Positions 1 through 64,000 are shown, counted from the stretch's first letter. The stretch is 64,000 nucleotides of DNA from Chloroflexi bacterium B3_Chlor (GCA_005223035.1 NJBK01000011.1:1-64000); one strand, 5' to 3'. A program made the numbers and translations. The notes: a model not told the origin generated them from the letters alone.

Positions 1-123
1 ACCACGTTGTTCATCACGCCCGATGGAGAGGTCGTCCGGCGGAGGCACGGGATCTTCACCGAAGGTCAGTTGAGCGGATTCATTGACGCGTTGCTTGAAG
101 CTTCGTTTCGCACCACCCGCTAG
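1..123 (+). CDS. Thioredoxin-like (TlpA/ResA type) protein, C-terminal end only
   Basis: Only the last 40 residues are in the window, ending at TAG 121-123. The stretch TTLFITPDGEVVRRRHGIF matches the strand and turn after the cis-proline of TlpA/ResA-type thioredoxins (PTTFLID-x-DG), followed by a final helix. Such proteins reduce disulfides outside the membrane and often work with CcdA, which is the next gene, 16 bases downstream and surely in the same operon. The CXXC motif lies outside the window, so activity cannot be judged. Family call from the short motif and the neighbour. Confidence 0.7.
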   Translation, partial: TTLFITPDGEVVRRRHGIFTEGQLSGFIDALLEASFRTTR

Positions 124-139
124 AGAGGAGTGAGTTAGA

Positions 140-1006
140 ATGAGGGACATAATCTCTACCAAGGCAGTGTGGCCCTCGGAGGATGAGACCGGGAAAATGA
201 AGGGCAGCCGGCTGGTTCTGGCGGCTACGTTCGGAATCCCGGCGCTTTTGGTCGTGGGCCTACTGCTGCTATTGATCAGTTTTCAGGGCGGTATAGAGAC
301 CGCGGTGGCCAATCTGGCCCTCCTGCTCCCGGTGGGGTACGCCTTCGCCGCAGGAATGGTGGCCAGTGTGAACCCCTGCGGGATCATGATGCTGAGTTCC
401 TATGCCTTTTATCAAGTAAGAAGTGAGGGGCCGAGGGCCTCGTCCAGTCGCCGAGCGCTGTGGGGCTTGCTCGTCGCTGTCGTTGTGACCTTGGGCTTCA
501 TAGTGATCTTTGCGGCGGCGGGGGCTATCATCACCGCTGGAGGCCAATGGCTCATTTCGTCTTTTCCGTATGGCGGGCTGCTGTTGGGCGCTGCAATGAT
601 TGGGGTGGGCGTGTGGCTCTTGGTGACGCGCCGGACCTTGGGCTTCGTACCTGGCAAGCAGGTCTCGGTCGACCCGCAGCGGAGCCTCGGCAACGGTTTC
701 GTGTTTGGCATCGTCTACGCTGTGGCCTCGCTGAGCTGCACCCTTCCGATTTTCCTGGCGGTGGCGGGAGGTGCCCTGGTCGGCGAGGACCTACTCTCCT
801 CCCTAGGGCAATTCATCGGTTATGCGCTCGGGATGGGCGTAGTCATCTTCGTCGTGACCATCGGAGCGGCCTTGGCCAGACGGGCGATGGCTAGGTGGTT
901 GCGGGCCCTGACTCCCTACGTTCACCGGTTGAGTGCGATGTTCTTGGTCGGGGCCGGCGTGTACTTGATCTACTACTGGTTATTCGTGGCAGGTCTTGTG
1001 TTCTAG
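140..1006 (+). CDS. ccdA: CcdA/DsbD-type transmembrane thiol-disulfide transporter
   Basis: 288 residues, strongly hydrophobic, with about six to seven membrane segments. The family carries electrons from cytoplasmic thioredoxin across the membrane to extracytoplasmic thioredoxin-like proteins, for cytochrome c maturation or disulfide reduction. The two redox cysteines sit in the expected membrane contexts: ASVNPCGIM near residue 79 and SLSCTLPIF near residue 198. ATG 140 has AGGAG at 126-130, nine bases upstream; a second ATG at 197 would shorten the N-terminus to MKGSRL. The thioredoxin-like gene directly upstream is the likely partner. A multiheme cytochrome is encoded 15 kb away, so a role in cytochrome c maturation is plausible. 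Confidence 0.88.
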   Translation: MRDIISTKAVWPSEDETGKMKGSRLVLAATFGIPALLVVGLLLLLISFQGGIETAVANLALLLPVGYAFAAGMVASVNPCGIMMLSSYAFYQVRSEGPRASSSRRALWGLLVAVVVTLGFIVIFAAAGAIITAGGQWLISSFPYGGLLLGAAMIGVGVWLLVTRRTLGFVPGKQVSVDPQRSLGNGFVFGIVYAVASLSCTLPIFLAVAGGALVGEDLLSSLGQFIGYALGMGVVIFVVTIGAALARRAMARWLRALTPYVHRLSAMFLVGAGVYLIYYWLFVAGLVF

Positions 1007-1042
1007 GCGTGGAGGTGTTCTCTAGACAAGCTTCCTGGGTCT

Positions 1043-1068
1043 TAGGCTCACGGCATGCCGTGAGCCTA
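1043..1068. repeat. Perfect 26-bp palindrome after ccdA
   Basis: A perfect inverted repeat with no loop, arm TAGGCTCACGGCA and its exact complement, lies between the convergent ccdA and the lipoprotein gene. No T run follows on either strand, so it is not a classic intrinsic terminator. Its central 14 bases (CACGGCATGCCGTG) recur at the centre of the palindrome at 49487-49510, which suggests a dispersed element family. Confidence 0.75.
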
Positions 1069-1124
1069 CATATGTTCATCGTCTGATCCAGTCGTTGGAA
1101 GTGATGACGCTACTTCACGCGCAA

Positions 1125-2222
1125 CTACTCCATGAACTGGACGCTATCCAACATCTCTTCCAGCATTGGACCGCACTCGGCCCACTCCTCGGCAACGGAG
1201 ACGCCGAGGAAGAAGTATCCCCAGTCCTCGAACTCAGTCGCTGCCATGAACCCCTTCACCAGGGTTTCGCTGCCGGTGGGAATCCCCTCTAAGCGGAAGG
1301 TCAGCCCGGTCTGTCCTCCGACCGTGCGGGGTTTGACCTTGCTCGTAGGACCACCACTCTCGAAGTCGAGCTCAGTAGCCTGATCCTCAAACCACTCTTC
1401 GAGTGACGCTTCTCGCAGCGAGGAGGTTGAGACCAGCATTGCGGCACCCTTTTCTAGATTCCCGGACCTCAGCAGATCCTCGGAACTGGCGAAGATGACT
1501 TGGTCGTGATCCTCCTCGTACATCCAATCCTGTGGGTACCACGTGGTCAGGCCCATTTCGCTGCTGGCGTAGAAGTGCTCGATCTCCTCGAACCGCACGC
1601 TGCGGAGCATCTCTTCGAGGGTTGACCCATACTCTGACCACTCGTGGGCGGCTGAGACACCCAAGAATAGGTATCCCCAGCCGCCTCGTTGAGCGACGGC
1701 CATGAATCCTCTCAGTGGGTATTCTCCACGTTCTGGCGTCCCCTCGAGGGTAACGACTAGCCCAGGCTGCCCACCTATAGTGCGAGCTTGTTGGTCGCTG
1801 GTCGCCATGTCCTCGAAGTAGAGTTCCTCCAGCATCATCTGCAAGAACTCGTCGACTGTTTGGCCCGTTTGCAGTTCCGCACTAAGGACGCCCATGGCCG
1901 CTCCTGCTGAGAATTCACTTCCTTCTATCAATTCCGCCGAGGTGGCGAAAATCAACCCTTCTGCCTGCACGTCAGAGATCCAATGCGTGGGATACCAGAG
2001 TGAGAGACCCCAGGCGGGCTCGGTGTAGTTGGGCTCCATGATCTCTGGCGTCGGGGTGGGAGATATCGGGGTAGATGTCGGAAGCGGTGTCGCTGTCGGG
2101 GCCGTTGTAGGTGATGGTAGCATCGGCGTCATGGCTGGCTGCAGAGCGGCATTCCCGCATGCTGCGCTGAAGAGAGCTGTCAAAAGGATGACTCCGATGG
2201 CAATACTAGAAGACCTCTTCAC
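1125..2222 (-). CDS. Lipoprotein with two PsbP/DUF1795-like domains
   Basis: 365 residues. The N-terminus is a lipoprotein signal with lipobox LFSAAC (Cys 22), then a Pro/Thr-rich linker to about residue 60. Two homologous domains of about 145 residues follow: each starts near 'W-G-L-S-L/T-T-WYP', has an 'IFA(T/S)S-E-L' strand, a 'GGQ(P/T)GL' turn, a 'GFMA' strand and ends 'WGY(L/F)FLGVS-A-EW-E-G--LEEML-SV-F'. The fold resembles PsbP/DUF1795 lipoproteins of bacteria, so an anchored outer-face protein is likely; ligand and role are unknown. Start is GTG 2222 with AGGAGG eight bases upstream. It converges on ccdA and seems to be a single gene. Internal duplication is seen directly; the fold is inference. 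Confidence 0.75.
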   Translation of the reverse strand: MKRSSSIAIGVILLTALFSAACGNAALQPAMTPMLPSPTTAPTATPLPTSTPISPTPTPEIMEPNYTEPAWGLSLWYPTHWISDVQAEGLIFATSAELIEGSEFSAGAAMGVLSAELQTGQTVDEFLQMMLEELYFEDMATSDQQARTIGGQPGLVVTLEGTPERGEYPLRGFMAVAQRGGWGYLFLGVSAAHEWSEYGSTLEEMLRSVRFEEIEHFYASSEMGLTTWYPQDWMYEEDHDQVIFASSEDLLRSGNLEKGAAMLVSTSSLREASLEEWFEDQATELDFESGGPTSKVKPRTVGGQTGLTFRLEGIPTGSETLVKGFMAATEFEDWGYFFLGVSVAEEWAECGPMLEEMLDSVQFME

Positions 2223-2530
2223 TGGCTCATCCTCCTTCCTTGGCGATTTGAGAGGATTGTGCCACTGTTGCTGGGAGAGGGCAAGCGGCCCGGAAGCTCG
2301 GGAAGAGCAGATCGCTGATGGAGGGCTGCGCTGGACATGGCTTGACTGGCTCCGAGATGACGCCGGAGGGGAGTTCGGGTAAGCGCCGCTGTGGCAGCGG
2401 AGATGGCGGCACTAGGTTCGTCCGAACCCGCGGTCAGGACGGGTGAATGCTTCGTCATTCTGTTGAACAGGATTGCTCCTGTTTGCAAAAAGTGGTATTA
2501 TTTTCTTCAGAAGTGGCACAATGTACTGCG

Positions 2531-3403
2531 ATGATGGGCACTACACATGTGGCATATGGCGATGAGTCGCTGTACAACATTGGGCGCTATCGAAGCATTG
2601 GCGTGGTGAGCTTGCCGATGTCAGTGGACGCGTGCGTCACTGACACGCTGCGCACGCTCTTGGTCGAATCGGGTCTCAGGGAGTTCAAGTTCCAGAACCT
2701 GCGCCAGGCAAGGGAGCGCTTCGCCGCATTGCGGATGGTGGATCTCACCATCGAACAGGCTCTGTGTGGGGGTCTACGCCTCGACGTTCTTACGTGGGAC
2801 ACCCAGGATAGCCGCCATAGGATCAAGGGGCGCGACGATATCGGCAACCTTCAGCGCATGTACTACCATCTACTGAAGAACGCACTACAACGATGGAGCG
2901 GCAGCACCAGCTGGGCTTTTCGCCCTGATGAGAACTCTGCCATGGACTGGGAGACCGTGCGCGACTATGTGGACGGGGCAGGTCTGTCCGCACAGGTCAC
3001 GCGCCAGGAGGCTGGGCTCTTCCGCCTCCGCCTGAACCAAGACTTCCGTGTGGTGCACGTCCAAGAGGTAGATTCTCGAGAGTTGCCTGTCTGTCAGCTA
3101 GCAGATTTGTTTGCGGGCCTGAGTACATTCTCACGGCACAAGTTCCGGACGTACTGCTGGTGGGAGCAGTGCCGCTACGGACAAGCCCCACTGTTGCCTG
3201 ATGCAGAGCCGCCCAGGCTAAGCAATTCCGATCAAGAGCGATGCGCTGTCCTTGGCCATTTCGACCGGGGGTGCAAACAGCACAAGCTTGGGGTCAGTCT
3301 CAAGAGCAAACGTGGCTTGTGGACGCCCGACCCAAGCAACCCGATCAACTTCTGGTTCTATGAGCCGCAGCACCGCGAAGACAAGGCCCCGACAACGCGA
3401 TAG
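2531..3403 (+). CDS. DUF3800 family protein
   Basis: 290 residues from ATG 2531 (ATG 2534 is equally possible; the open frame runs back to 2447 without conserved sequence). The N-terminal VAYGDES and the C-terminal QLADLFAGLS are the hallmark acidic motifs of DUF3800, a family proposed to have an RNase H-like nuclease fold and common near mobile elements and defence genes. No strong ribosome site precedes the start; a weak promoter (TTGCTC, 17 bases, TATTAT at 2496) ends about 30 bases upstream, so the mRNA may have a very short leader. Neighbours give no further clue. Substrate unknown. Confidence 0.75.
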   Translation: MMGTTHVAYGDESLYNIGRYRSIGVVSLPMSVDACVTDTLRTLLVESGLREFKFQNLRQARERFAALRMVDLTIEQALCGGLRLDVLTWDTQDSRHRIKGRDDIGNLQRMYYHLLKNALQRWSGSTSWAFRPDENSAMDWETVRDYVDGAGLSAQVTRQEAGLFRLRLNQDFRVVHVQEVDSRELPVCQLADLFAGLSTFSRHKFRTYCWWEQCRYGQAPLLPDAEPPRLSNSDQERCAVLGHFDRGCKQHKLGVSLKSKRGLWTPDPSNPINFWFYEPQHREDKAPTTR

Positions 3404-3950
3404 GGCTCAATGTGCGAAGCCCAAGTGCAAGTGGCCGGGCGCTAGCTCTGGTGACGCGGTGAGCAGGTGGATGTGACGGAAGGACGGGCAGGGTGGGCCC
3501 CCAAGGACCAGCAACGGGATCCCCTGCGTCATACAGCCACGATTTGCGCGCCGGGGTTGTCCGCGCGGGTGCTGTGGCACAAACCGAGATGATGCAATGG
3601 ACGAAACGGGATCGACAGGGTCAGATTGCCACTGTGCCTGAGCATTACTCTACAGCCCCCCCGGCGGCACCATGCCGCCGCCGCCGCGCGATACCCGGCC
3701 GCGTGCGACACCTTTTCCCAGGATGTGTGTCAGGGCCCACCGATGACCGCACGAACTAGAACCGTAAGACGACCAGCCAACATGAGCGCATCCGCCCAGG
3801 AGATCTCGAATGATCTGTGGTGAGCAGTGCGCGACGTCGCGTCGACGTGAGAAGCCCCTGAACGGCTGATGCTGGCCGAAAGCGGCCATCGGTGCCGCTT
3901 GACACAGCGTCGGCTGTGTATGAGCAAGGGTAAACGAAGGGAGGGCGTGG
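3404..3950. other. 547-base gap, nothing recognised
   Basis: No conserved reading frame, tRNA, terminator with T run or repeat was recognised between the DUF3800 gene and the next gene. Open frames here overlap on both strands and look like chance frames of G+C-rich DNA. Confidence 0.5.
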
Positions 3951-4709
3951 ATGGCGCAGGATTCAGACGTTCCAGAACTGCTTGAGAAGCACTTGATGAG
4001 ATTCTATCCTGAGCGGTTCCTGCCAAACCACGTGCGCACAGCCCGCGATCTCTTTGACAATCGGCGGTTCGTGAGGGAGTTTGCCTGCGACGAATTCGCG
4101 CTGAAGTACCTCCTGGACGTGATTATTGAGGCCGTCCAAGACGGCGAGAGGTTCAGGACGCTCGACTGTCTTAGGGTGATCAGAGATATCGTGAAGAGAA
4201 GACCGTCGGAATTGCAGCTCGGATGCCGGACCCTTGACAGGCTGTTCTTTCTTTACAGGGCCTTCATTTTTCACCGAAACGCGGACGTGAGGTGGTGCGT
4301 CAGCTGGTTTGTGAAAGATCAGGTCCTTGATGATGACAAGATACGCTGGCTAATCTCCAACTACAAGAAGTCCAAGCACGTAGTAGATCGACTGTTGCTG
4401 CATCCATGCCGGCATCCTCTGATCACAGATTGGGCGGCGAAGGTCTGGGAAGCAGGGGAGTTCCGTGACAGGAGGTCCCAAGTGATCGGTCTCCTCATCT
4501 CTGACGATATTCCTCCATTTGTTGGCGAAACTGACAACACCGCAATCATCTGGGCGATCTACTATGCTAGAGTCACTGACGAGGTGAAGCGTCAACTCCT
4601 GATGAAGCACTTCTCATTCGATGGCATAGATGCACTGCTGGAGGTCTGTAACAGGCTTGACTATCCATCGGTGCTTGAGTTCGCCCTCGATGCGGCGCAC
4701 CGACGCTGA
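3951..4709 (+). CDS. Uncharacterised helical protein
   Basis: 252 residues starting at ATG 3951, with a GGGAGGG site just upstream. I do not recognise the family. The sequence is predicted almost wholly helical, with pairs of amphipathic helices rich in Leu, Arg and Asp (for example LLEVCNRLDYPSVLEFALDA at the end), which would suit a HEAT- or ARM-like solenoid. There is no signal peptide or membrane segment, so it is probably cytoplasmic. It stands alone between two non-coding stretches. Codon use looks normal, which supports real coding. Function unknown. Confidence 0.6.
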   Translation: MAQDSDVPELLEKHLMRFYPERFLPNHVRTARDLFDNRRFVREFACDEFALKYLLDVIIEAVQDGERFRTLDCLRVIRDIVKRRPSELQLGCRTLDRLFFLYRAFIFHRNADVRWCVSWFVKDQVLDDDKIRWLISNYKKSKHVVDRLLLHPCRHPLITDWAAKVWEAGEFRDRRSQVIGLLISDDIPPFVGETDNTAIIWAIYYARVTDEVKRQLLMKHFSFDGIDALLEVCNRLDYPSVLEFALDAAHRR

Positions 4710-4939
4710 CGACACAAGCTCGCGCGCAGACAGGGTCGGGATGTCTGTAGTCGCAACTCCCCACTCACGAACCTCATTCCCCCTGAGGATGGTTGTGAGG
4801 GGCGACTGTACCCCGGCGCTGGGAATCAGCCCGAACTATCGCGCCCCCTATTACACTGGCGGGGTAGCCTAACACCGTGGGGGACGGAAGGGCGAGACTG
4901 ACTTCGATTGAAGGCGTCTTGCCGCTCATTCGTGGAGCG

Positions 4940-5096
4940 CTGAGGCCTACTTCGGCGGGGGGTTGCCCACCGTGAACTGAGCAAATACGACCAGGCCATC
5001 AGCGACTTCGAGTCCTACTTGCGCCTTTTGTCAGCCGATGACGGGTTGAGAATCAAGGCCCACCAGTACATTGACGAGATGCGACACCAACAATAA
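4940..5096 (+). pseudogene. Remnant of a TPR protein, frameshifted
   Basis: One TPR unit is readable: EAYF (from 4942) in one frame, then GVAHRELSKYDQAISDFESY and a short tail ending at TAA 5094-5096 in the next frame. The frames meet at a run of six G (4957-4962), the natural place for a one-base slip. No start codon or further TPR units are seen upstream, so this is the decayed 3' end of a longer gene. The rest of the 4710-5219 gap holds nothing else I recognise. Confidence 0.6.
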
Positions 5097-5219
5097 GGAT
5101 ACAACGACTTGAATCATCTCTCGCTCTTCGACAGAGCCTGCGCTGCGCGCCATTTGGCAGTATAATCTAACCCCATCACCAGTAGGTCAGAGCCTCACAA
5201 CCAGATTGTTGCTGCGAAC

Positions 5220-6143
5220 ATGTCCGAAGATCTCAGCAAGGTTCCCCAACTCTCACGGCGCCAGTTCCTCCAACTGGGCTGCGGGGCCCTCCTGGGAGGC
5301 GCGGCGGCATGTCTCTTGGGGCCGGCGTACATCACCCAGGTGGAGCCGAACTGGATAGACGTCACCAAGGTTGACGTCAGCTTGCCGGGCCTGCCGGAGG
5401 CGCTGGAGGGCTTCACGATCGCCCAGTTTGGCGACTTCCACGTGGGACGATACGTCAGTGCGGAAGATGTGCACCGCAGCGTGAAGATTGCCAACGACCT
5501 GGGGGCTGAGCTCATCGTCTTGACCGGCGACTTTGTATACGGCTCAGCAAGCTATAGCCGCGTCTGCGCGCGCGAACTCGCCTCGCTTGAAGCGCGGTGC
5601 GGGGTCTTCGCTGTCTTGGGAAATCACGACTCCTGGACCGAACCTGACCAGGTGGCAGCCAACATTGGGGGCGTAGGCATCAGGGTGCTGCGGGACGAGG
5701 CGCGTGCTCTGTATATTGGGAATACCCGCCTCTGGCTGTTGGGCGTGGAGGACACTGGCTTCACGGCTGGCTTCTTCGGCGGCTCTTTCAGCGACTTTCA
5801 TGCTGTGTGGCGCGATACGCGAGACAGGCTGTCCACTTTGCTGGAGGAGATACCCGCTGATGAGCCCCGGGTGCTCCTGGTGCACAACCCTGACTTCACG
5901 GAGATGCTTCCGCAAGCGAGGATTGACCTGGCGCTAAGCGGCCATACGCACGGCGGGCAGGTCAATCTGCCCTTCCTCGGGAGGCCAGTGGTGCCCTCCT
6001 GCTTCGGGGAGAAGTACGCCAGCGGACTCGTCCAGGGGCCGACCACGCTGGTCTATGTCAACCGGGGCATAGGCCTCATCGCCCCTCCGGTGCGCTTCAA
6101 CTGCCGGCCTGAGCTGACGCTACTGCGCCTGAGAACCGCATGA
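5220..6143 (+). CDS. Tat-exported metallophosphoesterase (YkuE/YaeI-like)
   Basis: 307 residues. The N-terminus LSRRQFLQLGCGALLGGAA is a twin-arginine signal, so the folded enzyme is exported with its metals. All calcineurin-like metal motifs are present: GDFHVG (D72, H74), GDFVY (D104), GNHD (N135, H136), VHNPD (H222) and SGHTHGGQ (H242, H244). Relatives hydrolyse phosphodiesters or pyrophosphates of membrane lipids, as with YkuE, YaeI and LpxG-type enzymes; the substrate here cannot be read. The first motif has GDFH where many relatives have SDLH. ATG 5220 lacks a strong ribosome site. Single gene, no partner nearby. Confidence 0.87.
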   Translation: MSEDLSKVPQLSRRQFLQLGCGALLGGAAACLLGPAYITQVEPNWIDVTKVDVSLPGLPEALEGFTIAQFGDFHVGRYVSAEDVHRSVKIANDLGAELIVLTGDFVYGSASYSRVCARELASLEARCGVFAVLGNHDSWTEPDQVAANIGGVGIRVLRDEARALYIGNTRLWLLGVEDTGFTAGFFGGSFSDFHAVWRDTRDRLSTLLEEIPADEPRVLLVHNPDFTEMLPQARIDLALSGHTHGGQVNLPFLGRPVVPSCFGEKYASGLVQGPTTLVYVNRGIGLIAPPVRFNCRPELTLLRLRTA

Positions 6144-6387
6144 TAGGCAGGGTGGTTTATGAGCCTCCTTTGCTCGCATTCAGGACAATTCCAGAGGCAT
6201 GTGTATCGGGCGGGATTTCCGGTCGTTCGCCTCTGGAGAACAGGGCTGATCGAGCAACGAATGGGCCATGTCACTGTCGAACGGAAGTTGTGCGTTTGAG
6301 CTTGTTGAGCCATAATCTTGGGTGGAATCGTTCATTAATTCCGCCGACAAGTGAGTTTGGCTGACCGACAGCGGAGGCAACGAAGGC

Positions 6388-6756
6388 ATGCATAATGAGA
6401 AGGTGATGGATCACTTTCAAAACCCTCGCAATGTGGGATCCATCGAGGATGCGAGCGCGGTAGGTGAGGCAGGGAATCCTGCAGATGGCGACACCATCCG
6501 CCTCTATTTGACGATCGAAGAGGACACGATTGTCGATGCCAAGATCAAGGTGTTCGGCTGTCCGACGGCCATAGCCGCCGCCAGCGCGCTCACGGAGCTG
6601 ATCATGGGGAAGCCGCTTGCCGAAGCACTGGCGGTCAAGAACGAGGACGTATCCGACGCTTTGGGCGGGCTCCCCGAGGGCAAACTGCATTGCTCCGTGT
6701 TGGCTGAGGCGGTTTTGGAGGATGCGATCTCTCAGTATCGGGGCACCACTGGTTGA
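6388..6756 (+). CDS. NifU/IscU-like Fe-S scaffold protein, first Cys replaced
   Basis: 122 residues, the usual length for IscU/NifU N-terminal scaffolds, which assemble [2Fe-2S] clusters on three cysteines for delivery to apoproteins. HFQNPRNVG, FGCPTAIAAASALTELI (C58) and LHCSVLAEAV (C102) are conserved. The first ligand motif, normally GNPxCGD, reads GNPADGD, so the first cysteine is Asp33. The following Asp35 is kept. No cysteine desulfurase or other isc/suf gene lies nearby. It may be an atypical scaffold or carrier. Start is ATG 6388; no strong ribosome site. Confidence 0.85.
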   Translation: MHNEKVMDHFQNPRNVGSIEDASAVGEAGNPADGDTIRLYLTIEEDTIVDAKIKVFGCPTAIAAASALTELIMGKPLAEALAVKNEDVSDALGGLPEGKLHCSVLAEAVLEDAISQYRGTTG

Positions 6757-7159
6757 TGCCCGCCAAGCCACCCACATAGGTGTTGCTGGGTGCGGCTGTT
6801 TGTGGCATGATGTGAGGGTGCGGCGCGCCGTCATTCCTAGGCTTAGTGGCGTTCTTTCTCACCGTTGCCGAGAATCTGTCACAGTGGCAGATTCACGGCG
6901 GGGCAGGAGTATTCACTACTGGCTATCCGACGCCGTGCCTCAATTCTCAGCGCTGCTTGCAGGCTTGCCCTAGGCCCCGCGGGTTCGGGTGGGGTGCGAA
7001 TCCGACCGGCGTGGTGGGTGTTATATACTGTGGTATGAAAAGATCCGAAATGCTACGGCTCTTCGCGGAAAGGGGGGCGGTACGACGTTCTGGTAGCGCG
7101 ATGAAAGACGTTTGGGTTCATTCATGCTCATCAGATGTTCCACCGAAGGAGGTAGAAAC
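6757..7159. other. 403-base gap, nothing recognised
   Basis: No gene, RNA or repeat recognised. An AT-rich patch near 7020-7035 (TTATATACT) could be part of a promoter for the Yip1 gene but has no convincing -35 partner. Confidence 0.4.
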
Positions 7160-7732
7160 ATGTTAATGGATCGTATCATCGGCGCGTTCACGTTCCGCAA
7201 GGGAGTCTACGCTGAGGTTGAAAGAGATACCGCATTCTCTACCACAGCGTGGATCCTTGTGATAGTGGTCGCATTCCTGAGCCAGCTTGGGGCAGCCGCA
7301 TCCGCAGACCTGACCACATGGCTGACTGGCGCCGTCGTGGGCACCGTCACTGCCGTCATCGCTTTCGCACTGGCTGCCTTCGTTGTCAGCTTGGTGGGGC
7401 GTGCAGCCTTCAACGCCGATGTGACCTTCGACGAAATGGTTCGGACTCTGGGCCTGGCCTATGTGTGGCAGGTTGTGGGAGTCATCGGCGTAGTGGGTGC
7501 TCTGTCACCCGCCCTATCATGCTTGACGGCTCCTGCGGTCTTTGTTGCCTGGCTATTGGGACTGATCGCGTGGATCGTGGCGGCGAAGGAAGCGCTGGAC
7601 CTGGAATGGCTTCAGACCATCGTCACCGTGGTCATAGGTTGGCTGGTGTTCGCTGCGATCATGGTCGCAAGCAGGATAGTGCTGGGCCTTCTGGGCCTCA
7701 CTGTCACTGGGGTGGCAGGACTCCTCGGCTGA
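7160..7732 (+). CDS. Yip1-domain membrane protein
   Basis: 190 residues from ATG 7160, chosen because AAGGAGGT (7146-7153) ends six bases upstream; the open frame extends back to 7112 without support. After a short cytoplasmic start (MDRIIGAFTFRKGVYAEVERD) there are about five membrane segments with the spacing of bacterial Yip1-domain proteins. These are poorly characterised membrane proteins, some linked to membrane organisation. The internal loop FNADVTFDEMVRTLGLAY is typical of the family. No obvious operon partner. Confidence 0.75.
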   Translation: MLMDRIIGAFTFRKGVYAEVERDTAFSTTAWILVIVVAFLSQLGAAASADLTTWLTGAVVGTVTAVIAFALAAFVVSLVGRAAFNADVTFDEMVRTLGLAYVWQVVGVIGVVGALSPALSCLTAPAVFVAWLLGLIAWIVAAKEALDLEWLQTIVTVVIGWLVFAAIMVASRIVLGLLGLTVTGVAGLLG

Positions 7733-8330
7733 GCACCCGCACCGGGAGCCGACATCGTTGAGAGCCGCTCGGATGAGCGTCTCTGCGTTCGTACGGCTTC
7801 GTTTCATGAGTACACGAGGCCTGGAAATGCTTCTCGCAGCGCTTGAGACTGCCCTGGGCCTACTCAAGACACAGTCCACGACATGCGTCAGGATACTCGG
7901 TTCAGGGGACTCAGGACGGTGACCCTGTGCACCGCGCCTCACGTCTCGCCGCTTTCCTCTCCCCTCTCCCAGAGCCCTCTCAGCAGCCCTGCGAGGTGGT
8001 TCCGCTGCTGATGACACTCCCTTTCATGGGAATCCAGCTCATTGGTGTCGTCTCCGGGCCAACACATTGTTTGGCCTTTGTAGATTGTCACTCATAGCAC
8101 GGGCTGGCGCCACGCCCGTGGCCGTCGCGTTGTGGTTGTTTTGGAGCTCACAGGCTGACCTTGGCGATGCCTGGCACTGCCACCTCCCGTTTCAGGTTGC
8201 GATCTGCGAAGCAATGTGGTTTACTTCTTGACTATCCCCGTGGTTATGGGATCCTGTGCTCAGCGCAGCGGCAGCAGACTACTCGTATGGCAAGTGACCA
8301 ATGTGTCACCGGAGGAGAAGGAGGAAGGAC
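7733..8330. other. 598-base gap, weak hairpin only
   Basis: No conserved gene recognised. A six-pair hairpin (GGCCAA / TTGGCC, 8057-8076) followed by TTTG could be a weak terminator but lies far from the Yip1 stop. Confidence 0.35.
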
Positions 8331-9839
8331 ATGAGATGGTCGCTCATTTGTCGTATCGTGGTGCTCGTGATGGTGCTCGTGCTGGCCGCCTGTGCCGCGC
8401 AGGGGCAGGGTCCGATGACCTGGCTGGATCAACCCCTCGACGGCGCCACGCTTCCCCTAGAGCCGGTGACGGTTCAAGCTCATGCCTCCGATGCCGACGG
8501 CGTGGCCAGTATTGAGTTCTTCATTGACGAAACTTCCTTGACTACAGCCTCCGCCGATGGCGGCCGCCTGGCGGATGCTATGGTGGAATGGAACCCCACG
8601 GAACCCGGCCACTACACTGTACGCGCCAGGGCCACCGATAGCCAGGGCAACGTCGGCTCCGACGCCACCTCGGTGGTGACGGTCGGCCTGTTGCCAACGC
8701 CTTCGGCAACGGCACCCCCTGCGCCAGACGAGAGCGAGATGCTCTTCTTCGTGGAACCTGAAGCGATTCCCGTCGGTGGGTGCGCGATGCTGCATTGGCA
8801 GGTGTATCCTCCCGTAGACGCGCTCCTTGATGGAGAAGGGGTCCCATCTGAAGGCGAGAGGGAGGTGTGCCCAGAGACGACCAGAACCTACGAACTGCTT
8901 GTTCCCGAGACGGGCCACACGCGGACGGCAACGCTCCATGTCAAGCCGGCCCCTGAGATGGAGTTGGCGATCTTCTTCGCAGTAGACCCGGATGTGATCC
9001 CCGCTGGCGGATGCGCGATGTTGTTCTGGGAAGTGGGCGCTCCTGAGGAGTGGCGGGTGCTCATTGATGGCCAGGAGGCCCCGCACCTTGACGAGCGCGA
9101 GGAATGCCCTTCGCAGACCACCACCTACGAACTGCTGGTGGAAACACCTGACGGTCCCCAAGTGAGGACGGTAACGCTCCGCGTCGAGGCGGAGCCAGAG
9201 CCAACACCGCCGCCCGGATGTCCAGGCCCGCCGGTGATCTCCTCGTTTACCGCCAACCCGAGCACGATCACCGCTGGGCAGTCGAGCACGCTTAGCTGGG
9301 GTCGGGTAACGAACGGAAATAGCGACGTGTTGGTGCGCTCAGTAGTCATGAATCCTGGCCTTGGCGAAGTGGGATCGCCTGGCTCGCGCGTCGTCCAGCC
9401 TGCGACCACAACAACGTACACCATGATCGCCACGGGCTGTGGCGGCACGGCCCAGCAACAAGTGACCGTCACCGTGAGTCAGGCCCCCCCGCCGCCCTCT
9501 GGGGCAGACCTGGCTATTACCGACTTGCGTCCGCAAACGCCAGTCGGGCCGGTTTTGGGCGACATAACCAACCACGGCCCGGGCACTCTTACCAACGTGA
9601 CCGTTCAATTATCGTGCCAGTGGGTCGTAAGCGACCCGATCGAAGGCACCCAAGTTGACTCAGGCGCAACGGGGTCCATGCCTATCTCCATCTCCAACCT
9701 GAGCCCGGGTCAGACGCAGGCGTTCAACACGGACATCTCGGTTGATCCGAGCTACCGGTACGACGTGACATGCAGCGTACAGGTGGGCTTCAACGATCCC
9801 AATCTCGGCAATAACTCCTACTCCGAGTCGTTCCCGTAG
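8331..9839 (+). CDS. Exported lipoprotein with Ig-like repeats and a CARDB domain
   Basis: 502 residues from ATG 8331, placed by AGGAGGAAGGAC directly upstream. The signal ends in lipobox LVLAAC. Domains in order: a bacterial Ig-like unit (about 25-115), two homologous units of about 75 residues built on 'FF-V-P--IP-GGCAML-W' and ending 'TTTYELLV', a third related unit (FTANPSTITAGQSSTLSW), then a CARDB domain (ADLAITDLRPQTPVGPVLGD to the end). These are binding or spacer modules of surface proteins. It opens a run of four exported proteins and has no enzyme domain. A role as structural or scaffolding surface lipoprotein is inference. Confidence 0.78.
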   Translation: MRWSLICRIVVLVMVLVLAACAAQGQGPMTWLDQPLDGATLPLEPVTVQAHASDADGVASIEFFIDETSLTTASADGGRLADAMVEWNPTEPGHYTVRARATDSQGNVGSDATSVVTVGLLPTPSATAPPAPDESEMLFFVEPEAIPVGGCAMLHWQVYPPVDALLDGEGVPSEGEREVCPETTRTYELLVPETGHTRTATLHVKPAPEMELAIFFAVDPDVIPAGGCAMLFWEVGAPEEWRVLIDGQEAPHLDEREECPSQTTTYELLVETPDGPQVRTVTLRVEAEPEPTPPPGCPGPPVISSFTANPSTITAGQSSTLSWGRVTNGNSDVLVRSVVMNPGLGEVGSPGSRVVQPATTTTYTMIATGCGGTAQQQVTVTVSQAPPPPSGADLAITDLRPQTPVGPVLGDITNHGPGTLTNVTVQLSCQWVVSDPIEGTQVDSGATGSMPISISNLSPGQTQAFNTDISVDPSYRYDVTCSVQVGFNDPNLGNNSYSESFP

Positions 9840-9914
9840 TGGAATCCGATGGTACGCCTGGAAAACCCTACTCTTGCCACAAGTCATTCCTAACTCCAGT
9901 CAGAGAGGATGGCC

Positions 9915-12257
9915 ATGAAGAAGAGAAGAGGCTGCATCAAGTGGGCGATAGTCGCAGTGGTGTCGCTGGTCGTGTTGGCACTCGTTGTGCTGTGCCCACT
10001 GGCGTTCCTATACACACGCCAGTTGGACCAGGCTCGCGCCGAGTTTGAGGCACCAACGGTCTACATAACCGAGCCGGCCTCGGGCGTTTCGGCACCCACA
10101 GGGAGCGGACTGCTCGTCGCTGCCACAGCCGTGGGCCGCACTCCGATCACGACGGTCGAATTGTGGGTGTCCGATGAACTGGTGGAGACACTGGAGAGCG
10201 ACCTCCCCGATGGCACTTCGGCCTTCGATGCCAGCTTTGAGTTGGTCGTGCCCGAAGGCTCCAATTTGCTCTTTGTGCGGGCCGTTAACACGGCGGACAT
10301 CATCGGCCAGAGCATGCCGTTGGCCATCGTTGGCGAGGCCCTATCCCCCCCTGGTGAGCCTTTCGTGGAGGTCACTGTGGGAGACGGGGAGACGCTGGAA
10401 GACGTCGCCGATTCACACGAGATCGACCCCGGGGCTCTGCAGGAGTTGAATCCCGATCTGGGTGCTGAGGAGCTTCCACCAGGCACTACCGTGACCGTCC
10501 CAGCGTGGCCCGAAACAGAAGAGGGTGAAGAAGCCACACCACCTTCCGTTGGCCCTTCGGCTCCTCCCGTGCCGCCCGGTAGCAGTCCGGTGCCTAAGCC
10601 AGGCGTCCCCCCCCTTCAGCCCATCGTGCCCTCGCCCAACATCACGGGCACCGTTCCGCTGCCTATCATAGTTGATCCCGCGCTGGTCGGGGTCTTGCTC
10701 CCTCCGTTCTTCCCGCCTGCTGCGCCCACCGGCCTGCAAGGCAGCGTGGAAGACTGCATGGTACGCCTGCGCTGGACCGACAACGCCACGAACGAAATCC
10801 GCTACGATGTCTGGATGGCCCCCATGGGCGGATCGAAGCGGCTCATCGCTTCGCTCCAGCCGGCGGGCGGCGGTCCAGCCTGGGTGGAGTTTCCAGCGCC
10901 CCAGACCGGCGGCTTGAGTTTCTGGGTGGAGGCGGTTAGCCTGGGCGGCAAGCAGCCCAGCAACATCGTCTGGGTGGAAGTTGATACATCTTGCCCGACC
11001 GCTGCACCTGACCGCTTGCAGGTTGAAGTGCTGGACATGACCATGGGGGGAGCTTATGACAGAGCCTATTGCTACGTCTCCTTTGAGAACACGCCCGAAG
11101 TACGGATGCCGGCGGACGATTCGGAGTTCGTACAAGTGAGTGGGGGGCAGGGGAACATCGCTTCCTGGGCAGCCACAAGCCGCAAGTTCGCTCTGCCGAT
11201 TCCGGGGGATGACTCCTTGGAGATGACCGGTGAGTGCTGGGGATGGGCGGGACAGAGACTAAGCGACCTCGGCACCTTCAGCGGCGCCTACGCTCGCGAG
11301 ACCTGGGATGGGACCAGACGGCCGCTGCCTGGTGACGCTTACGAGATCGGTGTGTCCGTGCAGGCGCTGGGCGGCAGGGAGACCGCGGTGACCTATAGCT
11401 ATCGGGACTCCACAATGCCGGCGCCCTACAACCTGAGAGAGGAGAAGGTGGGCTCGGAACCCATTAGATCGCACTATCCGAAGCAATGGGAGCAGTGGTT
11501 CATGAACCGGCGGCTTCATTGGGATTGGACAGGATCCCAGCAACTCACCGGGTTCACGATCTTCCTGAACGGCACCCAATACAAATCAGTTTATGGTGCC
11601 AACGTGAGAGAGGCCACTGTGACACTGCCTGCCCTCTACGACCAGCGGATTCGATGGCAGGTCGCTGCCGATGCCGGAGAAGCGCAGTCCCCCCTGAGCC
11701 AGGAGCTGGCCTACGATCTGCCGAAGTCCCGGGCATACGTCCAGGTCAAGTTCGACAGAATCTACTGGCTGTATACCTGTGATGGCTGGTTCTGCGGCGA
11801 GTGTTCCACATGCGAGTCCTACGGCCATATCAATCTGTTTATGGCGGGGCAGCGGTCTACCAAACCATGCGGTCTCCAACGGCATACCCGTGACGTGAAA
11901 TGCGGCATCTGGTATACGTTTGCGGATATATGTACCTCGGGGTTCTTAGATGAAGATGTTCCCGACGTGCTAATCCTCCCCTTCGACAAGGGGAGCACGA
12001 ACTTCACTTTCGATATTACGGTCTATTTGCGTGACTCCGACGGTATCTGGGATCCCGATGACAAGATCGCCGACTATCGCCTTGATCATACTTTCTCTTC
12101 GCTTCAACACGCTCAGTCGGTACTGGGATGCGGGAAGCAGTTTAGTGAGCGAGATTCATCGGAGGACGGCAGTTCCGCGCTGCATTACACGCTGACGGTC
12201 TTTCCAAATTCGTGCGCGCAAGAGCCTACATACCCCGGAAAGGACTGGGGCTTCTGA
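9915..12257 (+). CDS. Membrane-anchored LysM protein with Ig/FnIII-like domains
   Basis: 780 residues. Start ATG 9915 has GAGAGG six bases upstream; ATG 9909 is too close to it. A basic start and one membrane segment (about 10-35) leave the body outside. An Ig-like domain (about 45-140) is followed by a LysM unit (VEVTVGDGETLEDVADSHEI to about 200), which binds peptidoglycan-type glycans, then a Pro-rich linker, an FnIII-like unit with FVEAVSLGG-type strands and a long C-terminal part with Cys clusters (CDGWFCGECSTCESYGHINL) that I do not recognise. A decayed copy of its N-terminus lies 150 bases downstream. It probably acts as a wall-associated surface protein. Confidence 0.75.
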   Translation: MKKRRGCIKWAIVAVVSLVVLALVVLCPLAFLYTRQLDQARAEFEAPTVYITEPASGVSAPTGSGLLVAATAVGRTPITTVELWVSDELVETLESDLPDGTSAFDASFELVVPEGSNLLFVRAVNTADIIGQSMPLAIVGEALSPPGEPFVEVTVGDGETLEDVADSHEIDPGALQELNPDLGAEELPPGTTVTVPAWPETEEGEEATPPSVGPSAPPVPPGSSPVPKPGVPPLQPIVPSPNITGTVPLPIIVDPALVGVLLPPFFPPAAPTGLQGSVEDCMVRLRWTDNATNEIRYDVWMAPMGGSKRLIASLQPAGGGPAWVEFPAPQTGGLSFWVEAVSLGGKQPSNIVWVEVDTSCPTAAPDRLQVEVLDMTMGGAYDRAYCYVSFENTPEVRMPADDSEFVQVSGGQGNIASWAATSRKFALPIPGDDSLEMTGECWGWAGQRLSDLGTFSGAYARETWDGTRRPLPGDAYEIGVSVQALGGRETAVTYSYRDSTMPAPYNLREEKVGSEPIRSHYPKQWEQWFMNRRLHWDWTGSQQLTGFTIFLNGTQYKSVYGANVREATVTLPALYDQRIRWQVAADAGEAQSPLSQELAYDLPKSRAYVQVKFDRIYWLYTCDGWFCGECSTCESYGHINLFMAGQRSTKPCGLQRHTRDVKCGIWYTFADICTSGFLDEDVPDVLILPFDKGSTNFTFDITVYLRDSDGIWDPDDKIADYRLDHTFSSLQHAQSVLGCGKQFSERDSSEDGSSALHYTLTVFPNSCAQEPTYPGKDWGF

Positions 12258-12410
12258 GATTGGTGCGACCCTACTCGGGGAGGTGGTAACGACCATCTCT
12301 AGCAAGGACATTCTAAGAGGAAGGCCTTCGACTCGTTCGCCGATACAGGCTGAGAGCATGTTCGAGAACCGGCCTTCAGGCGGTTTGTGGCAGCGTGACG
12401 GAGGAGCGCT

Positions 12411-12549
12411 ATGAGAAGTAAAACGCGTTATATAAAGTGGTTAGTTGTTGCTCTGTCCTTAGTGGCCGTCTTCTTATTGGTCGGAATGTGTGGTTAGGCG
12501 TTTCTGTACACACGCCAACTCGACCAAGCTGGCGCGGCGTACGCTCCAT
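12411..12549 (+). pseudogene. Dead N-terminus of a second LysM-type gene
   Basis: ATG 12411 with GGAGGAG upstream opens MRSKTRYIKWLVVALSLVAV and reaches an in-frame TAG at 12495-12497. The same frame then continues AFLYTRQLDQAGAAY, almost identical to AFLYTRQLDQARAEF in the intact gene at 9915. Homology ends near 12549; the long C-terminal part is gone. This is a tandem paralogue that lost most of its body and gained a stop. The rest of the gap before 12776 holds nothing recognised. Confidence 0.8.
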
Positions 12550-12775
12550 CTTGTGAAGGGTTCCACGGGTTCTTCGGCCGGAGCAGACGCTCCTGGGAAA
12601 GGCGCAAGAACGTAGGCCAACTCCCACGTCTGTGGAGCCAAGCAACGGAGCATCCTGAGTAGGTACGGGCGCAGTAGAGAACCGTATCGAAGGCTGTTAC
12701 TCAACACGCGGCTCAGGATGCTTCGCACGGTTGGGTTTGGGAGGCGGCATTGCTCAGTCTGGAAGGGGGAGACCG

Positions 12776-15700
12776 ATGACCCACGCCCGTATACTTCGCG
12801 CAGTTCTGCTAGTTGCCATGTTGCTGGTGGTTGCCGCACTCGCTGTCCCCGCCTCCGGGCAGGAGACGGTCCTGACAGACACCTTCGACGACCCAGCCCT
12901 ACCCGATTGGGAGCACTCCCCTGGCGCGCAGGCTGTTGACGGAGTACTACGCATCGAGCCCGGCGGTTTCGCCTTCCACGGCGGCTTGTGGGCAGACTTG
13001 TCCCTTACTGTCCGTGCTCGGTACAGCGGTGAGGGAGAGTTGCTGGTTCAGTATCGTTGGAGCGACAGGGGAGAGTATGCCATCCGCCTTGGCGGTGACT
13101 TTGTGGCACTGCATCGCGTAGCGGGCGGCGTGCCGAGGGAATTGGGCGCGGCGCCAACCTCTGTTCCCTCCGGCGAATGGCTGCAGATCGGCGTCACCGT
13201 AGCTGGCGAGACGCACCGGGTGGCACTGAACGGCCAGCCGGTGTTGAGAGCCACCGATCCCGACCCTTTGCCGCCGGGCGGCGTCGGCTTCCGGGTCGAG
13301 GGCGAGGCGACGGGCGAGTTCGATGACCTTGTGTTGACCGTCGCCGCTGAGGCCCCACCTCCGGTTGAAGCCACTCCTATGCCTGAAGCGACCCCGGCGC
13401 CCGAGGCCTCACCCGCGATCGAAGCGTTGCCGACACCGGGAGTGATTTCACCCGGTGAGTTTACTTGGGTCCGCACGGGCGGTCCGCCCGGAGGCCTAGG
13501 CTACGACATCCGGTACAACTTCGACGATCCCAACATCTGGTACGTCACCGATAACTTTGCCGGCGTGCATGTCAGCACCGACAACGGCCTGACCTGGCAG
13601 CCGAGCAACACAGGCATTCCGGGCCAGGCCGGGCCCACCGGAGATGCCCTCCCGATCTTCTGCTTGACGGTGGACCCACACAACCCACAGATCGTTTGGG
13701 CCGGTACAGATTTGACAGGCCATATTTACAAATCGACCGATGGAGGGCGCACGTGGGTGGAGAAGGACGAGGGTGTGACCATCGAGTACGACGGCCTCAC
13801 GTTCCGTGGTTTCACCATTGATCCGCGAACCTCAGACATCGTTTATGCGATGGCTGAGACCACCAAGTTTGGCTGGGGTGATCAAGTCTTCGATCCTCGG
13901 GGCGGCGTTGTCCACAAGACGACGAACGGCGGCGAATCCTGGGAGGTGATCTGGGACGGTGGAATGCCCTCCAGCCTCGCCCGCTACCTGTGGATAGACC
14001 CACGGGACCCAGATGTGCTCTACGTCTCCACAGGTATCTTTGACCGTGGCGCGGTGGGTCAGGAGGACTTGGAGACCGATCCGTTCGGCGGGTTGGGGCT
14101 CCTAAAGTCCACCGATGGAGGGCAGACGTGGAGGATCCTCAACGAAGAGAATGGCCTCGGGATGCTTTACATCGGTAGCTTGTTCATGCACCCGGAAAAC
14201 CCTGACATCCTGCTGGCTGCAGCCGGCCACGTCGTCCCTGAGGTTCACTACGAACGTCTCTTCGCGGAGGGAAGAATCTCAGCAGGCATCTATCGCACGA
14301 CAGATGGAGGTGAGCATTGGACCCAGGTCTTGGCCTCGCCACCAGACCTTCTCCTTCAGGCCTATAGCTCTGTCGAGCTGTGCCCCTCCGATCCCAACAT
14401 CGCCTACGCGGGAAGCGAGATGGCTGTTTATCGCAGCGGGGATGCTGGCCAGACGTGGGAATTGGTTGCCGGAGGTGAGGGTGGTTGGGGGCCACCGGGT
14501 GTGCGTGCTGGTTGGCCGATCGACATGCAATGTGATCCGCGTGATGCCAACCGTGTCTTCGCCAACAACTACAGCGGCGGGAACTTCCTGAGCGAGGATG
14601 GGGGCCGGACCTGGCGAAACGCCAGCCAAGGCTACACGGGTGCACAGGTCATCCATGTTGGAGTAGATCCCTTCGATCCCGCGAAGGTCTACGCGGCCGG
14701 CCGCAGTGGCGGCTGGTACAGCGATGACGGGGGAACCTCCTGGCACGGCCTTCGTAACCCTGGGGAAGACAAAGCTGTGGCACCGGGAGAATGGCTGGCA
14801 GTCGCTCTCGACGCTTCTCGAGTCAACCACGTGTTGGTCGGCGGAGATGGTATTCTTGAATGGACCGAGGAGGAATCAAGATGGCAGACTCGAATTGTGC
14901 CGCCTCCCTTCGGTCCGACGGTGAGCGCGCTCGTGTTCGCACCTTCGGATCCAACCACTGTTTACGCGGGAGCGGGACATCATCTGACCATGATAAGTCC
15001 AGCGGTTGGGGAGATATTTGCCGCTGGCGGAGGATTGGCCGCTTCCCATGATGGAGGAACAACCTGGGAGAACATCACGCCGGAAGAACTCACAGACGCG
15101 ATCATTTTCGACCTGGCAGTAGATCCCACCGATCCTCAGATCGTGTATGCTGCCAGCCGGATTGGGTTGCTCAAAGCGACCGATGGAGGGCTGCATTGGA
15201 CGAGGGTGGCGCGTCTGCCCGAGCAGCAGCCAGTTCGTAGTGTAGCCGTGAGCCCGGCTGACTCGCGTTTTGTATTGGCAGGTGTCGAGGCGCAGGGGCT
15301 CCATCTAAGCACCGATGCTGGTGGGACATGGCAACACGTAGCTGCCGGGCTGGAGCCCAATGCTACAGTCTATGACATCGTCTTTGATCCCACGAATCCA
15401 GATGTGGTTTATGCCAGCGACCTGACCAGCGGAATGTATCGCTCTGTTGACGCCGGACTGACCTGGATCCAGATCAACACCGGTCTGACCACTCGCGCCG
15501 TGATGGGACTGTCAATATCCTCGGATGGCCAACACCTATACGTCGCCAGCAACGGCGCGGGCGTCTTCCGCCTGGATCTGGACGCCCAGCCGTCGCAGCC
15601 AGCATTGGAGGCGTCGCCAACCGTGCGCGTTGGTCCCGTTCTACCCGTCGGCACCCCATCGGAGGCCCAACCGACCGCGCCGCCCGAGGTGGTTCCCGTT

Positions 15701-15790
15701 CTCTGTGGAGGAGGTGGCATCTGCCCTGGGGCGGCCGCTCTGCCCGTGGCGCTGCTGGGCTTAGTCTGGGTCTCGCGTCGCAGGAAATGA
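12776..15790 (+). CDS. Exported Asp-box (sialidase/VPS10-like) propeller protein with LamG-like domain
   Basis: 1004 residues from ATG 12776 (GGGGGAG upstream; the frame runs back to 12731). A signal peptide ends near ASGQ, then comes a concanavalin-like jelly-roll domain (about 30-195), an Ala/Pro/Thr linker and a long propeller with about a dozen Asp-boxes (STDNGLTW, STDGGRTW, TTNGGESW, SEDGGRTW, SHDGGTTW, STDAGGTW). This pattern is that of BNR/sortilin-type ten-bladed propellers, which bind or cleave glycans or simply scaffold. No sialidase catalytic set is evident. The C-terminus is a Gly/Ala/Leu membrane segment ending VSRRRK, so the protein is anchored by its tail. The stop is followed four bases later by the cytochrome gene. 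Confidence 0.85.
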   Translation: MTHARILRAVLLVAMLLVVAALAVPASGQETVLTDTFDDPALPDWEHSPGAQAVDGVLRIEPGGFAFHGGLWADLSLTVRARYSGEGELLVQYRWSDRGEYAIRLGGDFVALHRVAGGVPRELGAAPTSVPSGEWLQIGVTVAGETHRVALNGQPVLRATDPDPLPPGGVGFRVEGEATGEFDDLVLTVAAEAPPPVEATPMPEATPAPEASPAIEALPTPGVISPGEFTWVRTGGPPGGLGYDIRYNFDDPNIWYVTDNFAGVHVSTDNGLTWQPSNTGIPGQAGPTGDALPIFCLTVDPHNPQIVWAGTDLTGHIYKSTDGGRTWVEKDEGVTIEYDGLTFRGFTIDPRTSDIVYAMAETTKFGWGDQVFDPRGGVVHKTTNGGESWEVIWDGGMPSSLARYLWIDPRDPDVLYVSTGIFDRGAVGQEDLETDPFGGLGLLKSTDGGQTWRILNEENGLGMLYIGSLFMHPENPDILLAAAGHVVPEVHYERLFAEGRISAGIYRTTDGGEHWTQVLASPPDLLLQAYSSVELCPSDPNIAYAGSEMAVYRSGDAGQTWELVAGGEGGWGPPGVRAGWPIDMQCDPRDANRVFANNYSGGNFLSEDGGRTWRNASQGYTGAQVIHVGVDPFDPAKVYAAGRSGGWYSDDGGTSWHGLRNPGEDKAVAPGEWLAVALDASRVNHVLVGGDGILEWTEEESRWQTRIVPPPFGPTVSALVFAPSDPTTVYAGAGHHLTMISPAVGEIFAAGGGLAASHDGGTTWENITPEELTDAIIFDLAVDPTDPQIVYAASRIGLLKATDGGLHWTRVARLPEQQPVRSVAVSPADSRFVLAGVEAQGLHLSTDAGGTWQHVAAGLEPNATVYDIVFDPTNPDVVYASDLTSGMYRSVDAGLTWIQINTGLTTRAVMGLSISSDGQHLYVASNGAGVFRLDLDAQPSQPALEASPTVRVGPVLPVGTPSEAQPTAPPEVVPVLCGGGGICPGAAALPVALLGLVWVSRRRK

Positions 15791-15794
15791 GCCT

Positions 15795-17510
15795 GTGAAG
15801 ATCAAGAGGCTGGTTGCTCGATCGGCGCTGGTCTGTTTGGGCATGCTGACTTGGGCTGCTTGTAGCACTCCTGTGCCCAGCCCCGCAGCCTTCCCACCGG
15901 CCGTTCAGTCTCCTCTGCCTTCGGACACGGTGTCGGGCGTGGTGCTCGACGATGACGGCCCGGTGGCTGGCGCTACCGTGCGCTTGCAAGCTACAGAAAA
16001 CAGTACAAAGACCGCCGCTGACGGTACCTTCACCTTGGCGGGTTTGAGCGAAGGCATCGCCGTGACCATCAGCGCCTGGAAGCACACCTACTACTGCGCC
16101 AAAGTCCAGGGGGTGGTACCTCCCGCCAGTGACATCGCTCTGACTCTGCGTCACTATCAGACCAACGACAACCCCGACTACATGTGGATACCCCCGACTG
16201 GCGACGACTCGTGCGCTAGTTGCAAGCCAGGGGTGACCGAAATCTGGCTGGAGAACGCCCACGCCGGATCTGCCAACAACCCTCGCTTCCTGACCATGTA
16301 CAATGGCACCGACATGGCTGGCAATCAGAGCCCGCCTACTCGCCGCGGCTACAGCCGCGACTATGGCTCCTTTCCTTTGCGGCCGGACCCCGACCAACCG
16401 TACTACGGCCCTGGCTACAAGCTGGACTTTCCTGACACGGCAGGCAACTGTGCGGCGTGCCATACGCCGGGGGCCGCTGTTGATGCCGCCTATGGCACCG
16501 ACCCGACTGCGGTCGCCGGTGCGGATACCTTTGGCGTGCACTGCGACTTCTGCCACAAGGTGGCCGATGTCCACGTGAACCCGGATACTGGGATGCCCTT
16601 CCCGAACATGCCCGGCGTCCTGTCAATGTATGTCCGACGGCCTTTTCCCGAAGATCCGGATCGCTACCAACTCTTCTTCGGCACGTTCGACGACGACAAC
16701 GTGCCCGAGGAAGACACCTATCTCCCTCTGCTCAGGACTAGCCAGTTCTGCGCGCCGTGCCACATTGGGGTGTTCTGGGACACTGTAATCTACAATTCGT
16801 TCGGTGAGTGGGTGGAAAGTCCCTACAGCGACCCCGACACCGGCCAGACCTGCCAGAACTGTCACATGCCCTCACCGGCTGTTCTGGACGGGGAGCCGAT
16901 GACCAACGTGGCGCCGCACGCCGGCGGTATCGAGCGCGACCCGCTGACCATCCACGGTCACACCCAGCCAGGCGCAATGGACGAGAAGTTGCTGCAAAAC
17001 GCGGTCACCATGACCGCCACCGCCCAGCTTGAGGGCGATACCGTTGTCGTGGAGGTGGAGATCACCAACGACCAGACCGGTCACCACGTCCCCACGGATA
17101 GCCCCCTGCGACACCTCATCCTGCTGGTACAGGCCACCGATGCCGGTGGCAACCAGTTGACGCAACTCGAAGGGCCGAGGGTGCCCGAGTGGGGCGGGAC
17201 CGGCGATCCAAACGAAGGATACTACGCTGGGCTGCCCGGCAAAGCCTTCGCCAAGGTGCTGGAGGAGCTGTGGACTGAGATCTCGCCGTCAGCGGCATAC
17301 TGGAACCCGACGCGCGTGCTGAGCGACAATCGCTTGGCCGCCTTGGCCACCGACACCAGCACCTACACCTTCGCCGCGCCGCGTGAGGGTGGTGCCATGG
17401 TGGAGGTCACACTTCTGTTCCGCCGAGCTTTCATCGAGTTGATGGATCAGAAGGGGTGGGATGTCCCGGACATCTTGATGGAGCAGCAGACGGTGCATCT
17501 GCGCCGCTAG
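15795..17510 (+). CDS. Multiheme cytochrome c lipoprotein with one CXXCK site
   Basis: 571 residues. GTG 15795 lies four bases after the previous stop, so the two are translationally coupled. Lipobox TWAAC (Cys 23), a carboxypeptidase-regulatory-like beta domain (about 45-118), then the heme region. Four CXXCH sites: CAACH 219, CDFCH 250, CAPCH 319, CQNCH 353. A fifth, CASCK at 140-144, has Lys in place of His. The C-terminal third (about 400-571) is a beta-rich domain with TGHHVPTDSPLRHL. Relatives move electrons at the cell surface or act as multiheme reductases; the donor and acceptor are not encoded here. A Lys-ligated heme marks the active site in NrfA nitrite reductase, but overall similarity to NrfA is not apparent. 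Confidence 0.85.
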   Translation: MKIKRLVARSALVCLGMLTWAACSTPVPSPAAFPPAVQSPLPSDTVSGVVLDDDGPVAGATVRLQATENSTKTAADGTFTLAGLSEGIAVTISAWKHTYYCAKVQGVVPPASDIALTLRHYQTNDNPDYMWIPPTGDDSCASCKPGVTEIWLENAHAGSANNPRFLTMYNGTDMAGNQSPPTRRGYSRDYGSFPLRPDPDQPYYGPGYKLDFPDTAGNCAACHTPGAAVDAAYGTDPTAVAGADTFGVHCDFCHKVADVHVNPDTGMPFPNMPGVLSMYVRRPFPEDPDRYQLFFGTFDDDNVPEEDTYLPLLRTSQFCAPCHIGVFWDTVIYNSFGEWVESPYSDPDTGQTCQNCHMPSPAVLDGEPMTNVAPHAGGIERDPLTIHGHTQPGAMDEKLLQNAVTMTATAQLEGDTVVVEVEITNDQTGHHVPTDSPLRHLILLVQATDAGGNQLTQLEGPRVPEWGGTGDPNEGYYAGLPGKAFAKVLEELWTEISPSAAYWNPTRVLSDNRLAALATDTSTYTFAAPREGGAMVEVTLLFRRAFIELMDQKGWDVPDILMEQQTVHLRR

Positions 17511-17750
17511 GACTGGCTCGGACGAGAAGGTCCCTTCATTGCCCTGAGAACCCGCGGGCCACTGTCAGAGGATCCTCGGGGCAGGGCCCATTCGATTCCC
17601 TAGTGGCGGCTCAGCTCAAGCCAGTTTGACGGTCCATGGATCGGCCCTGACCCACCTTGCACCCGCTGCGTACGGACACCAAGCCGTCGGTCATTTCGCC
17701 CTGAGGGGCTATGCTCCAGCTCTAGAATGCATGCCGAGGGCGGCTCGGCC

Positions 17751-17779
17751 TTGACACACGAGAAATCATCGGGTATAAT
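17751..17779 (+). promoter_or_regulatory. Consensus housekeeping promoter for the recombinase gene
   Basis: TTGACA (17751-17756), 17 bases, TATAAT (17774-17779): both hexamers match the sigma-70 consensus fully. Start of transcription is expected near 17786, giving a leader of about 67 bases. The remaining 17511-17750 gap holds nothing recognised. Confidence 0.85.
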
Positions 17780-17852
17780 TATTACGTATAAGGTGGCATT
17801 ATCTGTCATAATTGGCCTCTCAATGCAAGGATAGTAGCGTCGAGGAAGCGGC

Positions 17853-18761
17853 ATGTCGACGAGTGAAACCGAGTTGCAGGACACTCTAGCGGCATATGAG
17901 AAGTACTTGGTGGACTCGGGCTTGTCGCAAGTGACTATCACGGGCTATCTCGGTGATATCAAGCAGTTTGCCTCCTGGCTCGCCGGAGAGGGAAGGACCT
18001 CCCTGCTGGCAGGCACAAGTCAGGAGATTCGCCGCTACTGCCTGCAGCTTGTGATAGCGAAAGCCCATACTCCCGCCACTGTAAATCGGCGCCTGCAAGC
18101 TATTCGGAAGTTCTTCAGATTTGCCGTGCACACGGGGTTGGTGGATGAAGATGCCTCCTTGGGGATCAAGTTGCTGCCACAGCCGCCGTCGGAAGGGCCA
18201 CGAGGGCTTGATAGGTCGGAGGTAGAGCGCCTTCTCGATGCTGTGCGACGAGGGGCTCCTCGTCTCATGAAGAGAGACTATGCGATAGTGCAGCTCATGC
18301 TCCAGACAGGGATCCGCGTGGGGGAGCTGACCAAGCTCAAGCTGTGTGATATCTCGCTGTTCGAGGACAAGCGTGTTCTGAGGGTCCGTGGGCAAGAGGC
18401 TTCTCAAGGTCGGGAGATCCCCCTTAACAGCTCGGCTCGCAAAGCCTTGGGCGCCTACTTGGACGAGCGCGTTGGGTCAACCAACGATCACCTCTTTCTC
18501 AGCAGGAAGGGGGAGCCCCTATCCGTGCGCTCAGTGCAGAGATTGGTCAATACCTATGCTCAGGCGGCAGGTTTGGAGGACGTGTCCACGTACACCTTGC
18601 GGCAGACTTACGGTCAGCAGATGCTGAGGGACACTGGTGACCTATCCCTGGTGGCTAGGCTCATGGGCCACAAACGGCTGGAGACAGCCATCAAGTACAT
18701 TCTGCCGGGGCAGGAGGATTTGACGGAGATAGCCGAGAGGAGCTCCCTCAACGTCTACTAG
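17853..18761 (+). CDS. Tyrosine recombinase (XerC/D-like) with altered active site
   Basis: 302 residues, the usual Xer length, with an N-terminal SAM-like core-binding domain (about 5-100) and a catalytic domain. Catalytic positions: R155 in TGIRVGEL, R250 in TYTLRQTY, H273 in LMGHKRLETA and nucleophile Y282 in IKYI. The first His of the HxxR box is Tyr247, and the beta-hairpin RVRGQEASQGREIPL has no Lys. Xer enzymes resolve chromosome dimers or move cassettes by strand exchange at short att/dif sites. A GAGGAAG site precedes ATG 17853. The 3' end plus about 130 downstream bases are duplicated at 19851-20109. It could be a cassette integrase rather than a true Xer. Confidence 0.85.
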   Translation: MSTSETELQDTLAAYEKYLVDSGLSQVTITGYLGDIKQFASWLAGEGRTSLLAGTSQEIRRYCLQLVIAKAHTPATVNRRLQAIRKFFRFAVHTGLVDEDASLGIKLLPQPPSEGPRGLDRSEVERLLDAVRRGAPRLMKRDYAIVQLMLQTGIRVGELTKLKLCDISLFEDKRVLRVRGQEASQGREIPLNSSARKALGAYLDERVGSTNDHLFLSRKGEPLSVRSVQRLVNTYAQAAGLEDVSTYTLRQTYGQQMLRDTGDLSLVARLMGHKRLETAIKYILPGQEDLTEIAERSSLNVY

Positions 18762-18770
18762 CTTTGACGG

Positions 18771-18888
18771 GGGACCACAAGTACCGACCCTGGTTCATTG
18801 GTGTTGTAAGCCCACCCTTGAGCCTGGAGGCCATTGCTGACTCGGCTACCCCGCCTGGTAGGCGCTGACGGCGGAGAGGACGCCGAGT
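18771..18888 (+). repeat. Copy 1 of a structured element after the recombinase
   Basis: Begins GGGACCACAAGTAC ten bases after the recombinase stop and ends in a 50-base hairpin-like unit (18839-18888) closed by seven pairs, ACTCGGC with GCCGAGT. Inside is the block GACTCGGCTACCCCGCC. The same order and spacing (68 against 67 bases between the two blocks, and exactly 50 bases for the terminal unit) recur in copy 2 at 19993-20109. It could be a structured RNA or a recombination site. Confidence 0.7.
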
Positions 18889-19300
18889 ATTTGCATTATT
18901 TCTAGAGATGTTTATGGTAGGGGCAGCTGTGGCGGACCCTGGGGCAGAGAGCTGCGACGCCAGGCATAGATCCGAGTTGTCTAAGAGGAACTGCAGAGGG
19001 TTTTCTTGGATGAGTGAGGGCAGTGACACCGTCAAGAGTGGTCGCGAGAGCGGATGGTCGGCATCCCGGAGCGTGCAGCCTTGTGACGAGGGGAATACGG
19101 CGATCACTACAGGCAAGGACGGAGAGGACGACCGGGTGTCCACAGGCTTGCAGGACGGCGGTGGTCGAAAGGGACACGAAGACAATCCCGTGCGGTCGGA
19201 ACTCAGATCTTGCAGCGTAGGTAGTGGGAGTGTCAGGGAGGTGGAGGATCCTCGCCGAGCGATTCGATAGTGAGGTCATTGACTAGAAAGGCAAGGAAAG
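18889..19300. other. 412-base gap between element and CarD-like gene
   Basis: Open frames exist on both strands (120-125 residues) but neither has a recognisable domain, a good ribosome site or convincing composition. I do not call a gene. Confidence 0.4.
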
Positions 19301-19816
19301 ATGACACAACTCAAGATTGGCGATAAGGTCTTGCACCCTGTGTACGGGGCGGGTACGTTGATCTCCATCGAAAACCGAGGGACAGATGGCACGACCGCGA
19401 AATACTATGTCATAGAATTGGTGAAGGGGAAGGGGCGTCTCTTGACTCCAGTGGAGAAATCAGAGGAATTGGGATTGCGAAAGCCCGTCGAAAAGCGGGG
19501 TCGTCGCGAGTTGTCGCAGGTTTTCTCAGGGCGTCCCAGAAGGCTGGCCGAGGACTATCGAAAGAGACGGGGCATCATCGACCAGCGGTTGAGGGAAGGC
19601 AGCTATGTGGAGGTTGGTCGGGTGGTTCGGGACCTGTCATGGGTCGAGAGGCAAGGTCGAGCCACCACAGGGGATCGTCGGTTGCTCCAGAGAGCGAAGG
19701 AGTCGCTGGCAAAGGAACTGGCCGCTTCCGATGCAATATCGGAGGAAGAGGCTATGGAGCGGATAGAGGCGGCGCTAGCAGGAAGGCTGTCGGGCAAAGG
19801 GGACAAGGGAGGGTGA
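19301..19816 (+). CDS. CarD/CdnL-like transcription regulator
   Basis: 171 residues, AGGAAAG upstream of ATG 19301. The N-terminus LKIGDKVLHPVYGAGTLISI with later YYVIELVKGKGRLLTPVEKS is the Tudor-like RNA polymerase interaction domain of CarD_CdnL_TRCF proteins. The C-terminal half is basic and helical, fitting the CarD DNA-binding domain that stabilises open complexes at rRNA and other promoters by binding the RNAP beta subunit. It lies between two copies of the recombinase-linked element and upstream of rpsU, so it might influence translation-gene expression or be carried as cassette cargo. Confidence 0.85.
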   Translation: MTQLKIGDKVLHPVYGAGTLISIENRGTDGTTAKYYVIELVKGKGRLLTPVEKSEELGLRKPVEKRGRRELSQVFSGRPRRLAEDYRKRRGIIDQRLREGSYVEVGRVVRDLSWVERQGRATTGDRRLLQRAKESLAKELAASDAISEEEAMERIEAALAGRLSGKGDKGG

Positions 19817-19850
19817 GCGAGGCCCACGGACCATTCGTTTGTCAGTGAGG

Positions 19851-19983
19851 TTGTTGCCGTGGGCGCCGTGCAAGGAGGCGCGGCTAATGGGCCAGAAAAG
19901 GCCATAGATGTCCACCACGCGTATCGAGCCAAGGCAGGAGGATTTGACAGGGGCGGGTGAGAAGGGTTCCCTCAGTCTGCACC
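19851..19983 (+). pseudogene. Decayed copy of the recombinase 3' end
   Basis: In the frame of LMGHKRLETAIKYILPGQED the copy reads LMGQKRP, a TAG stop, then MSTTRIEPRQEDLTGAGEKG. Alignment to the intact gene is gap-free over this stretch with a constant offset of 1224 bases. The block CAGGAGGATTTGAC is identical in both (18711 and 19935). The catalytic Tyr and His are lost. It runs directly into copy 2 of the structured element. Confidence 0.8.
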
Positions 19984-19992
19984 GGGTTGAAA

Positions 19993-20109
19993 GGGAACCG
20001 CAAGTACAGGTTGTGCACCCATCGACAGTGAACATGGTTTGACGCTGAGGTGTGTTGTCGACTCGGCTACCCCGCCCGGCAAGACCGCGAGGTGGAAGAT
20101 GGGCCGAGT
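19993..20109 (+). repeat. Copy 2 of the structured element, upstream of rpsU
   Basis: Begins GGGAACCGCAAGTAC and ends in a 50-base unit (20060-20109) with the same seven-pair closing stem and the identical 17-base block GACTCGGCTACCCCGCC. Inner bases differ from copy 1, while the closing stem and block are kept. It ends 71 bases before rpsU, so it could act as an rpsU leader as well as a relic of a recombinase unit. Confidence 0.7.
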
Positions 20110-20180
20110 CTTTCTGTTGTTGAGACGGAGGTTTACGCAAAGATGAGATGTCACAAAGACAGGAGGATTGGTTTTTGTGA

Positions 20181-20369
20181 GTGACATTGAGACCAGGGGA
20201 GTCGCAGGAAGAGCTGCTGAGGCGTTGGCGCAAGGCGGTGACCAAGAGTGGCGTACTCAAGGCCGTTCGCAAGAGAAGGTGGTTCATATCCAAAAGCGAG
20301 CGGCGGCGTCTGGCAAAGGCCAGAGTTGTCCACAGGGCGAGAGGAAAGGCCGCCCGCAGACGGTGGTAG
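20181..20369 (+). CDS. rpsU: Ribosomal protein bS21
   Basis: 62 residues, basic, with the S21 signature RPGESQEELLRRWRKAVTKS, then SGVLKAVRKRRWFISKSERRR and a basic tail. S21 sits on the 30S platform near the anti-Shine-Dalgarno and helps initiation. GTG 20181 directly follows an in-frame TGA (20178-20180), so it is the first possible start; AGGAGG at 20160-20165 is about 15 bases away, longer than usual. Copy 2 of the structured element lies in its leader. Too short and unusual in start to be found easily, but the family match is clear. Confidence 0.88.
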   Translation: MTLRPGESQEELLRRWRKAVTKSGVLKAVRKRRWFISKSERRRLAKARVVHRARGKAARRRW

Positions 20370-20612
20370 ACCGAGAGGTCAGGGAGCAACTGACGTTGGG
20401 GAGGCTGGCAATTGAGCCTGGGTCCTTGACTACGGGGGGTTGAGAAGGCATCCGTGCGAAGAGCGGAGCCCGAGACTGGTTGGCCTAGCTCATGACCGAA
20501 TGACCGTGGGGGGCCGGCGAGACGGGATCAGGGCGAAACTGAGGAGTAGGAGAGGATCACGGTGGAATCAGTAGTTCTGGCAGCAGATATCCGTCACTGG
20601 ATGTAGAATGGG

Positions 20613-21830
20613 ATGGTGATGCCTGGGAAACTGGTCCAGATTGAAGACTACGAACAGTTCGTCGGAGCGGAAACTGTCGAACGGGTAAGGGAGAAGGCGA
20701 AGCCGCTCAAGGAGCTTCACGTGGCTCACGTGAATTCCACCTACTACGGTGGGGGCGTGGCTGAGCTGTTGTCATCGTTGACGCTGTTGATGAACGGTCT
20801 GGGGATCACGACGGAATGGCGCGTGATTCAGGGGGCTCCCGACTTCTTCAGTGTGACCAAGAAGATGCACAATGCTCTGCAGGGTGGGCGGATCAACTTG
20901 AGCGAGCTGAAGCAGGAGATCTACGAGGGAGTCGTGTGGGAGAACTCGGTGAGGAATCATCTGGATCACGACAGGGTGATCATCCATGATCCTCAACCTC
21001 TTCCGATGATCAGTCACTATCAGAAGAAGGGGCCTTGGATATGGCGTTGCCATGTGGACTTAACCGAGCCGAACAGAGAGCTCTGGGAATATCTCACTCC
21101 CTTCGTCGAGAAGTATGATGCGGTGATTCTCACCCTCGAGGAATACAGGCAGGAACTTGTCACGCCGCAAGTGTTCTTCATGCCCGCCATCGATCCGTTC
21201 TCCATCAAGAACAGGCACCTGAGCGAGGAGGAGAGACAAGCACGCCTGGACTACTACGACATACCAACGGATCTCCCCTTGGTGGTGCAGATTTCCCGCT
21301 TTGACCGCTGGAAGGATCCGGAAGGCGTTATCGAGGCGTTCAAACTGGCCAGAGGAGAGGTTGACGCCACGCTGGTCCTGCTAGGGAACATTGCGACAGA
21401 CGATCCAGAGGGCGAGGAAGTGTATCAATCGCTGCTGGGCTGTCAGGACGAACGGATCATCATCCTGGCCCGACAGGATACGGCGCTGGTGAACGCCTTG
21501 CAGAGCCGAGCCGCCGTAGTCCTACAGAAGTCTATTCGGGAGGGCTTCGGACTTACCGTCACAGAGGCGATGTGGAAAGGCACGCCGGTCATCGGCGGGA
21601 ATGTGGGAGGAATCCGATACCAGATCGAGGACGGAGTGAACGGGTTCCTTGTATCGTCCGTGGAAGAAGCCGCCCAGCGCATGGTTCAGTTGATAGCGGA
21701 TGAGGAGCTGCGAGAACGGATCGGGCAGAGGGCGAAGGAGACGGTGAGGGAGCGATTCCTAATGATTCGCCTGCTTGAGCAATACGTGGATTTGCTCGAC
21801 TCTTTTGAGACGATCTATAGGCTGGCATAG
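20613..21830 (+). CDS. treT: GT4 glycosyltransferase, trehalose synthase (TreT)-like
   Basis: 405 residues. Two Rossmann domains of the GT-B fold. The N-terminal part VAHVNSTYYGGGVAELLSSL and GAPDFFSVTKKMHNALQG is characteristic of TreT, which makes trehalose from NDP-glucose and glucose, or runs in reverse. The donor site EGFGLTVTEAMWKGTPVIGG has the E-x7-E pattern of GT4. No signal peptide, so cytoplasmic. ATG 20613 or 20619 may start it; the ribosome site is weak. Two further GT4 genes and a sugar kinase follow within 11 kb, suggesting compatible-solute or glycoside synthesis. The acceptor specificity is inferred from sequence feel alone. Confidence 0.8.
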   Translation: MVMPGKLVQIEDYEQFVGAETVERVREKAKPLKELHVAHVNSTYYGGGVAELLSSLTLLMNGLGITTEWRVIQGAPDFFSVTKKMHNALQGGRINLSELKQEIYEGVVWENSVRNHLDHDRVIIHDPQPLPMISHYQKKGPWIWRCHVDLTEPNRELWEYLTPFVEKYDAVILTLEEYRQELVTPQVFFMPAIDPFSIKNRHLSEEERQARLDYYDIPTDLPLVVQISRFDRWKDPEGVIEAFKLARGEVDATLVLLGNIATDDPEGEEVYQSLLGCQDERIIILARQDTALVNALQSRAAVVLQKSIREGFGLTVTEAMWKGTPVIGGNVGGIRYQIEDGVNGFLVSSVEEAAQRMVQLIADEELRERIGQRAKETVRERFLMIRLLEQYVDLLDSFETIYRLA

Positions 21831-22024
21831 GCGAGGTGGCTTCGTTTGGCCCGTGCCTGTTTGTGCCATGTCCAGGGGCTGGGAGACCGTAGAGGGTGGT
21901 GCCAAGCGCAAAGGGATGATGTCGTCCGAGGGCGCCCGCGGAGAACGTGGCCGGGATCATGAGACAAAGCTGTAGTGCTATTCTACCGGACCGGTAGCCA
22001 CCAGTTGAGAAGGAGGTACAGGAC

Positions 22025-22243
22025 TTGAGACGATCCAGTAAAGGAGGGCCGATAACGGCCGCGCAATTGGGGCTCAGAGACCTGCCCAAAGGCTGGAGAG
22101 GTGCCCCATTGGATCAGGTTGTGGCCAGTGCCAAGAGAATCGTCGAACAAAGCGAGGCAACGGGTGGTTCCGGGGATCCCCGCTTGAGGGCGGCTCTGAA
22201 GGTGCTGAAGTTTGAGGAGCGCTTGAAGGCACGAGAGAAGTAG
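22025..22243 (+). CDS. Small uncharacterised protein
   Basis: 72 residues with a TTG start at 22025, set by a perfect AGGAGGT (22011-22017) seven bases upstream. Basic and helical (LGLRDLPKGWRGAPLDQVVA), no signal or membrane segment. I do not recognise a family. An inverted repeat CTACCGG-A-CCGGTAG (21983-21997) lies just before the ribosome site and may be an operator or hairpin. Strength of the ribosome site is the main evidence that it is translated. Confidence 0.55.
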   Translation: MRRSSKGGPITAAQLGLRDLPKGWRGAPLDQVVASAKRIVEQSEATGGSGDPRLRAALKVLKFEERLKAREK

Positions 22244-22321
22244 GACGGAACCAGGCCGATCCGCTCTACTTCGGGGACCGGGATACTGAGGCCGCGGCTG
22301 TTCACCCGGCGACGATTCCAT

Positions 22322-23248
22322 TCATTCCCCGATCGAGATAAGGGTCAGCAGTCCCACGTGGTCTGATGCCCACTGCCAACCGTCTGTGCTGTGGAACGGC
22401 TGATCTAGCACTCGTTCGCAACTCGCCAGATCAGCGCGATGCTGTTTCCCCGGAAAGAGGAAAACGTAGTCGATGCGCTCGTCTGGCGGGTCGGGGAAGG
22501 CTGAGGATAGGTCGTCGATGCAGCAAGTGAAACCTGGGTCCTCGGGGTGCATGGCTCGGTAGGTGTCCACCGCCTGGGTGCTGATGGCCTTGATTCCGGG
22601 TGAATCCTCCATAGCGTTGAAGTCACCTGCAACGATGGCTGGTTCCTCACCTCTCCTGGCCACGAAAGCCATCAGCGACTTTGCCTGACTGCGATTGATT
22701 AGCGGGTCGCCGGTGGTGAGGTGGGTGACGAAGACGAGCAGTTCTCCCCAAGGGGTGATCGCCGTCGCCGCCAGCACCACCCGGTGTTCGAAAAACCCGG
22801 CTCGGGGCTGCAGTTCTTCGAAGGTCACGTCGCGGAGCGGATACCGGCTGAGGATAGCCTCACCCTCTTCGAAGAGGATGGTCCAGCGGTTGCCGTTGGC
22901 CCGGAAGTAGACGTGATTCAAGCCTGTTCGCGCTGCGAGATACTGGGCAGCGCTGCCGATATGTGGAGCCCAAGGCACCTCCTGGAGGCAGACAATGTCA
23001 GCATCCTGGCGGTGAACCTCCTCCGCGATCAGGTCCAACCGCTTGCGTAGGCGGTCGAAGCGGGGAAAGCCGTGGAGGATGTTCAGTGAGATCACCCTGA
23101 GGGAGCCGTCACGCCGCTCGCCCGCCACGGCGCACCCCTCGGGACAGCCCTCCACCCGGTCCCCCACGCGACTCGCATTGAGCGCCCAGACGGTCAGTGC
23201 CGCGGCAACCAGCACTGGCCATCCGTAGCGGCGCATTCTACGACCCAC
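22322..23248 (-). CDS. Exported endonuclease/exonuclease/phosphatase family protein
   Basis: 308 residues. An N-terminal hydrophobic segment (WPVLVAAALTVWALNA) suggests export or anchoring. Family motifs: SLNILHG, LQEVPW, THLTTGD, GDFNAMED, RIDYVF and SDHVGL, covering the metal and catalytic residues (Glu, Asp/Asn, His) of the DNase I-like fold. Members cleave nucleic acids or phosphoesters such as sphingomyelin and phosphoinositides; the substrate is not evident. GTG 23248 lies 24 bases after the M20 peptidase stop with GGGGGTG before it; ATG 23236 is an alternative. Likely operon with the peptidase and pyruvate kinase. Confidence 0.82.
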   Translation of the reverse strand: MGRRMRRYGWPVLVAAALTVWALNASRVGDRVEGCPEGCAVAGERRDGSLRVISLNILHGFPRFDRLRKRLDLIAEEVHRQDADIVCLQEVPWAPHIGSAAQYLAARTGLNHVYFRANGNRWTILFEEGEAILSRYPLRDVTFEELQPRAGFFEHRVVLAATAITPWGELLVFVTHLTTGDPLINRSQAKSLMAFVARRGEEPAIVAGDFNAMEDSPGIKAISTQAVDTYRAMHPEDPGFTCCIDDLSSAFPDPPDERIDYVFLFPGKQHRADLASCERVLDQPFHSTDGWQWASDHVGLLTLISIGE

Positions 23249-23272
23249 ACGACACCCCCGTTTGCGGCTCCG

Positions 23273-24454
23273 TCACGGAGCGTGGTTGCAGAACTCGATG
23301 GCCGTGCGGGCCAGGATTCGGGCGCAGGCTACTACGCTATTGGTCTCCACGTATTCGACCATGGCGTGCTTGCCTTCGCCACTAGGGCCCACGATCACAG
23401 TGGGAATGCCAGCTTCCTGCATCAGCGCCGCATCGGTCCACATCAGGCCGGTGGCACGGGCAGGTGCAGCGCCTAGTTCCACAGTACAGGCTGCCTCCAG
23501 CACTGCCAGCAATGGACCTTCGATGGCCTGCCATGGTGGCCGGGCCATGGTCACGCGCCAGTGGGCCTTGAACTCAGGATCCTCCGATGCCAGCTGTGAC
23601 AGGATGTCGTTGAGTTCGGCTTCGACATCTTCTGGGGTTTCGGTGGGGATCATGCGACGCTCGAGGCGAAGCAGGCAACGGTCAGGATAGCTACTCCACT
23701 CGCGACCGCCCTCGATCAGGGAGGCGTGGAGGGAAGGATGCAAGGTCTCCTTGGCCAGGGGGGAATAGAAGGCTCTGTCTCGACAGATCCGTTGCCGCAG
23801 CTTCTCCAGGTCCGTCAGGACGCGTCCCATCTGCGCAATGGCGTCCACGCCCTGGTCGGGTAGGCTTCCATGAGCAGTCACGCCTTCGGTCTCGACTTCT
23901 GCCCAGGCGAAGCCCCCGTGGGCCACCCATACCGTGAGACCTGACGGCTCGAGGATAACGCACCCGTCGGCCTGGAGGTCTCTCAGCAGGACCTGGGTGC
24001 CAAGACTGGCATACTCTTCATCTGCTGCGCCCACCACGATCAGGTCTCCAGCCAGGGAGAGCGGCGCCTCGTGAATGGCCAGGAGAGCGGATAGACCAGC
24101 CGCCAATCCACCCTTGGTGTCCCACGCGCCTCGGCCCAAGAGCTTGCCATCTTCGATGCGGCCCGAGAACGGGTCTTCCATGCCTTCCACCGTGACGGTG
24201 TCCAGGTGGGCGTTGAGGACGAGAGTCCCACCATCTCCGCTGCCTGCCAGCCGGCCGATCACGTTCGGTCGCCCCGGAGCTACCTCTTGCAGTCTCGTCT
24301 CGATGCCCGCGTCCTCCAGCAGCGTGGCCACGAACGCGGCAATCTCTCCCTCTCCCTGGCTACCAGGCGAGAGTGTAGGGTTGACCGAGTCGATCTGAAC
24401 CAGCTGGCACAAGAGATCGATGGTGCGTTGCGGATCTATGGTTACTGCCACCAT
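23273..24454 (-). CDS. M20 family metallopeptidase/deacylase (ArgE/DapE type)
   Basis: 393 residues from ATG 24454, which has a G-rich ribosome site and follows the pyruvate kinase stop by 25 bases. Zinc and catalytic motifs are all there: HLDTV, WDTKGG, ADEEYAS, ILEPSG and GEGKHAMVEYV. The dimerisation domain sits in the middle (about 180-290, TAHGSLPDQGVDA). Enzymes of this group remove acyl groups from N-acyl amino acids or cleave small peptides in the cytoplasm. Exact substrate (N-acetylornithine, succinyl-diaminopimelate or other) cannot be set from sequence alone; no arginine or lysine genes are near. Confidence 0.85.
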   Translation of the reverse strand: MVAVTIDPQRTIDLLCQLVQIDSVNPTLSPGSQGEGEIAAFVATLLEDAGIETRLQEVAPGRPNVIGRLAGSGDGGTLVLNAHLDTVTVEGMEDPFSGRIEDGKLLGRGAWDTKGGLAAGLSALLAIHEAPLSLAGDLIVVGAADEEYASLGTQVLLRDLQADGCVILEPSGLTVWVAHGGFAWAEVETEGVTAHGSLPDQGVDAIAQMGRVLTDLEKLRQRICRDRAFYSPLAKETLHPSLHASLIEGGREWSSYPDRCLLRLERRMIPTETPEDVEAELNDILSQLASEDPEFKAHWRVTMARPPWQAIEGPLLAVLEAACTVELGAAPARATGLMWTDAALMQEAGIPTVIVGPSGEGKHAMVEYVETNSVVACARILARTAIEFCNHAP

Positions 24455-24479
24455 GTCCCCCCCCCTCACCCAGTGACTC

Positions 24480-25874
24480 TCACTGCTTGTCGGCCACATT
24501 CAGCAGATCGCTGACTCTATGTATCTCTATCAGATTACTCTCGTGCGGGATCTCCGTTCTGACTCCAGCCGTGAAAAGAACGTAGTCGTCGTCTTCGAGG
24601 AGTCTTCTTTCCACGAGGATCTCACACGCGTTCAGGATAATGTCGTCGGCCTCGTGGTAGCGCGCATACACCGGTGTGACTCCGTAGACGAGTTCCAATT
24701 GTCTCTTCACCATTCTATCACTTGCTACAGCGATGATCGGTTGTTTGGGCCTGAACCTGGCGATCATCCTCGCGGTGTAGCCGGATCTGGTCAAGGTCAC
24801 AATCTTGTCCAGGGGCATGGAGCGCGCTATCATCTCTATGGACCTACTCACTGTTTCGGAGATGTTGTAGAAGCCGTTCACGGCTACCTGTCCCCTCAAC
24901 ACACGCTCGGCTTCCAGGGCGATCTTGGTCATCATCTCCACGGACTTCACGGGATACTTTCCGATAGCGGTCTCTTCGGAGAGCATGACGGCGTCACTAC
25001 CATCGAGGATGGCATTGGCCACGTCGCTCGTCTCGGCTCTGGTCGGACTGGGCTTGTCTACCATAGATTCCAGCATCTGAGTGGCTATGATGACGACCTT
25101 GCCACGTTGATTGCATCTCCTGATTAGCTCCTTCTGAATGAGGGGAACCTTGTGGTATTCGATCTCCACACCCAGGTCCCCTCTCGCGACCATGAGGGCA
25201 TCTGCCTCTTCGAGTATCTCAGCCACATTCCGTACACCCTCTTCGTTCTCAATCTTGGCAATGATCGCCTGCTTGCCTGAACCCATCCTCTTCCTCAGGT
25301 TGGCGACATCATCTGCGTCTCTGCTGAACGACAGGGCGAGGAACTCTACATCCTTTTCCCTTGAATAGTCTACCGCCTTGAGGTCCTTTTGGGATAGCCG
25401 GGGGATGTTGAGTCGCTTGCCGGGGATGTTGACCCCCTTGTTCCGCTGGATTACACCCTCATCAAGCAGACGCAGGTACAACTTGCCGTCCTTCTTCCTT
25501 TCCACCTTAGCGTTTATGGCCCCGTCGTCAATGGCAATTCTGTCTCCCACGCTGATCTCGTCATAGAAGTCATATGAGAAGGTGAGTTCCTCGTCGTCAA
25601 AGCCGGTCTTGATTACATCCCCGGCCTCCACCTGGCGGGGACTCTGGGTCCTGACTCTGACTTCAGGCCCCTTCAGATCCAGAATGACGGGTATCTCCCC
25701 CACGGCTCTGGTCATCTGGATAATCTGGTCATACTGGTCGAAATCGCCGTGGGCGGTGTTGATTCGCACGGCATCCATCCCGGCAACGTACATTCGCTCG
25801 ATCGTTTCTGGGTTCATGCTGCCAGGACCGATGGTGCAGACTATCTTGGTTTTCTTCCGTCGTTTCCTGCTCAT
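24480..25874 (-). CDS. pyk: Pyruvate kinase
   Basis: 464 residues from ATG 25874 (GAGGAT upstream; the frame extends back to 26126 with no family similarity). It converts PEP and ADP to pyruvate and ATP. Start KKTKIVCTIGPGS, the active-site stretch IIAKIENEEG, MVARGDLGVE, KVVIIATQMLESM and PTRAETSDVANAILDGSDAV are all typical; the C-terminal effector domain is complete. The usual RxNFSHG motif reads RINTAHGD, a variant seen in part of the family. A promoter at 25971-26000 drives it, back to back with mscS. Probably first gene of an operon with the M20 peptidase and the exonuclease-family gene. Confidence 0.95.
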   Translation of the reverse strand: MSRKRRKKTKIVCTIGPGSMNPETIERMYVAGMDAVRINTAHGDFDQYDQIIQMTRAVGEIPVILDLKGPEVRVRTQSPRQVEAGDVIKTGFDDEELTFSYDFYDEISVGDRIAIDDGAINAKVERKKDGKLYLRLLDEGVIQRNKGVNIPGKRLNIPRLSQKDLKAVDYSREKDVEFLALSFSRDADDVANLRKRMGSGKQAIIAKIENEEGVRNVAEILEEADALMVARGDLGVEIEYHKVPLIQKELIRRCNQRGKVVIIATQMLESMVDKPSPTRAETSDVANAILDGSDAVMLSEETAIGKYPVKSVEMMTKIALEAERVLRGQVAVNGFYNISETVSRSIEMIARSMPLDKIVTLTRSGYTARMIARFRPKQPIIAVASDRMVKRQLELVYGVTPVYARYHEADDIILNACEILVERRLLEDDDYVLFTAGVRTEIPHESNLIEIHRVSDLLNVADKQ

Positions 25875-25970
25875 ACTGTCTATCCTCGCGGGGCTCTCCA
25901 TCAGTTGAGCTGTTCCAGAGCGTGACACTGTTGCGCGATCCAAGCAGGGCAGGATTCCAGCATCATGCGG

Positions 25971-26000
25971 ATTGTACCACGGTGGAGCCCTATCTGGCAA
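25971..26000 (-). promoter_or_regulatory. Promoter of pyk
   Basis: On the minus strand: TTGCCA (26000-25995), 18 bases, TACAAT (25976-25971). Each hexamer differs from consensus at one place. The predicted leader to ATG 25874 is about 90 bases. Confidence 0.65.
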
Positions 26001-26073
26001 TGCCTTCTTGATGGTCTGGCCTGCCGACTTCGAGGGCGCGAGTTCGTCTGTGGAGCTAGGTGGCGAGCTACGG

Positions 26074-26102
26074 TTGACAGCACCTTCGCTTCGAGGTATA
26101 CT
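26074..26102 (+). promoter_or_regulatory. Promoter of the MscS gene
   Basis: TTGACA (26074-26079), 17 bases, TATACT (26097-26102). It is divergent from the pyk promoter about 75 bases away. Leader of about 63 bases to ATG 26172. Confidence 0.75.
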
Positions 26103-26171
26103 GGCTGAGAGGTCTGGCGGCCGCATAGTATTGGGGTCGTTCGCTTCAGTCTGCTGTCAGGAGGTGCTAGT

Positions 26172-27272
26172 ATGGACGTCTTGCCGCGGCCTCTTTCGGA
26201 GGAGGTCTTCCGACAACTGGCCACAGCCGGAATCATCGTCATCCTTGTGGCTGTAGTTGCCAGGGTGGTGTTGGTCTTCGTTGACCGCATCGTGCCACGG
26301 TTGACAGGTAGGACCAAGACAGCGCTGGACGACTTGATCATCAATGCCGTTCGTACTCCACTATTCGTATTCATTGTCCTCCTGGCGGTGCGTGGCGCTC
26401 TCACCCAGCTCACCTTTCTGGATGAGACCTGGCGACAGGTTTTGGAAGGGCTCGTCTTTGTTGGTTTCGTCTTGGTGGGCTATGTCTTCGTATATCGCTT
26501 GATCGGCAACCTCTTGTCCTGGTATGGGAGGAGCCTGGCTACAAAGACCGAGACCACCGTTGACGAGCAATTGGTGCCCTTCTTGCGGAGGGTCATCCAA
26601 CTGGTGGTGGCGGCTATCGCCTTGATCATGATCATGGATCATTTCGGTTTCGATATCAGCGCGCTGGTGGCGACGCTGGGGGTCAGTTCTCTGGCCTTCG
26701 CGTTGGCGGCACAGGCCTTCCTGGCTGACACCATCGCTGGCTTCCTGATCATGACCGATCGTCCCTTCAGCGTGGGCGATCGCATCCAGTTGCCCCAGGG
26801 GGTCATGGGAGAGTATGGGGACTGGGGGGATGTGGCGGAGATAGGAGTACGCAGTACCCGGATTCGCTCCACGGATGGCGTGCTACTGACCGTCCCCAAC
26901 TCCAAGCTCACCAACGAGGTAGTGATCAACTTCAGCCACAGTGAAAGCCCCAACCTGCGCGTCCGGCTGCGAGTGGCGGTAGCCCCGGACTCAGAGATCG
27001 TAGAGAGAGCTCTGGCCGAGATAGAGAGGATAGCTTTGCAGGACCCCGACATCGTCCATGAGCCGAGAGCACCAGAGGTGGTTGTCCGTGAGATCGAGGC
27101 CTACGATGTGCTGCTTGAACTCCGCTTCTACGTGGATGATGCGCGCAAGATGAGGCGCACCAAATCGAGGGTGACGGAGGAGATCCTGCGCGCCTTTGAG
27201 GAGAAGGGGATCGAGATTGCCACTCCGATGCAAGTGGTTCACGTGGTGCAGGAGGAAAGCGCTGGGCGGTGA
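26172..27272 (+). CDS. mscS: Small-conductance mechanosensitive channel (MscS family)
   Basis: 366 residues, AGGAGGTG before ATG 26172. Four membrane segments; the last, ISALVATLGVSSLAFALAAQ, is the pore-lining TM3 with its Gly/Ala pattern. Then comes the beta domain (RPFSVGDRIQLP, TRIRSTDGVLLTVPNSKL) and the C-terminal alpha/beta domain. The channel opens under membrane tension and releases solutes on hypo-osmotic shock. Having compatible-solute-type glycosyltransferases nearby fits osmotic adaptation, though the link is inference. Confidence 0.92.
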   Translation: MDVLPRPLSEEVFRQLATAGIIVILVAVVARVVLVFVDRIVPRLTGRTKTALDDLIINAVRTPLFVFIVLLAVRGALTQLTFLDETWRQVLEGLVFVGFVLVGYVFVYRLIGNLLSWYGRSLATKTETTVDEQLVPFLRRVIQLVVAAIALIMIMDHFGFDISALVATLGVSSLAFALAAQAFLADTIAGFLIMTDRPFSVGDRIQLPQGVMGEYGDWGDVAEIGVRSTRIRSTDGVLLTVPNSKLTNEVVINFSHSESPNLRVRLRVAVAPDSEIVERALAEIERIALQDPDIVHEPRAPEVVVREIEAYDVLLELRFYVDDARKMRRTKSRVTEEILRAFEEKGIEIATPMQVVHVVQEESAGR

Positions 27273-27284
27273 CCACGGCGTCTG

Positions 27285-27311
27285 CGGGCTACCCCCGTCC
27301 TGTGTAGCCCG
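27285..27311 (+). terminator. Hairpin after the MscS gene
   Basis: Eight-pair stem CGGGCTAC / GTAGCCCG with an 11-base loop, 13 bases after the stop. No T run follows, so termination would be weak or Rho-assisted. Confidence 0.4.
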
Positions 27312-27341
27312 GGCCCCTGTTAGATCCTCATTGAGGGTGGT

Positions 27342-28280
27342 ATGGATTTGCTCTGTGTTGGCGAGCTGCTGGTAGATAGAATCGCCATCGGTCCGGCGTA
27401 TCGGCGTTTCTTCGGTGGTGCGCCGGCCAACGTCGCCGTCAATTACAGTCAGTTGGGAGGCAAGGCGGCCATCGTCGCGAAGGTGGGCGCCGATTCTTCT
27501 GGTCGCTTCCTGATCGATGAGCTGCGCTCTCACGGGGTCCTTTCTGACGGGGTGGTCGTGGATCCCCGGCATCGGACGAGCGAGGTTTACGTCGGCTCAG
27601 GGGAGATGCCCTGTTGCCCCACCCGCGATGCGGACTTCCACCTGCGGCCCAACGAGATCGACGTCGGCCTGGTGGGTGAATGTCGAATCCTTCACACCTC
27701 GGTTTTCTCCTTGTCCCGGGAGCCCGCCCGTTTCGCGGTTCTGGACGCCGTCAAGCTGGCGAAGGAGAAGGGAAAACTGGTTTCGCTGGAACTCAACTAT
27801 CGCCCTGAAGTGTGGCCGGATCGCCAGGAGGCTCTTCACATCGTAGAAGGACTGCTCCCCTCAGTGGATGCGGTCAAGCCTTCCCTAGAGGACGCTCGCT
27901 CCCTATACGGTGAGCTGGCGCCAGAGGAATACCTTCACCGATTTGCCGGGTTGGGTCCGCCCTTGGTGGTACTGACCATGGGCGCCCAAGGATGCCTACT
28001 TCGCCACGAGGGCCGGGTAACCAAGGTGCCTGGTTATGCGGCCAAGGCGGTGGACACGATCGGTGCAGGAGATGCCTTTTGGGCAGGTTTTCTTTTGAGA
28101 TGGTTGGGTGGCCGCACACCCGTTGAGGCAGCCGGGTTTGGCAACGCAGTGGCTGCCCTGAAGGTAGCGACGGTGGGCGCTATCGCCCCTCTGCCACCTG
28201 CAGACATGGTGGATGCCGAGTTACAGAGTCGCCTCCGAGAGAAGGAAGGTGTGCTGGATGGTGCGGATGCAGACGAGTGA
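27342..28280 (+). CDS. PfkB family carbohydrate kinase (fructokinase-like)
   Basis: 312 residues. GGAPANVAVNYSQLGG is the N-terminal PfkB signature and DTIGAGDAFWAGFLLRWLGG the C-terminal one with the catalytic Asp and anion hole. GELLVDRIAI and LELNYRPEVWPDR are substrate and lid regions typical of fructokinase and 2-keto-3-deoxygluconate kinase-like enzymes. It phosphorylates a sugar with ATP in the cytoplasm. The next gene overlaps its end by 23 bases, so the kinase and a GT4 enzyme are co-translated. This pairing suggests recycling of a free sugar such as fructose from a sucrose-type reaction. Confidence 0.85.
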   Translation: MDLLCVGELLVDRIAIGPAYRRFFGGAPANVAVNYSQLGGKAAIVAKVGADSSGRFLIDELRSHGVLSDGVVVDPRHRTSEVYVGSGEMPCCPTRDADFHLRPNEIDVGLVGECRILHTSVFSLSREPARFAVLDAVKLAKEKGKLVSLELNYRPEVWPDRQEALHIVEGLLPSVDAVKPSLEDARSLYGELAPEEYLHRFAGLGPPLVVLTMGAQGCLLRHEGRVTKVPGYAAKAVDTIGAGDAFWAGFLLRWLGGRTPVEAAGFGNAVAALKVATVGAIAPLPPADMVDAELQSRLREKEGVLDGADADE

Positions 28281-29892
28281 GGCTGGGTTCTGCCATAGGT
28301 CCGATGAACAGCGCGGGGTTTTGGCACGCTGGTTCGAGTGGGTTGTCGGTGGATGCCAGGGGCGAGAACCGTCTCCGCCCTTGCGAGAGGCCGCGCGGCT
28401 GGAGAGACTGGAAGGGGAAGAAGCGGCGCTGCCCTCTCTCCGTACTCCCAGCGAGCCGGAAATCGCTGATATGCTCAGGGAGCACTACCCGTCTGGTCTG
28501 ACTTTCGTGGTGGTCAGTTACCACACCAACCCCCTCTACGCCATCAAGGAGCGGGTTCGGGCCGAGGAAGGCGTGGACATCGACCCCTTCGACCAGGGGG
28601 GACAGGGCACCTATCAGGAGAGGCTGGCCTTCGAGCTAGCTGAGACGTTCGGCCTCCGTGTGTTGACCTTCACCCTTGCTCGCACTTTTCTTCCCAAGGA
28701 GCAATACCTGAACATCCACCCTCAAGCTCCCGTTGTCCCCGTCCCCCATTCTGAACGCCACGTAGAAGATGAGAGCGGGCTGGTGAGGAAGGAGAACATC
28801 TACTTTGTCATTGATGAGTTGGTGGATAACACCGTTGACTACCTGGCCAGAAACGCGGTTCAGGTAGACTTTTTCTCGGGGCACTATGCCACGGGCATGG
28901 CGGCCGCTCGCAGGTTGTCGCAGAGGTATGGCAAGACGGTGAGGCGGATGGTCCCCTATTCGACCACGACTCACTCTCTGGGTTGGGATCGATTCCTGGC
29001 TACCTATGAGGGCTATACTTGGGAGCAACTGAAGAGATTCAATTTCGATCATAGGCTAAGAGAAGAGAGACGTGCCATGCAAGAGGCCGACCTGGTCATT
29101 AGTGTCGCCCCTAGCGAGATCGGGACGGTCACCCATCCTGGGCTGTACAATGTATCTAATGAGAAGGTGGTTTCCATCCCTGGCGGTGTGGACACACAGG
29201 TTTTCTGTCTCTACGACCCGGCTGAGCATAGAGACGCTGTGGCCGCACTGCGCCACCAACATGGGATCGCAGAGGATGATCGCTTGATTCTGGTCATTGG
29301 TCGGCTGTGGGATTATCGCAGAAAGGGCGTGGATATTGCGCTGCGGGCCTTCGCTCGAGCGCGGGAGGACATGGGGGAACGGACCGACTCGCTGCTGCTG
29401 GCGCTGGTGGGTGTCCCGCCCGTTGACGACCCCACTGGCAAGTGGAGCAGGCTACGAGAGGAAGTGGAGGAGCTGGTCCATGACAGCGGGGTGCAGGATA
29501 GCACTCTACTGATCGAGATGGTGCCGCACGAGGCTGTTCCCTCCTGGCTCCATCTGACAGCGCTTTCGAGGGGAGTGGTCCTGGCGCTACCCAGAGTGGA
29601 GCCTTGGGGGCTGATGAACCTGGAGGCGATGGCCACCGGGAACGTCGTGGTGACCATAGACCAGGGCGGGCCACCTAACTACATTCAGACTGGCCATAAT
29701 GGCTTACTTGTGAACAGGGACGATGTCGAGCATACAGTTCAGATACTAACGGAGGTTCTCAGCAACGAAGAGCTAGCCGAGCGGATCGGACAGAATGCCC
29801 ATTCTACTGTCTCAGCCGAGCACTCCTGGGGACGCGTGGCTCGGAGATTCCTGTGGGCTCATCTGCAGGCCATGAACCCAGCGGCGGTCTAG
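28258..29892 (+). CDS. GT4 glycosyltransferase, long form
   Basis: 544 residues from ATG 28258 (GGAAGG upstream), overlapping the kinase gene by 23 bases. The N-terminal 60 residues are unmatched; then a GT-B core with FDQGGQGTYQERLAFELAET, a donor domain IGRLWDYRRKGVDIALRAFA and the E-x7-E box EPWGLMNLEAMATGNVV. GGDVD-type turn SIPGGVDTQVF is also present. Activated-sugar transfer to an unknown acceptor. With the kinase and the next GT4 gene it forms a three-gene cluster. It may be a sucrose-synthase- or sucrose-phosphate-synthase-like enzyme, but this is uncertain. Confidence 0.75.
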   Translation: MVRMQTSEAGFCHRSDEQRGVLARWFEWVVGGCQGREPSPPLREAARLERLEGEEAALPSLRTPSEPEIADMLREHYPSGLTFVVVSYHTNPLYAIKERVRAEEGVDIDPFDQGGQGTYQERLAFELAETFGLRVLTFTLARTFLPKEQYLNIHPQAPVVPVPHSERHVEDESGLVRKENIYFVIDELVDNTVDYLARNAVQVDFFSGHYATGMAAARRLSQRYGKTVRRMVPYSTTTHSLGWDRFLATYEGYTWEQLKRFNFDHRLREERRAMQEADLVISVAPSEIGTVTHPGLYNVSNEKVVSIPGGVDTQVFCLYDPAEHRDAVAALRHQHGIAEDDRLILVIGRLWDYRRKGVDIALRAFARAREDMGERTDSLLLALVGVPPVDDPTGKWSRLREEVEELVHDSGVQDSTLLIEMVPHEAVPSWLHLTALSRGVVLALPRVEPWGLMNLEAMATGNVVVTIDQGGPPNYIQTGHNGLLVNRDDVEHTVQILTEVLSNEELAERIGQNAHSTVSAEHSWGRVARRFLWAHLQAMNPAAV

Positions 29893-30016
29893 GGGCCGAG
29901 GCGGACCGAGAGGACGCACCCTGCGATACTCTGCGTCGCTGCGCTCCCCCGCTAGTCAGGATGCCATTCTGCGGCCCGCTGCCCCATTGCGAGTTCAGGC
30001 CTGAGGAAGTGGCACA

Positions 30017-31336
30017 TTGAAGATCGCTCTAGTGTCTCTGCAGTTCGAGGCTACCACCACCGGCGGGGGCGGTGTTCATGTCGAGAAACTGACCGAACAG
30101 CTTCTCCACAGTGGACATGAGGTCACCATCCTGTCTATCCACACGGACCCAACGTTGGCTGGGGCCACCTTGGTGGAGGGACCTGTGCCCTACAGCAGGG
30201 AGGCCAGCGGTGGGTTGTCGGTGGTCAGGTTCTTCGTTGAGCCAGGGCTCAGCCAACCCTACGACGGGGCAAGGGAAGCAGAGTTGTCTCGCATCAAGAA
30301 GTTCTGTGACGCTGTCACTTCGTGGTTGGACGAGCGAGTTGGGGATTTCGAGATCGTACATCTGCATGGACATCATCTCATCCCGGGTTACCTCGCCCAA
30401 CGACTCAGGGGGAAAGGGTTCAAGGTGGTGTCCACCATCCACTTTCTGGAATCCACCCTGCTGACAGTTGACCCACAGGCGGTGGAGCACTTCCGCGTGA
30501 CCGAGCAAACACTAACCCAGATAAGGCTCTGGGAGGCCATGACTCGCCATGCGGACGTGATTGTGCCTGTGAGCCCGCAGGGCAAGGACGATCTGCTCAG
30601 CTTGATGGGGGAGTTCAAGGTGGAGCTGGAGGAGATAGGACCCAAGATGCATGTCATCTCCAGTGGAGTGGACAAAGAGGTCGTGTTGTCACCCAAGGGA
30701 GTGGAGGGGAAGCTGGCGCAGGTTCCTGATGTGGTCGAAATGGTGGTTTTCTGCCGGCTGGACCCGAGTAAGGGGGTGCACTACGCGATTCGTGCCGCTG
30801 CGGAAGCGGCTACAAACAGTGACCGACAGCTGACGCTGAGTGTGGCTGGCATCCCGGCGTCGGAGGCCTACCTGCGTGTCCTCGTTGAGGAGGTTCGCCA
30901 AGTACGCGACACTCTCTCTGCGGAGATCAAGACCTTCGACAGGATCTTCACTCCGCTGGAGAGAAATGCACTTCTGGACAGATTTCATATCTATGTCCTC
31001 CCCACTTTGAATGAGCCTTTTGGTATGACGTTGATTGAGGCGGGAGCGAGGGGCAACCGCCTCATTGCCACCGATACGGCCGGGCCTCTGTACATCCTCG
31101 ACGGTGAGCAGATGGAGGACAGAGGATGGGGGTACATCACCCGTTGCGGGGTATGTGCCAAGAGGACTGAGGACCCAGAGGTCAACTTGGCGCCAAACGT
31201 GGCGAAGGCGATTGGCTGGACTCTCGACCATTGGAACGCGAGTGCAGACCAGGCCATTCGATTCCTGACCAAGATAGGGGATCGCTTCACCTGGGGGAAA
31301 GTAGCCGAGGATTACCTTGAGGTCTACCGAGGCTGA
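30017..31336 (+). CDS. GT4 glycosyltransferase
   Basis: 439 residues with TTG start at 30017 and GAGGAAG upstream. Glycogen-synthase-like N-terminus KIALVSLQFEATTTGGGGVH, HLHGHHLIPGYLA, donor domain VVFCRLDPSKGVHYAIRAAA and NEPFGMTLIEAGARGNRLIA as the E-x7-E region. It follows the other GT4 gene after 124 bases. Cytoplasmic enzyme using an NDP-sugar. Similar architecture occurs in sucrose-phosphate synthases and mannosyl transferases; the acceptor is not known. Confidence 0.78.
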   Translation: MKIALVSLQFEATTTGGGGVHVEKLTEQLLHSGHEVTILSIHTDPTLAGATLVEGPVPYSREASGGLSVVRFFVEPGLSQPYDGAREAELSRIKKFCDAVTSWLDERVGDFEIVHLHGHHLIPGYLAQRLRGKGFKVVSTIHFLESTLLTVDPQAVEHFRVTEQTLTQIRLWEAMTRHADVIVPVSPQGKDDLLSLMGEFKVELEEIGPKMHVISSGVDKEVVLSPKGVEGKLAQVPDVVEMVVFCRLDPSKGVHYAIRAAAEAATNSDRQLTLSVAGIPASEAYLRVLVEEVRQVRDTLSAEIKTFDRIFTPLERNALLDRFHIYVLPTLNEPFGMTLIEAGARGNRLIATDTAGPLYILDGEQMEDRGWGYITRCGVCAKRTEDPEVNLAPNVAKAIGWTLDHWNASADQAIRFLTKIGDRFTWGKVAEDYLEVYRG

Positions 31337-31492
31337 CAAGCCATGAGGGCGGAGTTTTCCTAGGCTCGTGGAGGGGTCCGTTCGACTATCCGCTTCTGGC
31401 ACTCTTCTTCAGTACCGTGCTGCGCTTCCAGGAACGCCCCTGACAGCAGAGGCGCCGCGGTGTCCATCCCTCTGGTCTTCGGACGATGGCGA

Positions 31493-32731
31493 TCATCGTT
31501 CGGGCAGCAGACGCGCCAGAGGTGAACCCAACAGCAAGATTATCGCGCTGATGGTGAAGGCCACACGCAGTCCGAACAGATCTCCCAGGGCACCCATGAC
31601 CACCGCCGCGCCTGACTCCGAGGTGAAGGTGAGAGCCAAGTAGAGTCCAGTGGCCAGCGCTCGGTTGTCGGGACAGTTCTCCTGCACCATGGCCATGAGG
31701 ACTGTTCGGACTGAAGGCCCCATGATGCCCATAACCAGCAGGATGGGGAGTCGACTCCAACCGCTGACGGCCAGGAAGAGCAGCATCAGCACCGACGCAG
31801 AAAGCATGGAGATGAAGAGGACCACCCGGCGCCCCACCCGATCGCTCATTGATCCGCCCAGTAGCGCTCCTAACCATCCCGCGCCTGTCAGCACCGTAAG
31901 CGAGAAGCCCGCAAACCAGAGGGTGGAGCCTTCCTGGATCAGGAAAGTGGGCAGGAAGGTGATCTGCGCTGACACCATCAACGCCCTCACCATGACTATG
32001 CCCACTAGCGGGGCCAGGAGCGGCCTGAGAGCTTGGAGCGCGTCGCGCCAGGAGCCCGCCTGACGGGCTGGCGGGGATAGCTGAGGGAGGTCTCTGAGTC
32101 GTACATACAGAATGGCGGAGGCGATCCAGCCCCCAATCATCAGCCACGGCGTACCCTCCAGGGTGAAGAAGTTGACGGCGCTGACGACGAGAATGGGCCC
32201 CAAAGCAAAGCCGATGCTGCCCCCTACCATCCAGACGCCCATGCCTCTCCCCAGGCTGCGGCCTGACAGACGGCCGGCCATCGCTGGTGCCACGGCGTGC
32301 AGGGCGGCCGAACCGAGGCCCGCCACCAAGACAAGCAACACCAGCACAGTGTAGCGAGGTGCCACACCCAGCAGGCTCATCATCGTGGCCGTCAGTGCCG
32401 GAGCCAGGATGACGAAGTAGCGCAGACTGACCCGGTCAGCCACGTGGCCGATGACAGGTTGAAGGAGCGAAGGGGCTGCCCGCAGGAAGTCCAGAAGTCC
32501 AGCCTGGGTCATGGATAGGGAGAGTTTGGCGATCAGGGATGGCAAGAGGGGCGCCAGAAAGGAGCCGTAGGTGTCGTGCACCGCGTGAGCGAGGCTGAGA
32601 GTGAGCACGCGGCTCGCTTGGAAGCCTTCCGTGCTCCTCGGCTGAGGCTGTTCGACTGCAGCGGGATCACCTGCAACCGTGATCTCGCCCTCCGGGAGGT
32701 GTGTCGTGTGATCGCTGGCAGATGGCAGCAC
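31493..32731 (-). CDS. MFS transporter, third gene of a tandem array
   Basis: 412 residues, twelve membrane segments. Similar to drug-efflux MFS proteins of the fosmidomycin-resistance type: SLAHAVHDTYGSFLAPLLPS in the first segment, DRVGRR loop between segments 2-3 of the second half, GDLFGLRVAFTISA near the end. GTG 32731 shares its G with the TAG stop of the gene upstream, so translation is coupled. It is about half identical by eye to its two neighbours. The substrate is unknown. Confidence 0.85.
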   Translation of the reverse strand: MLPSASDHTTHLPEGEITVAGDPAAVEQPQPRSTEGFQASRVLTLSLAHAVHDTYGSFLAPLLPSLIAKLSLSMTQAGLLDFLRAAPSLLQPVIGHVADRVSLRYFVILAPALTATMMSLLGVAPRYTVLVLLVLVAGLGSAALHAVAPAMAGRLSGRSLGRGMGVWMVGGSIGFALGPILVVSAVNFFTLEGTPWLMIGGWIASAILYVRLRDLPQLSPPARQAGSWRDALQALRPLLAPLVGIVMVRALMVSAQITFLPTFLIQEGSTLWFAGFSLTVLTGAGWLGALLGGSMSDRVGRRVVLFISMLSASVLMLLFLAVSGWSRLPILLVMGIMGPSVRTVLMAMVQENCPDNRALATGLYLALTFTSESGAAVVMGALGDLFGLRVAFTISAIILLLGSPLARLLPER

Positions 32732-34014
32732 TATCTCATCACTTCGGCGGGATGCTCGTCTTCTGCAGATTCCCCAGGCTCAGCCTTGTTGGGCAATACC
32801 GACCCTCCTGTTGGCAGCAGAAACACAAGGGGCAGACTCAATAGCAGGACAACTGCACTGGTGGTGAAGGCCAGGGACAGGCCGAAGAGGTCCCCCAAGG
32901 CCCCCAGGATCACTGCGCCCCCGGACTCTGTGAGGAAGGCCAGGGATAGGTAGAGTCCGTTGGCCAGCGCTCGTTGATCGGGGCAACTCTCCTGCACCAC
33001 TGCCATCAGGATGACCTGGGTAGGGACGATCGTGAGGCCCAGAGCGACCAGGACGGGGACCATAGCCCAGCCACTGACCATCAGCAGCACGAACAGCAGC
33101 AGCGGCGGCGCAAGCATGAAGACGAACAGCACCCGTCGCCGACCCCAGCGGTCGCTCAAGGAGCCTCCGAGCAGGGAGCCGACCATGCCGGGTCCCGCTA
33201 CAATGGAGACCGACAAGCCGGCAAACCACAGACTGGCGCCTCGCTCGGTGAGATAAGTTGGCAAGAAGATGAATAGCGCCGCAACCATCAAGCCACGCAT
33301 CACGGTGATACCCACCAGCGGCACGAGAAGCGGTCTCAAGGCTCCCAACCCTGCGCGGAACAAGCCCCTGTCTCCGATGGTAGTTGGGGGTGCCGGCACT
33401 CGCCTGAGCCGCACGAAGAGGATAGCAGAAGCGATCCAGCCGCCCACCATCAGCCATGGAATACCCTCGAGGGTTAGGAGATTCACCGCGCTAACGACGA
33501 TGATCGGGCCCAACGTGTATCCCAAGGTGCCCCCGACCATCCACACGCCCAGGCCGCGCCCCAATCTCGTGCCGGAAAGGCGGCCCGCGATGGCCGGCGC
33601 TACAGCATGCAAGCTGGCCGAACTGAGGCCCGCTAGTATTACCAACAGAGCCACTACCGCATAGCGGGGCGCCACACCCAGTAAGCTCATCATCGTCGCA
33701 ACGACTGCAGGAGAGAGAATGACGAAGTACCGCAAGCTGACCCTATCTGCCAGATAACCGATAACTGGCTGGAGCAGCGAGGGAGAGGATTGGAGAAAAG
33801 CCAGCAGCCCCGCCTGGGTCTTGGACATTGCCAGCTTGGTGATTAGCGCCGGCAAGAGCGGTGCCAGGAACGACGTGTATGTGTCGTTCGTCGCATGGGC
33901 GAAGCTGACGCTGAGTACTCCGCCCGCTTGGTAGTCTTGGCCTTCGGCTATCTGAGTGGCCGTGGCGACTTCGCTTTCCCTCTGGCGGGCAGTATAGTTG
34001 GTCGTGGGTCGCAT
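32731..34014 (-). CDS. MFS transporter, second gene of the array
   Basis: 427 residues, ATG 34014. Same architecture as its neighbours (SFAHATNDTYTSFLAPLLPA, SDRWGRRRVLF, GDLFGLSLAFTTSA) with a longer acidic tail. The sequence GATGAGATAG occurs just before its start and again at its own end, evidence of tandem duplication of a whole gene unit. The end overlaps the next start by one base. Confidence 0.85.
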   Translation of the reverse strand: MRPTTNYTARQRESEVATATQIAEGQDYQAGGVLSVSFAHATNDTYTSFLAPLLPALITKLAMSKTQAGLLAFLQSSPSLLQPVIGYLADRVSLRYFVILSPAVVATMMSLLGVAPRYAVVALLVILAGLSSASLHAVAPAIAGRLSGTRLGRGLGVWMVGGTLGYTLGPIIVVSAVNLLTLEGIPWLMVGGWIASAILFVRLRRVPAPPTTIGDRGLFRAGLGALRPLLVPLVGITVMRGLMVAALFIFLPTYLTERGASLWFAGLSVSIVAGPGMVGSLLGGSLSDRWGRRRVLFVFMLAPPLLLFVLLMVSGWAMVPVLVALGLTIVPTQVILMAVVQESCPDQRALANGLYLSLAFLTESGGAVILGALGDLFGLSLAFTTSAVVLLLSLPLVFLLPTGGSVLPNKAEPGESAEDEHPAEVMR

Positions 34015-34044
34015 GACTATCTCATCATTCCGTCGCGATTCTCA

Positions 34045-34364
34045 TCAGGACGCCGCCATCTTGAACGACTCGGATCCCTCTTTGGGCAGCAGAAGCACAA
34101 GGGGGAGGCCGGCCAATATGATCACTGCACCGGTGGCCAAAGCCAGCCGCAGGCTGAAGAGGTCTCCCAGAACACCCAATACCACCGCACCCACGGACTG
34201 AGAGATGAAGGTGAGAGACGAATAGACACCGTTCGCCAGTGCCCCGTTTGGAACCCTTCGATGGCACTGACGACAGGCCCGGCGCCTTCAGCCCGCTCAA
34301 CAGTGGGCGTGAGTTCGTCTTCTGAGAGACTTGCAGTGTTGGTGCTTTTGCCTGGCATGATCAA
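34045..34364 (-). pseudogene. MFS gene reduced to its two ends
   Basis: The start MIMPGKSTNTASLSEDELTP and SAIEGFQT match the N-terminal tail type of the neighbours (compare TEGFQASRVL). At about 34258 the sequence jumps, in another frame, to ALANGVYSSLTFISQSVGAV and GVLGDLFSLRLALATGAV, the last two membrane segments, and stops at 34045-34047. About 300 residues between are missing. This was a fourth member of the array. Confidence 0.85.
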
Positions 34365-34415
34365 CTCACTGGTATCTTGCTCCAGTGACTGTTTCGACAG
34401 GGATGTCCGTTTGGG

Positions 34416-35636
34416 CTACGCCGGTTGCCTGCCTGGTAGCATGAGAAGCAGGGGCAGGCCTAGCAGTGGGATGACCGCGCTGATGGTGAAGGCAAGCCGC
34501 AGTCCAAAGAGATCCCCAACCGCACCCAGCACGATCACGGCGCCTGATCGGATGACGAAGGCCAAGGCCATGTAGACGCCGTTGGCCAAAGCTCGATTCT
34601 CAGGGAAGCTCTCCTGCACCAAAGCCATGATCACCGGCGCGACCGACAGTGACGTGAAGCCCAGCAGCAGCAGGAGGGGGAAGCGGATCCAACCGCTGGT
34701 CGCCAAGAAGATGAACATGAAGAGAGGCGTCGCCAGCATGGCTACGAGAAGCACAAGGCGCCGCCCCATCCGGTCGCTCAGCGAGCCCCCTGTCAGCGCG
34801 CCCACCACACCTGCTGCCTCCAGCACTGTAAGGGAGACCCCGGCGACCCAGAAACTGGCTCCCTCCTCGGTGAGGAAGATGGGTAGGTAGGTGGTCAGTG
34901 CAGCCAGCATGAAGACACGCGCCGTTATGATACCCACCAGAGGGACGAGAAGCGGCCTCATCCCCTGCAATCCCTGGCGAAAGGAGATTCCTTGGCTGGG
35001 CTCTGGTGGCCTGCGGGGGACATCCTTCAGCAATAAGTATAGGAGGAGCGAGGCCAACAGCCCTCCGCTCATCAGCCAAGGCGTGCCCTCGAGGGTGAGG
35101 AAGTTCACGGCGGTGACGATGATGATGGGCCCCAGTGTACGTCCCAACTCACCGCCGACCATCCAGAAGCCCATACCCCGGCCCAGGCTGCTCCCCGACA
35201 GACGGCCCGCTATCACCGGAACTACGGCGTGAAAGGCAGCTGAGCTGAGGCCCACCACTGTCAACAAGAAAGCGAGCACCGCGTAGCGGGGTGCGATACC
35301 CAGCAGGCTCATCATGGTTGCCGTCAGTGCAGGAGCGAGGATGACAAGGTAGCGCAGGCTGACGCGATCGGCCAGGTAGCCGATGTATGGCTGGAGGACT
35401 GAGGGTCCCTGCATGAAGACGGTGAGGGCGCCGGCCTCTGTCTTGGAGAGGGATAGCTTGGCGATGAAGGCTGGCAACAGCGGCGCCAGGAAGGCCGTGT
35501 AAGTATCGTGTACTAGGTGGGCCGCGGTGATCGTGACTACCCGGCCGGTTTGAAATACTCCGGTGTCAACCCCCGCACCGTCGGGCGCAGCTTTGAATTG
35601 GGTACCGTCCTTGATGGAATCGCTTGTCGTGCGAAT
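34416..35636 (-). CDS. MFS transporter, first gene of the array, apparent ATT start
   Basis: 406 residues if read from ATT 35636-35634. The frame from there is open and carries homologous sequence (TITAAHLVHDTYTAFLAPLL against SLAHAVHDTYGSFLAPLLPS in a paralogue), yet it has no ATG, GTG or TTG before an internal TTG at 35477, which would delete the first membrane segment. IRTTSDS aligns with MRPTTNY, the start of the next paralogue, so ATT sits where ATG is in the copy. AGGT lies just upstream. Either ATT is used or the start was lost. The rest is complete, ending MLPGRQPA. A promoter lies at 35717-35745. Confidence 0.75.
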   Translation of the reverse strand: MRTTSDSIKDGTQFKAAPDGAGVDTGVFQTGRVVTITAAHLVHDTYTAFLAPLLPAFIAKLSLSKTEAGALTVFMQGPSVLQPYIGYLADRVSLRYLVILAPALTATMMSLLGIAPRYAVLAFLLTVVGLSSAAFHAVVPVIAGRLSGSSLGRGMGFWMVGGELGRTLGPIIIVTAVNFLTLEGTPWLMSGGLLASLLLYLLLKDVPRRPPEPSQGISFRQGLQGMRPLLVPLVGIITARVFMLAALTTYLPIFLTEEGASFWVAGVSLTVLEAAGVVGALTGGSLSDRMGRRLVLLVAMLATPLFMFIFLATSGWIRFPLLLLLGFTSLSVAPVIMALVQESFPENRALANGVYMALAFVIRSGAVIVLGAVGDLFGLRLAFTISAVIPLLGLPLLLMLPGRQPA

Positions 35637-35716
35637 GATGACCTCATCTATGATGGAGCCTCACGAGCTCGAGATACTGGCAGAAGCCAGCGGCCTGTGG
35701 GCTGGCATGACAAAGA

Positions 35717-35745
35717 AGTATAGCATACGCGCTTGAGATCGGCAA
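35717..35745 (-). promoter_or_regulatory. Promoter of the MFS array
   Basis: On the minus strand: TTGCCG (35745-35740), 17 bases, TATACT (35722-35717). Leader of about 75 bases to the ATT codon. Confidence 0.6.
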
Positions 35746-35785
35746 TACTCGCTCAGTTACCATCCGGTAGTACAAAGGCTCTACT

Positions 35786-36060
35786 CATTCCCCTCCCTCG
35801 ATGAGAGGCCTGCCCTGAGCGCTGTCCTGAGCTTGTCGAAGGGTCCATCGAAGGGGGCTAGGGGAGGGTGAGCTGATCTCATCTCATAGTCTTATTGGCC
35901 AAGCGTGCTCGAAGAGGCTCTTCAGGTCTGCTAGCATCAACGCTCCGGCGAGAGCTCGTGTCCTTCTCACCCCCCCCTCAAGGGGGAGGGGACCTCTCCT
36001 GATCGCTGAGATTTCTGTTCCCCTCCGTTGATGGGAGCGGTTAGGGGAGGGTGATTTCAC
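35786..36060. repeat. Imperfect G/C-rich inverted repeats, dispersed-repeat type
   Basis: Two units with C-rich left arms (CCCCTCCCTCGATG near 35790; CTCACCCCCCCCTCAAG near 35967) and G-rich right arms (GGGGCTAGGGGAGGGTGA near 35855; GTTAGGGGAGGGTGA near 36035). The first unit encloses CCTGAGCTTGTCGAAGGG, a sequence widely dispersed in bacterial intergenic DNA. They look like decayed non-autonomous repeats. The rest of the 35746-36468 gap holds no recognised gene. Confidence 0.55.
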
Positions 36061-36468
36061 AACGTGTAGCAGCATTTGCGATCTGGCCATCTGCTGGAAT
36101 GGCCCAAGGCCATGTCGAAGGTGCGGAGGGGCACCACTCAGGGATCGTGCATCAGCCAGCAGGGGACGTCCCTTGACCCCTTACCTTAGACGCTATGGAT
36201 GACGAGGGCGCCCAGAGGGACTTGGTGGATAGTGCAGCAGGGGTGGCAGTTGGCTTGAAGGAGGTACGAAACCTCGCTTCGCAGGGTTGGCTCCTCGGTC
36301 AGAGTGTGGAAGTTGCCTCCACCCTATGAGATCGCCAGGTCTGCTAACTGCATCACTTTCGACCAAGAGTGAGGCGGTGATAAGTCGATTGTCCCGTGCT
36401 GTCAACTCACCGGCGGTAGTTCCGACGTTGCAGACGGGCTGTGGCCTGAGGAGAGAGCAGGGAATAAA

Positions 36469-36496
36469 CAGGGGACGGCCCTAGGGCCGTCCCCTG
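36469..36496 (-). terminator. Terminator of the DUF11 surface protein gene
   Basis: Perfect 28-base palindrome, arm CAGGGGACGGCCCT, 46 bases after the stop on the minus strand and followed there by TTTATT. Confidence 0.7.
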
Positions 36497-36542
36497 AGTG
36501 TGTGCGTGGCGCTTGCCTGATCGTCGGCGCCGCTCCGCTCCC

Positions 36543-39500
36543 CTAAGGTGTAGAATCGGGGCTAGGATACTCCTTCAGCGCCAGCGGTACGTAGTTGCAG
36601 ATGGGATCACTTTCCGTGTAGGCGTCGTTGTTGTCATCGCAGGGGTCGATGTCGTCTTCGTAGACCAGGCTCGGGGGAGCGATCACCTCCACCGTGTTGG
36701 TGATCATCTCACACGGCACCCACTCGGGGGTGGCACTCAATGTGTAGATCACCCACCCGTCGGCTGGGATATCGGCCTGGGCGATGAAATCGACCTCCGG
36801 CCAAGGGCAATCGCCCGCAGGGCAAGTTGGCACCTCACACGGCACGTCGCAGTCACCGCCGTCCGAGGCACAGCACTCCACGGTGACGTTGGTGGGGGTG
36901 AAGGGCATCGTGTCGGACACGATGACCCCATGAGCGTCGCTGGGCCCCAGGTTGGTGACGGTGATGGTATATGTCACCTCTAACGAAGGCAGGGTTGTCT
37001 CAGGCTCCTGGGTCTTCTCCACCTCCAGGTCCGCCCAGGTGCTGACGATGGTGTGGTTGGAGACGATACTGTTGCCGGTGTCATCGTCGAACATGTCACT
37101 GTAGACGAGGGCGTCGTTGACCAGCAGAGTTCCGTCAGGCACCCACGACGGCACCGTAGCGGTGAAGTCGACCGTGGCAGTCAGGTCGGGGCCCAGGGTG
37201 CCCAGGTTGCAGGTCAGCAAGTAGTCTGCCGCGCCGATGTTGGCCGTGAGGCAGTTCCCCTCGCTGGGCTTGATGCTTTGCAGGTCGATTTCGAGCAGCG
37301 ACGGCAGCGGCTGGTCCCGGACCACCACGTTCTCCGCCGTGGAGGGCCCAGCGTTGGTGACCGTCAAGGTGTAGGTCAGCGTTCCGCCGGCCGCGACCTC
37401 ATTCGGCCACAGCTCTGTTTCGCCGTAGCAGTCCACCAGCACCTCGCCCCAAGCCGTCTTGCTGATCTCCAGGTCCGCCACGGCGGTGATGTCGTGCTCG
37501 GCGATGGCCTGGTTGTTGGAGAGATCGGGGTCGAAGTCGCTAAGGACGACGTGGGCCACGTTGTTGATGCTCTGCGGCTCAGCGGCCTCGACGACGACGG
37601 TCACGATCCAGCGGCCCGATTCGCCGGGGGTCATGACGTCCAAGGTGCCGGTCAGGGCGCAGGTGAGCTGCAATTCGTTGGTGAACGGCCCCGATGTCGG
37701 GTCGCAATCCGCAACTGGGTCGGAGGTCACCGAGAGCAGGTCGAACTCTCCGTTGGACTTGAGGATGTCCCTCAGCTGCACATCGTGGGCATAGCCTGGT
37801 CCCAGGTTGTCCACGATGACGGTGTAGATCAGTTCCTCGTCCGCTCGAACCTCCCCGTCGGGCTTGCCGAACTTGGTGACTTTGAGGTCGGCCTTGCCCT
37901 GGATCAGGGTAGGCGCGGTGTTCCAGTCGTTGTAGTCTATCGGGTCGTACGTTGACTCGCTGTACACGTCAGCACGGTTGCTAACCGTGCCTGGGTCCGC
38001 ACCCGGCTCCACACGCGCGAAGATGGAGAAGTTGCGGGTCTCACCCGGTGGGATCGTCCCCAGCGTGCAGGTGTAGGTGTTTGTCTCACCTACCTGGAGA
38101 CAGTCGTCGGTGTCGATCTCATATGTCACGGAGATGGGTAACGTGTCGGTGACCATCACGTTGAAGGCGCTCCCCGGGCCGTTGTTGGTCACCTCGATGT
38201 CGTACCGGACCTGCTCGCCGGCGTATACCTTCCACGGGTCGGCCTCCTTCCAGACGGAGAGGTCGGCCTCGTTGCTAATCTGCACCCCTACGTCGTCCCA
38301 GGCGCCGCCAGGATCAGTTGTCTCGGTGATCAGGTCAGCCTTGTTCCAGATCCAGGTCCCGTCAGGCACGTCCGGCTTGACGTACACGTCGACCAGCACC
38401 ACCACAGGCCCTGGCGGGTCCGTCGGCGGGATGTCGCCCAGCGGGCAGATGAGCACGTTGGCGGCGCTCACATTGCAGGGAAGCGGTATCCCACCTTCAG
38501 ATCCTTCCTTGAAGGCATAGGCACTCACGAACTCGACCTCGTCCGGCAAGAAGTCGCGCAGCCTTACGTCACGCGACACCGAAGGTCCGTAGTTGTTGAT
38601 GTTGTAACGGTACGTGCGGATCTCCCCAGCACGCCATGGGAACGGCGGAGGAGCGTCTTTGTCGATATCCAAATCCGCCCGTGTTCCAACCTCGACGATC
38701 ACGGACGCGCGGTCGTTGCCGTTGTTCGGATCGAAGATATCGCTGTACACCACTGCGTCGTTCTCCAGGCTGCCCTCGTAGTCAGGGTCGATGGCGACGC
38801 GCACGAAGACCGTGGCAGTAGCATCACGATCCAAGCGGCCCAGGCCGCAGACAATCGGCGTGGATCCGGGAGTACCTGTCGTGCAGCTGCCCTGGGAGGG
38901 ACTGACTCCGAGCACCGACACCCCGAGTGGCAGCATGTCCTCAAGCACCACATTCTCGGCCGCCCCCGGGCCGTAATTGGTCACGTCCAATTGGAACCGA
39001 GCATTGTTACCAGCATAGTACGGCGGACCCGGTGGTGGCGTGACGGTACCCTTGGTGAGCCCCAAGTCCGCCGCGTTGGGCGGCAGTATCAGGTTCGTGG
39101 CCGTGTCCGTGTTGTTAGCTAGATCAGGATCCAAAACGAGGTCGGTCGTCATCGACACCTGAGCGGTGTTGGTGATTTCGACCGTATCCGTAACCATGTA
39201 GTCCGGTGCGACGAGCGCGTGGATGTCGAATTGGACGCTGTCGCCGGCCGGGATCGTCCCCAGGTCACACTCCAGCACCTCGGGGGGACCCGCGCTGACG
39301 AGATCGCAGTTGTCGGTGTCGATCTCGTAGTGCAGTTCGATCGGTAGCGTATCTGTGACCATCACTTCTGGCGCATCGGCCGGGCCGTCGTTGGTCACCT
39401 CGATGTGATAGACCTTCTGCTCGCCGGGATAGATCTTGGGCGGCTCGCTCGTCTTCTCGATGGACAGGTCGGCCTCAAGCGTCAACCCCTCGGGACACCA

Positions 39501-40874
39501 GCCGAAGTACTCGAGAGTGTCTGAGTATATTGGCGACCATTCGAAGGGGATGTCGATACGCGAGTCGGCGAACCACCCTACCTGTGGGAAGTCGAAGGGG
39601 TCGTCGACGCCAAAGCTGTCTCCGCCGCCAGAGGGGTCATCGTCGGGGATGATGTTGCACACGTCATAGAAGCCTGCATCCCAGTCAACGTCGGAGTTGA
39701 CAAGCACCTGGAGATGGACCATGTTGATGCCGTTGGGCGGAATCTCATCCAGATAGCAGTGCACGCCGCGGAAATCCTGCCACCAGGGCCAAGGCAGGGA
39801 ATCGTGGTAGGTGCAACTGCCGGTGCCCTGCTCGATCCAGTAGTCCAGGAAGGTCACGCCGTCGGGCAGCAGGTCCACGAAGTGGAGCATGTCCACGGTG
39901 GACGGCCCGGCGTTCCTGACCCGGATCTCATACTCCATCTCCGCACCAGGCACAACTACGTCGGGGAAGCCCCACTTGGTGATGGCTAACTCGGAGAAGG
40001 TGTAGACTTCGAGAATGAGGGAGGCGCGGTTGTTGTCATTATCTGGGTCGAAGATGTCGCTGTTGACCCAGGCGTCGTTCTCCAGCTCACGGTAATCGAA
40101 CGGCAGTTCCGCATCGACATAGTCAGGGTCGATCTTGACTGTTACCTGGACGCTTTCGCTAGCATCCCAGGCCATCTCCCCCAGGTTGCACGTCAAAGGT
40201 GCCAAGGGGTCGCCCGGTATCCCCGTGGTGCAGGAACCCGACGACGCCGAGACACTCTCCACCGTCACCCCCGCGGGCAGCAGATCCTCGACCACCACGT
40301 TAGTAGCCGGCAAGGGGCCGGTGTTGGTGACCCTCACGGTGAACTGAACGGTCTGGCCGGCATAAGGCGCATAGTCATTGGCGATCTTGGTGATCTCCAG
40401 GTCCGCTGCGATCGGCTCGAGCACCAGGTTTGTGGCCGTGTCCGTTACCACACCGTTTGCGGTCGCGGTGTTGGTGATGGTGCCTGGCGGTGTGTCCGGC
40501 AGGACCAGGACCCAGATGTCGAAGCTGCGACTGTCGCTAGGCGGGATGGGCCCCAGATCGCACTCCAGTACCTCGGGGGGACCGGTGCTGACCAGATCGC
40601 AGTTGGCGTTGTCGATCTCGTACTCCACCTCGACCGGGAGGGTATCCGTTACCAACACCTGCGGAGCATCAGACGGGCCGTTGTTGGTCACCTCGATGTG
40701 ATAGACCTTCTGCTCACCGGGGTAGACCTTCATGGGCTCGCTGGTCTTCTCGATAACGAGTTCCGCCTCCTGCAAGAGTGGGGCCGCTGACACCAGCGCG
40801 GCACTCAGGGCTATGAGTGCTGTGAGAAGAATTGCCGTGCCGACCAGTACTGTGAGCTTAGCTCGTGAATTCAT
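36543..40874 (-). CDS. Large secreted protein of ten DUF11 repeats
   Basis: 1443 residues. Signal peptide (TVLVGTAILLTALIALSAAL), then ten DUF11 units of about 120-150 residues, each opening like ADLEVEK or ADLSIEK and carrying VTN-GPSxA and VTDTLP motifs. Units 1 and 4 are much closer to each other than to the rest (KVYHIEVTN and GPPEVLECDLG shared), a sign of recent duplication. DUF11 units form beta-sandwich stalks of surface proteins and adhesins. The end (NYVPLALKEYPSPDSTP) has no membrane anchor or sorting motif, so it may be released or held non-covalently. AAGGAGG lies seven bases before ATG 40874. The promoter at 41247-41275 has an overlapping inverted repeat. Confidence 0.88.
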   Translation of the reverse strand: MNSRAKLTVLVGTAILLTALIALSAALVSAAPLLQEAELVIEKTSEPMKVYPGEQKVYHIEVTNNGPSDAPQVLVTDTLPVEVEYEIDNANCDLVSTGPPEVLECDLGPIPPSDSRSFDIWVLVLPDTPPGTITNTATANGVVTDTATNLVLEPIAADLEITKIANDYAPYAGQTVQFTVRVTNTGPLPATNVVVEDLLPAGVTVESVSASSGSCTTGIPGDPLAPLTCNLGEMAWDASESVQVTVKIDPDYVDAELPFDYRELENDAWVNSDIFDPDNDNNRASLILEVYTFSELAITKWGFPDVVVPGAEMEYEIRVRNAGPSTVDMLHFVDLLPDGVTFLDYWIEQGTGSCTYHDSLPWPWWQDFRGVHCYLDEIPPNGINMVHLQVLVNSDVDWDAGFYDVCNIIPDDDPSGGGDSFGVDDPFDFPQVGWFADSRIDIPFEWSPIYSDTLEYFGWCPEGLTLEADLSIEKTSEPPKIYPGEQKVYHIEVTNDGPADAPEVMVTDTLPIELHYEIDTDNCDLVSAGPPEVLECDLGTIPAGDSVQFDIHALVAPDYMVTDTVEITNTAQVSMTTDLVLDPDLANNTDTATNLILPPNAADLGLTKGTVTPPPGPPYYAGNNARFQLDVTNYGPGAAENVVLEDMLPLGVSVLGVSPSQGSCTTGTPGSTPIVCGLGRLDRDATATVFVRVAIDPDYEGSLENDAVVYSDIFDPNNGNDRASVIVEVGTRADLDIDKDAPPPFPWRAGEIRTYRYNINNYGPSVSRDVRLRDFLPDEVEFVSAYAFKEGSEGGIPLPCNVSAANVLICPLGDIPPTDPPGPVVVLVDVYVKPDVPDGTWIWNKADLITETTDPGGAWDDVGVQISNEADLSVWKEADPWKVYAGEQVRYDIEVTNNGPGSAFNVMVTDTLPISVTYEIDTDDCLQVGETNTYTCTLGTIPPGETRNFSIFARVEPGADPGTVSNRADVYSESTYDPIDYNDWNTAPTLIQGKADLKVTKFGKPDGEVRADEELIYTVIVDNLGPGYAHDVQLRDILKSNGEFDLLSVTSDPVADCDPTSGPFTNELQLTCALTGTLDVMTPGESGRWIVTVVVEAAEPQSINNVAHVVLSDFDPDLSNNQAIAEHDITAVADLEISKTAWGEVLVDCYGETELWPNEVAAGGTLTYTLTVTNAGPSTAENVVVRDQPLPSLLEIDLQSIKPSEGNCLTANIGAADYLLTCNLGTLGPDLTATVDFTATVPSWVPDGTLLVNDALVYSDMFDDDTGNSIVSNHTIVSTWADLEVEKTQEPETTLPSLEVTYTITVTNLGPSDAHGVIVSDTMPFTPTNVTVECCASDGGDCDVPCEVPTCPAGDCPWPEVDFIAQADIPADGWVIYTLSATPEWVPCEMITNTVEVIAPPSLVYEDDIDPCDDNNDAYTESDPICNYVPLALKEYPSPDSTP

Positions 40875-41228
40875 TTCTTCCTCCTTGTTGCATGTTGCAT
40901 GGGACTTCGATTGTGCTTGGTTGTGAGGTGTACTGCTGAGTGAACAACACGATCACCTGGCCTCCGCTCAGGTCCAGGCCAATCGGCGCCCCGCGATGAA
41001 GCTCCCTGGTAGGGGACATGGCCGATTGTGAACGAGCGGAAGCTAGGCAGAAAGATTTCGGGGCGAAAAGGGGTAAGGGGTTGTTCCGTGTGGGCACGCA
41101 GGAAGCGTGAAGCCACACTCGCGGCTGACCGTAGAGATCGGGGTGACATCTTCGCTCCAGTGAGAGACACTGTAGTCTTCCTACCATCAATGGTCAAGCC
41201 CAGACATCACGTGGTCGGGCCAGAAACT

Positions 41229-41275
41229 AAGTAGTACTATGGTACTACTTTACCACAAAATCGAAAACTTGTCAA
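41229..41275 (-). promoter_or_regulatory. Promoter with overlapping operator-like inverted repeat
   Basis: On the minus strand TTGACA (41275-41270), 17 bases, TAAAGT (41252-41247). A perfect nine-pair inverted repeat, AAGTAGTAC / GTACTACTT with a four-base spacer (41229-41250), covers the end of the -10 box and the expected transcription start. That position suits repression. The leader to the DUF11 gene would be about 365 bases, in which I recognised no riboswitch. Confidence 0.65.
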
Positions 41276-41914
41276 GTTGGCGAATGCAACGAACCTTGGC
41301 TTGCTTTCCAGTCTGTATAGCGTAGAACATGTGAAAAAGGTACGGGCTCGTGGCGATACCGTATGGCGCCAACACCTGTAGTGTCGAATGTTGTTCCCTT
41401 GGAAAACACGCACCAATCCCTCACGAAAGCAACAGTGTCCCACATTGGGTTGTGTGTGCATCACACTGAGCTCGGTTGCCGTCTAAATGAAGTCTGGATT
41501 GCTCAAAGGCAGGGTCCCGTGCCGGGGCAGTGGTGGGGCCCGGCGACATTTGGGTGCAGCCTCACAGTGAGGCCAGGCAACACACCCTGCCCTCAAGGAG
41601 AACGATGTATGCATCGTCTCCAAGGGTATTGGAACCAAGGACAGCAGTGGTCGGCGAGGGTTGTACCACGAGAGGCAAGAGGGAGATTCGGACCGCCAAG
41701 ATGATCGCGCCTGCGTTCGCCCCCTCTCCCCGCCTCTCATCAATGAGGACTTCGTTCTTCGACACTCTCAGGATGCTTGGTTCGGTGGGGCCTCGGTCCT
41801 TCCCCGGCCTACACGTGGTGCTTCCTCGATACGCTTTTCGGCTTGCCTTGTGGGAAGCACTGAGGATGCCTACAGTGGCGCCCGTGAGCCCAGTGGGAGC
41901 TAGTAACCTGGGCT
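41276..41914. other. 639-base gap, nothing certain
   Basis: Between the DUF11 promoter and the stop of the Agl23-type gene. A hairpin GCCTCAC-A-GTGAGGC is at 41559-41573. Open frames here have no recognisable domain. Confidence 0.4.
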
Positions 41915-44900
41915 CTACTCGATAGGCGCGAACTTCATGATGCGGTGGTTGTTGGAGTCGGAGATGTAGACGTTCCCCTCCTGATCCACGGCGATGCCCG
42001 TGGGCAAGTCGAAGGATGTTTCGTCCGTGCCGTACTTGCCGAAGATGGCCAGAAGGTTGCCTTCGCTGTCAAAAACCAAGACCCGGTAGCGCTCAGGATC
42101 GGTGGTGTAGATGCGCCCTTCGCCATCCACCGCCAGGTAGGGCTTGTTGACGACAGAGTCGCCCGACCATGCGTCGACCCGCCACTGGGTGCGGAACTGG
42201 AAGTCCGCATCGAAGATCTGGACACGTTGGTTCCAGGTGTCGGCCACGTAGATGTTGCCGTCCTGATCGATGGCGATGCCCACTGGCTCCTGGAACTGTC
42301 CGGGTAGGGAGCCGCCGCCGCCCCACTGGCCGAGGGGGTTGCCTTCCGAGTCGAACTTCTGGATGCGCTTGTTCCCGGTGTCGGTGACAAACAGGTTCCC
42401 TTCCAGATCAACGGCGATGCCTCTCGGTCCCCAGAACATCCCCTGCGGCTCCAGAAGCTGACCGTCGGTGTTCTGGTGCGCGCCCCAGTAGGTGATGAAC
42501 TCGCCGTCGGCGGTGAACTTCTGGATGCGATGGTTCCACGTGTCGGCCACATAGACGTTGTCCTCGCTGTCCACGGCGATTCCCCACGGTTCGGTCAACT
42601 GTCCCGGTTCCTGACCCACCGAACCCCACGCGGTGATGAAGGTTCCTTCGCTGTCGAACTTCTGGATGCGATGGTTCTGGCTGTCTGCCACGTAGACATT
42701 GCCCTGTGAATCTATCGCCAAGTCCTTGGGGAAGCCGAACTGCCCTTGCAGCGCTCCCGGCTCGCCCCAAGTCGTGATGCTGCTCACTTCACGGTGGGCC
42801 TCGGCGTATTCGGCAGAGGCTTCCACCTGGAGAGCGATAGGCACGGCGCTGGATTCCCAGATCTGGGCAGCCACGTCCTCGCGCAGATAAAAGGCGAAGT
42901 CGGAAGAGCCAAGGGGCTGGTCCAGGTCTCGGTAGAGGAGGAAATCGATGGCGCTTTGCCGCGCCTCTGGGTTCCGGAGGTTGTCGATGATTGTGCACTG
43001 CACGATGTTTGGATCGCCGACTTCCCGTCGGAGCAGATAGTCGATAGCGGCCTGTCGGGTATCCGGGTTCCGCAGTGCCTTGATGACTCCGCAGTTGGCA
43101 AGCTGGCGATAGTCCTCTGGGAACCACCAGCGGAGCCTGTATTGCCGCCTGACGTAGTTGGTGAGATAGGGCCTGACTGCACTCTCGTTGTCGAGTCCCA
43201 CCAAGACCACAGGGGCATCCAGGGGCCCCATGGGCTCTTTGCCGAAGAAGATCTTGTTGGGATAGTCGCGCAGGTACCACCAGAATGGCCAGCTCGTGAA
43301 CTCGTCGAAGGCGACCCTCATCTCCTTGCCCCCCACGAGCCTTTCCGACAGTCGCTCGATCTCCTCCATCACCATGGTGACGTCGGGGGTCGTTTGGGTG
43401 TAGACGAGCATATCCTCGGCTATGTCCCCATGAATGTAGTTGGCTATCCAAGCGTACCGGATGGTGAACACGGTCAGAACGAGAACCGCAGCAAACAGGA
43501 GCATTCTGGCGATAGAAGTAACGCGCAGCCGCCTGGCGATGAGGAAAGTAAGGTAGATGAACACCCCGGAGAGGAGTAGGGTGACCAGCCACCGCACAAG
43601 AGTGTTCAATTCCCCGAGGTTGAAGCCCGCCGCGGGCAAGCCACGGGAGAGGATACCCGACAGGCCAAGGGAAGCGGACAGGAAGCCCAACACCACTAGC
43701 CCGGCTGTAGGCACCAGGACCAGCAGGTAATGGGCGCGACGTTGACGAAGCTCCTGCCAGTTGGCTCGCTCCAGCACATCCCCTATGAACCGCGCGGCAA
43801 GGAGGATGATGGGCAGGGTCAAGTGCACAACCAACCAGGGCATTTTCTCCCCCGCCCAGCTGTAGATGACGAAGGCCACCAAGAACCAGTAGGAGAGGAA
43901 GACCCACAAGATGTTCTTCGGCCAGACGGCCTTCCTCGGCTCTTCCTCTCTTTTCCTCCTGGCGGTTGTGAAGGACAGATAGCCCATGCCCATCAAGCCC
44001 AGAAGGAAAGGCAGGAACTCATACACCGGAATGAGGATCAGATAGTAGAACCAGGGTTGTCCCCCCCGCTTCACGCCCTGTTGCGCCAGCCAGTAGCCCA
44101 GGGAGCCGATGGGCCCCGTGAGGAGGCCCCCCATGCTGGTGAGCAAGGTGGTATGGAGGAGAACGTAGATGGCCCAGAAGATGCCAGCCGCGGTTACCCA
44201 GCGGCGCCAGTTCCACCACAGGCCGAGGGCGGCGAAGACCCCGGTCACGAGCAGGAGCACCAGGAGATCATGCTGCCCGTAGTTCGTGTAGTCCAGGGGG
44301 TCCCACAGCCCTATCGCCTTGATGACAAGCGTAGTGAAATACAGTGGCGCGCAGAGACTGCCGATGAGTATCACCAGGTCGAAGGACGCCAGGTCCGGCG
44401 GGAACTTCCGGTCGCGGAGCCATTCCCAGACGAGGACGATCACCAGGAAAGTGCCGAAGATGAAGGTGGTGATATAGGAGATCTCTTTGGTGGAGAAAGC
44501 GAGGGACAGAGCGGCCGCCAGAAGATAGAGGTAGAGGTCCTTTCGTTCATCAAGGTATTTGATGATGGCGATGAACATCAGAATCTCGAAGCCGGCGGCG
44601 AAGATGTCCATGCGGATGAATCGGGAGAAGTAGAGGAAGCCGGGTGAGATGGCGAACATGGCGGCGGCCGCGAGGGCGCCGTATCTTCCCAGCCATTTTC
44701 GGAGGAAGTAGGGTGCGATGACGATGCCGAAACCGAAGAGGGCTGGGGCGACCCGGGACGTATAGTCACTGGCGCCGAAGAGGAAATAGATCACAGCGTT
44801 GGCGTGGTAGAGAAACGGGCCGTGAAGGAGAGGGTTGTGGATAAACCCTCTACCGCGGAACAATTCCCAGGAGTAGAAGGAATGCATGCTCTCGTCATGG

Positions 44901-45037
44901 TGCTGGGCGCGACTACCCAGGTCCCAGAAGCGGGTGGCAAGGGTCACCAGGATGATGGTCAGCCAGCAGATCAACTCCCAATTGAGGGTGATCTTGGCCA
45001 GCAAAGGCCTATCCAGAATGGAGAACCTCTTTTGCAT
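41915..45037 (-). CDS. Agl23/TIGR03663-type membrane protein fused to a six-blade NHL propeller
   Basis: 1040 residues. The first 560 or so hold about 13 membrane segments with the PMT/GT-C-like start RFWDLGSRAQHHDESMHSFY and RFIRMDIFAAGFEILMF, as in TIGR03663 proteins. An extracytoplasmic domain follows (about 560-760) with two similar stretches (LRNPDTRQAAIDYLLRREV and LRNPEARQSAIDFLLYRDL). The last 280 residues are six NHL repeats (FPKDLAIDSQGNVYVADSQN and five more), a beta propeller that binds proteins, glycans or RNA. Agl23 is linked to lipid-linked glycan flipping in archaea; here a role in glycan export or transfer is inference. ATG 45037, GAGGT upstream, 15 bases after the previous stop: one operon with 45053-46828. 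Confidence 0.82.
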   Translation of the reverse strand: MQKRFSILDRPLLAKITLNWELICWLTIILVTLATRFWDLGSRAQHHDESMHSFYSWELFRGRGFIHNPLLHGPFLYHANAVIYFLFGASDYTSRVAPALFGFGIVIAPYFLRKWLGRYGALAAAAMFAISPGFLYFSRFIRMDIFAAGFEILMFIAIIKYLDERKDLYLYLLAAALSLAFSTKEISYITTFIFGTFLVIVLVWEWLRDRKFPPDLASFDLVILIGSLCAPLYFTTLVIKAIGLWDPLDYTNYGQHDLLVLLLVTGVFAALGLWWNWRRWVTAAGIFWAIYVLLHTTLLTSMGGLLTGPIGSLGYWLAQQGVKRGGQPWFYYLILIPVYEFLPFLLGLMGMGYLSFTTARRKREEEPRKAVWPKNILWVFLSYWFLVAFVIYSWAGEKMPWLVVHLTLPIILLAARFIGDVLERANWQELRQRRAHYLLVLVPTAGLVVLGFLSASLGLSGILSRGLPAAGFNLGELNTLVRWLVTLLLSGVFIYLTFLIARRLRVTSIARMLLFAAVLVLTVFTIRYAWIANYIHGDIAEDMLVYTQTTPDVTMVMEEIERLSERLVGGKEMRVAFDEFTSWPFWWYLRDYPNKIFFGKEPMGPLDAPVVLVGLDNESAVRPYLTNYVRRQYRLRWWFPEDYRQLANCGVIKALRNPDTRQAAIDYLLRREVGDPNIVQCTIIDNLRNPEARQSAIDFLLYRDLDQPLGSSDFAFYLREDVAAQIWESSAVPIALQVEASAEYAEAHREVSSITTWGEPGALQGQFGFPKDLAIDSQGNVYVADSQNHRIQKFDSEGTFITAWGSVGQEPGQLTEPWGIAVDSEDNVYVADTWNHRIQKFTADGEFITYWGAHQNTDGQLLEPQGMFWGPRGIAVDLEGNLFVTDTGNKRIQKFDSEGNPLGQWGGGGSLPGQFQEPVGIAIDQDGNIYVADTWNQRVQIFDADFQFRTQWRVDAWSGDSVVNKPYLAVDGEGRIYTTDPERYRVLVFDSEGNLLAIFGKYGTDETSFDLPTGIAVDQEGNVYISDSNNHRIMKFAPIE

Positions 45038-45052
45038 GTCGCTGTTACCTCG

Positions 45053-46828
45053 TCACTCTTCAGGCTCTACTGCGACCCACATGACGACCTCACGGTGCGT
45101 CGGCGGAGCGAGAGCCTCTCGAAAGAGGAACCAACTCGCCAGGTCGTGCCCCGGCATGTCCTCAGGCTGCCAGGAACTCTGTATTCGGAACCGCGCGCCC
45201 CTGTACCCAGGCAGGGCCAGCGGTTCTCCAATCGGTGTGATCACCACCGGCGTGAGGGACGATGGGGACCCAGGAGCGAAGGCTAAATCTGTGAAATCCC
45301 GTAGATACCAGGCCAAGAGGGGATCCTCCTGGCCCTGGACGGTGATGTTCACGCTGTGGCGGTCTCTCTCCTGCTGATTGGAGAAGTCCTCTATCGCCCT
45401 GACCAGGTTGCGCACATCGGGCGAAGTGGGCCTCTCGACAAATAGCTCGAGGGGGTTGCCGGGCCGATAGTGGCTGAGCCTCCACGTGGCCTGCACCATC
45501 AAGCCTCCCAGGAACAAGAGGGTCACCAGCCCCCCAGTGCGGAGTGCACCCCTCCAGTCCATGGCCAGGGCGCCGGTGATGAGGATCACGCAGAGAAGGA
45601 AGAAGAGGGACAAGAAGACCAGGATCAGATGGCTGGGCTCGCCGGGATCCTGGGGGTCGGAGAACGCTGACAACTGCAGGATGGTATGGAATATGGTCGG
45701 GATGGCGATCAACAGCGCCAGCCTGTCCCAGAGCCACCTCTCTCCCTGGCCCACCTTGCCGAGCAACTCGCCCATGGTCTTGCCTGCGAGTAAGGTGAGG
45801 GGCACCAGAATCTGAAGCAGACCCGAGGGCGGCTTGGTGCCCATCAGCGAGTACAGGAGCAGACTCACCCCAAACCAGCAGACCAGCAGGGCGGAAAACA
45901 GGTCTCGCCGGGCCAGGTAAAAGGCGCCCGCCAGGCCGAAGATGAGCACTAACGATTCGTAGGTCAGAAGGAGCGAGAGATAGTAGTGCCAGGGTTGCGA
46001 GTCTGGCAGAGGCTGGAACTGGCTCAACCAGGCGGGAAGCAGGTCCAGCGTGGCCTGCAAACCATGCAGGTTGACAAAAAGCCCTGTGGAGAGCAAGAGA
46101 ATCAGGGCTGCGAAGACGCCCGCTGCAAAGAGCCAAGCCTGTCGGGACCGGCGGGTTTCAAACCCGCCCGCAAGAAGGGTCTGTCGTGTAGGGGCAGGTT
46201 TCAAACCTGCCCGTACACAGAGGGCCAGGAAGAAGCCGCCCAGTGCCAGTAGCGTGACATAGCTGGCCTCTCCCGCCATAAGGGCGACAGCAAGCGCTGC
46301 AGCCAGCAGGTAGAGGTAGGAGTCCTTCGCCCTTCCCGTGTAGCCGAGAATGCCGGCCAGCAGAGCCAGTGCACAGCCCGAGACGATGATATCGCCTCCA
46401 AGCTGGCGGGAGAAGAAGATGAATGACGGGGAGAAAGCCAGGATAGCTGCGCTGATGAGAGCTCCGCTCCGGCCTAGATAGGGGCGTAGCAGGTATGGAA
46501 GTCCTATCAGGACGGTGCCGGCAAGGGCGGGCAGCACACGGGCCACGAAATCATTGGCGCCGAAGAGGAGGCAGAGGAGAGCGTTGCCGTGGAAGAGCAG
46601 AGGGCTGTGCCCTCTGATGCTCGCCGCGCCTCCCATGCAGAAGCGCCAGACATCCAGGGCCAGCTGAGCTTCCTTCTCTTGGAGGGGTTGCCTCCCCAGG
46701 GCGTAGAAGCGCAAGAGCGCCCCTAGCAGAACAAGTAGCAGGTAGAGGCCGGTCTCGACGGTCAGCCAGGGAGGACCGAATTCCTGCACCTCTGCTGGTG
46801 ATCTTTCCTTGTCCGTTTTTTCCATCAT
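45053..46828 (-). CDS. Second Agl23/TIGR03663-type polytopic membrane protein with repeat insertion
   Basis: 591 residues from ATG 46828 (GTG 46855 is an alternative; neither has an ideally placed ribosome site). About 12 membrane segments; RFYALGRQPLQEKEAQLALD and FFSRQLGGDIIVSG correspond to the GT-C-like motifs of its partner, but the acidic DE pair of the first loop is EKEAQ here. The tail (about 480-591) is an extracytoplasmic domain. Between two membrane segments the sequence RAGLKPAPTRQTLL and LAGGFETRRSRQ is encoded by two palindromic repeats (46150-46218). It likely works with the downstream gene in surface glycan assembly. Confidence 0.78.
   Translation of the reverse strand: MMEKTDKERSPAEVQEFGPPWLTVETGLYLLLVLLGALLRFYALGRQPLQEKEAQLALDVWRFCMGGAASIRGHSPLLFHGNALLCLLFGANDFVARVLPALAGTVLIGLPYLLRPYLGRSGALISAAILAFSPSFIFFSRQLGGDIIVSGCALALLAGILGYTGRAKDSYLYLLAAALAVALMAGEASYVTLLALGGFFLALCVRAGLKPAPTRQTLLAGGFETRRSRQAWLFAAGVFAALILLLSTGLFVNLHGLQATLDLLPAWLSQFQPLPDSQPWHYYLSLLLTYESLVLIFGLAGAFYLARRDLFSALLVCWFGVSLLLYSLMGTKPPSGLLQILVPLTLLAGKTMGELLGKVGQGERWLWDRLALLIAIPTIFHTILQLSAFSDPQDPGEPSHLILVFLSLFFLLCVILITGALAMDWRGALRTGGLVTLLFLGGLMVQATWRLSHYRPGNPLELFVERPTSPDVRNLVRAIEDFSNQQERDRHSVNITVQGQEDPLLAWYLRDFTDLAFAPGSPSSLTPVVITPIGEPLALPGYRGARFRIQSSWQPEDMPGHDLASWFLFREALAPPTHREVVMWVAVEPEE
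46150..46218. repeat. Two adjacent palindromic repeats inside a coding sequence
   Basis: Unit 1, 46150-46168: GGCGGGTTT-C-AAACCCGCC. Unit 2, 46186-46218: arm GTGTA-G-GGGCAGGTTT, centre C, then the complement, with one unpaired base on each side. Both share the TTTCAAA centre. They lie in the minus-strand gene and read in frame as AGLKPAPTRQ and AGGFETRR. Confidence 0.88.
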
Positions 46829-46915
46829 AACAGCGGCCAGGCAACTAGGGAACACCTCCCTGCACGAGCTGAGACGGGAGGTACGTCGCTGTTTGGGGCA
46901 CTCAGAGCAGGCACA

Positions 46916-46943
46916 ATTATAGCATGCCGTGGGGTAAAGGCAA
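46916..46943 (-). promoter_or_regulatory. Promoter of the two-gene membrane protein operon
   Basis: On the minus strand TTGCCT (46943-46938), 16 bases, TATAAT (46921-46916). Start near 46909. Confidence 0.6.
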
Positions 46944-47193
46944 ACTAGGCGAGGATGGATTGGGGGGTGCTACGGCCTCCCCCAGGCTTCCCAAGCGTGC
47001 GCGGAGGTTCGACCACGTCGATACCACGTAGCATGCTGCTAAAGTATTGTGAAGTGCAGGAACAACGCACTTAGCGCATTATGAGTAATTGGCAGCAACC
47101 TAGCTCTGGAGACATGAAGTGGATTCTCTGAGCGTTATCTACTCTCTCTGCGGCGGCTTGCAGAGAGTTGAGCTTCAGGTGCGTCGTATACCC

Positions 47194-47222
47194 TTGCATT
47201 TTGCACAGGGCTATCTTATACT
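47194..47222 (+). promoter_or_regulatory. Promoter of rel
   Basis: TTGCAT (47194-47199), 17 bases, TATACT (47217-47222). Leader of about 33 bases to ATG 47262. Confidence 0.65.
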
Positions 47223-47261
47223 AAGAGGTGAGGCAGGTTACAAATCAGAAGGTGCGTTCCC

Positions 47262-49418
47262 ATGGATGACCCCCCGACCACGCTGGAAGGTCTGCTGGAG
47301 CGGGCGGGGGATTCTATCCCCGCCCGAGAATTGACCCTCATCAAGCGTGCCTATCAGACGGCGGCGGAAGCCCACGATGGACAAGTGCGGGCGTCGGGGG
47401 AACCTTTCATCCAGCACTCCCTTGCCACCGCCGCGACCCTTGTAGATCTGCGACTTGACCCCGCCACCATCGCTGCCGGACTTCTTCACGATGTTCCCGA
47501 GGACACTGCCGTTACCGTAGGGAAGATCCGGAAGGTTTTCGGTGACGAGATTGCCAGCCTGGTCGACGGGGTGACCAAGCTGAGGAAGATAAGCTGGACG
47601 AGCCTCGAAGAGGAGCAGGCGGAGAGCCTGCGCAAGATCTTCCTGGCGATGGTGGATGACATCCGCGTCATCCTGATCAGGCTGGCTGACCGTCTGCACA
47701 ACATGCACACTCTGGCAGCCCTCCCGGAGGACAGAAGGACGAAGATTGCCAGGGAGACGCTGGATATCTTCGCGCCCTTGGCTCACAGGCTGGGCATGTG
47801 GCAGATCAAGGAGGAGCTGGAGGACCTCGCTCTGCGGTATCTGGAGCCGGAAAAGTACCGTGAAGTCGTGGAACTGATGAGCGAACGACGCACCGTCCGA
47901 GAGCGATACGTGGAGGAAGTGGTTGGGACGGTGAGGAGGAGCCTGGCCGAGGCGGGGATAAAGGCCGAGGTCACCGGTCGCCGCAAGCACATCTACAGCA
48001 TCTATCAGAAGATGCAGAAGAATGGAAGAGATTTCGATCACATCTACGATGTGCATGGAGCGCGCATCATCGTGGATGACGTCAACGATTGCTATGCCGC
48101 CCTGGGGATAGTGCATTCCGTGTGGCGTCCCATAGCGGGCGAATTCGACGACTACATCGCCATGCCCAAGGACAACATGTATCAGTCCTTGCACACCGCA
48201 GTTGTGGGCCCGCAAGGTCGCCCTCTGGAGGTTCAGATCCGCACCTGGGATATGCATGGGATGGCGGAGTATGGTGTCGCTGCGCATTGGCGCTACAAGG
48301 AGCAGGTGGAGCGGGACGCGGTTCTGGAATCCAAGATGGCCTGGTTGCGACAGTTGATGGAGTGGCGCAAGGAACTGGTTGACCCTCAGGAATTCGTTGA
48401 TTCCTTGAAGACGGACCTTTTCCCGGAAGAGGTGTACGTCTTCACTCCCAAGGGGGACGTCATTGAACTGCCGAGGGGAGCGACCCCCGTCGATTTCGCT
48501 TATCACGTTCACACCGAGATTGGCCAACTCTGCCAGGGAGCCAAGGTGAACGGCAGGATCGTCCCCTTGAACTATCAACTGGAAGACGGCGATCAGGTCC
48601 TGATCCTGACTGCCAAGAGAGGAGGCCCTAGTCGAGACTGGCTGAACCCCCATCTAGGGTACGTCCGCACAAGTCGTGCCAAGCAGAAGATCCGGCAGTG
48701 GTTCCGCCGACAGCGGCGAGCGGAGAATATCGCGAGAGGCCGGACCCTGTTGGAGAAAGAACTGAAGCGTCTAGGTATCGAGCGCGAAAGCTATGAGGAC
48801 ATCGCCAAGCTGTTCCGCTTCAAGAAGGTCGACGACTTCCTGGTCGCCGTCGGGTATGGAGACATCAACGTTCATCAGGTCTCCACCAGAGTCCTGGAAG
48901 TTGAGAAGGGGAAAGAAGAAGAACTGGAGGAGTTGCCACCAGTGGCGGCACCGCCAACCGAAGCCCCTGGAGTCAAGGTGACTGGCGTGGGAGACCTGCT
49001 GACCCACCTTGGAGGCTGCTGCAACCCTCTGCCTGGCGACGAGATCATAGGCTATATCACTCGCGGGCGGGGGGTGACGATCCATCGGCAGGACTGCGCC
49101 AATGTTCTTCGAGTGTTGAGGGATGGCGACCGGGAACGTCTGATAGAGGTTGACTGGGGCGGGGATCTGGGCACTGCGTACCCGGTGCTGGTGGAGGTCA
49201 CGGCCTATGACCGCAAGGGGCTGCTGAAAGACATCGCGGCCGTCCTCGACACAGAGGATGTGAACATGACGTCGGCCACTATTAACACCATAAGGAAGGA
49301 CCAGATAGCCACCATCGTCGCCACCTTGGAGATCACCGGCATGGATCAGTTGAGCCGCGTACTGACCAAGATTGAGAGCCTTACCAACGTCCTGGAGGCC
49401 CGGCGGCAGACCGGCTGA
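47262..49418 (+). CDS. rel: Bifunctional (p)ppGpp synthetase/hydrolase Rel
   Basis: 718 residues, the full RelA/SpoT length. HD hydrolase domain with H52 and LLHDVPEDT intact; synthetase domain with RRKHIYSIYQKM, FDHIYDVHGARII and KDNMYQSLHTAV; TGS domain VFTPKGDVIELPRGATPVDF; zinc-finger-like region with GGCCNPLPGDEIIGY and HRQDC; ACT domain at the end (VEVTAYDRKGLLKDIAAVLD). Both activities should be present, so it makes and degrades the alarmone on the ribosome. It is probably the only such enzyme needed. Its own promoter is 40 bases upstream. No operon partner; a palindrome follows at 49487. Confidence 0.95.
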   Translation: MDDPPTTLEGLLERAGDSIPARELTLIKRAYQTAAEAHDGQVRASGEPFIQHSLATAATLVDLRLDPATIAAGLLHDVPEDTAVTVGKIRKVFGDEIASLVDGVTKLRKISWTSLEEEQAESLRKIFLAMVDDIRVILIRLADRLHNMHTLAALPEDRRTKIARETLDIFAPLAHRLGMWQIKEELEDLALRYLEPEKYREVVELMSERRTVRERYVEEVVGTVRRSLAEAGIKAEVTGRRKHIYSIYQKMQKNGRDFDHIYDVHGARIIVDDVNDCYAALGIVHSVWRPIAGEFDDYIAMPKDNMYQSLHTAVVGPQGRPLEVQIRTWDMHGMAEYGVAAHWRYKEQVERDAVLESKMAWLRQLMEWRKELVDPQEFVDSLKTDLFPEEVYVFTPKGDVIELPRGATPVDFAYHVHTEIGQLCQGAKVNGRIVPLNYQLEDGDQVLILTAKRGGPSRDWLNPHLGYVRTSRAKQKIRQWFRRQRRAENIARGRTLLEKELKRLGIERESYEDIAKLFRFKKVDDFLVAVGYGDINVHQVSTRVLEVEKGKEEELEELPPVAAPPTEAPGVKVTGVGDLLTHLGGCCNPLPGDEIIGYITRGRGVTIHRQDCANVLRVLRDGDRERLIEVDWGGDLGTAYPVLVEVTAYDRKGLLKDIAAVLDTEDVNMTSATINTIRKDQIATIVATLEITGMDQLSRVLTKIESLTNVLEARRQTG

Positions 49419-49486
49419 GCTGGGGCTGGACTCCCAGACCCTTTGCCGCATGGTTCCAAGACCCCAGAAGGACAAGCACAATCCGT

Positions 49487-49510
49487 AGCCGCACGGCATG
49501 CCGTGCGGCT
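49487..49510. repeat. Perfect 24-bp palindrome after rel
   Basis: Arm AGCCGCACGGCA and its exact complement. The central 14 bases equal those of the palindrome at 1043-1068, while the outer arms differ but stay complementary. No T run follows. Confidence 0.75.
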
Positions 49511-49673
49511 GTGTAGTCAAACAAGAAAGGGCCACCGTGTCAATCCACGATAGCCCTTCGCGTGGCTACCATCCTGCAATGTCTCCGCTTCTCTACTCAA
49601 ATGGCCCTGCACTCGGGCGCGTATCGAGTGTCCTCAAGTGATCTCCCCGATCCGATTGTGCCCCTCTATCCAT

Positions 49674-50312
49674 CTATGAGCCCCTCGCCTCTTGGCGGCG
49701 GTAATCCTTGGGCATATACTTCTCCCGCCGCCTCATGTGCGCAGCCAGGGACTCCTTTCTGAAGTGCCAGCGTCCAGCAGCCTTGCGTGCCTCCAGTTTC
49801 CCCTCGAGGGCCAGCTTGGAGAGCCGTGCCCGGGTCAAGCGGGTTATCTTCCGCGCTTCGGCGGTGGTCGCCCAACCGTCCGGTGCCTTCTTGGTGAAAT
49901 TGATCAACTGCCTGGGCTCTAAGAACCAGCAGTTGGACCGACGCTCTGCCTTCACCAGTCCCTCTCGACACCACCGACCGATAGCGTCCTTCCCCCAACC
50001 GGTCACCTCGACCGCTTCGCGCATCGTCAGCCATTCCTTTGGGATGTCCCGCGGCCACACCCGCATCTGCAACCCGCGCCTCTTTGCCCCTTCCTTCCGT
50101 GCGTTGTAGTAATCCAACAGCCCTTGCTTGGAGATTGCCCATTTCATCTTGGTTCCCCCGCCCATGGGTTCCTTGTATGCATACACCAGGCCCTTCTGGC
50201 ATAGCCGGTGAATCGTGGAGCGGGAACACTCGAAAATGGCCGTGGCCTCATTGATGTCCAAGAACTGCTTGTCCCTAACACGGTTCAAAGCTTCCTGGTT
50301 AATAGTTTCCAT
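49674..50312 (-). CDS. DNA-binding protein with three excisionase/MerR-like HTH units
   Basis: 212 residues. Three helix-turn-helix units of the HTH_17/excisionase type: FLDINEATAIFECSRSTIHR (about 17-72), WLTMREAVEVTGWGKDAIGR (94-138) and WATTAEARKITRLTRARLSK (146-190), each followed by a wing like KAERRSNCWFLEPRQL. Such proteins bind DNA sites in tandem and regulate transcription or recombination. AAAGGAGTT is placed well before ATG 50312. Its strong promoter (50343-50371) carries a palindrome between -35 and -10, which suggests self-repression. Confidence 0.8.
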   Translation of the reverse strand: METINQEALNRVRDKQFLDINEATAIFECSRSTIHRLCQKGLVYAYKEPMGGGTKMKWAISKQGLLDYYNARKEGAKRRGLQMRVWPRDIPKEWLTMREAVEVTGWGKDAIGRWCREGLVKAERRSNCWFLEPRQLINFTKKAPDGWATTAEARKITRLTRARLSKLALEGKLEARKAAGRWHFRKESLAAHMRRREKYMPKDYRRQEARGS

Positions 50313-50342
50313 ATTGAACTCCTTTCAACTCGCCCAAGCTAG

Positions 50343-50371
50343 ATTATACCATAAGTCATATGACTAGTCAA
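50343..50371 (-). promoter_or_regulatory. Strong promoter with palindrome in the spacer
   Basis: On the minus strand TTGACT (50371-50366), 17 bases, TATAAT (50348-50343). The spacer contains the perfect 12-base palindrome AGTCATATGACT (50354-50365), adjacent to the -35 box. Confidence 0.8.
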
Positions 50372-50773
50372 CAGAGCGTCGCCGGTAGGACGAACTCTGC
50401 TGAATTGGCGACAACAGGCTTCTCTCCTAATATTATCGAAGTCCACGTGCTATGTCAAGCGGGCGCGGAGGTCGCTCTTCATCCGTTCTCAGGTCGCCAG
50501 GGAACGCCAGGCCAGTGGCAATCAAACGAAAAGCCCTCTCTCTGAAGCGCCATTGCTCAACCCGCGCTCCACGTCGCTCCGGGGCAGTGGGGACTCTGGA
50601 ATGAAGTCCTCGATGCTCTCGTAAGGGCTGGGAGTGCCCTTCAACGGAGGGGCACTAGCAGAAAGCGCGCCGCTCCTGAGTCGGGTCTCCCATCTTTCGG
50701 CGAGGGCCAGTGCGGGGGCAACAACACCCAACGGGCCCAGAAACCTCGGAAGCTCCGTAGTACCTTTTTCCTA

Positions 50774-50802
50774 TTGAGAGAATCCCGAGAGTTCGGTATA
50801 CT
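50774..50802 (+). promoter_or_regulatory. Promoter of the riboswitch-protease transcript
   Basis: TTGAGA (50774-50779), 17 bases, TATACT (50797-50802). Start near 50809, about 36 bases before the aptamer. The 50372-50773 stretch holds nothing else recognised. Confidence 0.72.
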
Positions 50803-50844
50803 AGGAGTGTCTCTGCAAGTCCTACCTTGACAATCAGACGGTGA

Positions 50845-50925
50845 GAAAGGCAAACCCATCGAAAGATGGGGACGCAAAGCCACGGGCCTGACGCTAAGAG
50901 CGTAGTATGGTAGCCGGGTTGCCTC
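50845..50925 (+). promoter_or_regulatory. Cyclic di-GMP-I (GEMM) riboswitch, upstream of the protease gene
   Basis: All conserved blocks are in order: GGCAAACC (50849-50856), hairpin CCCATC-GAAA-GATGGG with the GNRA loop, GACGCAAAGCC (50871-50881), a second hairpin (ACGC-TAAGA-GCGT), then GGTAGCCGGGTTGCC (50909-50923) closing on the 5' strand. This is the textbook class I aptamer, which binds c-di-GMP between its helices. The gene under control starts at 51077. An intrinsic terminator (50946-50993) follows and is the probable expression platform. Confidence 0.93.
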
Positions 50926-50945
50926 CGCACAATAGCTTGTTGACT

Positions 50946-50993
50946 AACGCGCGCTTCGAACCGGAGACCAGCTGGTGGAGGGCGCGTTTTCTT
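50946..50993 (+). terminator. Terminator-like hairpin after the riboswitch
   Basis: Stem AACGCGC / GCGCGTT around a loop that contains the small hairpin ACCAGCTGGT, followed by TTCTTG on the T-rich side (TTTTCTT in all). It lies between aptamer and coding region. Direct overlap with the aptamer is not seen, so the switching partner is unclear. Confidence 0.55.
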
Positions 50994-51076
50994 GTTCCTG
51001 ACAGGATCCGAAGACCCAGTGGCAGCGGGCGCGCTTTCTGGTGCCTTGAGATTCTTGGCGTAGACAAGGGTCTGGC

Positions 51077-52327
51077 ATGAAAACTAAGTTGGGTGTAGGC
51101 TCCGCGCTGTGCTTGTTGATGCTGGTGCTGTCCAGCACTAGGCTTGAGCTTCCCGTGCTCGCTAGCCTGCAAGGTGAAGGGCGCCAGGGGCGGGGCCAAG
51201 ATGTCCTTGGGGTATCGATCCTTCCTGCGCCTACCCCCTTGGTCGGCCCGGAGCCTGAGGGCTGGACGGCCGCTCAGACCTCGGTCTCCGTGCTCAGCCA
51301 GGAGGACAGGAGCGGGTTGTGCGGCGTACCACTGGCGGTCATCGAATGGGAGGAAGAACAGGCCAGCCAGCAACCACCCATGCTCTCCGCCAGCTACACC
51401 TATCCCCCCGCCCTGGATTGGCGCAACTATGGAGGCATGAATTGGACGACGCCGATCCGCCATCAGGGCAGCTGCGCTTCGTGCCCAGCCTTTGCCACGG
51501 TCGCGGCCATCGAATCCAGGCTGGAAATAGCCGAAGGCGACCCAGGCCTGAACCCCAACCTCTCGGAAGCTCACCTGTTCTATTGTGGGTGCGGAGCGTG
51601 CTGCGGCAGCGGCGCGGGCCCGATCTCGTTGATGGAGTTCGCTCGCGACACGGGGATCGCTGATGAAGGCTGCTTCCCCTATACGGCTCTGAACCAAGCG
51701 TGCAGTCCATGTCAGGGCTGGCAGAATCGGGTCACGAAGATCTCCGACTGGGCTGGCGTGACCGGCGTGGAAAACATGAAACAGACCCTGGCCGACGCCG
51801 GCCCCTTCGAGGCGAGCATGATCGTGTACAGTGACTTCTATGACTACTCAGGCGGGGTCTACAGGCACACCTATGGCAGCCTTGAGGGCGGCCATGCGGT
51901 GACAATTGTGGGCTACAACGACTACGGCGGGTACTGGATCGTCAAGAACAGCTGGGGCACAGGGTGGGGCGAGAACGGCTGGTTCAGGATAGCTTACGGG
52001 CAATGCTCCATCGACAATTATGCTTATGTACCCCTTGTGGCTGAGCCATCGTACCATGTGAGTGCCAGCGCCAGCCCCCACGAGGGTGGAGTGATAGCCG
52101 CCGAGCCGCCCGATTGTGTCAGCGATACCTGTGACCCAGAGACGGTAGTCGAGCTAGCCGCGGTGCCAAGCAATGGCTACGAATTCAGCGGCTGGAGCGG
52201 TGACGCCTCAGGATCCGAAAACCCCACCAGCATCGTGGTCGATACGAACAAGGACGTGACCGCTCACTTCATCTTTCGTTGCGACGAGTGCACGCCGCAG
52301 GCTTTCCTTCCTATCGTTATCCGATAG
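51077..52327 (+). CDS. Exported papain-like (C1) cysteine protease with C-terminal repeat domain
   Basis: 416 residues. Signal peptide, a pro-region to about residue 110, then the C1A catalytic domain beginning LDWRNYGGMNWTTPIRHQGS. Catalytic set Q130, C136, H273 (GGHAVTIVGY) and N291 (VKNSWGTGWGENGWF) is complete. The usual C-W pair is C136-Pro137 (ASCPAF). Four further cysteines (GCGACCGSG) sit after the active-site helix. About 70 residues at the end form an InlB/Listeria-type repeat (YEFSGWSGDASGSENPTSIV), an attachment or spacer module. Translation follows a c-di-GMP riboswitch. It converges on the repeat surface protein gene, itself under a c-di-GMP riboswitch; processing of that protein is an attractive but untested idea. 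Confidence 0.88.
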   Translation: MKTKLGVGSALCLLMLVLSSTRLELPVLASLQGEGRQGRGQDVLGVSILPAPTPLVGPEPEGWTAAQTSVSVLSQEDRSGLCGVPLAVIEWEEEQASQQPPMLSASYTYPPALDWRNYGGMNWTTPIRHQGSCASCPAFATVAAIESRLEIAEGDPGLNPNLSEAHLFYCGCGACCGSGAGPISLMEFARDTGIADEGCFPYTALNQACSPCQGWQNRVTKISDWAGVTGVENMKQTLADAGPFEASMIVYSDFYDYSGGVYRHTYGSLEGGHAVTIVGYNDYGGYWIVKNSWGTGWGENGWFRIAYGQCSIDNYAYVPLVAEPSYHVSASASPHEGGVIAAEPPDCVSDTCDPETVVELAAVPSNGYEFSGWSGDASGSENPTSIVVDTNKDVTAHFIFRCDECTPQAFLPIVIR

Positions 52328-52398
52328 AGCCTGGTTGGGGGAGTGTGCAACACCCGGCCCGGTGCATGCAACAGGGGACACAGTTGCGGTATCCTCAA

Positions 52399-52418
52399 GA
52401 GCCGACGAGAGTCGGCTC
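52399..52418. repeat. Hairpin after the protease gene
   Basis: Eight-pair stem GAGCCGAC / GTCGGCTC with GAGA tetraloop, no T run. Probably an mRNA 3' end stabiliser. Confidence 0.4.
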
Positions 52419-52442
52419 GCCTCCGGCCGCGCCAGACAAGGA

Positions 52443-52477
52443 GAAAGGGCCATCCCCTCAGAGGAGATGGCCCTTTC
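52443..52477. terminator. Shared bidirectional terminator
   Basis: Twelve-pair stem GAAAGGGCCATC / GATGGCCCTTTC with an 11-base loop, midway between the convergent stops at 52327 and 52500. The A/T ends of the stem give U-rich transcripts in both directions. Confidence 0.75.
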
Positions 52478-52499
52478 GTGTAGTGCCGGGACCTGTTGA

Positions 52500-55400
52500 C
52501 TACCGCTTCCGCAAGCGCATGCGGGCGTATGCAGCCAGCGGCGCAAAGCCGCTCGCCAGAAGCAGGATGGAGTCCCACTCAGGCACGAAGCCATTTCCTC
52601 CTGGTGGCTGTCCCAACGGCAGCTCGTCGTAGTCTGCGTCGGTAACCGTGCCCTCGCAGTCGTCGTCACCAGTGGCGGTGGCTTTGTTGATTATGTCGTC
52701 ACCATCAGCCTTACTGGTGGTGTGGACGTACGAGAAGCCGCGGTTGGCTCCGGGGGCCAGGTAACCGATAGACCAACTCTTGCGCGTACCGCTGTGAGGA
52801 AACTCCCACTTGTCAACCACCGTCACGTTGTTCAGCGGGGTGTCTGCGGAGCAGTTGGTCACCTGGATGAGATAGGTGATGCTGTCGCCCCAGAAGAACT
52901 TCCCGCCCGCGCGTTTCGATGGCAGGTGCGTCTTGGTCACGTCGATGCACGGGTGCAGTATCTCGACCACGTGCCCGTCGTCGTCATCCACCGTTCTGCC
53001 CAGTACATCAGTTCCTTCAACGGTAGCGGTGTTTGGCATTCTGTCCCCGCTGAAGACGCTGGGCACTGTGAACGGCTTATCGAAGCTGTACTCCTCGTCC
53101 ACAGCCAGGTCGCCCACCGTGTGCACCAGGTCTGGATCCCACAGCGGGTCCGTCACCGTCACGTCCTTGAGAGCGAAGTCGCTGCAGTTGCGCACCCAGA
53201 AGTGATAGGTGATTTCCTCACCTGGGTGGGCGCAGGAGTCTCCGGTCTTCTCGATCTCGATGCAGACGGGGGTCGCGGTGTTGACGAATGTGCAAGTCAC
53301 CGTCTCGCCAGGTTCCACGTCGATGTTGTTCACAGGGCTGCCATCGTCGCAGCTGGCGCTGGTCAGGTTCCACCCCGCCGGGGTGGTCGTCTCCGCCACA
53401 CTGTACCCAGACCCAGGCAAGAGGAGGCCGAAGCTTTGTGAGTCGCCGTCCTTCAGCGAGAAGCCAATCGAGCCCAACCCTCCCCCCGGTGTGAAGCCGA
53501 ACAAGGTGTACGAGAGATCGGGACTGGGGTCGGTCACCTTGCGGACGATGATGGAGCCTCGCTTGGTGTTGGTGAAGGTGCACTTCACTGTCTCCCCAGG
53601 CTCGACGTTGAAGGTGGCGGTCGCGGTCTGTGTGTTTCCAGAGCTGTTGGCGTCGTCGCAGACGATGCTGGTCAGATCCCAGCCAGCGGGCACGGACTCG
53701 GTCGATGAATACTGACCCGGGTCTACCTGAGCGCTGGCGGTATCACCGTCACCCAACGTGTCTGACACGTCACCTGTGAAGCTGAAGGTCGCAGGATCGC
53801 CATCGGGCAGAGTCTGCTTCTCCACGATGATGGTGCCGAGCTTGGTGTCGGTGAAGGTGCACTTCACCGTCTCCCCAGGCTCGACGTTGAAGGTGGCGCT
53901 CCCGGTCTGTGTGTTTCCAGAGCTGTTGGCGTCGTCGCAGAGGATGCTGGTCAGATCCCAACCCGTCGGCACGGACTCGGTCGATGAATACTGACCCGGG
54001 TCTACCTGAGCGCTGGCCGTATCACCGTCACCCAACGTGTCTGACACGTCACCTGTGAAGCTGAAGGTCGCAGGATCACCATCGGGCAGAGTCTGCTTCT
54101 CCACGATGATGGAGCCTCGCTTGGTGTCGGTGAAGGTGCACTTCACCGTCTCCGCAGGCTCGACGTTGAAGGTGGCGGTCGCGGTCTGTGTGTTTCCAGA
54201 GCTGTTGGCGTCGTCGCAGACGATGCTGGTCAGATCCCAGCCAGCGGGCACGGTCTCGGTCGACGTGTAGATCCCGGATGCCAGATTCGAGAGCACGACT
54301 TGCCCGCCGTCGGAGATAGTACCCGCGGCATCACCGGCGAAAGTGAAGGTCGCAGGATCGCCATCGGGCAGAGTCTGCTTCTCCACGATGATGGAGCCTC
54401 GCTTGGTGTCGGTGAAGGTGCACTTCACCGTCTCCCCAGGCTCGACGTTGAAGGTGGCGGTCGCGGTCTGTGTGTTTCCAGAGCTGTTGGCGTCGTCGCA
54501 GACGATGCTGGTCAGATCCCAGCCAGCGGGCACGGTCTCGGTCGACGCGTAGGTCCCGGATGCCAGATTCGAGACCACGATTTGGCCGCCGTCGGAGATT
54601 GTACCCGCGGCATCACCGGCGAAAGTGAAGGTCGCCGGATCACCACCCGGATTGGTCACCTTCTCGACGATGATGGTGCCGAGCTTGGTGTTGGTGATGG
54701 TGCAGACGATGTCGTCGCCGTTGTTCACCGTGACGTCGAGGGGACCAGCACCCGTCGTGCTCGCCACCTCGTTCTGCTGCGCGTCCACACAGGAGATGTC
54801 GATCTTGTAGTCATTGAGGTCCGTCCCGGTGTAGGCGCTCTCGCCCACCGTGTGGATGCCGGTGTATACTACCTTCTCCCCGGTGGTCCCGCCATCACCC
54901 ACCATCGCAGCCTCTACAGTGCCATCGATCAGCAGATTGAACAACCCCAGATCATTATCCGGCACTAGGTCCTTCACCACCTCCAACTTGCCCGTCGTGC
55001 GTATGTCATAGAACGTGCAGGTTACGTGCTGACCCTCGGCCAGGTCGATAGACGCCGTAGGTGGCGTCTGGCTGCTCTGGTCGTCGCACACGACGCTGTC
55101 GAGAGTCCAGCCCGTAGGGACCACCAACTCGGTCACACTGTATGTGCCAAAGTCTGTCAGGTCCACGAAGCTGATGGTGTTGGCAGAGGTCCCGTCATCG
55201 ATGAGGGTGAAGTCGGTAGTAGTCTGCTGGTCGGGCCACGTGAGGCTGAAGGGGAACTCGGTCAGGCCCTGTGGATCCGCTTCCTTCACAATGGTGATAG
55301 AGCCCGGGACGATGACGGCCCCAGCCTGCATCTGATTGTCCCGTTGTCCGATTGAGGCACCGTCGAACTCGATGAGTTTCATGTGGTAGGGAGCACCCGA

Positions 55401-56063
55401 GATCGAAACGGCCGAGTTGCCTGTGCCCCAATCAAGCTGGCTAGCAATGTGCGAGCCCCAGATCACAAGGACTTCGGACTCTCCGGCACCGACTGTGAAG
55501 GTGATCTGGATACTGGTGTTGCTGTCGCCTGTGTACGGCCCCAGGAGAGTATAGCCAGACACGCCCGTGATGTCACCGTTGTACATGGTGAAGTATTGGT
55601 CATTGGGCTGTATGCCCCCAGGAATGTTGGCGTCTGGCGGGATCAGGTGATAATCTGCCGTCCAGCCCGTGCACCCGGAGATACCGGAGCAGAAGTCGGC
55701 GAGGGTGATCCAGTCCTCAGACCAGTCCCAGCTGGTCAGGTAGTCGAAGGCGTGCTTTCCTGCCTTCGTGGTTTGCCACTCCACCGTGATGGTGTGAGTA
55801 CCCGGGTCCAGACCATCGAGGTGGAGCCGATGGACTACCGCATCACCTTCAGTGTATGTGGAGTTGTTAGGCTGGATCGCCCCATTTGTCCAATTACAGG
55901 TGCCCGTGGGACCACCTTCTCCGTCGTCGTTCGCGCACTGGTTGTAGATGTTGACGTCGCCGGCAAACACCACCTGCAAGCCGACCATCAGCAACAAGAA
56001 CAGCAACCCTGCAGCGATCAGTGGCGGAAGCCCAATGGGCAGAAGTCTTCTCGTCGGTCTCAT
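52500..56063 (-). CDS. Giant surface protein with SpaA/Cna_B-like tandem repeats and tail anchor
   Basis: 1187 residues, AAAGGAG before ATG 56063. Signal peptide (PPLIAAGLLFLLLMVGLQVV), an N-terminal domain (35-255) with several Cys, two SpaA-like units, then near-identical units of 93-94 residues (GTIIVEKQTLPDGDPATFSF to VKCTFTDTKR), about four in a row, a fifth variant unit, and two DUF11-like units (about 945-1140). The C-terminus GNGFVPEWDSILLLASGFAP then AAYARMRLRKR looks like a PEP-CTERM-type sorting signal with PEW for PEP. Such proteins build stalks and adhesins at the cell surface. A c-di-GMP riboswitch in its leader links it to attachment or biofilm life. Confidence 0.88.
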   Translation of the reverse strand: MRPTRRLLPIGLPPLIAAGLLFLLLMVGLQVVFAGDVNIYNQCANDDGEGGPTGTCNWTNGAIQPNNSTYTEGDAVVHRLHLDGLDPGTHTITVEWQTTKAGKHAFDYLTSWDWSEDWITLADFCSGISGCTGWTADYHLIPPDANIPGGIQPNDQYFTMYNGDITGVSGYTLLGPYTGDSNTSIQITFTVGAGESEVLVIWGSHIASQLDWGTGNSAVSISGAPYHMKLIEFDGASIGQRDNQMQAGAVIVPGSITIVKEADPQGLTEFPFSLTWPDQQTTTDFTLIDDGTSANTISFVDLTDFGTYSVTELVVPTGWTLDSVVCDDQSSQTPPTASIDLAEGQHVTCTFYDIRTTGKLEVVKDLVPDNDLGLFNLLIDGTVEAAMVGDGGTTGEKVVYTGIHTVGESAYTGTDLNDYKIDISCVDAQQNEVASTTGAGPLDVTVNNGDDIVCTITNTKLGTIIVEKVTNPGGDPATFTFAGDAAGTISDGGQIVVSNLASGTYASTETVPAGWDLTSIVCDDANSSGNTQTATATFNVEPGETVKCTFTDTKRGSIIVEKQTLPDGDPATFTFAGDAAGTISDGGQVVLSNLASGIYTSTETVPAGWDLTSIVCDDANSSGNTQTATATFNVEPAETVKCTFTDTKRGSIIVEKQTLPDGDPATFSFTGDVSDTLGDGDTASAQVDPGQYSSTESVPTGWDLTSILCDDANSSGNTQTGSATFNVEPGETVKCTFTDTKLGTIIVEKQTLPDGDPATFSFTGDVSDTLGDGDTASAQVDPGQYSSTESVPAGWDLTSIVCDDANSSGNTQTATATFNVEPGETVKCTFTNTKRGSIIVRKVTDPSPDLSYTLFGFTPGGGLGSIGFSLKDGDSQSFGLLLPGSGYSVAETTTPAGWNLTSASCDDGSPVNNIDVEPGETVTCTFVNTATPVCIEIEKTGDSCAHPGEEITYHFWVRNCSDFALKDVTVTDPLWDPDLVHTVGDLAVDEEYSFDKPFTVPSVFSGDRMPNTATVEGTDVLGRTVDDDDGHVVEILHPCIDVTKTHLPSKRAGGKFFWGDSITYLIQVTNCSADTPLNNVTVVDKWEFPHSGTRKSWSIGYLAPGANRGFSYVHTTSKADGDDIINKATATGDDDCEGTVTDADYDELPLGQPPGGNGFVPEWDSILLLASGFAPLAAYARMRLRKR

Positions 56064-56266
56064 ATTCTTGTCTCCTTTGTGATGTTGTGTTGCCCTCGCC
56101 TACACGGCAGCGAGAGCCAATCTTCTAATACGGAATTGTGCATTGAGTCCACCTCCCTACCATAAGGTATCGTTTTTTTAGCGACCCTTTGCCGCTGTTT
56201 CTGTCGGTCTGCGCCCAGTGCGGAGTAGAATGAACCGAGATCCACAGCAGGCCGTCGCACAGACAC

Positions 56267-56304
56267 AAAAAGCCGGGCTACCGAAATCCTTCGGCAGCCC
56301 GGCT
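56267..56304 (-). terminator. Terminator that overlaps the riboswitch P1 strand
   Basis: On the minus strand AGCCGGGCTGCCGAA pairs with TTCGGTAGCCCGGCT (one mismatch) and is followed by TTTTT. The left arm is the 3' strand of the aptamer P1 (56293-56300), so aptamer folding and termination exclude each other. Confidence 0.85.
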
Positions 56305-56379
56305 ATCCTGATACGGCAACAACCCGTACGTCGGACCCTCAAGCTTTGCGCCCATCCTCACCATTGAGGGAAGGTTGCC
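56293..56379 (-). promoter_or_regulatory. Cyclic di-GMP-I type (GEMM) riboswitch, upstream of the surface protein gene
   Basis: On the minus strand: GGCAACC (56379-56373), a hairpin (CCTCA-ATGG-TGAGG), GGGCGCAAAGCTTGAGGG, a second hairpin TACGG-GTTGTTG-CCGTA, then GGATAGCCGGGCTGCC closing on the 5' strand. The GCGCAAAGC and TAGCCGGG blocks are the ligand-binding core. Because the terminator at 56267-56304 takes the same P1 strand, ligand binding should prevent termination and turn expression on. The ATG of the gene lies about 230 bases downstream. It could be a 3',3'-cGAMP-preferring variant of the same class. Confidence 0.87.
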
Positions 56380-56456
56380 ATTGTCGGGATTTCCTGCTAT
56401 GGAATGCCGGTGAGTGTCTGGACGGATACCTTCTAGACAGATCACCAGCCGAAACG

Positions 56457-56485
56457 AAAAAACCGGCCACTGCTCGTAGCCGGTT
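56457..56485 (-). terminator. Second intrinsic terminator, further upstream in the same leader
   Basis: On the minus strand AACCGGC / GCCGGTT (seven pairs, 11-base loop) followed by a run of six T. It lies 78 bases before the aptamer and about 325 bases after the promoter at 56818. It may end an independent small RNA or belong to a second switch. Confidence 0.75.
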
Positions 56486-56811
56486 GCACCACTGGCTCCT
56501 CGCCGCTCAGGTGCCCAATCTTGAGCGACGCCTCATCGCCTCCACTGCGCCATAAGAAAGCAAGTTATCAAGTTGTCAATGGGGACGCCGTTTCCTCATC
56601 TCTCCACAAATACGACGTCGGGCTTCAACGCTTTAGTGCTCTCCATGGCTCGGGCTTCATAAGGTCTCGATGCCTACCACCTCTACACCTTCCCGGTCAT
56701 CGAGCAGAGTTCTTAGTTCCTGAGCGCAAAGGAGATGCCTACAAAGCACAAACGTCCGACGCTTTTCCGAATTGCGTCCCTCCCCTACCGGGTTAGCTGG
56801 CGAGAAGAGTG
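56486..56811 (-). ncRNA. Unassigned leader or small RNA region
   Basis: About 325 transcribed but non-coding bases, bounded by a promoter and a terminator with T6. They hold repeated GAAGCCCGA blocks (two on the minus strand) and a full TTGACA at about 56575 that could be a second promoter. No Rfam-type family is recognised; 5S rRNA and GEMM were considered and do not fit. Called only because both ends are defined. Confidence 0.35.
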
Positions 56812-56817
56812 ATTTCC

Positions 56818-56847
56818 ATTATACACAGCTGGCTATGCTGCTGTCTA
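56818..56847 (-). promoter_or_regulatory. Promoter of the surface protein leader
   Basis: On the minus strand TAGACA (56847-56842), 18 bases, TATAAT (56823-56818). It would give a leader of about 750 bases. Confidence 0.65.
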
Positions 56848-56874
56848 TGGCCCATAGTGCCCTTTTTCACAAAG

Positions 56875-56904
56875 CAAAGGTACTATCCTACGATAGTACC
56901 TTTG
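56875..56904. repeat. 13-pair inverted repeat upstream of the leader promoter
   Basis: CAAAGGTACTATC, four bases, then the exact complement. It is centred about 80 bases before the expected start of transcription. Its GTACTAT core resembles the operator-like repeat at 41229-41250, upstream of the other giant surface protein gene. No T run, so a protein-binding site is more likely than a terminator. Confidence 0.55.
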
Positions 56905-56978
56905 GAGCCGCCTCCCCCTTTTCCCAGTCAGTTGGCCTAGACAGGATGGCCTATTCGGACATGGCATAAGGACTAGTA

Positions 56979-57421
56979 CTATGTCGCGGCGTCATCCACC
57001 AGCCCCTCCCGCACGGTATACGCGGCAGCCTGCGCACGGTTCTTGAGATGGAGCTTCGCCAGGATGTTCCGCACGTGCTTCTTCACTGTGCTCTCCGCTA
57101 GAGAGAGCGCATCGGCTATCTGCCTATTAGTCCGCCGTTTTGCTATCAGTTCCAGCACCTCTATCTCCCAGAGGGTCAGTTTTCCAGCCGGACCCACAGG
57201 CTCAGATCGCGAATCGGCCAGAGAGCTGAACTCTCTCAGAATCTTGGCTGCCATGAGAGGAGACAACGGGGTCTCCCCTCGGCAGACACCTCGGCACAGG
57301 CGATAAGGCTCCTCTGGCCCCAGGTCCTTCAAGAGGTAGCCGTCGGCCCCGCTCCTTCGAGGACCTGGACCATGCTAGCCGCCACTTCCTTGTCCGAATC
57401 CAATACCAGGATCCTGATCAA
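56979..57421 (-). pseudogene. NarL/LuxR-type response regulator, receiver truncated and frameshifted
   Basis: The C-terminal 117 residues read well: KDLGPEEPYRLCRGVCRGET, then a LuxR HTH (LTLWEIEVLELIAKRRTNRQ to VKKHVRNILAKLHLKNRAQA). Upstream, LIRILVLDSDKEVAASMVQV from TTG 57421 is joined to ADGYLLKD only after a one-base frame change at the G run 57347-57350. Most of the receiver, including the phospho-Asp region, is missing. The HTH part might still be made from TTG 57332. It lies just upstream of the leader of the surface protein gene. Confidence 0.65.
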
Positions 57422-57587
57422 CCGATAACCTCCCTTCGAACCTATTGATCGATCAGCCAGCCGGTGGCACAGTCAACCAATCGGTATTGTGGGCCTCGCT
57501 CCCTGACGAGGTGGGGAACAAAGAGGTGAGTACGGGGAAAGGTGTACTACGTGGATGTGTCGATCCCGGCGCAGGCGCGGACTGATG

Positions 57588-57974
57588 CTACGCTGCACAT
57601 GTAGCCCGGGTCAAGCCGACGCGCCGGAGCAGGGCCCATAGCTGGGCCGTGAAGACTCCCCTTGTGAAAGGCTGCAGGATATGCGCATCCGCCCCGGCAG
57701 CCAGCGCGCGCTCCACGGCAGAGTCATGCTCCCTTTTTCCCACGGCGAGCAAGGGAACAAGGGTGCGCTCGCACACGTCCCTGCACAGTTCTTCACCCCA
57801 GTTGCCTGTCGGGCCCACAGCCAGGACGACAGCGTGTGGAGGGTCATTGTGAAGCTGACGCAAAGCGTCCTCCCTGTTCCAAACGACGGAGGCTGCCATC
57901 TTCTCCGCCTCCAGCGCCCTGGTGACACTGTCGGCCATCTGCTTGTCGGGATCTATCACCAGTATTCTAATCAC
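57588..57974 (-). CDS. Degenerate stand-alone receiver domain
   Basis: 128 residues from GTG 57974 (AGGGAG upstream; the frame runs back to 58193 across the next gene's end). VIRILVIDPDKQMADSVTRA is the start of a CheY-like receiver and keeps the acidic pair region. The phospho-acceptor strand reads HAVVLAVGPTGNWGEEL, without Asp, and the Lys of the KP motif is Gln (HILQPF). It should not be phosphorylated in the usual way. It may be a pseudo-receiver that binds a partner, or decaying. It is related to the broken regulator just downstream. Confidence 0.65.
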   Translation of the reverse strand: MIRILVIDPDKQMADSVTRALEAEKMAASVVWNREDALRQLHNDPPHAVVLAVGPTGNWGEELCRDVCERTLVPLLAVGKREHDSAVERALAAGADAHILQPFTRGVFTAQLWALLRRVGLTRATCAA

Positions 57975-58104
57975 TGAATCATCTCCCTCTCGTCCTCGGA
58001 AGTGGATTTCCCTGGTGCCTCCGCCTCCAGCTTTGCGGCTTGCAGCGCCCCTCGATTCGCTCCCTCGGCGTCGATCGAAGCCTCCTACGGAAAGGCGGTC
58101 GTCG

Positions 58105-59322
58105 CTAACCCTGTTTGATAACGAGCGGACAGAAATTCCGATATCCTTCAGGTTCGCCAGGTTCCTTGAAGCCGAAGTCCGCCGTGCTGGCATGCGGTCC
58201 GTCAGCGTTCAGCAGGAACCCATACTCGAGTTCCGTTAGCGGAGAGTTGCAGGCTCCCAGGTCTTCGTCCGAGCTATCCACCGCGACCACATAGCACAAC
58301 TCAGTCGTGGATCCCGGTGGCCCGGTGTTCAGGTCTGTGAAAAAGTACTCGCCGTCGCCGAACGTCTGCGTTGTCGCCAAGAGGACATCCTCCTGGTCGT
58401 CGCAGTTGGGATCATCGTACAGCCAGACGGTGATATTTGCCATCCCCTCCCCGGGGTCATAAGCGTCGTTGCCATCGAAGTCGCACCAGACTCGGTCGCC
58501 GATGGAGCCGTCCACGTACAATCCCATGTCCTCGTCGTAATCATCGGCGCCCAGGATGATGCTCTCGATGCGAGCCGTGTCCTGCGCAGCGTCCGAGTCT
58601 ACGGTGTCGTCGCCACCCTGGTTCTGCAGGGTGATCTCCCTGCTGATAGGGATACTGTGGAACTCCATGCAGTAGTCGCCGGGATCCAGGCCGGTGAAGA
58701 CATAGGTCCCGGTTATGTCAGTAGTGTAGCTGTAGAGCAGTGTGCCCGTGCAGGTGGGGGTCGCATACAACTGTACTTCTATGGCCTCGACCCCAGGCTC
58801 ACCCGCGTCCTGAATGCCGTCCTGATCGGTGTCATACCACACCAAGTCGCCCAGTTCATACGATGGGCAGAACCATCCGTTTAGAGTGTGCTCTTCAACG
58901 GACAGGATGTGGGCTCCGTTTCTGTTCACCCATTGACCGTCTTCGAAGAACTGCTTCTTCCAGGTTCCTTCCACAGCGGTGGTGATGGCTGTGGTTGGGT
59001 CAAAGCCACCAACCTCTTCGTTTGCCTCGAGATATCCAAAATCGATGACTTCTTCCCCCAGGTGGAGTTTAAGCCGCCAGTCTCCGGCCACGTCGCCGTT
59101 TGTGGCTCTGAGCCTGAAGGTGCTAGTCCCCTGCACAAGACACGATTCCACCGTGAGCCTGGGATTGACTTTGGCCATCCCGCTCGAGTGAGTCGGCGTA
59201 ACCCAGACCGCTACGGCCAGTAGAGTTAGCACAGCCAGTGAAAAAGCTAGAGTCCAGACTCGTCGATCCACATTATCTCCTGTCTTGTGAGCTAGTCTCT
59301 CAACATATACTACCTTGTCCAT
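58105..59322 (-). CDS. Exported protein with two SdrD_B (Cna_B-like) domains
   Basis: 405 residues. A membrane segment at about 25-42 (LAFSLAVLTLLAVAVWV) acts as signal or anchor. A first domain (50-170) is unknown; then two SdrD_B units with Asp-rich calcium loops: LGDLVWYDTDQDGIQDAGEP (about 182) and IGDRVWCDFDGNDAYDPGEG (about 287). Such units are rigid stalk modules of surface proteins. The end, GYRNFCPLVIKQG, resembles the FLPIVIR tail of the protease. ATG 59322 lacks a good ribosome site. Confidence 0.8.
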   Translation of the reverse strand: MDKVVYVERLAHKTGDNVDRRVWTLAFSLAVLTLLAVAVWVTPTHSSGMAKVNPRLTVESCLVQGTSTFRLRATNGDVAGDWRLKLHLGEEVIDFGYLEANEEVGGFDPTTAITTAVEGTWKKQFFEDGQWVNRNGAHILSVEEHTLNGWFCPSYELGDLVWYDTDQDGIQDAGEPGVEAIEVQLYATPTCTGTLLYSYTTDITGTYVFTGLDPGDYCMEFHSIPISREITLQNQGGDDTVDSDAAQDTARIESIILGADDYDEDMGLYVDGSIGDRVWCDFDGNDAYDPGEGMANITVWLYDDPNCDDQEDVLLATTQTFGDGEYFFTDLNTGPPGSTTELCYVVAVDSSDEDLGACNSPLTELEYGFLLNADGPHASTADFGFKEPGEPEGYRNFCPLVIKQG

Positions 59323-59531
59323 ATTAAACGCTCATAAAGGTCGTGTTAAAACCCTATTAAAGACGGAGCGCTACGTTCCTTGCCACAACCCTTCGATACT
59401 GCCGAGAGATATTGAGCCCCGCATTTGTTCTGTGATCTGACAATAGGGGTTGTGTGCGGAGCGATCTTCTCCACCATCTCCAGTCTGCTCTCTAGCAACT
59501 CGGTCGGCCGATATGATATAATCTCTCTGCC

Positions 59532-60195
59532 GTGTCGAGGAGCGTCATCTTGCCATTGCTTTTCATCCTTGCGCTGGCAGTGATAGGTCTTGTGGGCTGG
59601 CGCCTCCTGCGGACAAGTCAGCGGGATGAAGCTATTCTGTTTCCAGAGGCGGGGTCTTTCAACGTGAGACAGGGGGGAGCGTCCTCTCACTGTCACCACG
59701 ACAGGTGGCGAAGGTCGGCGAAGGGGCTGCGATTGAAACGGGGACCAGCTCTGGCTGGGCTTCTGCCATTCCGCGGTTATTGGCCGCTCGGTTTCTGTTC
59801 GTGTCCGGGACGAGGACGGTCGGGAGGTCCAGCGGACCCATGACGGAGCCGAGAACCTCTCCCCGGTCTGGTCGCCAGATGGCATCAAGATCGCCTTCGA
59901 GACTCAGCGCGACGGGAATAGCGAGATCTATGTCATGAACACCAACGGCACTGACCAGATCAGGTTGACCTTCGCTCCCAGTCTGAGCTTTGCGTCTCTG
60001 CGGTCCGCTGGGGATTCTGGGCTTGTCTTCAGCAGGATAGAAGGGGACTCCAACGGCGATGGGTTGATAGAAGTGCGGGGCATGGCCACTTTCTTCTGCC
60101 TGGACCCCGAGAGGAGTGCTGCGCAATCGTGTTGGCGCAGGAGGACAATCTTCGACCAAATGGTGTTCCGTTGGGGGCGTCGGATGGCGGGCTGA
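59532..60195 (+). pseudogene. Broken TolB/WD40-like exported protein
   Basis: GTG 59532 opens SRSVILPLLFILALAVIGLV, a membrane or signal segment. Typical TolB-type propeller sequence is readable later, in another frame: ENLSPVWSPDGIKIAFETQR, then DGNSEIYVMNTNGTDQIRLT, ending at 60195. An in-frame TGA near 59735 and at least one frame change separate the parts. The gene has lost most of its blades. Confidence 0.65.
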
Positions 60196-60291
60196 GGGGC
60201 GCTGGAGCAAATGGCTTTTGCAGGATCAGCATAACATTTGTCGGTGGAAACCGTGCCCTTACTGCCTGGATGTCCATGGAGGTAACGGAGG

Positions 60292-61263
60292 ATGACAGAA
60301 AATGAGCAGCGAGAGCTGCTGCGGAGCAAGATCGTGGAGCGCCTCGACTCTTGCGATGAAGGATCCCTCGTCAAGATCGGGGAGGTGCTGAATTCCATGG
60401 AGGACGCGAGAGGTGAGAAGCGGATCCTCTTCAGCGAGGGCATTACCCGGCGACAGTTCGTGGTGGGCGTCGCGGCTGGTGGGGCCACTCTGGTCTCCAC
60501 CAACCTGGCAACGGGTCTGGTGGCTGGCTCCCTGGGTGCCAAGACGGGACAAGCTGTGGCCGAACTGGAGGGCGAAGTTGAGCTGATCAAGCTGCGGGGC
60601 CTCCTCGCCCTATATGAGAACCTAGAGCGGGTGGGCATAGATGCTATCCTGAGCACAGGCGTCGCTGCTCTCCGCATCTCTCTAGAGGGTGTGGAGAAGG
60701 GGATAACGGCGCTTGAAAACGGTGTGGGCTTGATGGATGCGGGGGTGACAGCGTTGGAGGAGTCTTTCCCCACCATCCGTAGAGGGTTGAGGGTCGTCGA
60801 AAACCTGTTCACCAGCATGGAGAACCGCGTGGCGCGACTCCAGGACTTGATGAGCGAGATCCAGGAGGTCGTTAGTCCCCTCAGCGACGCTGTGGGCAGC
60901 TTCCTTAGCTCCCTCGTCGAACGCGTCCCCGGCGTTGGGCCGGCGATACTGGATGCGCTGGACAGGATATCCGAGCTGGTGGGCACTCTGCCGGACGCCA
61001 TAGGTGAGATCAGGAGCAAGCTCGTGGAGCCGTTGCGGGAGGATTGGTTCACCGACGACGAAGAATCGGGCCTTAAGGGCAGGCTCTTCAACCCGCTCCA
61101 GGAGAACCTGCTGGAGCCACTGGAGGAGTTCCTTGACAATCTTGCCAACGCCATAGACGACTGGCAGGAGCAACTCGTCAACCCCATCGAGCAGGCCCTC
61201 ACCGAGCGAGAGGTCATTAGGGAGCAGATCACGGAGTACAAGGAGCGAGAAGGCATAGCGTGA
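60292..61263 (+). CDS. Tat-signal coiled-coil protein coupled to a penicillin-binding protein
   Basis: 323 residues. Residues 1-50 are acidic and helical, then a twin-arginine signal-like stretch TRRQFVVGVAAGGATLVSTN, placed internally. The rest is a long helical region with heptad-like spacing (VAELEGEVELIKLRGLLALY to the end) and no enzyme motif. GTG of the PBP gene overlaps its stop (GTGA), so the two are made together. I do not recognise the family. A role as exported partner or scaffold of the PBP is inference from coupling. Confidence 0.7.
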   Translation: MTENEQRELLRSKIVERLDSCDEGSLVKIGEVLNSMEDARGEKRILFSEGITRRQFVVGVAAGGATLVSTNLATGLVAGSLGAKTGQAVAELEGEVELIKLRGLLALYENLERVGIDAILSTGVAALRISLEGVEKGITALENGVGLMDAGVTALEESFPTIRRGLRVVENLFTSMENRVARLQDLMSEIQEVVSPLSDAVGSFLSSLVERVPGVGPAILDALDRISELVGTLPDAIGEIRSKLVEPLREDWFTDDEESGLKGRLFNPLQENLLEPLEEFLDNLANAIDDWQEQLVNPIEQALTEREVIREQITEYKEREGIA

Positions 61264-63389
61264 GAGCGTTCAACCTCATCCTGGCCCTGGCAGTGCTCTT
61301 CCTACCGATGGCGGGGTGTGAGGGACCATTGGCGCCCCGGGACCCTCCCACGCCCGAGACCTCACTCCTTCCCGCCCTGCCGACTGCGCAGGCCTATGTG
61401 GACGCGTGGCAAGGGGAGGACTACGAGGCCATGTACGCGTTGCTGTCCTCGTCGGCTCAGGAGGGCATCACGGAGGAGGAGTTCATCTGGGTCCACGAAT
61501 CCGTCATGAAGGAGGCGACTGTCCTCGCTCATCACCTGGAGATCGGTGAGCTCGTGGAGGGGGAAGCAACGGCCCAGGCTGCTTTCACCCTCACCCTGGA
61601 TACAATCTTACTGGGCACCCCGCAAGTAGATAACGAGTTGCGCCTCATCTGGGAAGACGTCGGCTGGAGGGTGGATTGGTCTCCGGAGGTGATTCTTCCT
61701 TCGCTGAGCAGCGACAATCTGGTGTACCTCCACCGCCTTACTTCTACCAGGGCGAACGTCTACGATCGCAACGGCAAACCGTTGGCCGTAGAGGGATCCA
61801 TGGTCACGGTGGGGGTGGTGCCCCAGGACATCGAGGACGAATCCAACCTTCTAGCCGAGCTGAGCCGAATCCTCAACATGAGCTGGCACGACATACAATC
61901 CCTCTATGCGGCTCCCGGCGTTCAACCCCACTGGTTTGTGCCCATCGCCGACCTTTCCTTCGAGGACAGCCTTGTCCACGCGGAAGTGCTGAACTCACTG
62001 CCTGGAGTGATGCTGAGGGAGACACCAATCCGCACCTATCCGCAAGGGGACCTGGCTGCTCACATTGTGGGGTATATGGGAGAGATAAGTCAGCAGGAAT
62101 TGGCTACCCTGGAAGCGCAGGGGTATGTGGAGGGCGATGCCATAGGCAAGGCTGGACTGGAGCGATGGGGGGAGACCTATCTGGCTGGGCGCGCAGGAGG
62201 CTTGCTGACCATTGTCACGCCGGAGGGGAAGTTGGTGGACACAACAGCCGAGTATCCAGCCACCCAGAGCAGAAGCATCTATTCGACGATTGATCTGGAA
62301 CTGCAAAGGATCGCCGAGGAGGCTCTGGGAGATCATCGAGGAGCGGTTGTAGCACTGAACCCCAGCAATGGCGAAGTCCTTGCCATGGCCACCAATCCCC
62401 GTTTCGATCCCAATGAGTTGACCTGGGGGCGCTTCGAAGAGACCCGCTGGGAGGCTCTGGTATCAGATCCGGCTAGTCCGCTGGTTAACCGGGCCACACA
62501 GGGCACGTACCCCAGCGGTTCCGTGTTCAAGGTGGTGACCGCCGCCGCTGGCATGGAGGGTGCGGGATACTCTCCCCAGACCACTATCAACTGCACGGGC
62601 TCCTGGGCAGGACTGGGTCCGGGATGGACAAAGTACGATTGGCTCCGTACAGGTCACGGTGCCATGGATTTCCGCTCTGCGATCGTTCGCTCCTGTGACG
62701 TCTTCTTCTGGGAGATGGGCCTTCGTTTGAACAGCATCGACGCCGACCTTCTGCCCTCTTTTAGTCACGGTTTCGGCTTTGGTGAACCAACAGGCGTAGA
62801 TGCCATAGACGAGAGCGCTGGTCTCGTGCCCGACCCGGAGTGGAAGGAAGAGTTCTTCACAGGCGAGGGGAACCCTTTCTGGGTGCCGGGGGACGCGGTG
62901 AACCTGGCGGTGGGCCAAGGAGACTTGCTGGCGACTCCCCTGCAGGTCGCCAACATGATGGCCGCCATCGCCAACGGGGGCATCCTCTACCAGCCTCACC
63001 TCGTGATGCGCATCTCGGGCACGCCCCAGGAGGAAGAGCAGATCTTCACCTCCTCGGAGAGGGGGCGACTGCCGATCTCCGAGGCGAACTTGCAGATTGT
63101 CCGTGAGGGGCTGGACGGAGTGACCACCGACGCCGGGGGGACAGCTTACTACGCCTTCGATGGAGCGGCATTCACCTCCGCCGGCAAGACCGGCACCGCC
63201 GAGACTCCAGACGAGAAACCTCACGCGTGGTTCGCCGGCTACGCCCCTGTGGAGGACCCGCAGATCGCGGTGGCTGTGGTGGTGGAGAATAGCGGCGAGG
63301 GGTCGGTCTTTGCCGCGCCCATCTGCCGCCAAGTGATGGAAGCGTACCTCTTTGGCCCTCCTCCGGCTGAACCATCCGAGGAGACATAG
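61260..63389 (+). CDS. Class B penicillin-binding protein (transpeptidase), lipoprotein form
   Basis: 709 residues. Lipobox LPMAGC (Cys 20) instead of a membrane anchor; an NTF2-like MecA_N domain (about 40-145); dimerisation domain from TSTRANVYDRNGKPLAVEG; transpeptidase domain from about 340. Active-site motifs: S421-VFK (YPSGSVFKVV), S478-C-D in place of SxN, and K643-TG (AGKTGTAE). The arrangement is that of MecA/PBP3-like enzymes, which cross-link peptidoglycan. Having MecA_N raises the possibility of low beta-lactam affinity, not provable here. GTG start overlaps the upstream stop. Confidence 0.9.
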   Translation: MRAFNLILALAVLFLPMAGCEGPLAPRDPPTPETSLLPALPTAQAYVDAWQGEDYEAMYALLSSSAQEGITEEEFIWVHESVMKEATVLAHHLEIGELVEGEATAQAAFTLTLDTILLGTPQVDNELRLIWEDVGWRVDWSPEVILPSLSSDNLVYLHRLTSTRANVYDRNGKPLAVEGSMVTVGVVPQDIEDESNLLAELSRILNMSWHDIQSLYAAPGVQPHWFVPIADLSFEDSLVHAEVLNSLPGVMLRETPIRTYPQGDLAAHIVGYMGEISQQELATLEAQGYVEGDAIGKAGLERWGETYLAGRAGGLLTIVTPEGKLVDTTAEYPATQSRSIYSTIDLELQRIAEEALGDHRGAVVALNPSNGEVLAMATNPRFDPNELTWGRFEETRWEALVSDPASPLVNRATQGTYPSGSVFKVVTAAAGMEGAGYSPQTTINCTGSWAGLGPGWTKYDWLRTGHGAMDFRSAIVRSCDVFFWEMGLRLNSIDADLLPSFSHGFGFGEPTGVDAIDESAGLVPDPEWKEEFFTGEGNPFWVPGDAVNLAVGQGDLLATPLQVANMMAAIANGGILYQPHLVMRISGTPQEEEQIFTSSERGRLPISEANLQIVREGLDGVTTDAGGTAYYAFDGAAFTSAGKTGTAETPDEKPHAWFAGYAPVEDPQIAVAVVVENSGEGSVFAAPICRQVMEAYLFGPPPAEPSEET

Positions 63390-63458
63390 AGCCTGCAAGG
63401 GCAGAAGGTGTCGCTCCAAGACTGCCCTAGGGGAGGAGTAGGCCAGAGCCCGGGCTCA

Positions 63459-63631
63459 CGTGGCGGCGCACCGTCCGTGGCCTGCAGCTACACCCACGAT
63501 GGCAGTGCGACGCTGACGCAGCTGACCAATCACCCAGCGATACGACGTTCCAGGAAGGAGACATCGCGCTGACGGTCACCACCTTCGAGGACGAGTTGAC
63601 GGAGGTTCACTTCGAAAGCCTACGCGTCTAG
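63459..63631 (+). pseudogene. C-terminal scrap of a LamG/DUF1080-like protein
   Basis: SVACSYTHDGSATLTQLTNH then, after a frame change near 63535, DTTFQEGDIALTVTTFEDEL and HFESLRV before TAG 63629-63631. The ending resembles that of concanavalin-like domains (GDIAL, FDN-V). No start or upstream part is found. Confidence 0.5.
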
Positions 63632-63677
63632 GCTCCGTGAGAAGAAGAGCCCAATCCGGGCCTACAGAGTCACGACG

Positions 63678-63709
63678 AGGCGTGTCAAAAAGGCACGCCT
63701 TTTGCTTTT
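63678..63709 (+). terminator. Intrinsic terminator before ychF
   Basis: AGGCGTG / CACGCCT stem with a nine-base loop followed by TTTGCTTTT. Confidence 0.8.
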
Positions 63710-63730
63710 GGGTCTAGTGTAGAGATGTGG

Positions 63731-63736
63731 TATACT
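63731..63736 (+). promoter_or_regulatory. Possible -10 box of ychF
   Basis: TATACT, with a poor -35 (TTGGGT) 17 bases upstream. About 60 bases before the ychF start. Confidence 0.4.
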
Positions 63737-63802
63737 TGTCAACAGTAGAGGACCTGCCAAGGAATAGCACCTATGCTTTCCAGCAGCAGGGGTATTCGGA
63801 AG

Positions 63803-64000
63803 ATGAGCTTGCAGATCGGCATCGTCGGCTTGCCTAACGTGGGCAAGTCAACCCTATTCAATTCTCTGACCGGGGCCGGAGCGCAGGTGGCTTCCTATCC
63901 GTTCACCACTATCGAACCCAACGTGGGCGTGGTGGACGTGCCCGATGAGCGACTGCTGAAGATCGCCGCCCTGGTGAACCCAGAGAAGGTCACCCCCACG
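63803..64000 (+). CDS. ychF: Obg-family ATPase/GTPase YchF, N-terminal part
   Basis: Cut by the window end; 66 residues visible from ATG 63803. An in-frame ATG at 63773 would add ten unmatched residues. [20 protein letters not shown] is the P-loop, with [20 protein letters not shown] as switch I and the following strand. YchF (OLA1) proteins bind ATP rather than GTP and act on the ribosome in stress responses. Single gene in view. Confidence 0.92.

Follow-up and report, generated by a model that had tools for sequence, protein, structure and literature searches.

Convergent surface-protein and secreted-protease genes with c-di-GMP riboswitches of two classes in a Chloroflexota genome

Introduction

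A pair of convergent genes in a 64-kb window (the whole stretch of DNA analyzed, 64,000 nucleotides) raises the question of whether bacterial attachment and release could be governed by c-di-GMP through RNA, and in which sense each gene would then be switched. The original prediction had placed class I aptamers before an exported papain-like protease and a tandem-repeat surface protein and had proposed an attach-and-release pair, a reading that fits the data given below. It left the polarity of the switches out of account, and the terminator layouts differ between the two leaders. The host is an uncultured bacterium of the phylum Chloroflexota. Relatives included Chloroflexota bacterium CSMAG_2365 (G003), which belongs to another genus of the same family (f1), and, at a greater distance within the same class, an Anaerolineae genome; the host order was sampled by nine genomes, and several of the genomes compared are fragmented.

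Results

Riboswitches and genes at the locus

The window was searched by cmscan with Rfam 15, which returned three c-di-GMP riboswitch aptamers, all at the protease/surface-protein locus (Table 1). Both predicted sites, at 50845-50925 before the protease and at 56293-56379 on the minus strand before the 1187-residue protein, scored above the gathering score of the class I covariance model (RF01051; gathering 35), at 77.5 bits (span 50839-50926) and 36.3 bits, respectively. The predicted inventory was right for these two class I sites but had overlooked a class II aptamer at 56470-56552 on the minus strand (RF01786; 60.5 bits). With all three Rfam matches above gathering score, the sequence evidence upheld riboswitch control of both genes, and the c-di-GMP riboswitches are almost certainly real. 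An RF01051 search of the source genome (85% complete) gave two class I sites only, both at the locus. Elsewhere in that genome a weak partial class II match (L004, G000:C33:5791-5845) was recorded at 35.2 bits, below the cut-off. Four GGDEF proteins are encoded in the source genome.

The genes face each other, as predicted, across a probable two-way terminator, a strong hairpin at 52443-52477 between both stop codons. The ends of the interval originally marked out, 50774 and 56847, coincide with two promoter-like sites. By its sequence, the locus is a convergent pair of genes for a surface protein and a secreted protease, with riboswitches of c-di-GMP ahead of both. We infer that the receiver-protein gene upstream of the surface-protein leader is tied to the module. 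Upstream of it, an SdrD_B-domain protein was noted (window 58105-59322, minus strand); as listed, its open reading frame and that of the receiver protein share 89 nt, which makes a misplaced start in one of them probable.

Table 1. Positions of features in the window and of comparable loci in other Chloroflexota genomes.
Feature	Position	Strand	Evidence or remark
Promoter-like site of protease transcript, TTGAGA-17-TATACT	50774..50802	+	Consensus match only; both hexamers kept in G003
Class I c-di-GMP aptamer before protease	50840..50927	+	Rfam; strongly conserved in G003
Intrinsic terminator of protease leader, apart from aptamer (OFF-type layout)	50946..50988	+	G003 counterpart +21..+59
Exported C1 (papain-family) cysteine protease, 416 aa	51077..52327	+	ORF and Pfam
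Probable two-way terminator, hairpin between convergent genes	52443..52477	both	z -5.2 and -5.3
Surface protein, 1187 aa	52500..56063	-	ORF and Pfam; tail aligned with G003 PEP-CTERM protein
Class I switch terminator, 5' arm = aptamer 3' strand (ON layout)	56271..56304	-	Aptamer/terminator folds
Class I c-di-GMP aptamer, second in tandem	56290..56389	-	RF01051, 36.3 bits vs 35; conserved in four loci
Class II switch terminator, 5' arm = aptamer 3' strand (ON layout)	56461..56485	-	Same in four loci
Class II c-di-GMP aptamer, first in tandem	56470..56552	-	RF01786, 60.5 bits, gathering 53.5; conserved in four loci
Promoter-like site upstream of tandem, TAGACA-18-TATAAT	56818..56847	-	Consensus match only
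Receiver protein (response regulator), upstream of surface-protein leader	57588..58193	-	Pfam; counterpart in G003 by synteny
Builder/remover locus	L144 (G394:C2:1152000-1171000) 2770-14952		Class II operon vs class I pectate-lyase-like
Builder/remover locus	L145 (G436:C341:29000-48900) 2716-17894		Class II operon vs class I pectate-lyase-like
Facing pair	L143 (G210:C1:384000-400000) 4011-10631		Class II surface-type protein vs class I exported protein

Two riboswitch classes in series before the surface-protein gene

In the surface-protein leader, two complete riboswitches follow each other ahead of a single gene, and each has a terminator to itself. The class II aptamer lies 80 nt upstream of the class I aptamer and about 270 nt downstream of the promoter-like site, although a nearer transcription start is possible. 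Four such hybrid tandems, class II followed by class I, were found in three genera of the host family: one in the window, one in G003 and two in G002. The gene that follows encodes a response regulator at one of the G002 tandems and an exported protein of 350 aa at the other. From this arrangement the response regulator in G002 itself seems to be under a hybrid switch. The two G002 tandems were seen to stand in series (L085, G002:C14:40000-58000, 10844-12245). In 80 other class-II-bearing Chloroflexota genomes, no hybrid tandem was found among the matches listed (to about E 1e-7; coordinates compared by eye).

In all four tandems the 3' strand of each aptamer doubles as the 5' arm of the terminator that belongs to it. 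Because the terminators reuse the aptamer 3' strands, both tandem switches should be ON switches, and the surface protein is very probably made at high c-di-GMP. The terminator would form when ligand is absent, and the aptamer would prevail when it is bound. Aptamer-terminator coupling as strong as that in the window was obtained in 2 of 200 shuffles for the class II switch and in 0 of 200 for the class I switch. Covariation was sought in the class I terminator of the tandem across the four sequences, and one-sided changes only were found, with no compensatory changes.

The window score of the class I aptamer, 36.3 bits against a 35-bit cut-off, would suit a decayed, non-binding relic that leaves the class II switch to work alone. 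This is improbable: core and terminator are strongly conserved in the four loci, the corresponding sites in relatives scored 43.4, 49.1 and 61.1 bits, and the GGCAA and CGCAAAG core motifs, present in both class I aptamers of the window, are retained. A published survey of tandem riboswitches reports many class I doublets as well as class II doublets, and mixed-class tandems for a single ligand with SAM only (PMC9481103). The II-to-I tandem for a single ligand is absent from that survey and is new relative to the open-licence papers searched. It offers a natural test of why one ligand should be read with two unrelated RNA folds in series.

The surface protein

The surface protein comprises a signal peptide, an N-terminal domain, SpaA-type (prealbumin-like) repeats, DUF7507 repeats and a PEP-CTERM-like tail; seven SpaA_4 and two DUF7507 stretches were returned by a Pfam scan of the 1187 aa. 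An adhesin role is one that we infer from the repeat type only. The tail, FVPEWDSILLLASGFAPLAAYARMRLRKR, resembles PEP-CTERM tails, but the protein gave no match to the PEP-CTERM model TIGR02595 (NCBIfam) up to E 0.1; similar tails on G003 and G002 proteins do pass the PEP-CTERM model. An exosortase (PF09721) is encoded once in each of the family-f1 genomes G000 (the source), G002 and G003.

The protease and its class I leader

The protease contains a C1 domain at about 110-319 (Peptidase_C1, E 2.5e-46) and a C-terminal InlB-type repeat at about 331-398. Its catalytic-site motifs are intact, with homology to solved cathepsins, and by these sequence features it is a member of the papain family (C1). 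Homology to LapG found no support, as the Pfam scan gives Peptidase_C1 only, and membership in the PPEP-1 metalloprotease family was rejected on the same domain match.

The protease aptamer also matched RF03167 (c-di-GMP-I-GGC) at 50840-50927 on the plus strand (70.9 bits, gathering 59, E 8.6e-15). At the position of the G in the -GGC consensus (CGCGAAG) it carries A (CGCAAAG), which we read as a canonical class I pocket. The -GGC label was set aside and the aptamer was classed as ordinary class I because the RF01051 score is higher and the usual A is present.

Polarity of the protease switch

The surface-protein switches show a clear ON layout, whereas the protease switch has the usual OFF layout, with its terminator separate from the aptamer at +19..+62 in the window and +21..+59 in G003. 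An antiterminator in the protease leader of the window was sought with nascent folds, coupling energies and duplex tests, and nothing above shuffles was found; antiterminator complementarity at the window and G003 protease sites gave p 0.89 and 0.85. Taken jointly, 21 separate-terminator sites in the phylum show complementarity between the 3' strand of the aptamer and the 5' arm of the terminator, with a Stouffer z of -5.0, a value that is approximate because the sites are not all independent. Such complementarity, which an antiterminator requires, is taken as a signature of antitermination. The window and G003 protease sites add nothing to this 21-site signal. One example of it is an unrelated C1 protease in G031 with a class I leader and a separate terminator. 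Also in G031, at L091 (G031:C170, 716-3590), a class I aptamer precedes an 864-aa protein in which chagasin-type protease inhibitor, C1 protease, cohesin and dockerin domains are combined.

In G005, a gas-vesicle cluster (L154, G005:C103:70100-73842), whose GvpN scored 341.9 bits against a cut-off of 266.8, is preceded by a leader that is homologous to that of the protease in both aptamer and terminator. Control of this cluster by the homologous leader fits repression at high c-di-GMP. In L154 the leader seems, by eye, to be followed by another class I-like copy that is degenerate.

Both genes might instead be ON at high c-di-GMP, the protease being a biofilm enzyme produced together with the surface protein, which it would mature or remodel, or else one that breaks down a biofilm polymer, and not a release factor. 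The failure to find an antiterminator at the protease leader speaks for this, as do small exported trypsin-like proteins (by eye) behind class I leaders of ON layout in other Chloroflexota (L176, L223, L225). It is nevertheless unlikely, since the protease terminator does not overlap its aptamer, unlike that of every ON-layout leader of the host family, the separate-terminator leaders of the phylum carry the antitermination signature, and the homologous leader heads the G005 gas-vesicle cluster. OFF polarity of the protease switch at high c-di-GMP is no more than fairly likely, as no antiterminator was detectable at the window or G003 sites.

Conservation of the locus in relatives

In G003, contig C139 carries an HTH gene, a class I aptamer, the protease and the C-terminal part of the facing surface protein, and contig C62 starts with the N-terminal part of the surface protein, followed by class I and class II aptamers and a response regulator. 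The ends of the two contigs overlap exactly over 141 nt, and the locus was therefore read as one uninterrupted piece, which is syntenic with the window and includes all three aptamers. The protease, compared between window and G003, gave dN 0.26 and dS 1.27, or dN/dS of about 0.2. The G003 surface protein (650 aa) aligns with the window protein in its C-terminal part only, at 40%, and the linker ahead of the tail is not conserved by eye. Judged by this alignment, the surface proteins of the two genera have stalk and anchor in common and differ at the tip.

Linkage of the pair in relatives was borne out in part. The convergent pair is kept in the second genus, G003, but protease homologues of family f4, 58-61% identical, have neither a riboswitch nor a facing surface-protein partner. 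They were discarded as further examples of the pair for want of a riboswitch, and the pair is, as far as sampled, specific to the host family because riboswitch and partner are both missing from the f4 homologues.

These homologues also bear on the target of the protease. It could be inversely regulated yet act elsewhere, on a protein of the host or the environment, on surface proteins other than this one or on the matrix, with the facing surface protein a co-regulated neighbor. That close protease homologues exist without the surface protein, and that the N-terminal parts of the surface proteins differ between the two genera, would agree with such a target. In two genera, however, the pair has remained linked along with all three switches, and the C. 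difficile protease described below does cleave the product of its neighbor; we regard an unrelated target as rather improbable and retain the surface protein as the candidate substrate.

Related arrangements in other Chloroflexota

Both G394 and G436 have a class II-led operon that is faced by an exported protein of the beta-helix, pectate-lyase-like kind under a class I leader. The operon begins with a bacterial sugar transferase and looks like one for exopolysaccharide synthesis; these loci have the same builder/remover layout, with polysaccharide in place of protein. In G210, a 558-aa class II-led protein with an anchor-like tail faces a 417-aa class I-led exported protein with no Pfam match. 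Because it is drawn from three loci, of which two belong to the same family, the pattern of class II builder and class I remover is a lead and not a law.

Other c-di-GMP leaders were observed in the phylum. Tandem class I aptamers stand before a RuvB-like ORF (by eye) in L178 (G034), L196 (G423) and L206 (G273); a RuvB-like ORF is an unexpected c-di-GMP target. In G005, c-di-GMP-II-GAG variant aptamers lie upstream of exported proteins (L094 7212-7299 and L096 7066-7173), and the ORF next to the variant aptamer of L094 resembles, by eye, a small trypsin-type protein.

Discussion

Proposed mechanism

At high c-di-GMP, both tandem aptamers would be bound, both terminators suppressed and the surface protein made; the need for two independent antiterminations would give low leak and a steeper response. 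Its PEP-CTERM-like tail would anchor the protein, with the single exosortase as the probable enzyme, and the anchored protein would serve in adhesion or as part of the matrix. If the protease switch is OFF, its leader would terminate under the same conditions. At low c-di-GMP, the surface protein would be off, and the protease leader would read through so that protease is secreted. The protease would then shed the surface protein or related matrix, and cells would detach as c-di-GMP falls. Confidence is highest for the ON polarity of the surface protein and decreases through PEP-CTERM anchoring and the adhesin role, then the opposite sense of the protease, to shedding. Shedding is proposed because the genes are adjacent, the pair is conserved and there is a precedent; by analogy with that precedent, the protease may cleave the surface protein directly, with chances somewhat short of even. 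For a c-di-GMP-controlled attach-and-release module acting through RNA and not through a protein receptor, we judge the chances to be evenly balanced.

Comparison with known systems

In Pseudomonas, the LapG cysteine protease, held by the protein sensor LapD, releases the LapA adhesin when c-di-GMP falls. The Chloroflexota locus resembles this system in pairing a cysteine protease with a putative adhesin and in the release at falling c-di-GMP proposed for it. LapG/LapA, the comparison drawn in the original prediction, is not the nearest one: LapG is a cysteine protease of another family under the LapD sensor, whereas the protease of the locus matched Peptidase_C1 only, with no LapG-type match in the Pfam scan, and would be controlled by RNA.

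Other systems resemble single parts of the locus. In Bacillus thuringiensis, the Bc2 class I riboswitch is an ON switch before the collagen adhesion protein Cap, like the predicted class I c-di-GMP ON switch before the surface protein described here; the accounts of Bc2 consulted give a single aptamer and mention no facing protease (PMC6366702, PMC4933901). Class I doublets and triplets have been described, as have class II doublets that precede surface-anchor genes in Paraclostridium and its relatives (PMC9481103). Like the Chloroflexota tandem, these place two full switches for the same ligand one after the other ahead of a surface-protein gene, and a steeper response is expected of them, but they are of one class, whereas the two switches of the Chloroflexota tandem come from unrelated structural classes.

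The original prediction knew of no description of such a pair, but a direct precedent exists in C. difficile, where a class I OFF switch controls PPEP-1/ZmpI (CD2830) and class II ON switches control the two proteins that this protease cleaves, CD2831 and CD3246 (PMC6366702, PMC11477304, PMC6447587). In both systems a secreted protease and a surface protein are encoded by adjacent genes (CD2830/CD2831 in C. difficile) with a c-di-GMP riboswitch on each. PPEP-1 is a zinc metalloprotease that acts at Pro-Pro sites near a sortase anchor, whereas the Chloroflexota locus has a C1 cysteine protease, a PEP-CTERM-like tail and an exosortase; the C. difficile adhesin has a class II switch alone, whereas the Chloroflexota surface protein has class II plus class I; and OFF polarity of the protease and cleavage, shown in C. 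difficile, are predicted for Chloroflexota. The module is likened to PPEP-1/CD2831 because the proposed logic matches, and set apart from it because protease family, phylum and likely anchoring differ. Taken by analogy, it would work like PPEP-1/CD2831 yet is outside that family, and the pair looks like an independently evolved version of the C. difficile stick-and-release circuit.

The full picture is put forward tentatively, as somewhat less likely than not: an independent RNA-only circuit far from C. difficile, with a C1 protease under a class I OFF switch facing an exosortase-anchored adhesin under a hybrid II-to-I ON switch, an undescribed two-class gate, and with class II builder and class I remover recurring with exopolysaccharide operons and pectate-lyase-like enzymes. 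If the module works as proposed, a general solution to surface detachment would be suggested for bacteria without a LapD-type receptor, a molecular handle would be gained on attachment in Chloroflexota known from metagenomes only, and riboswitch-governed adhesin release, as in C. difficile, would have arisen at least twice, with unrelated proteases.
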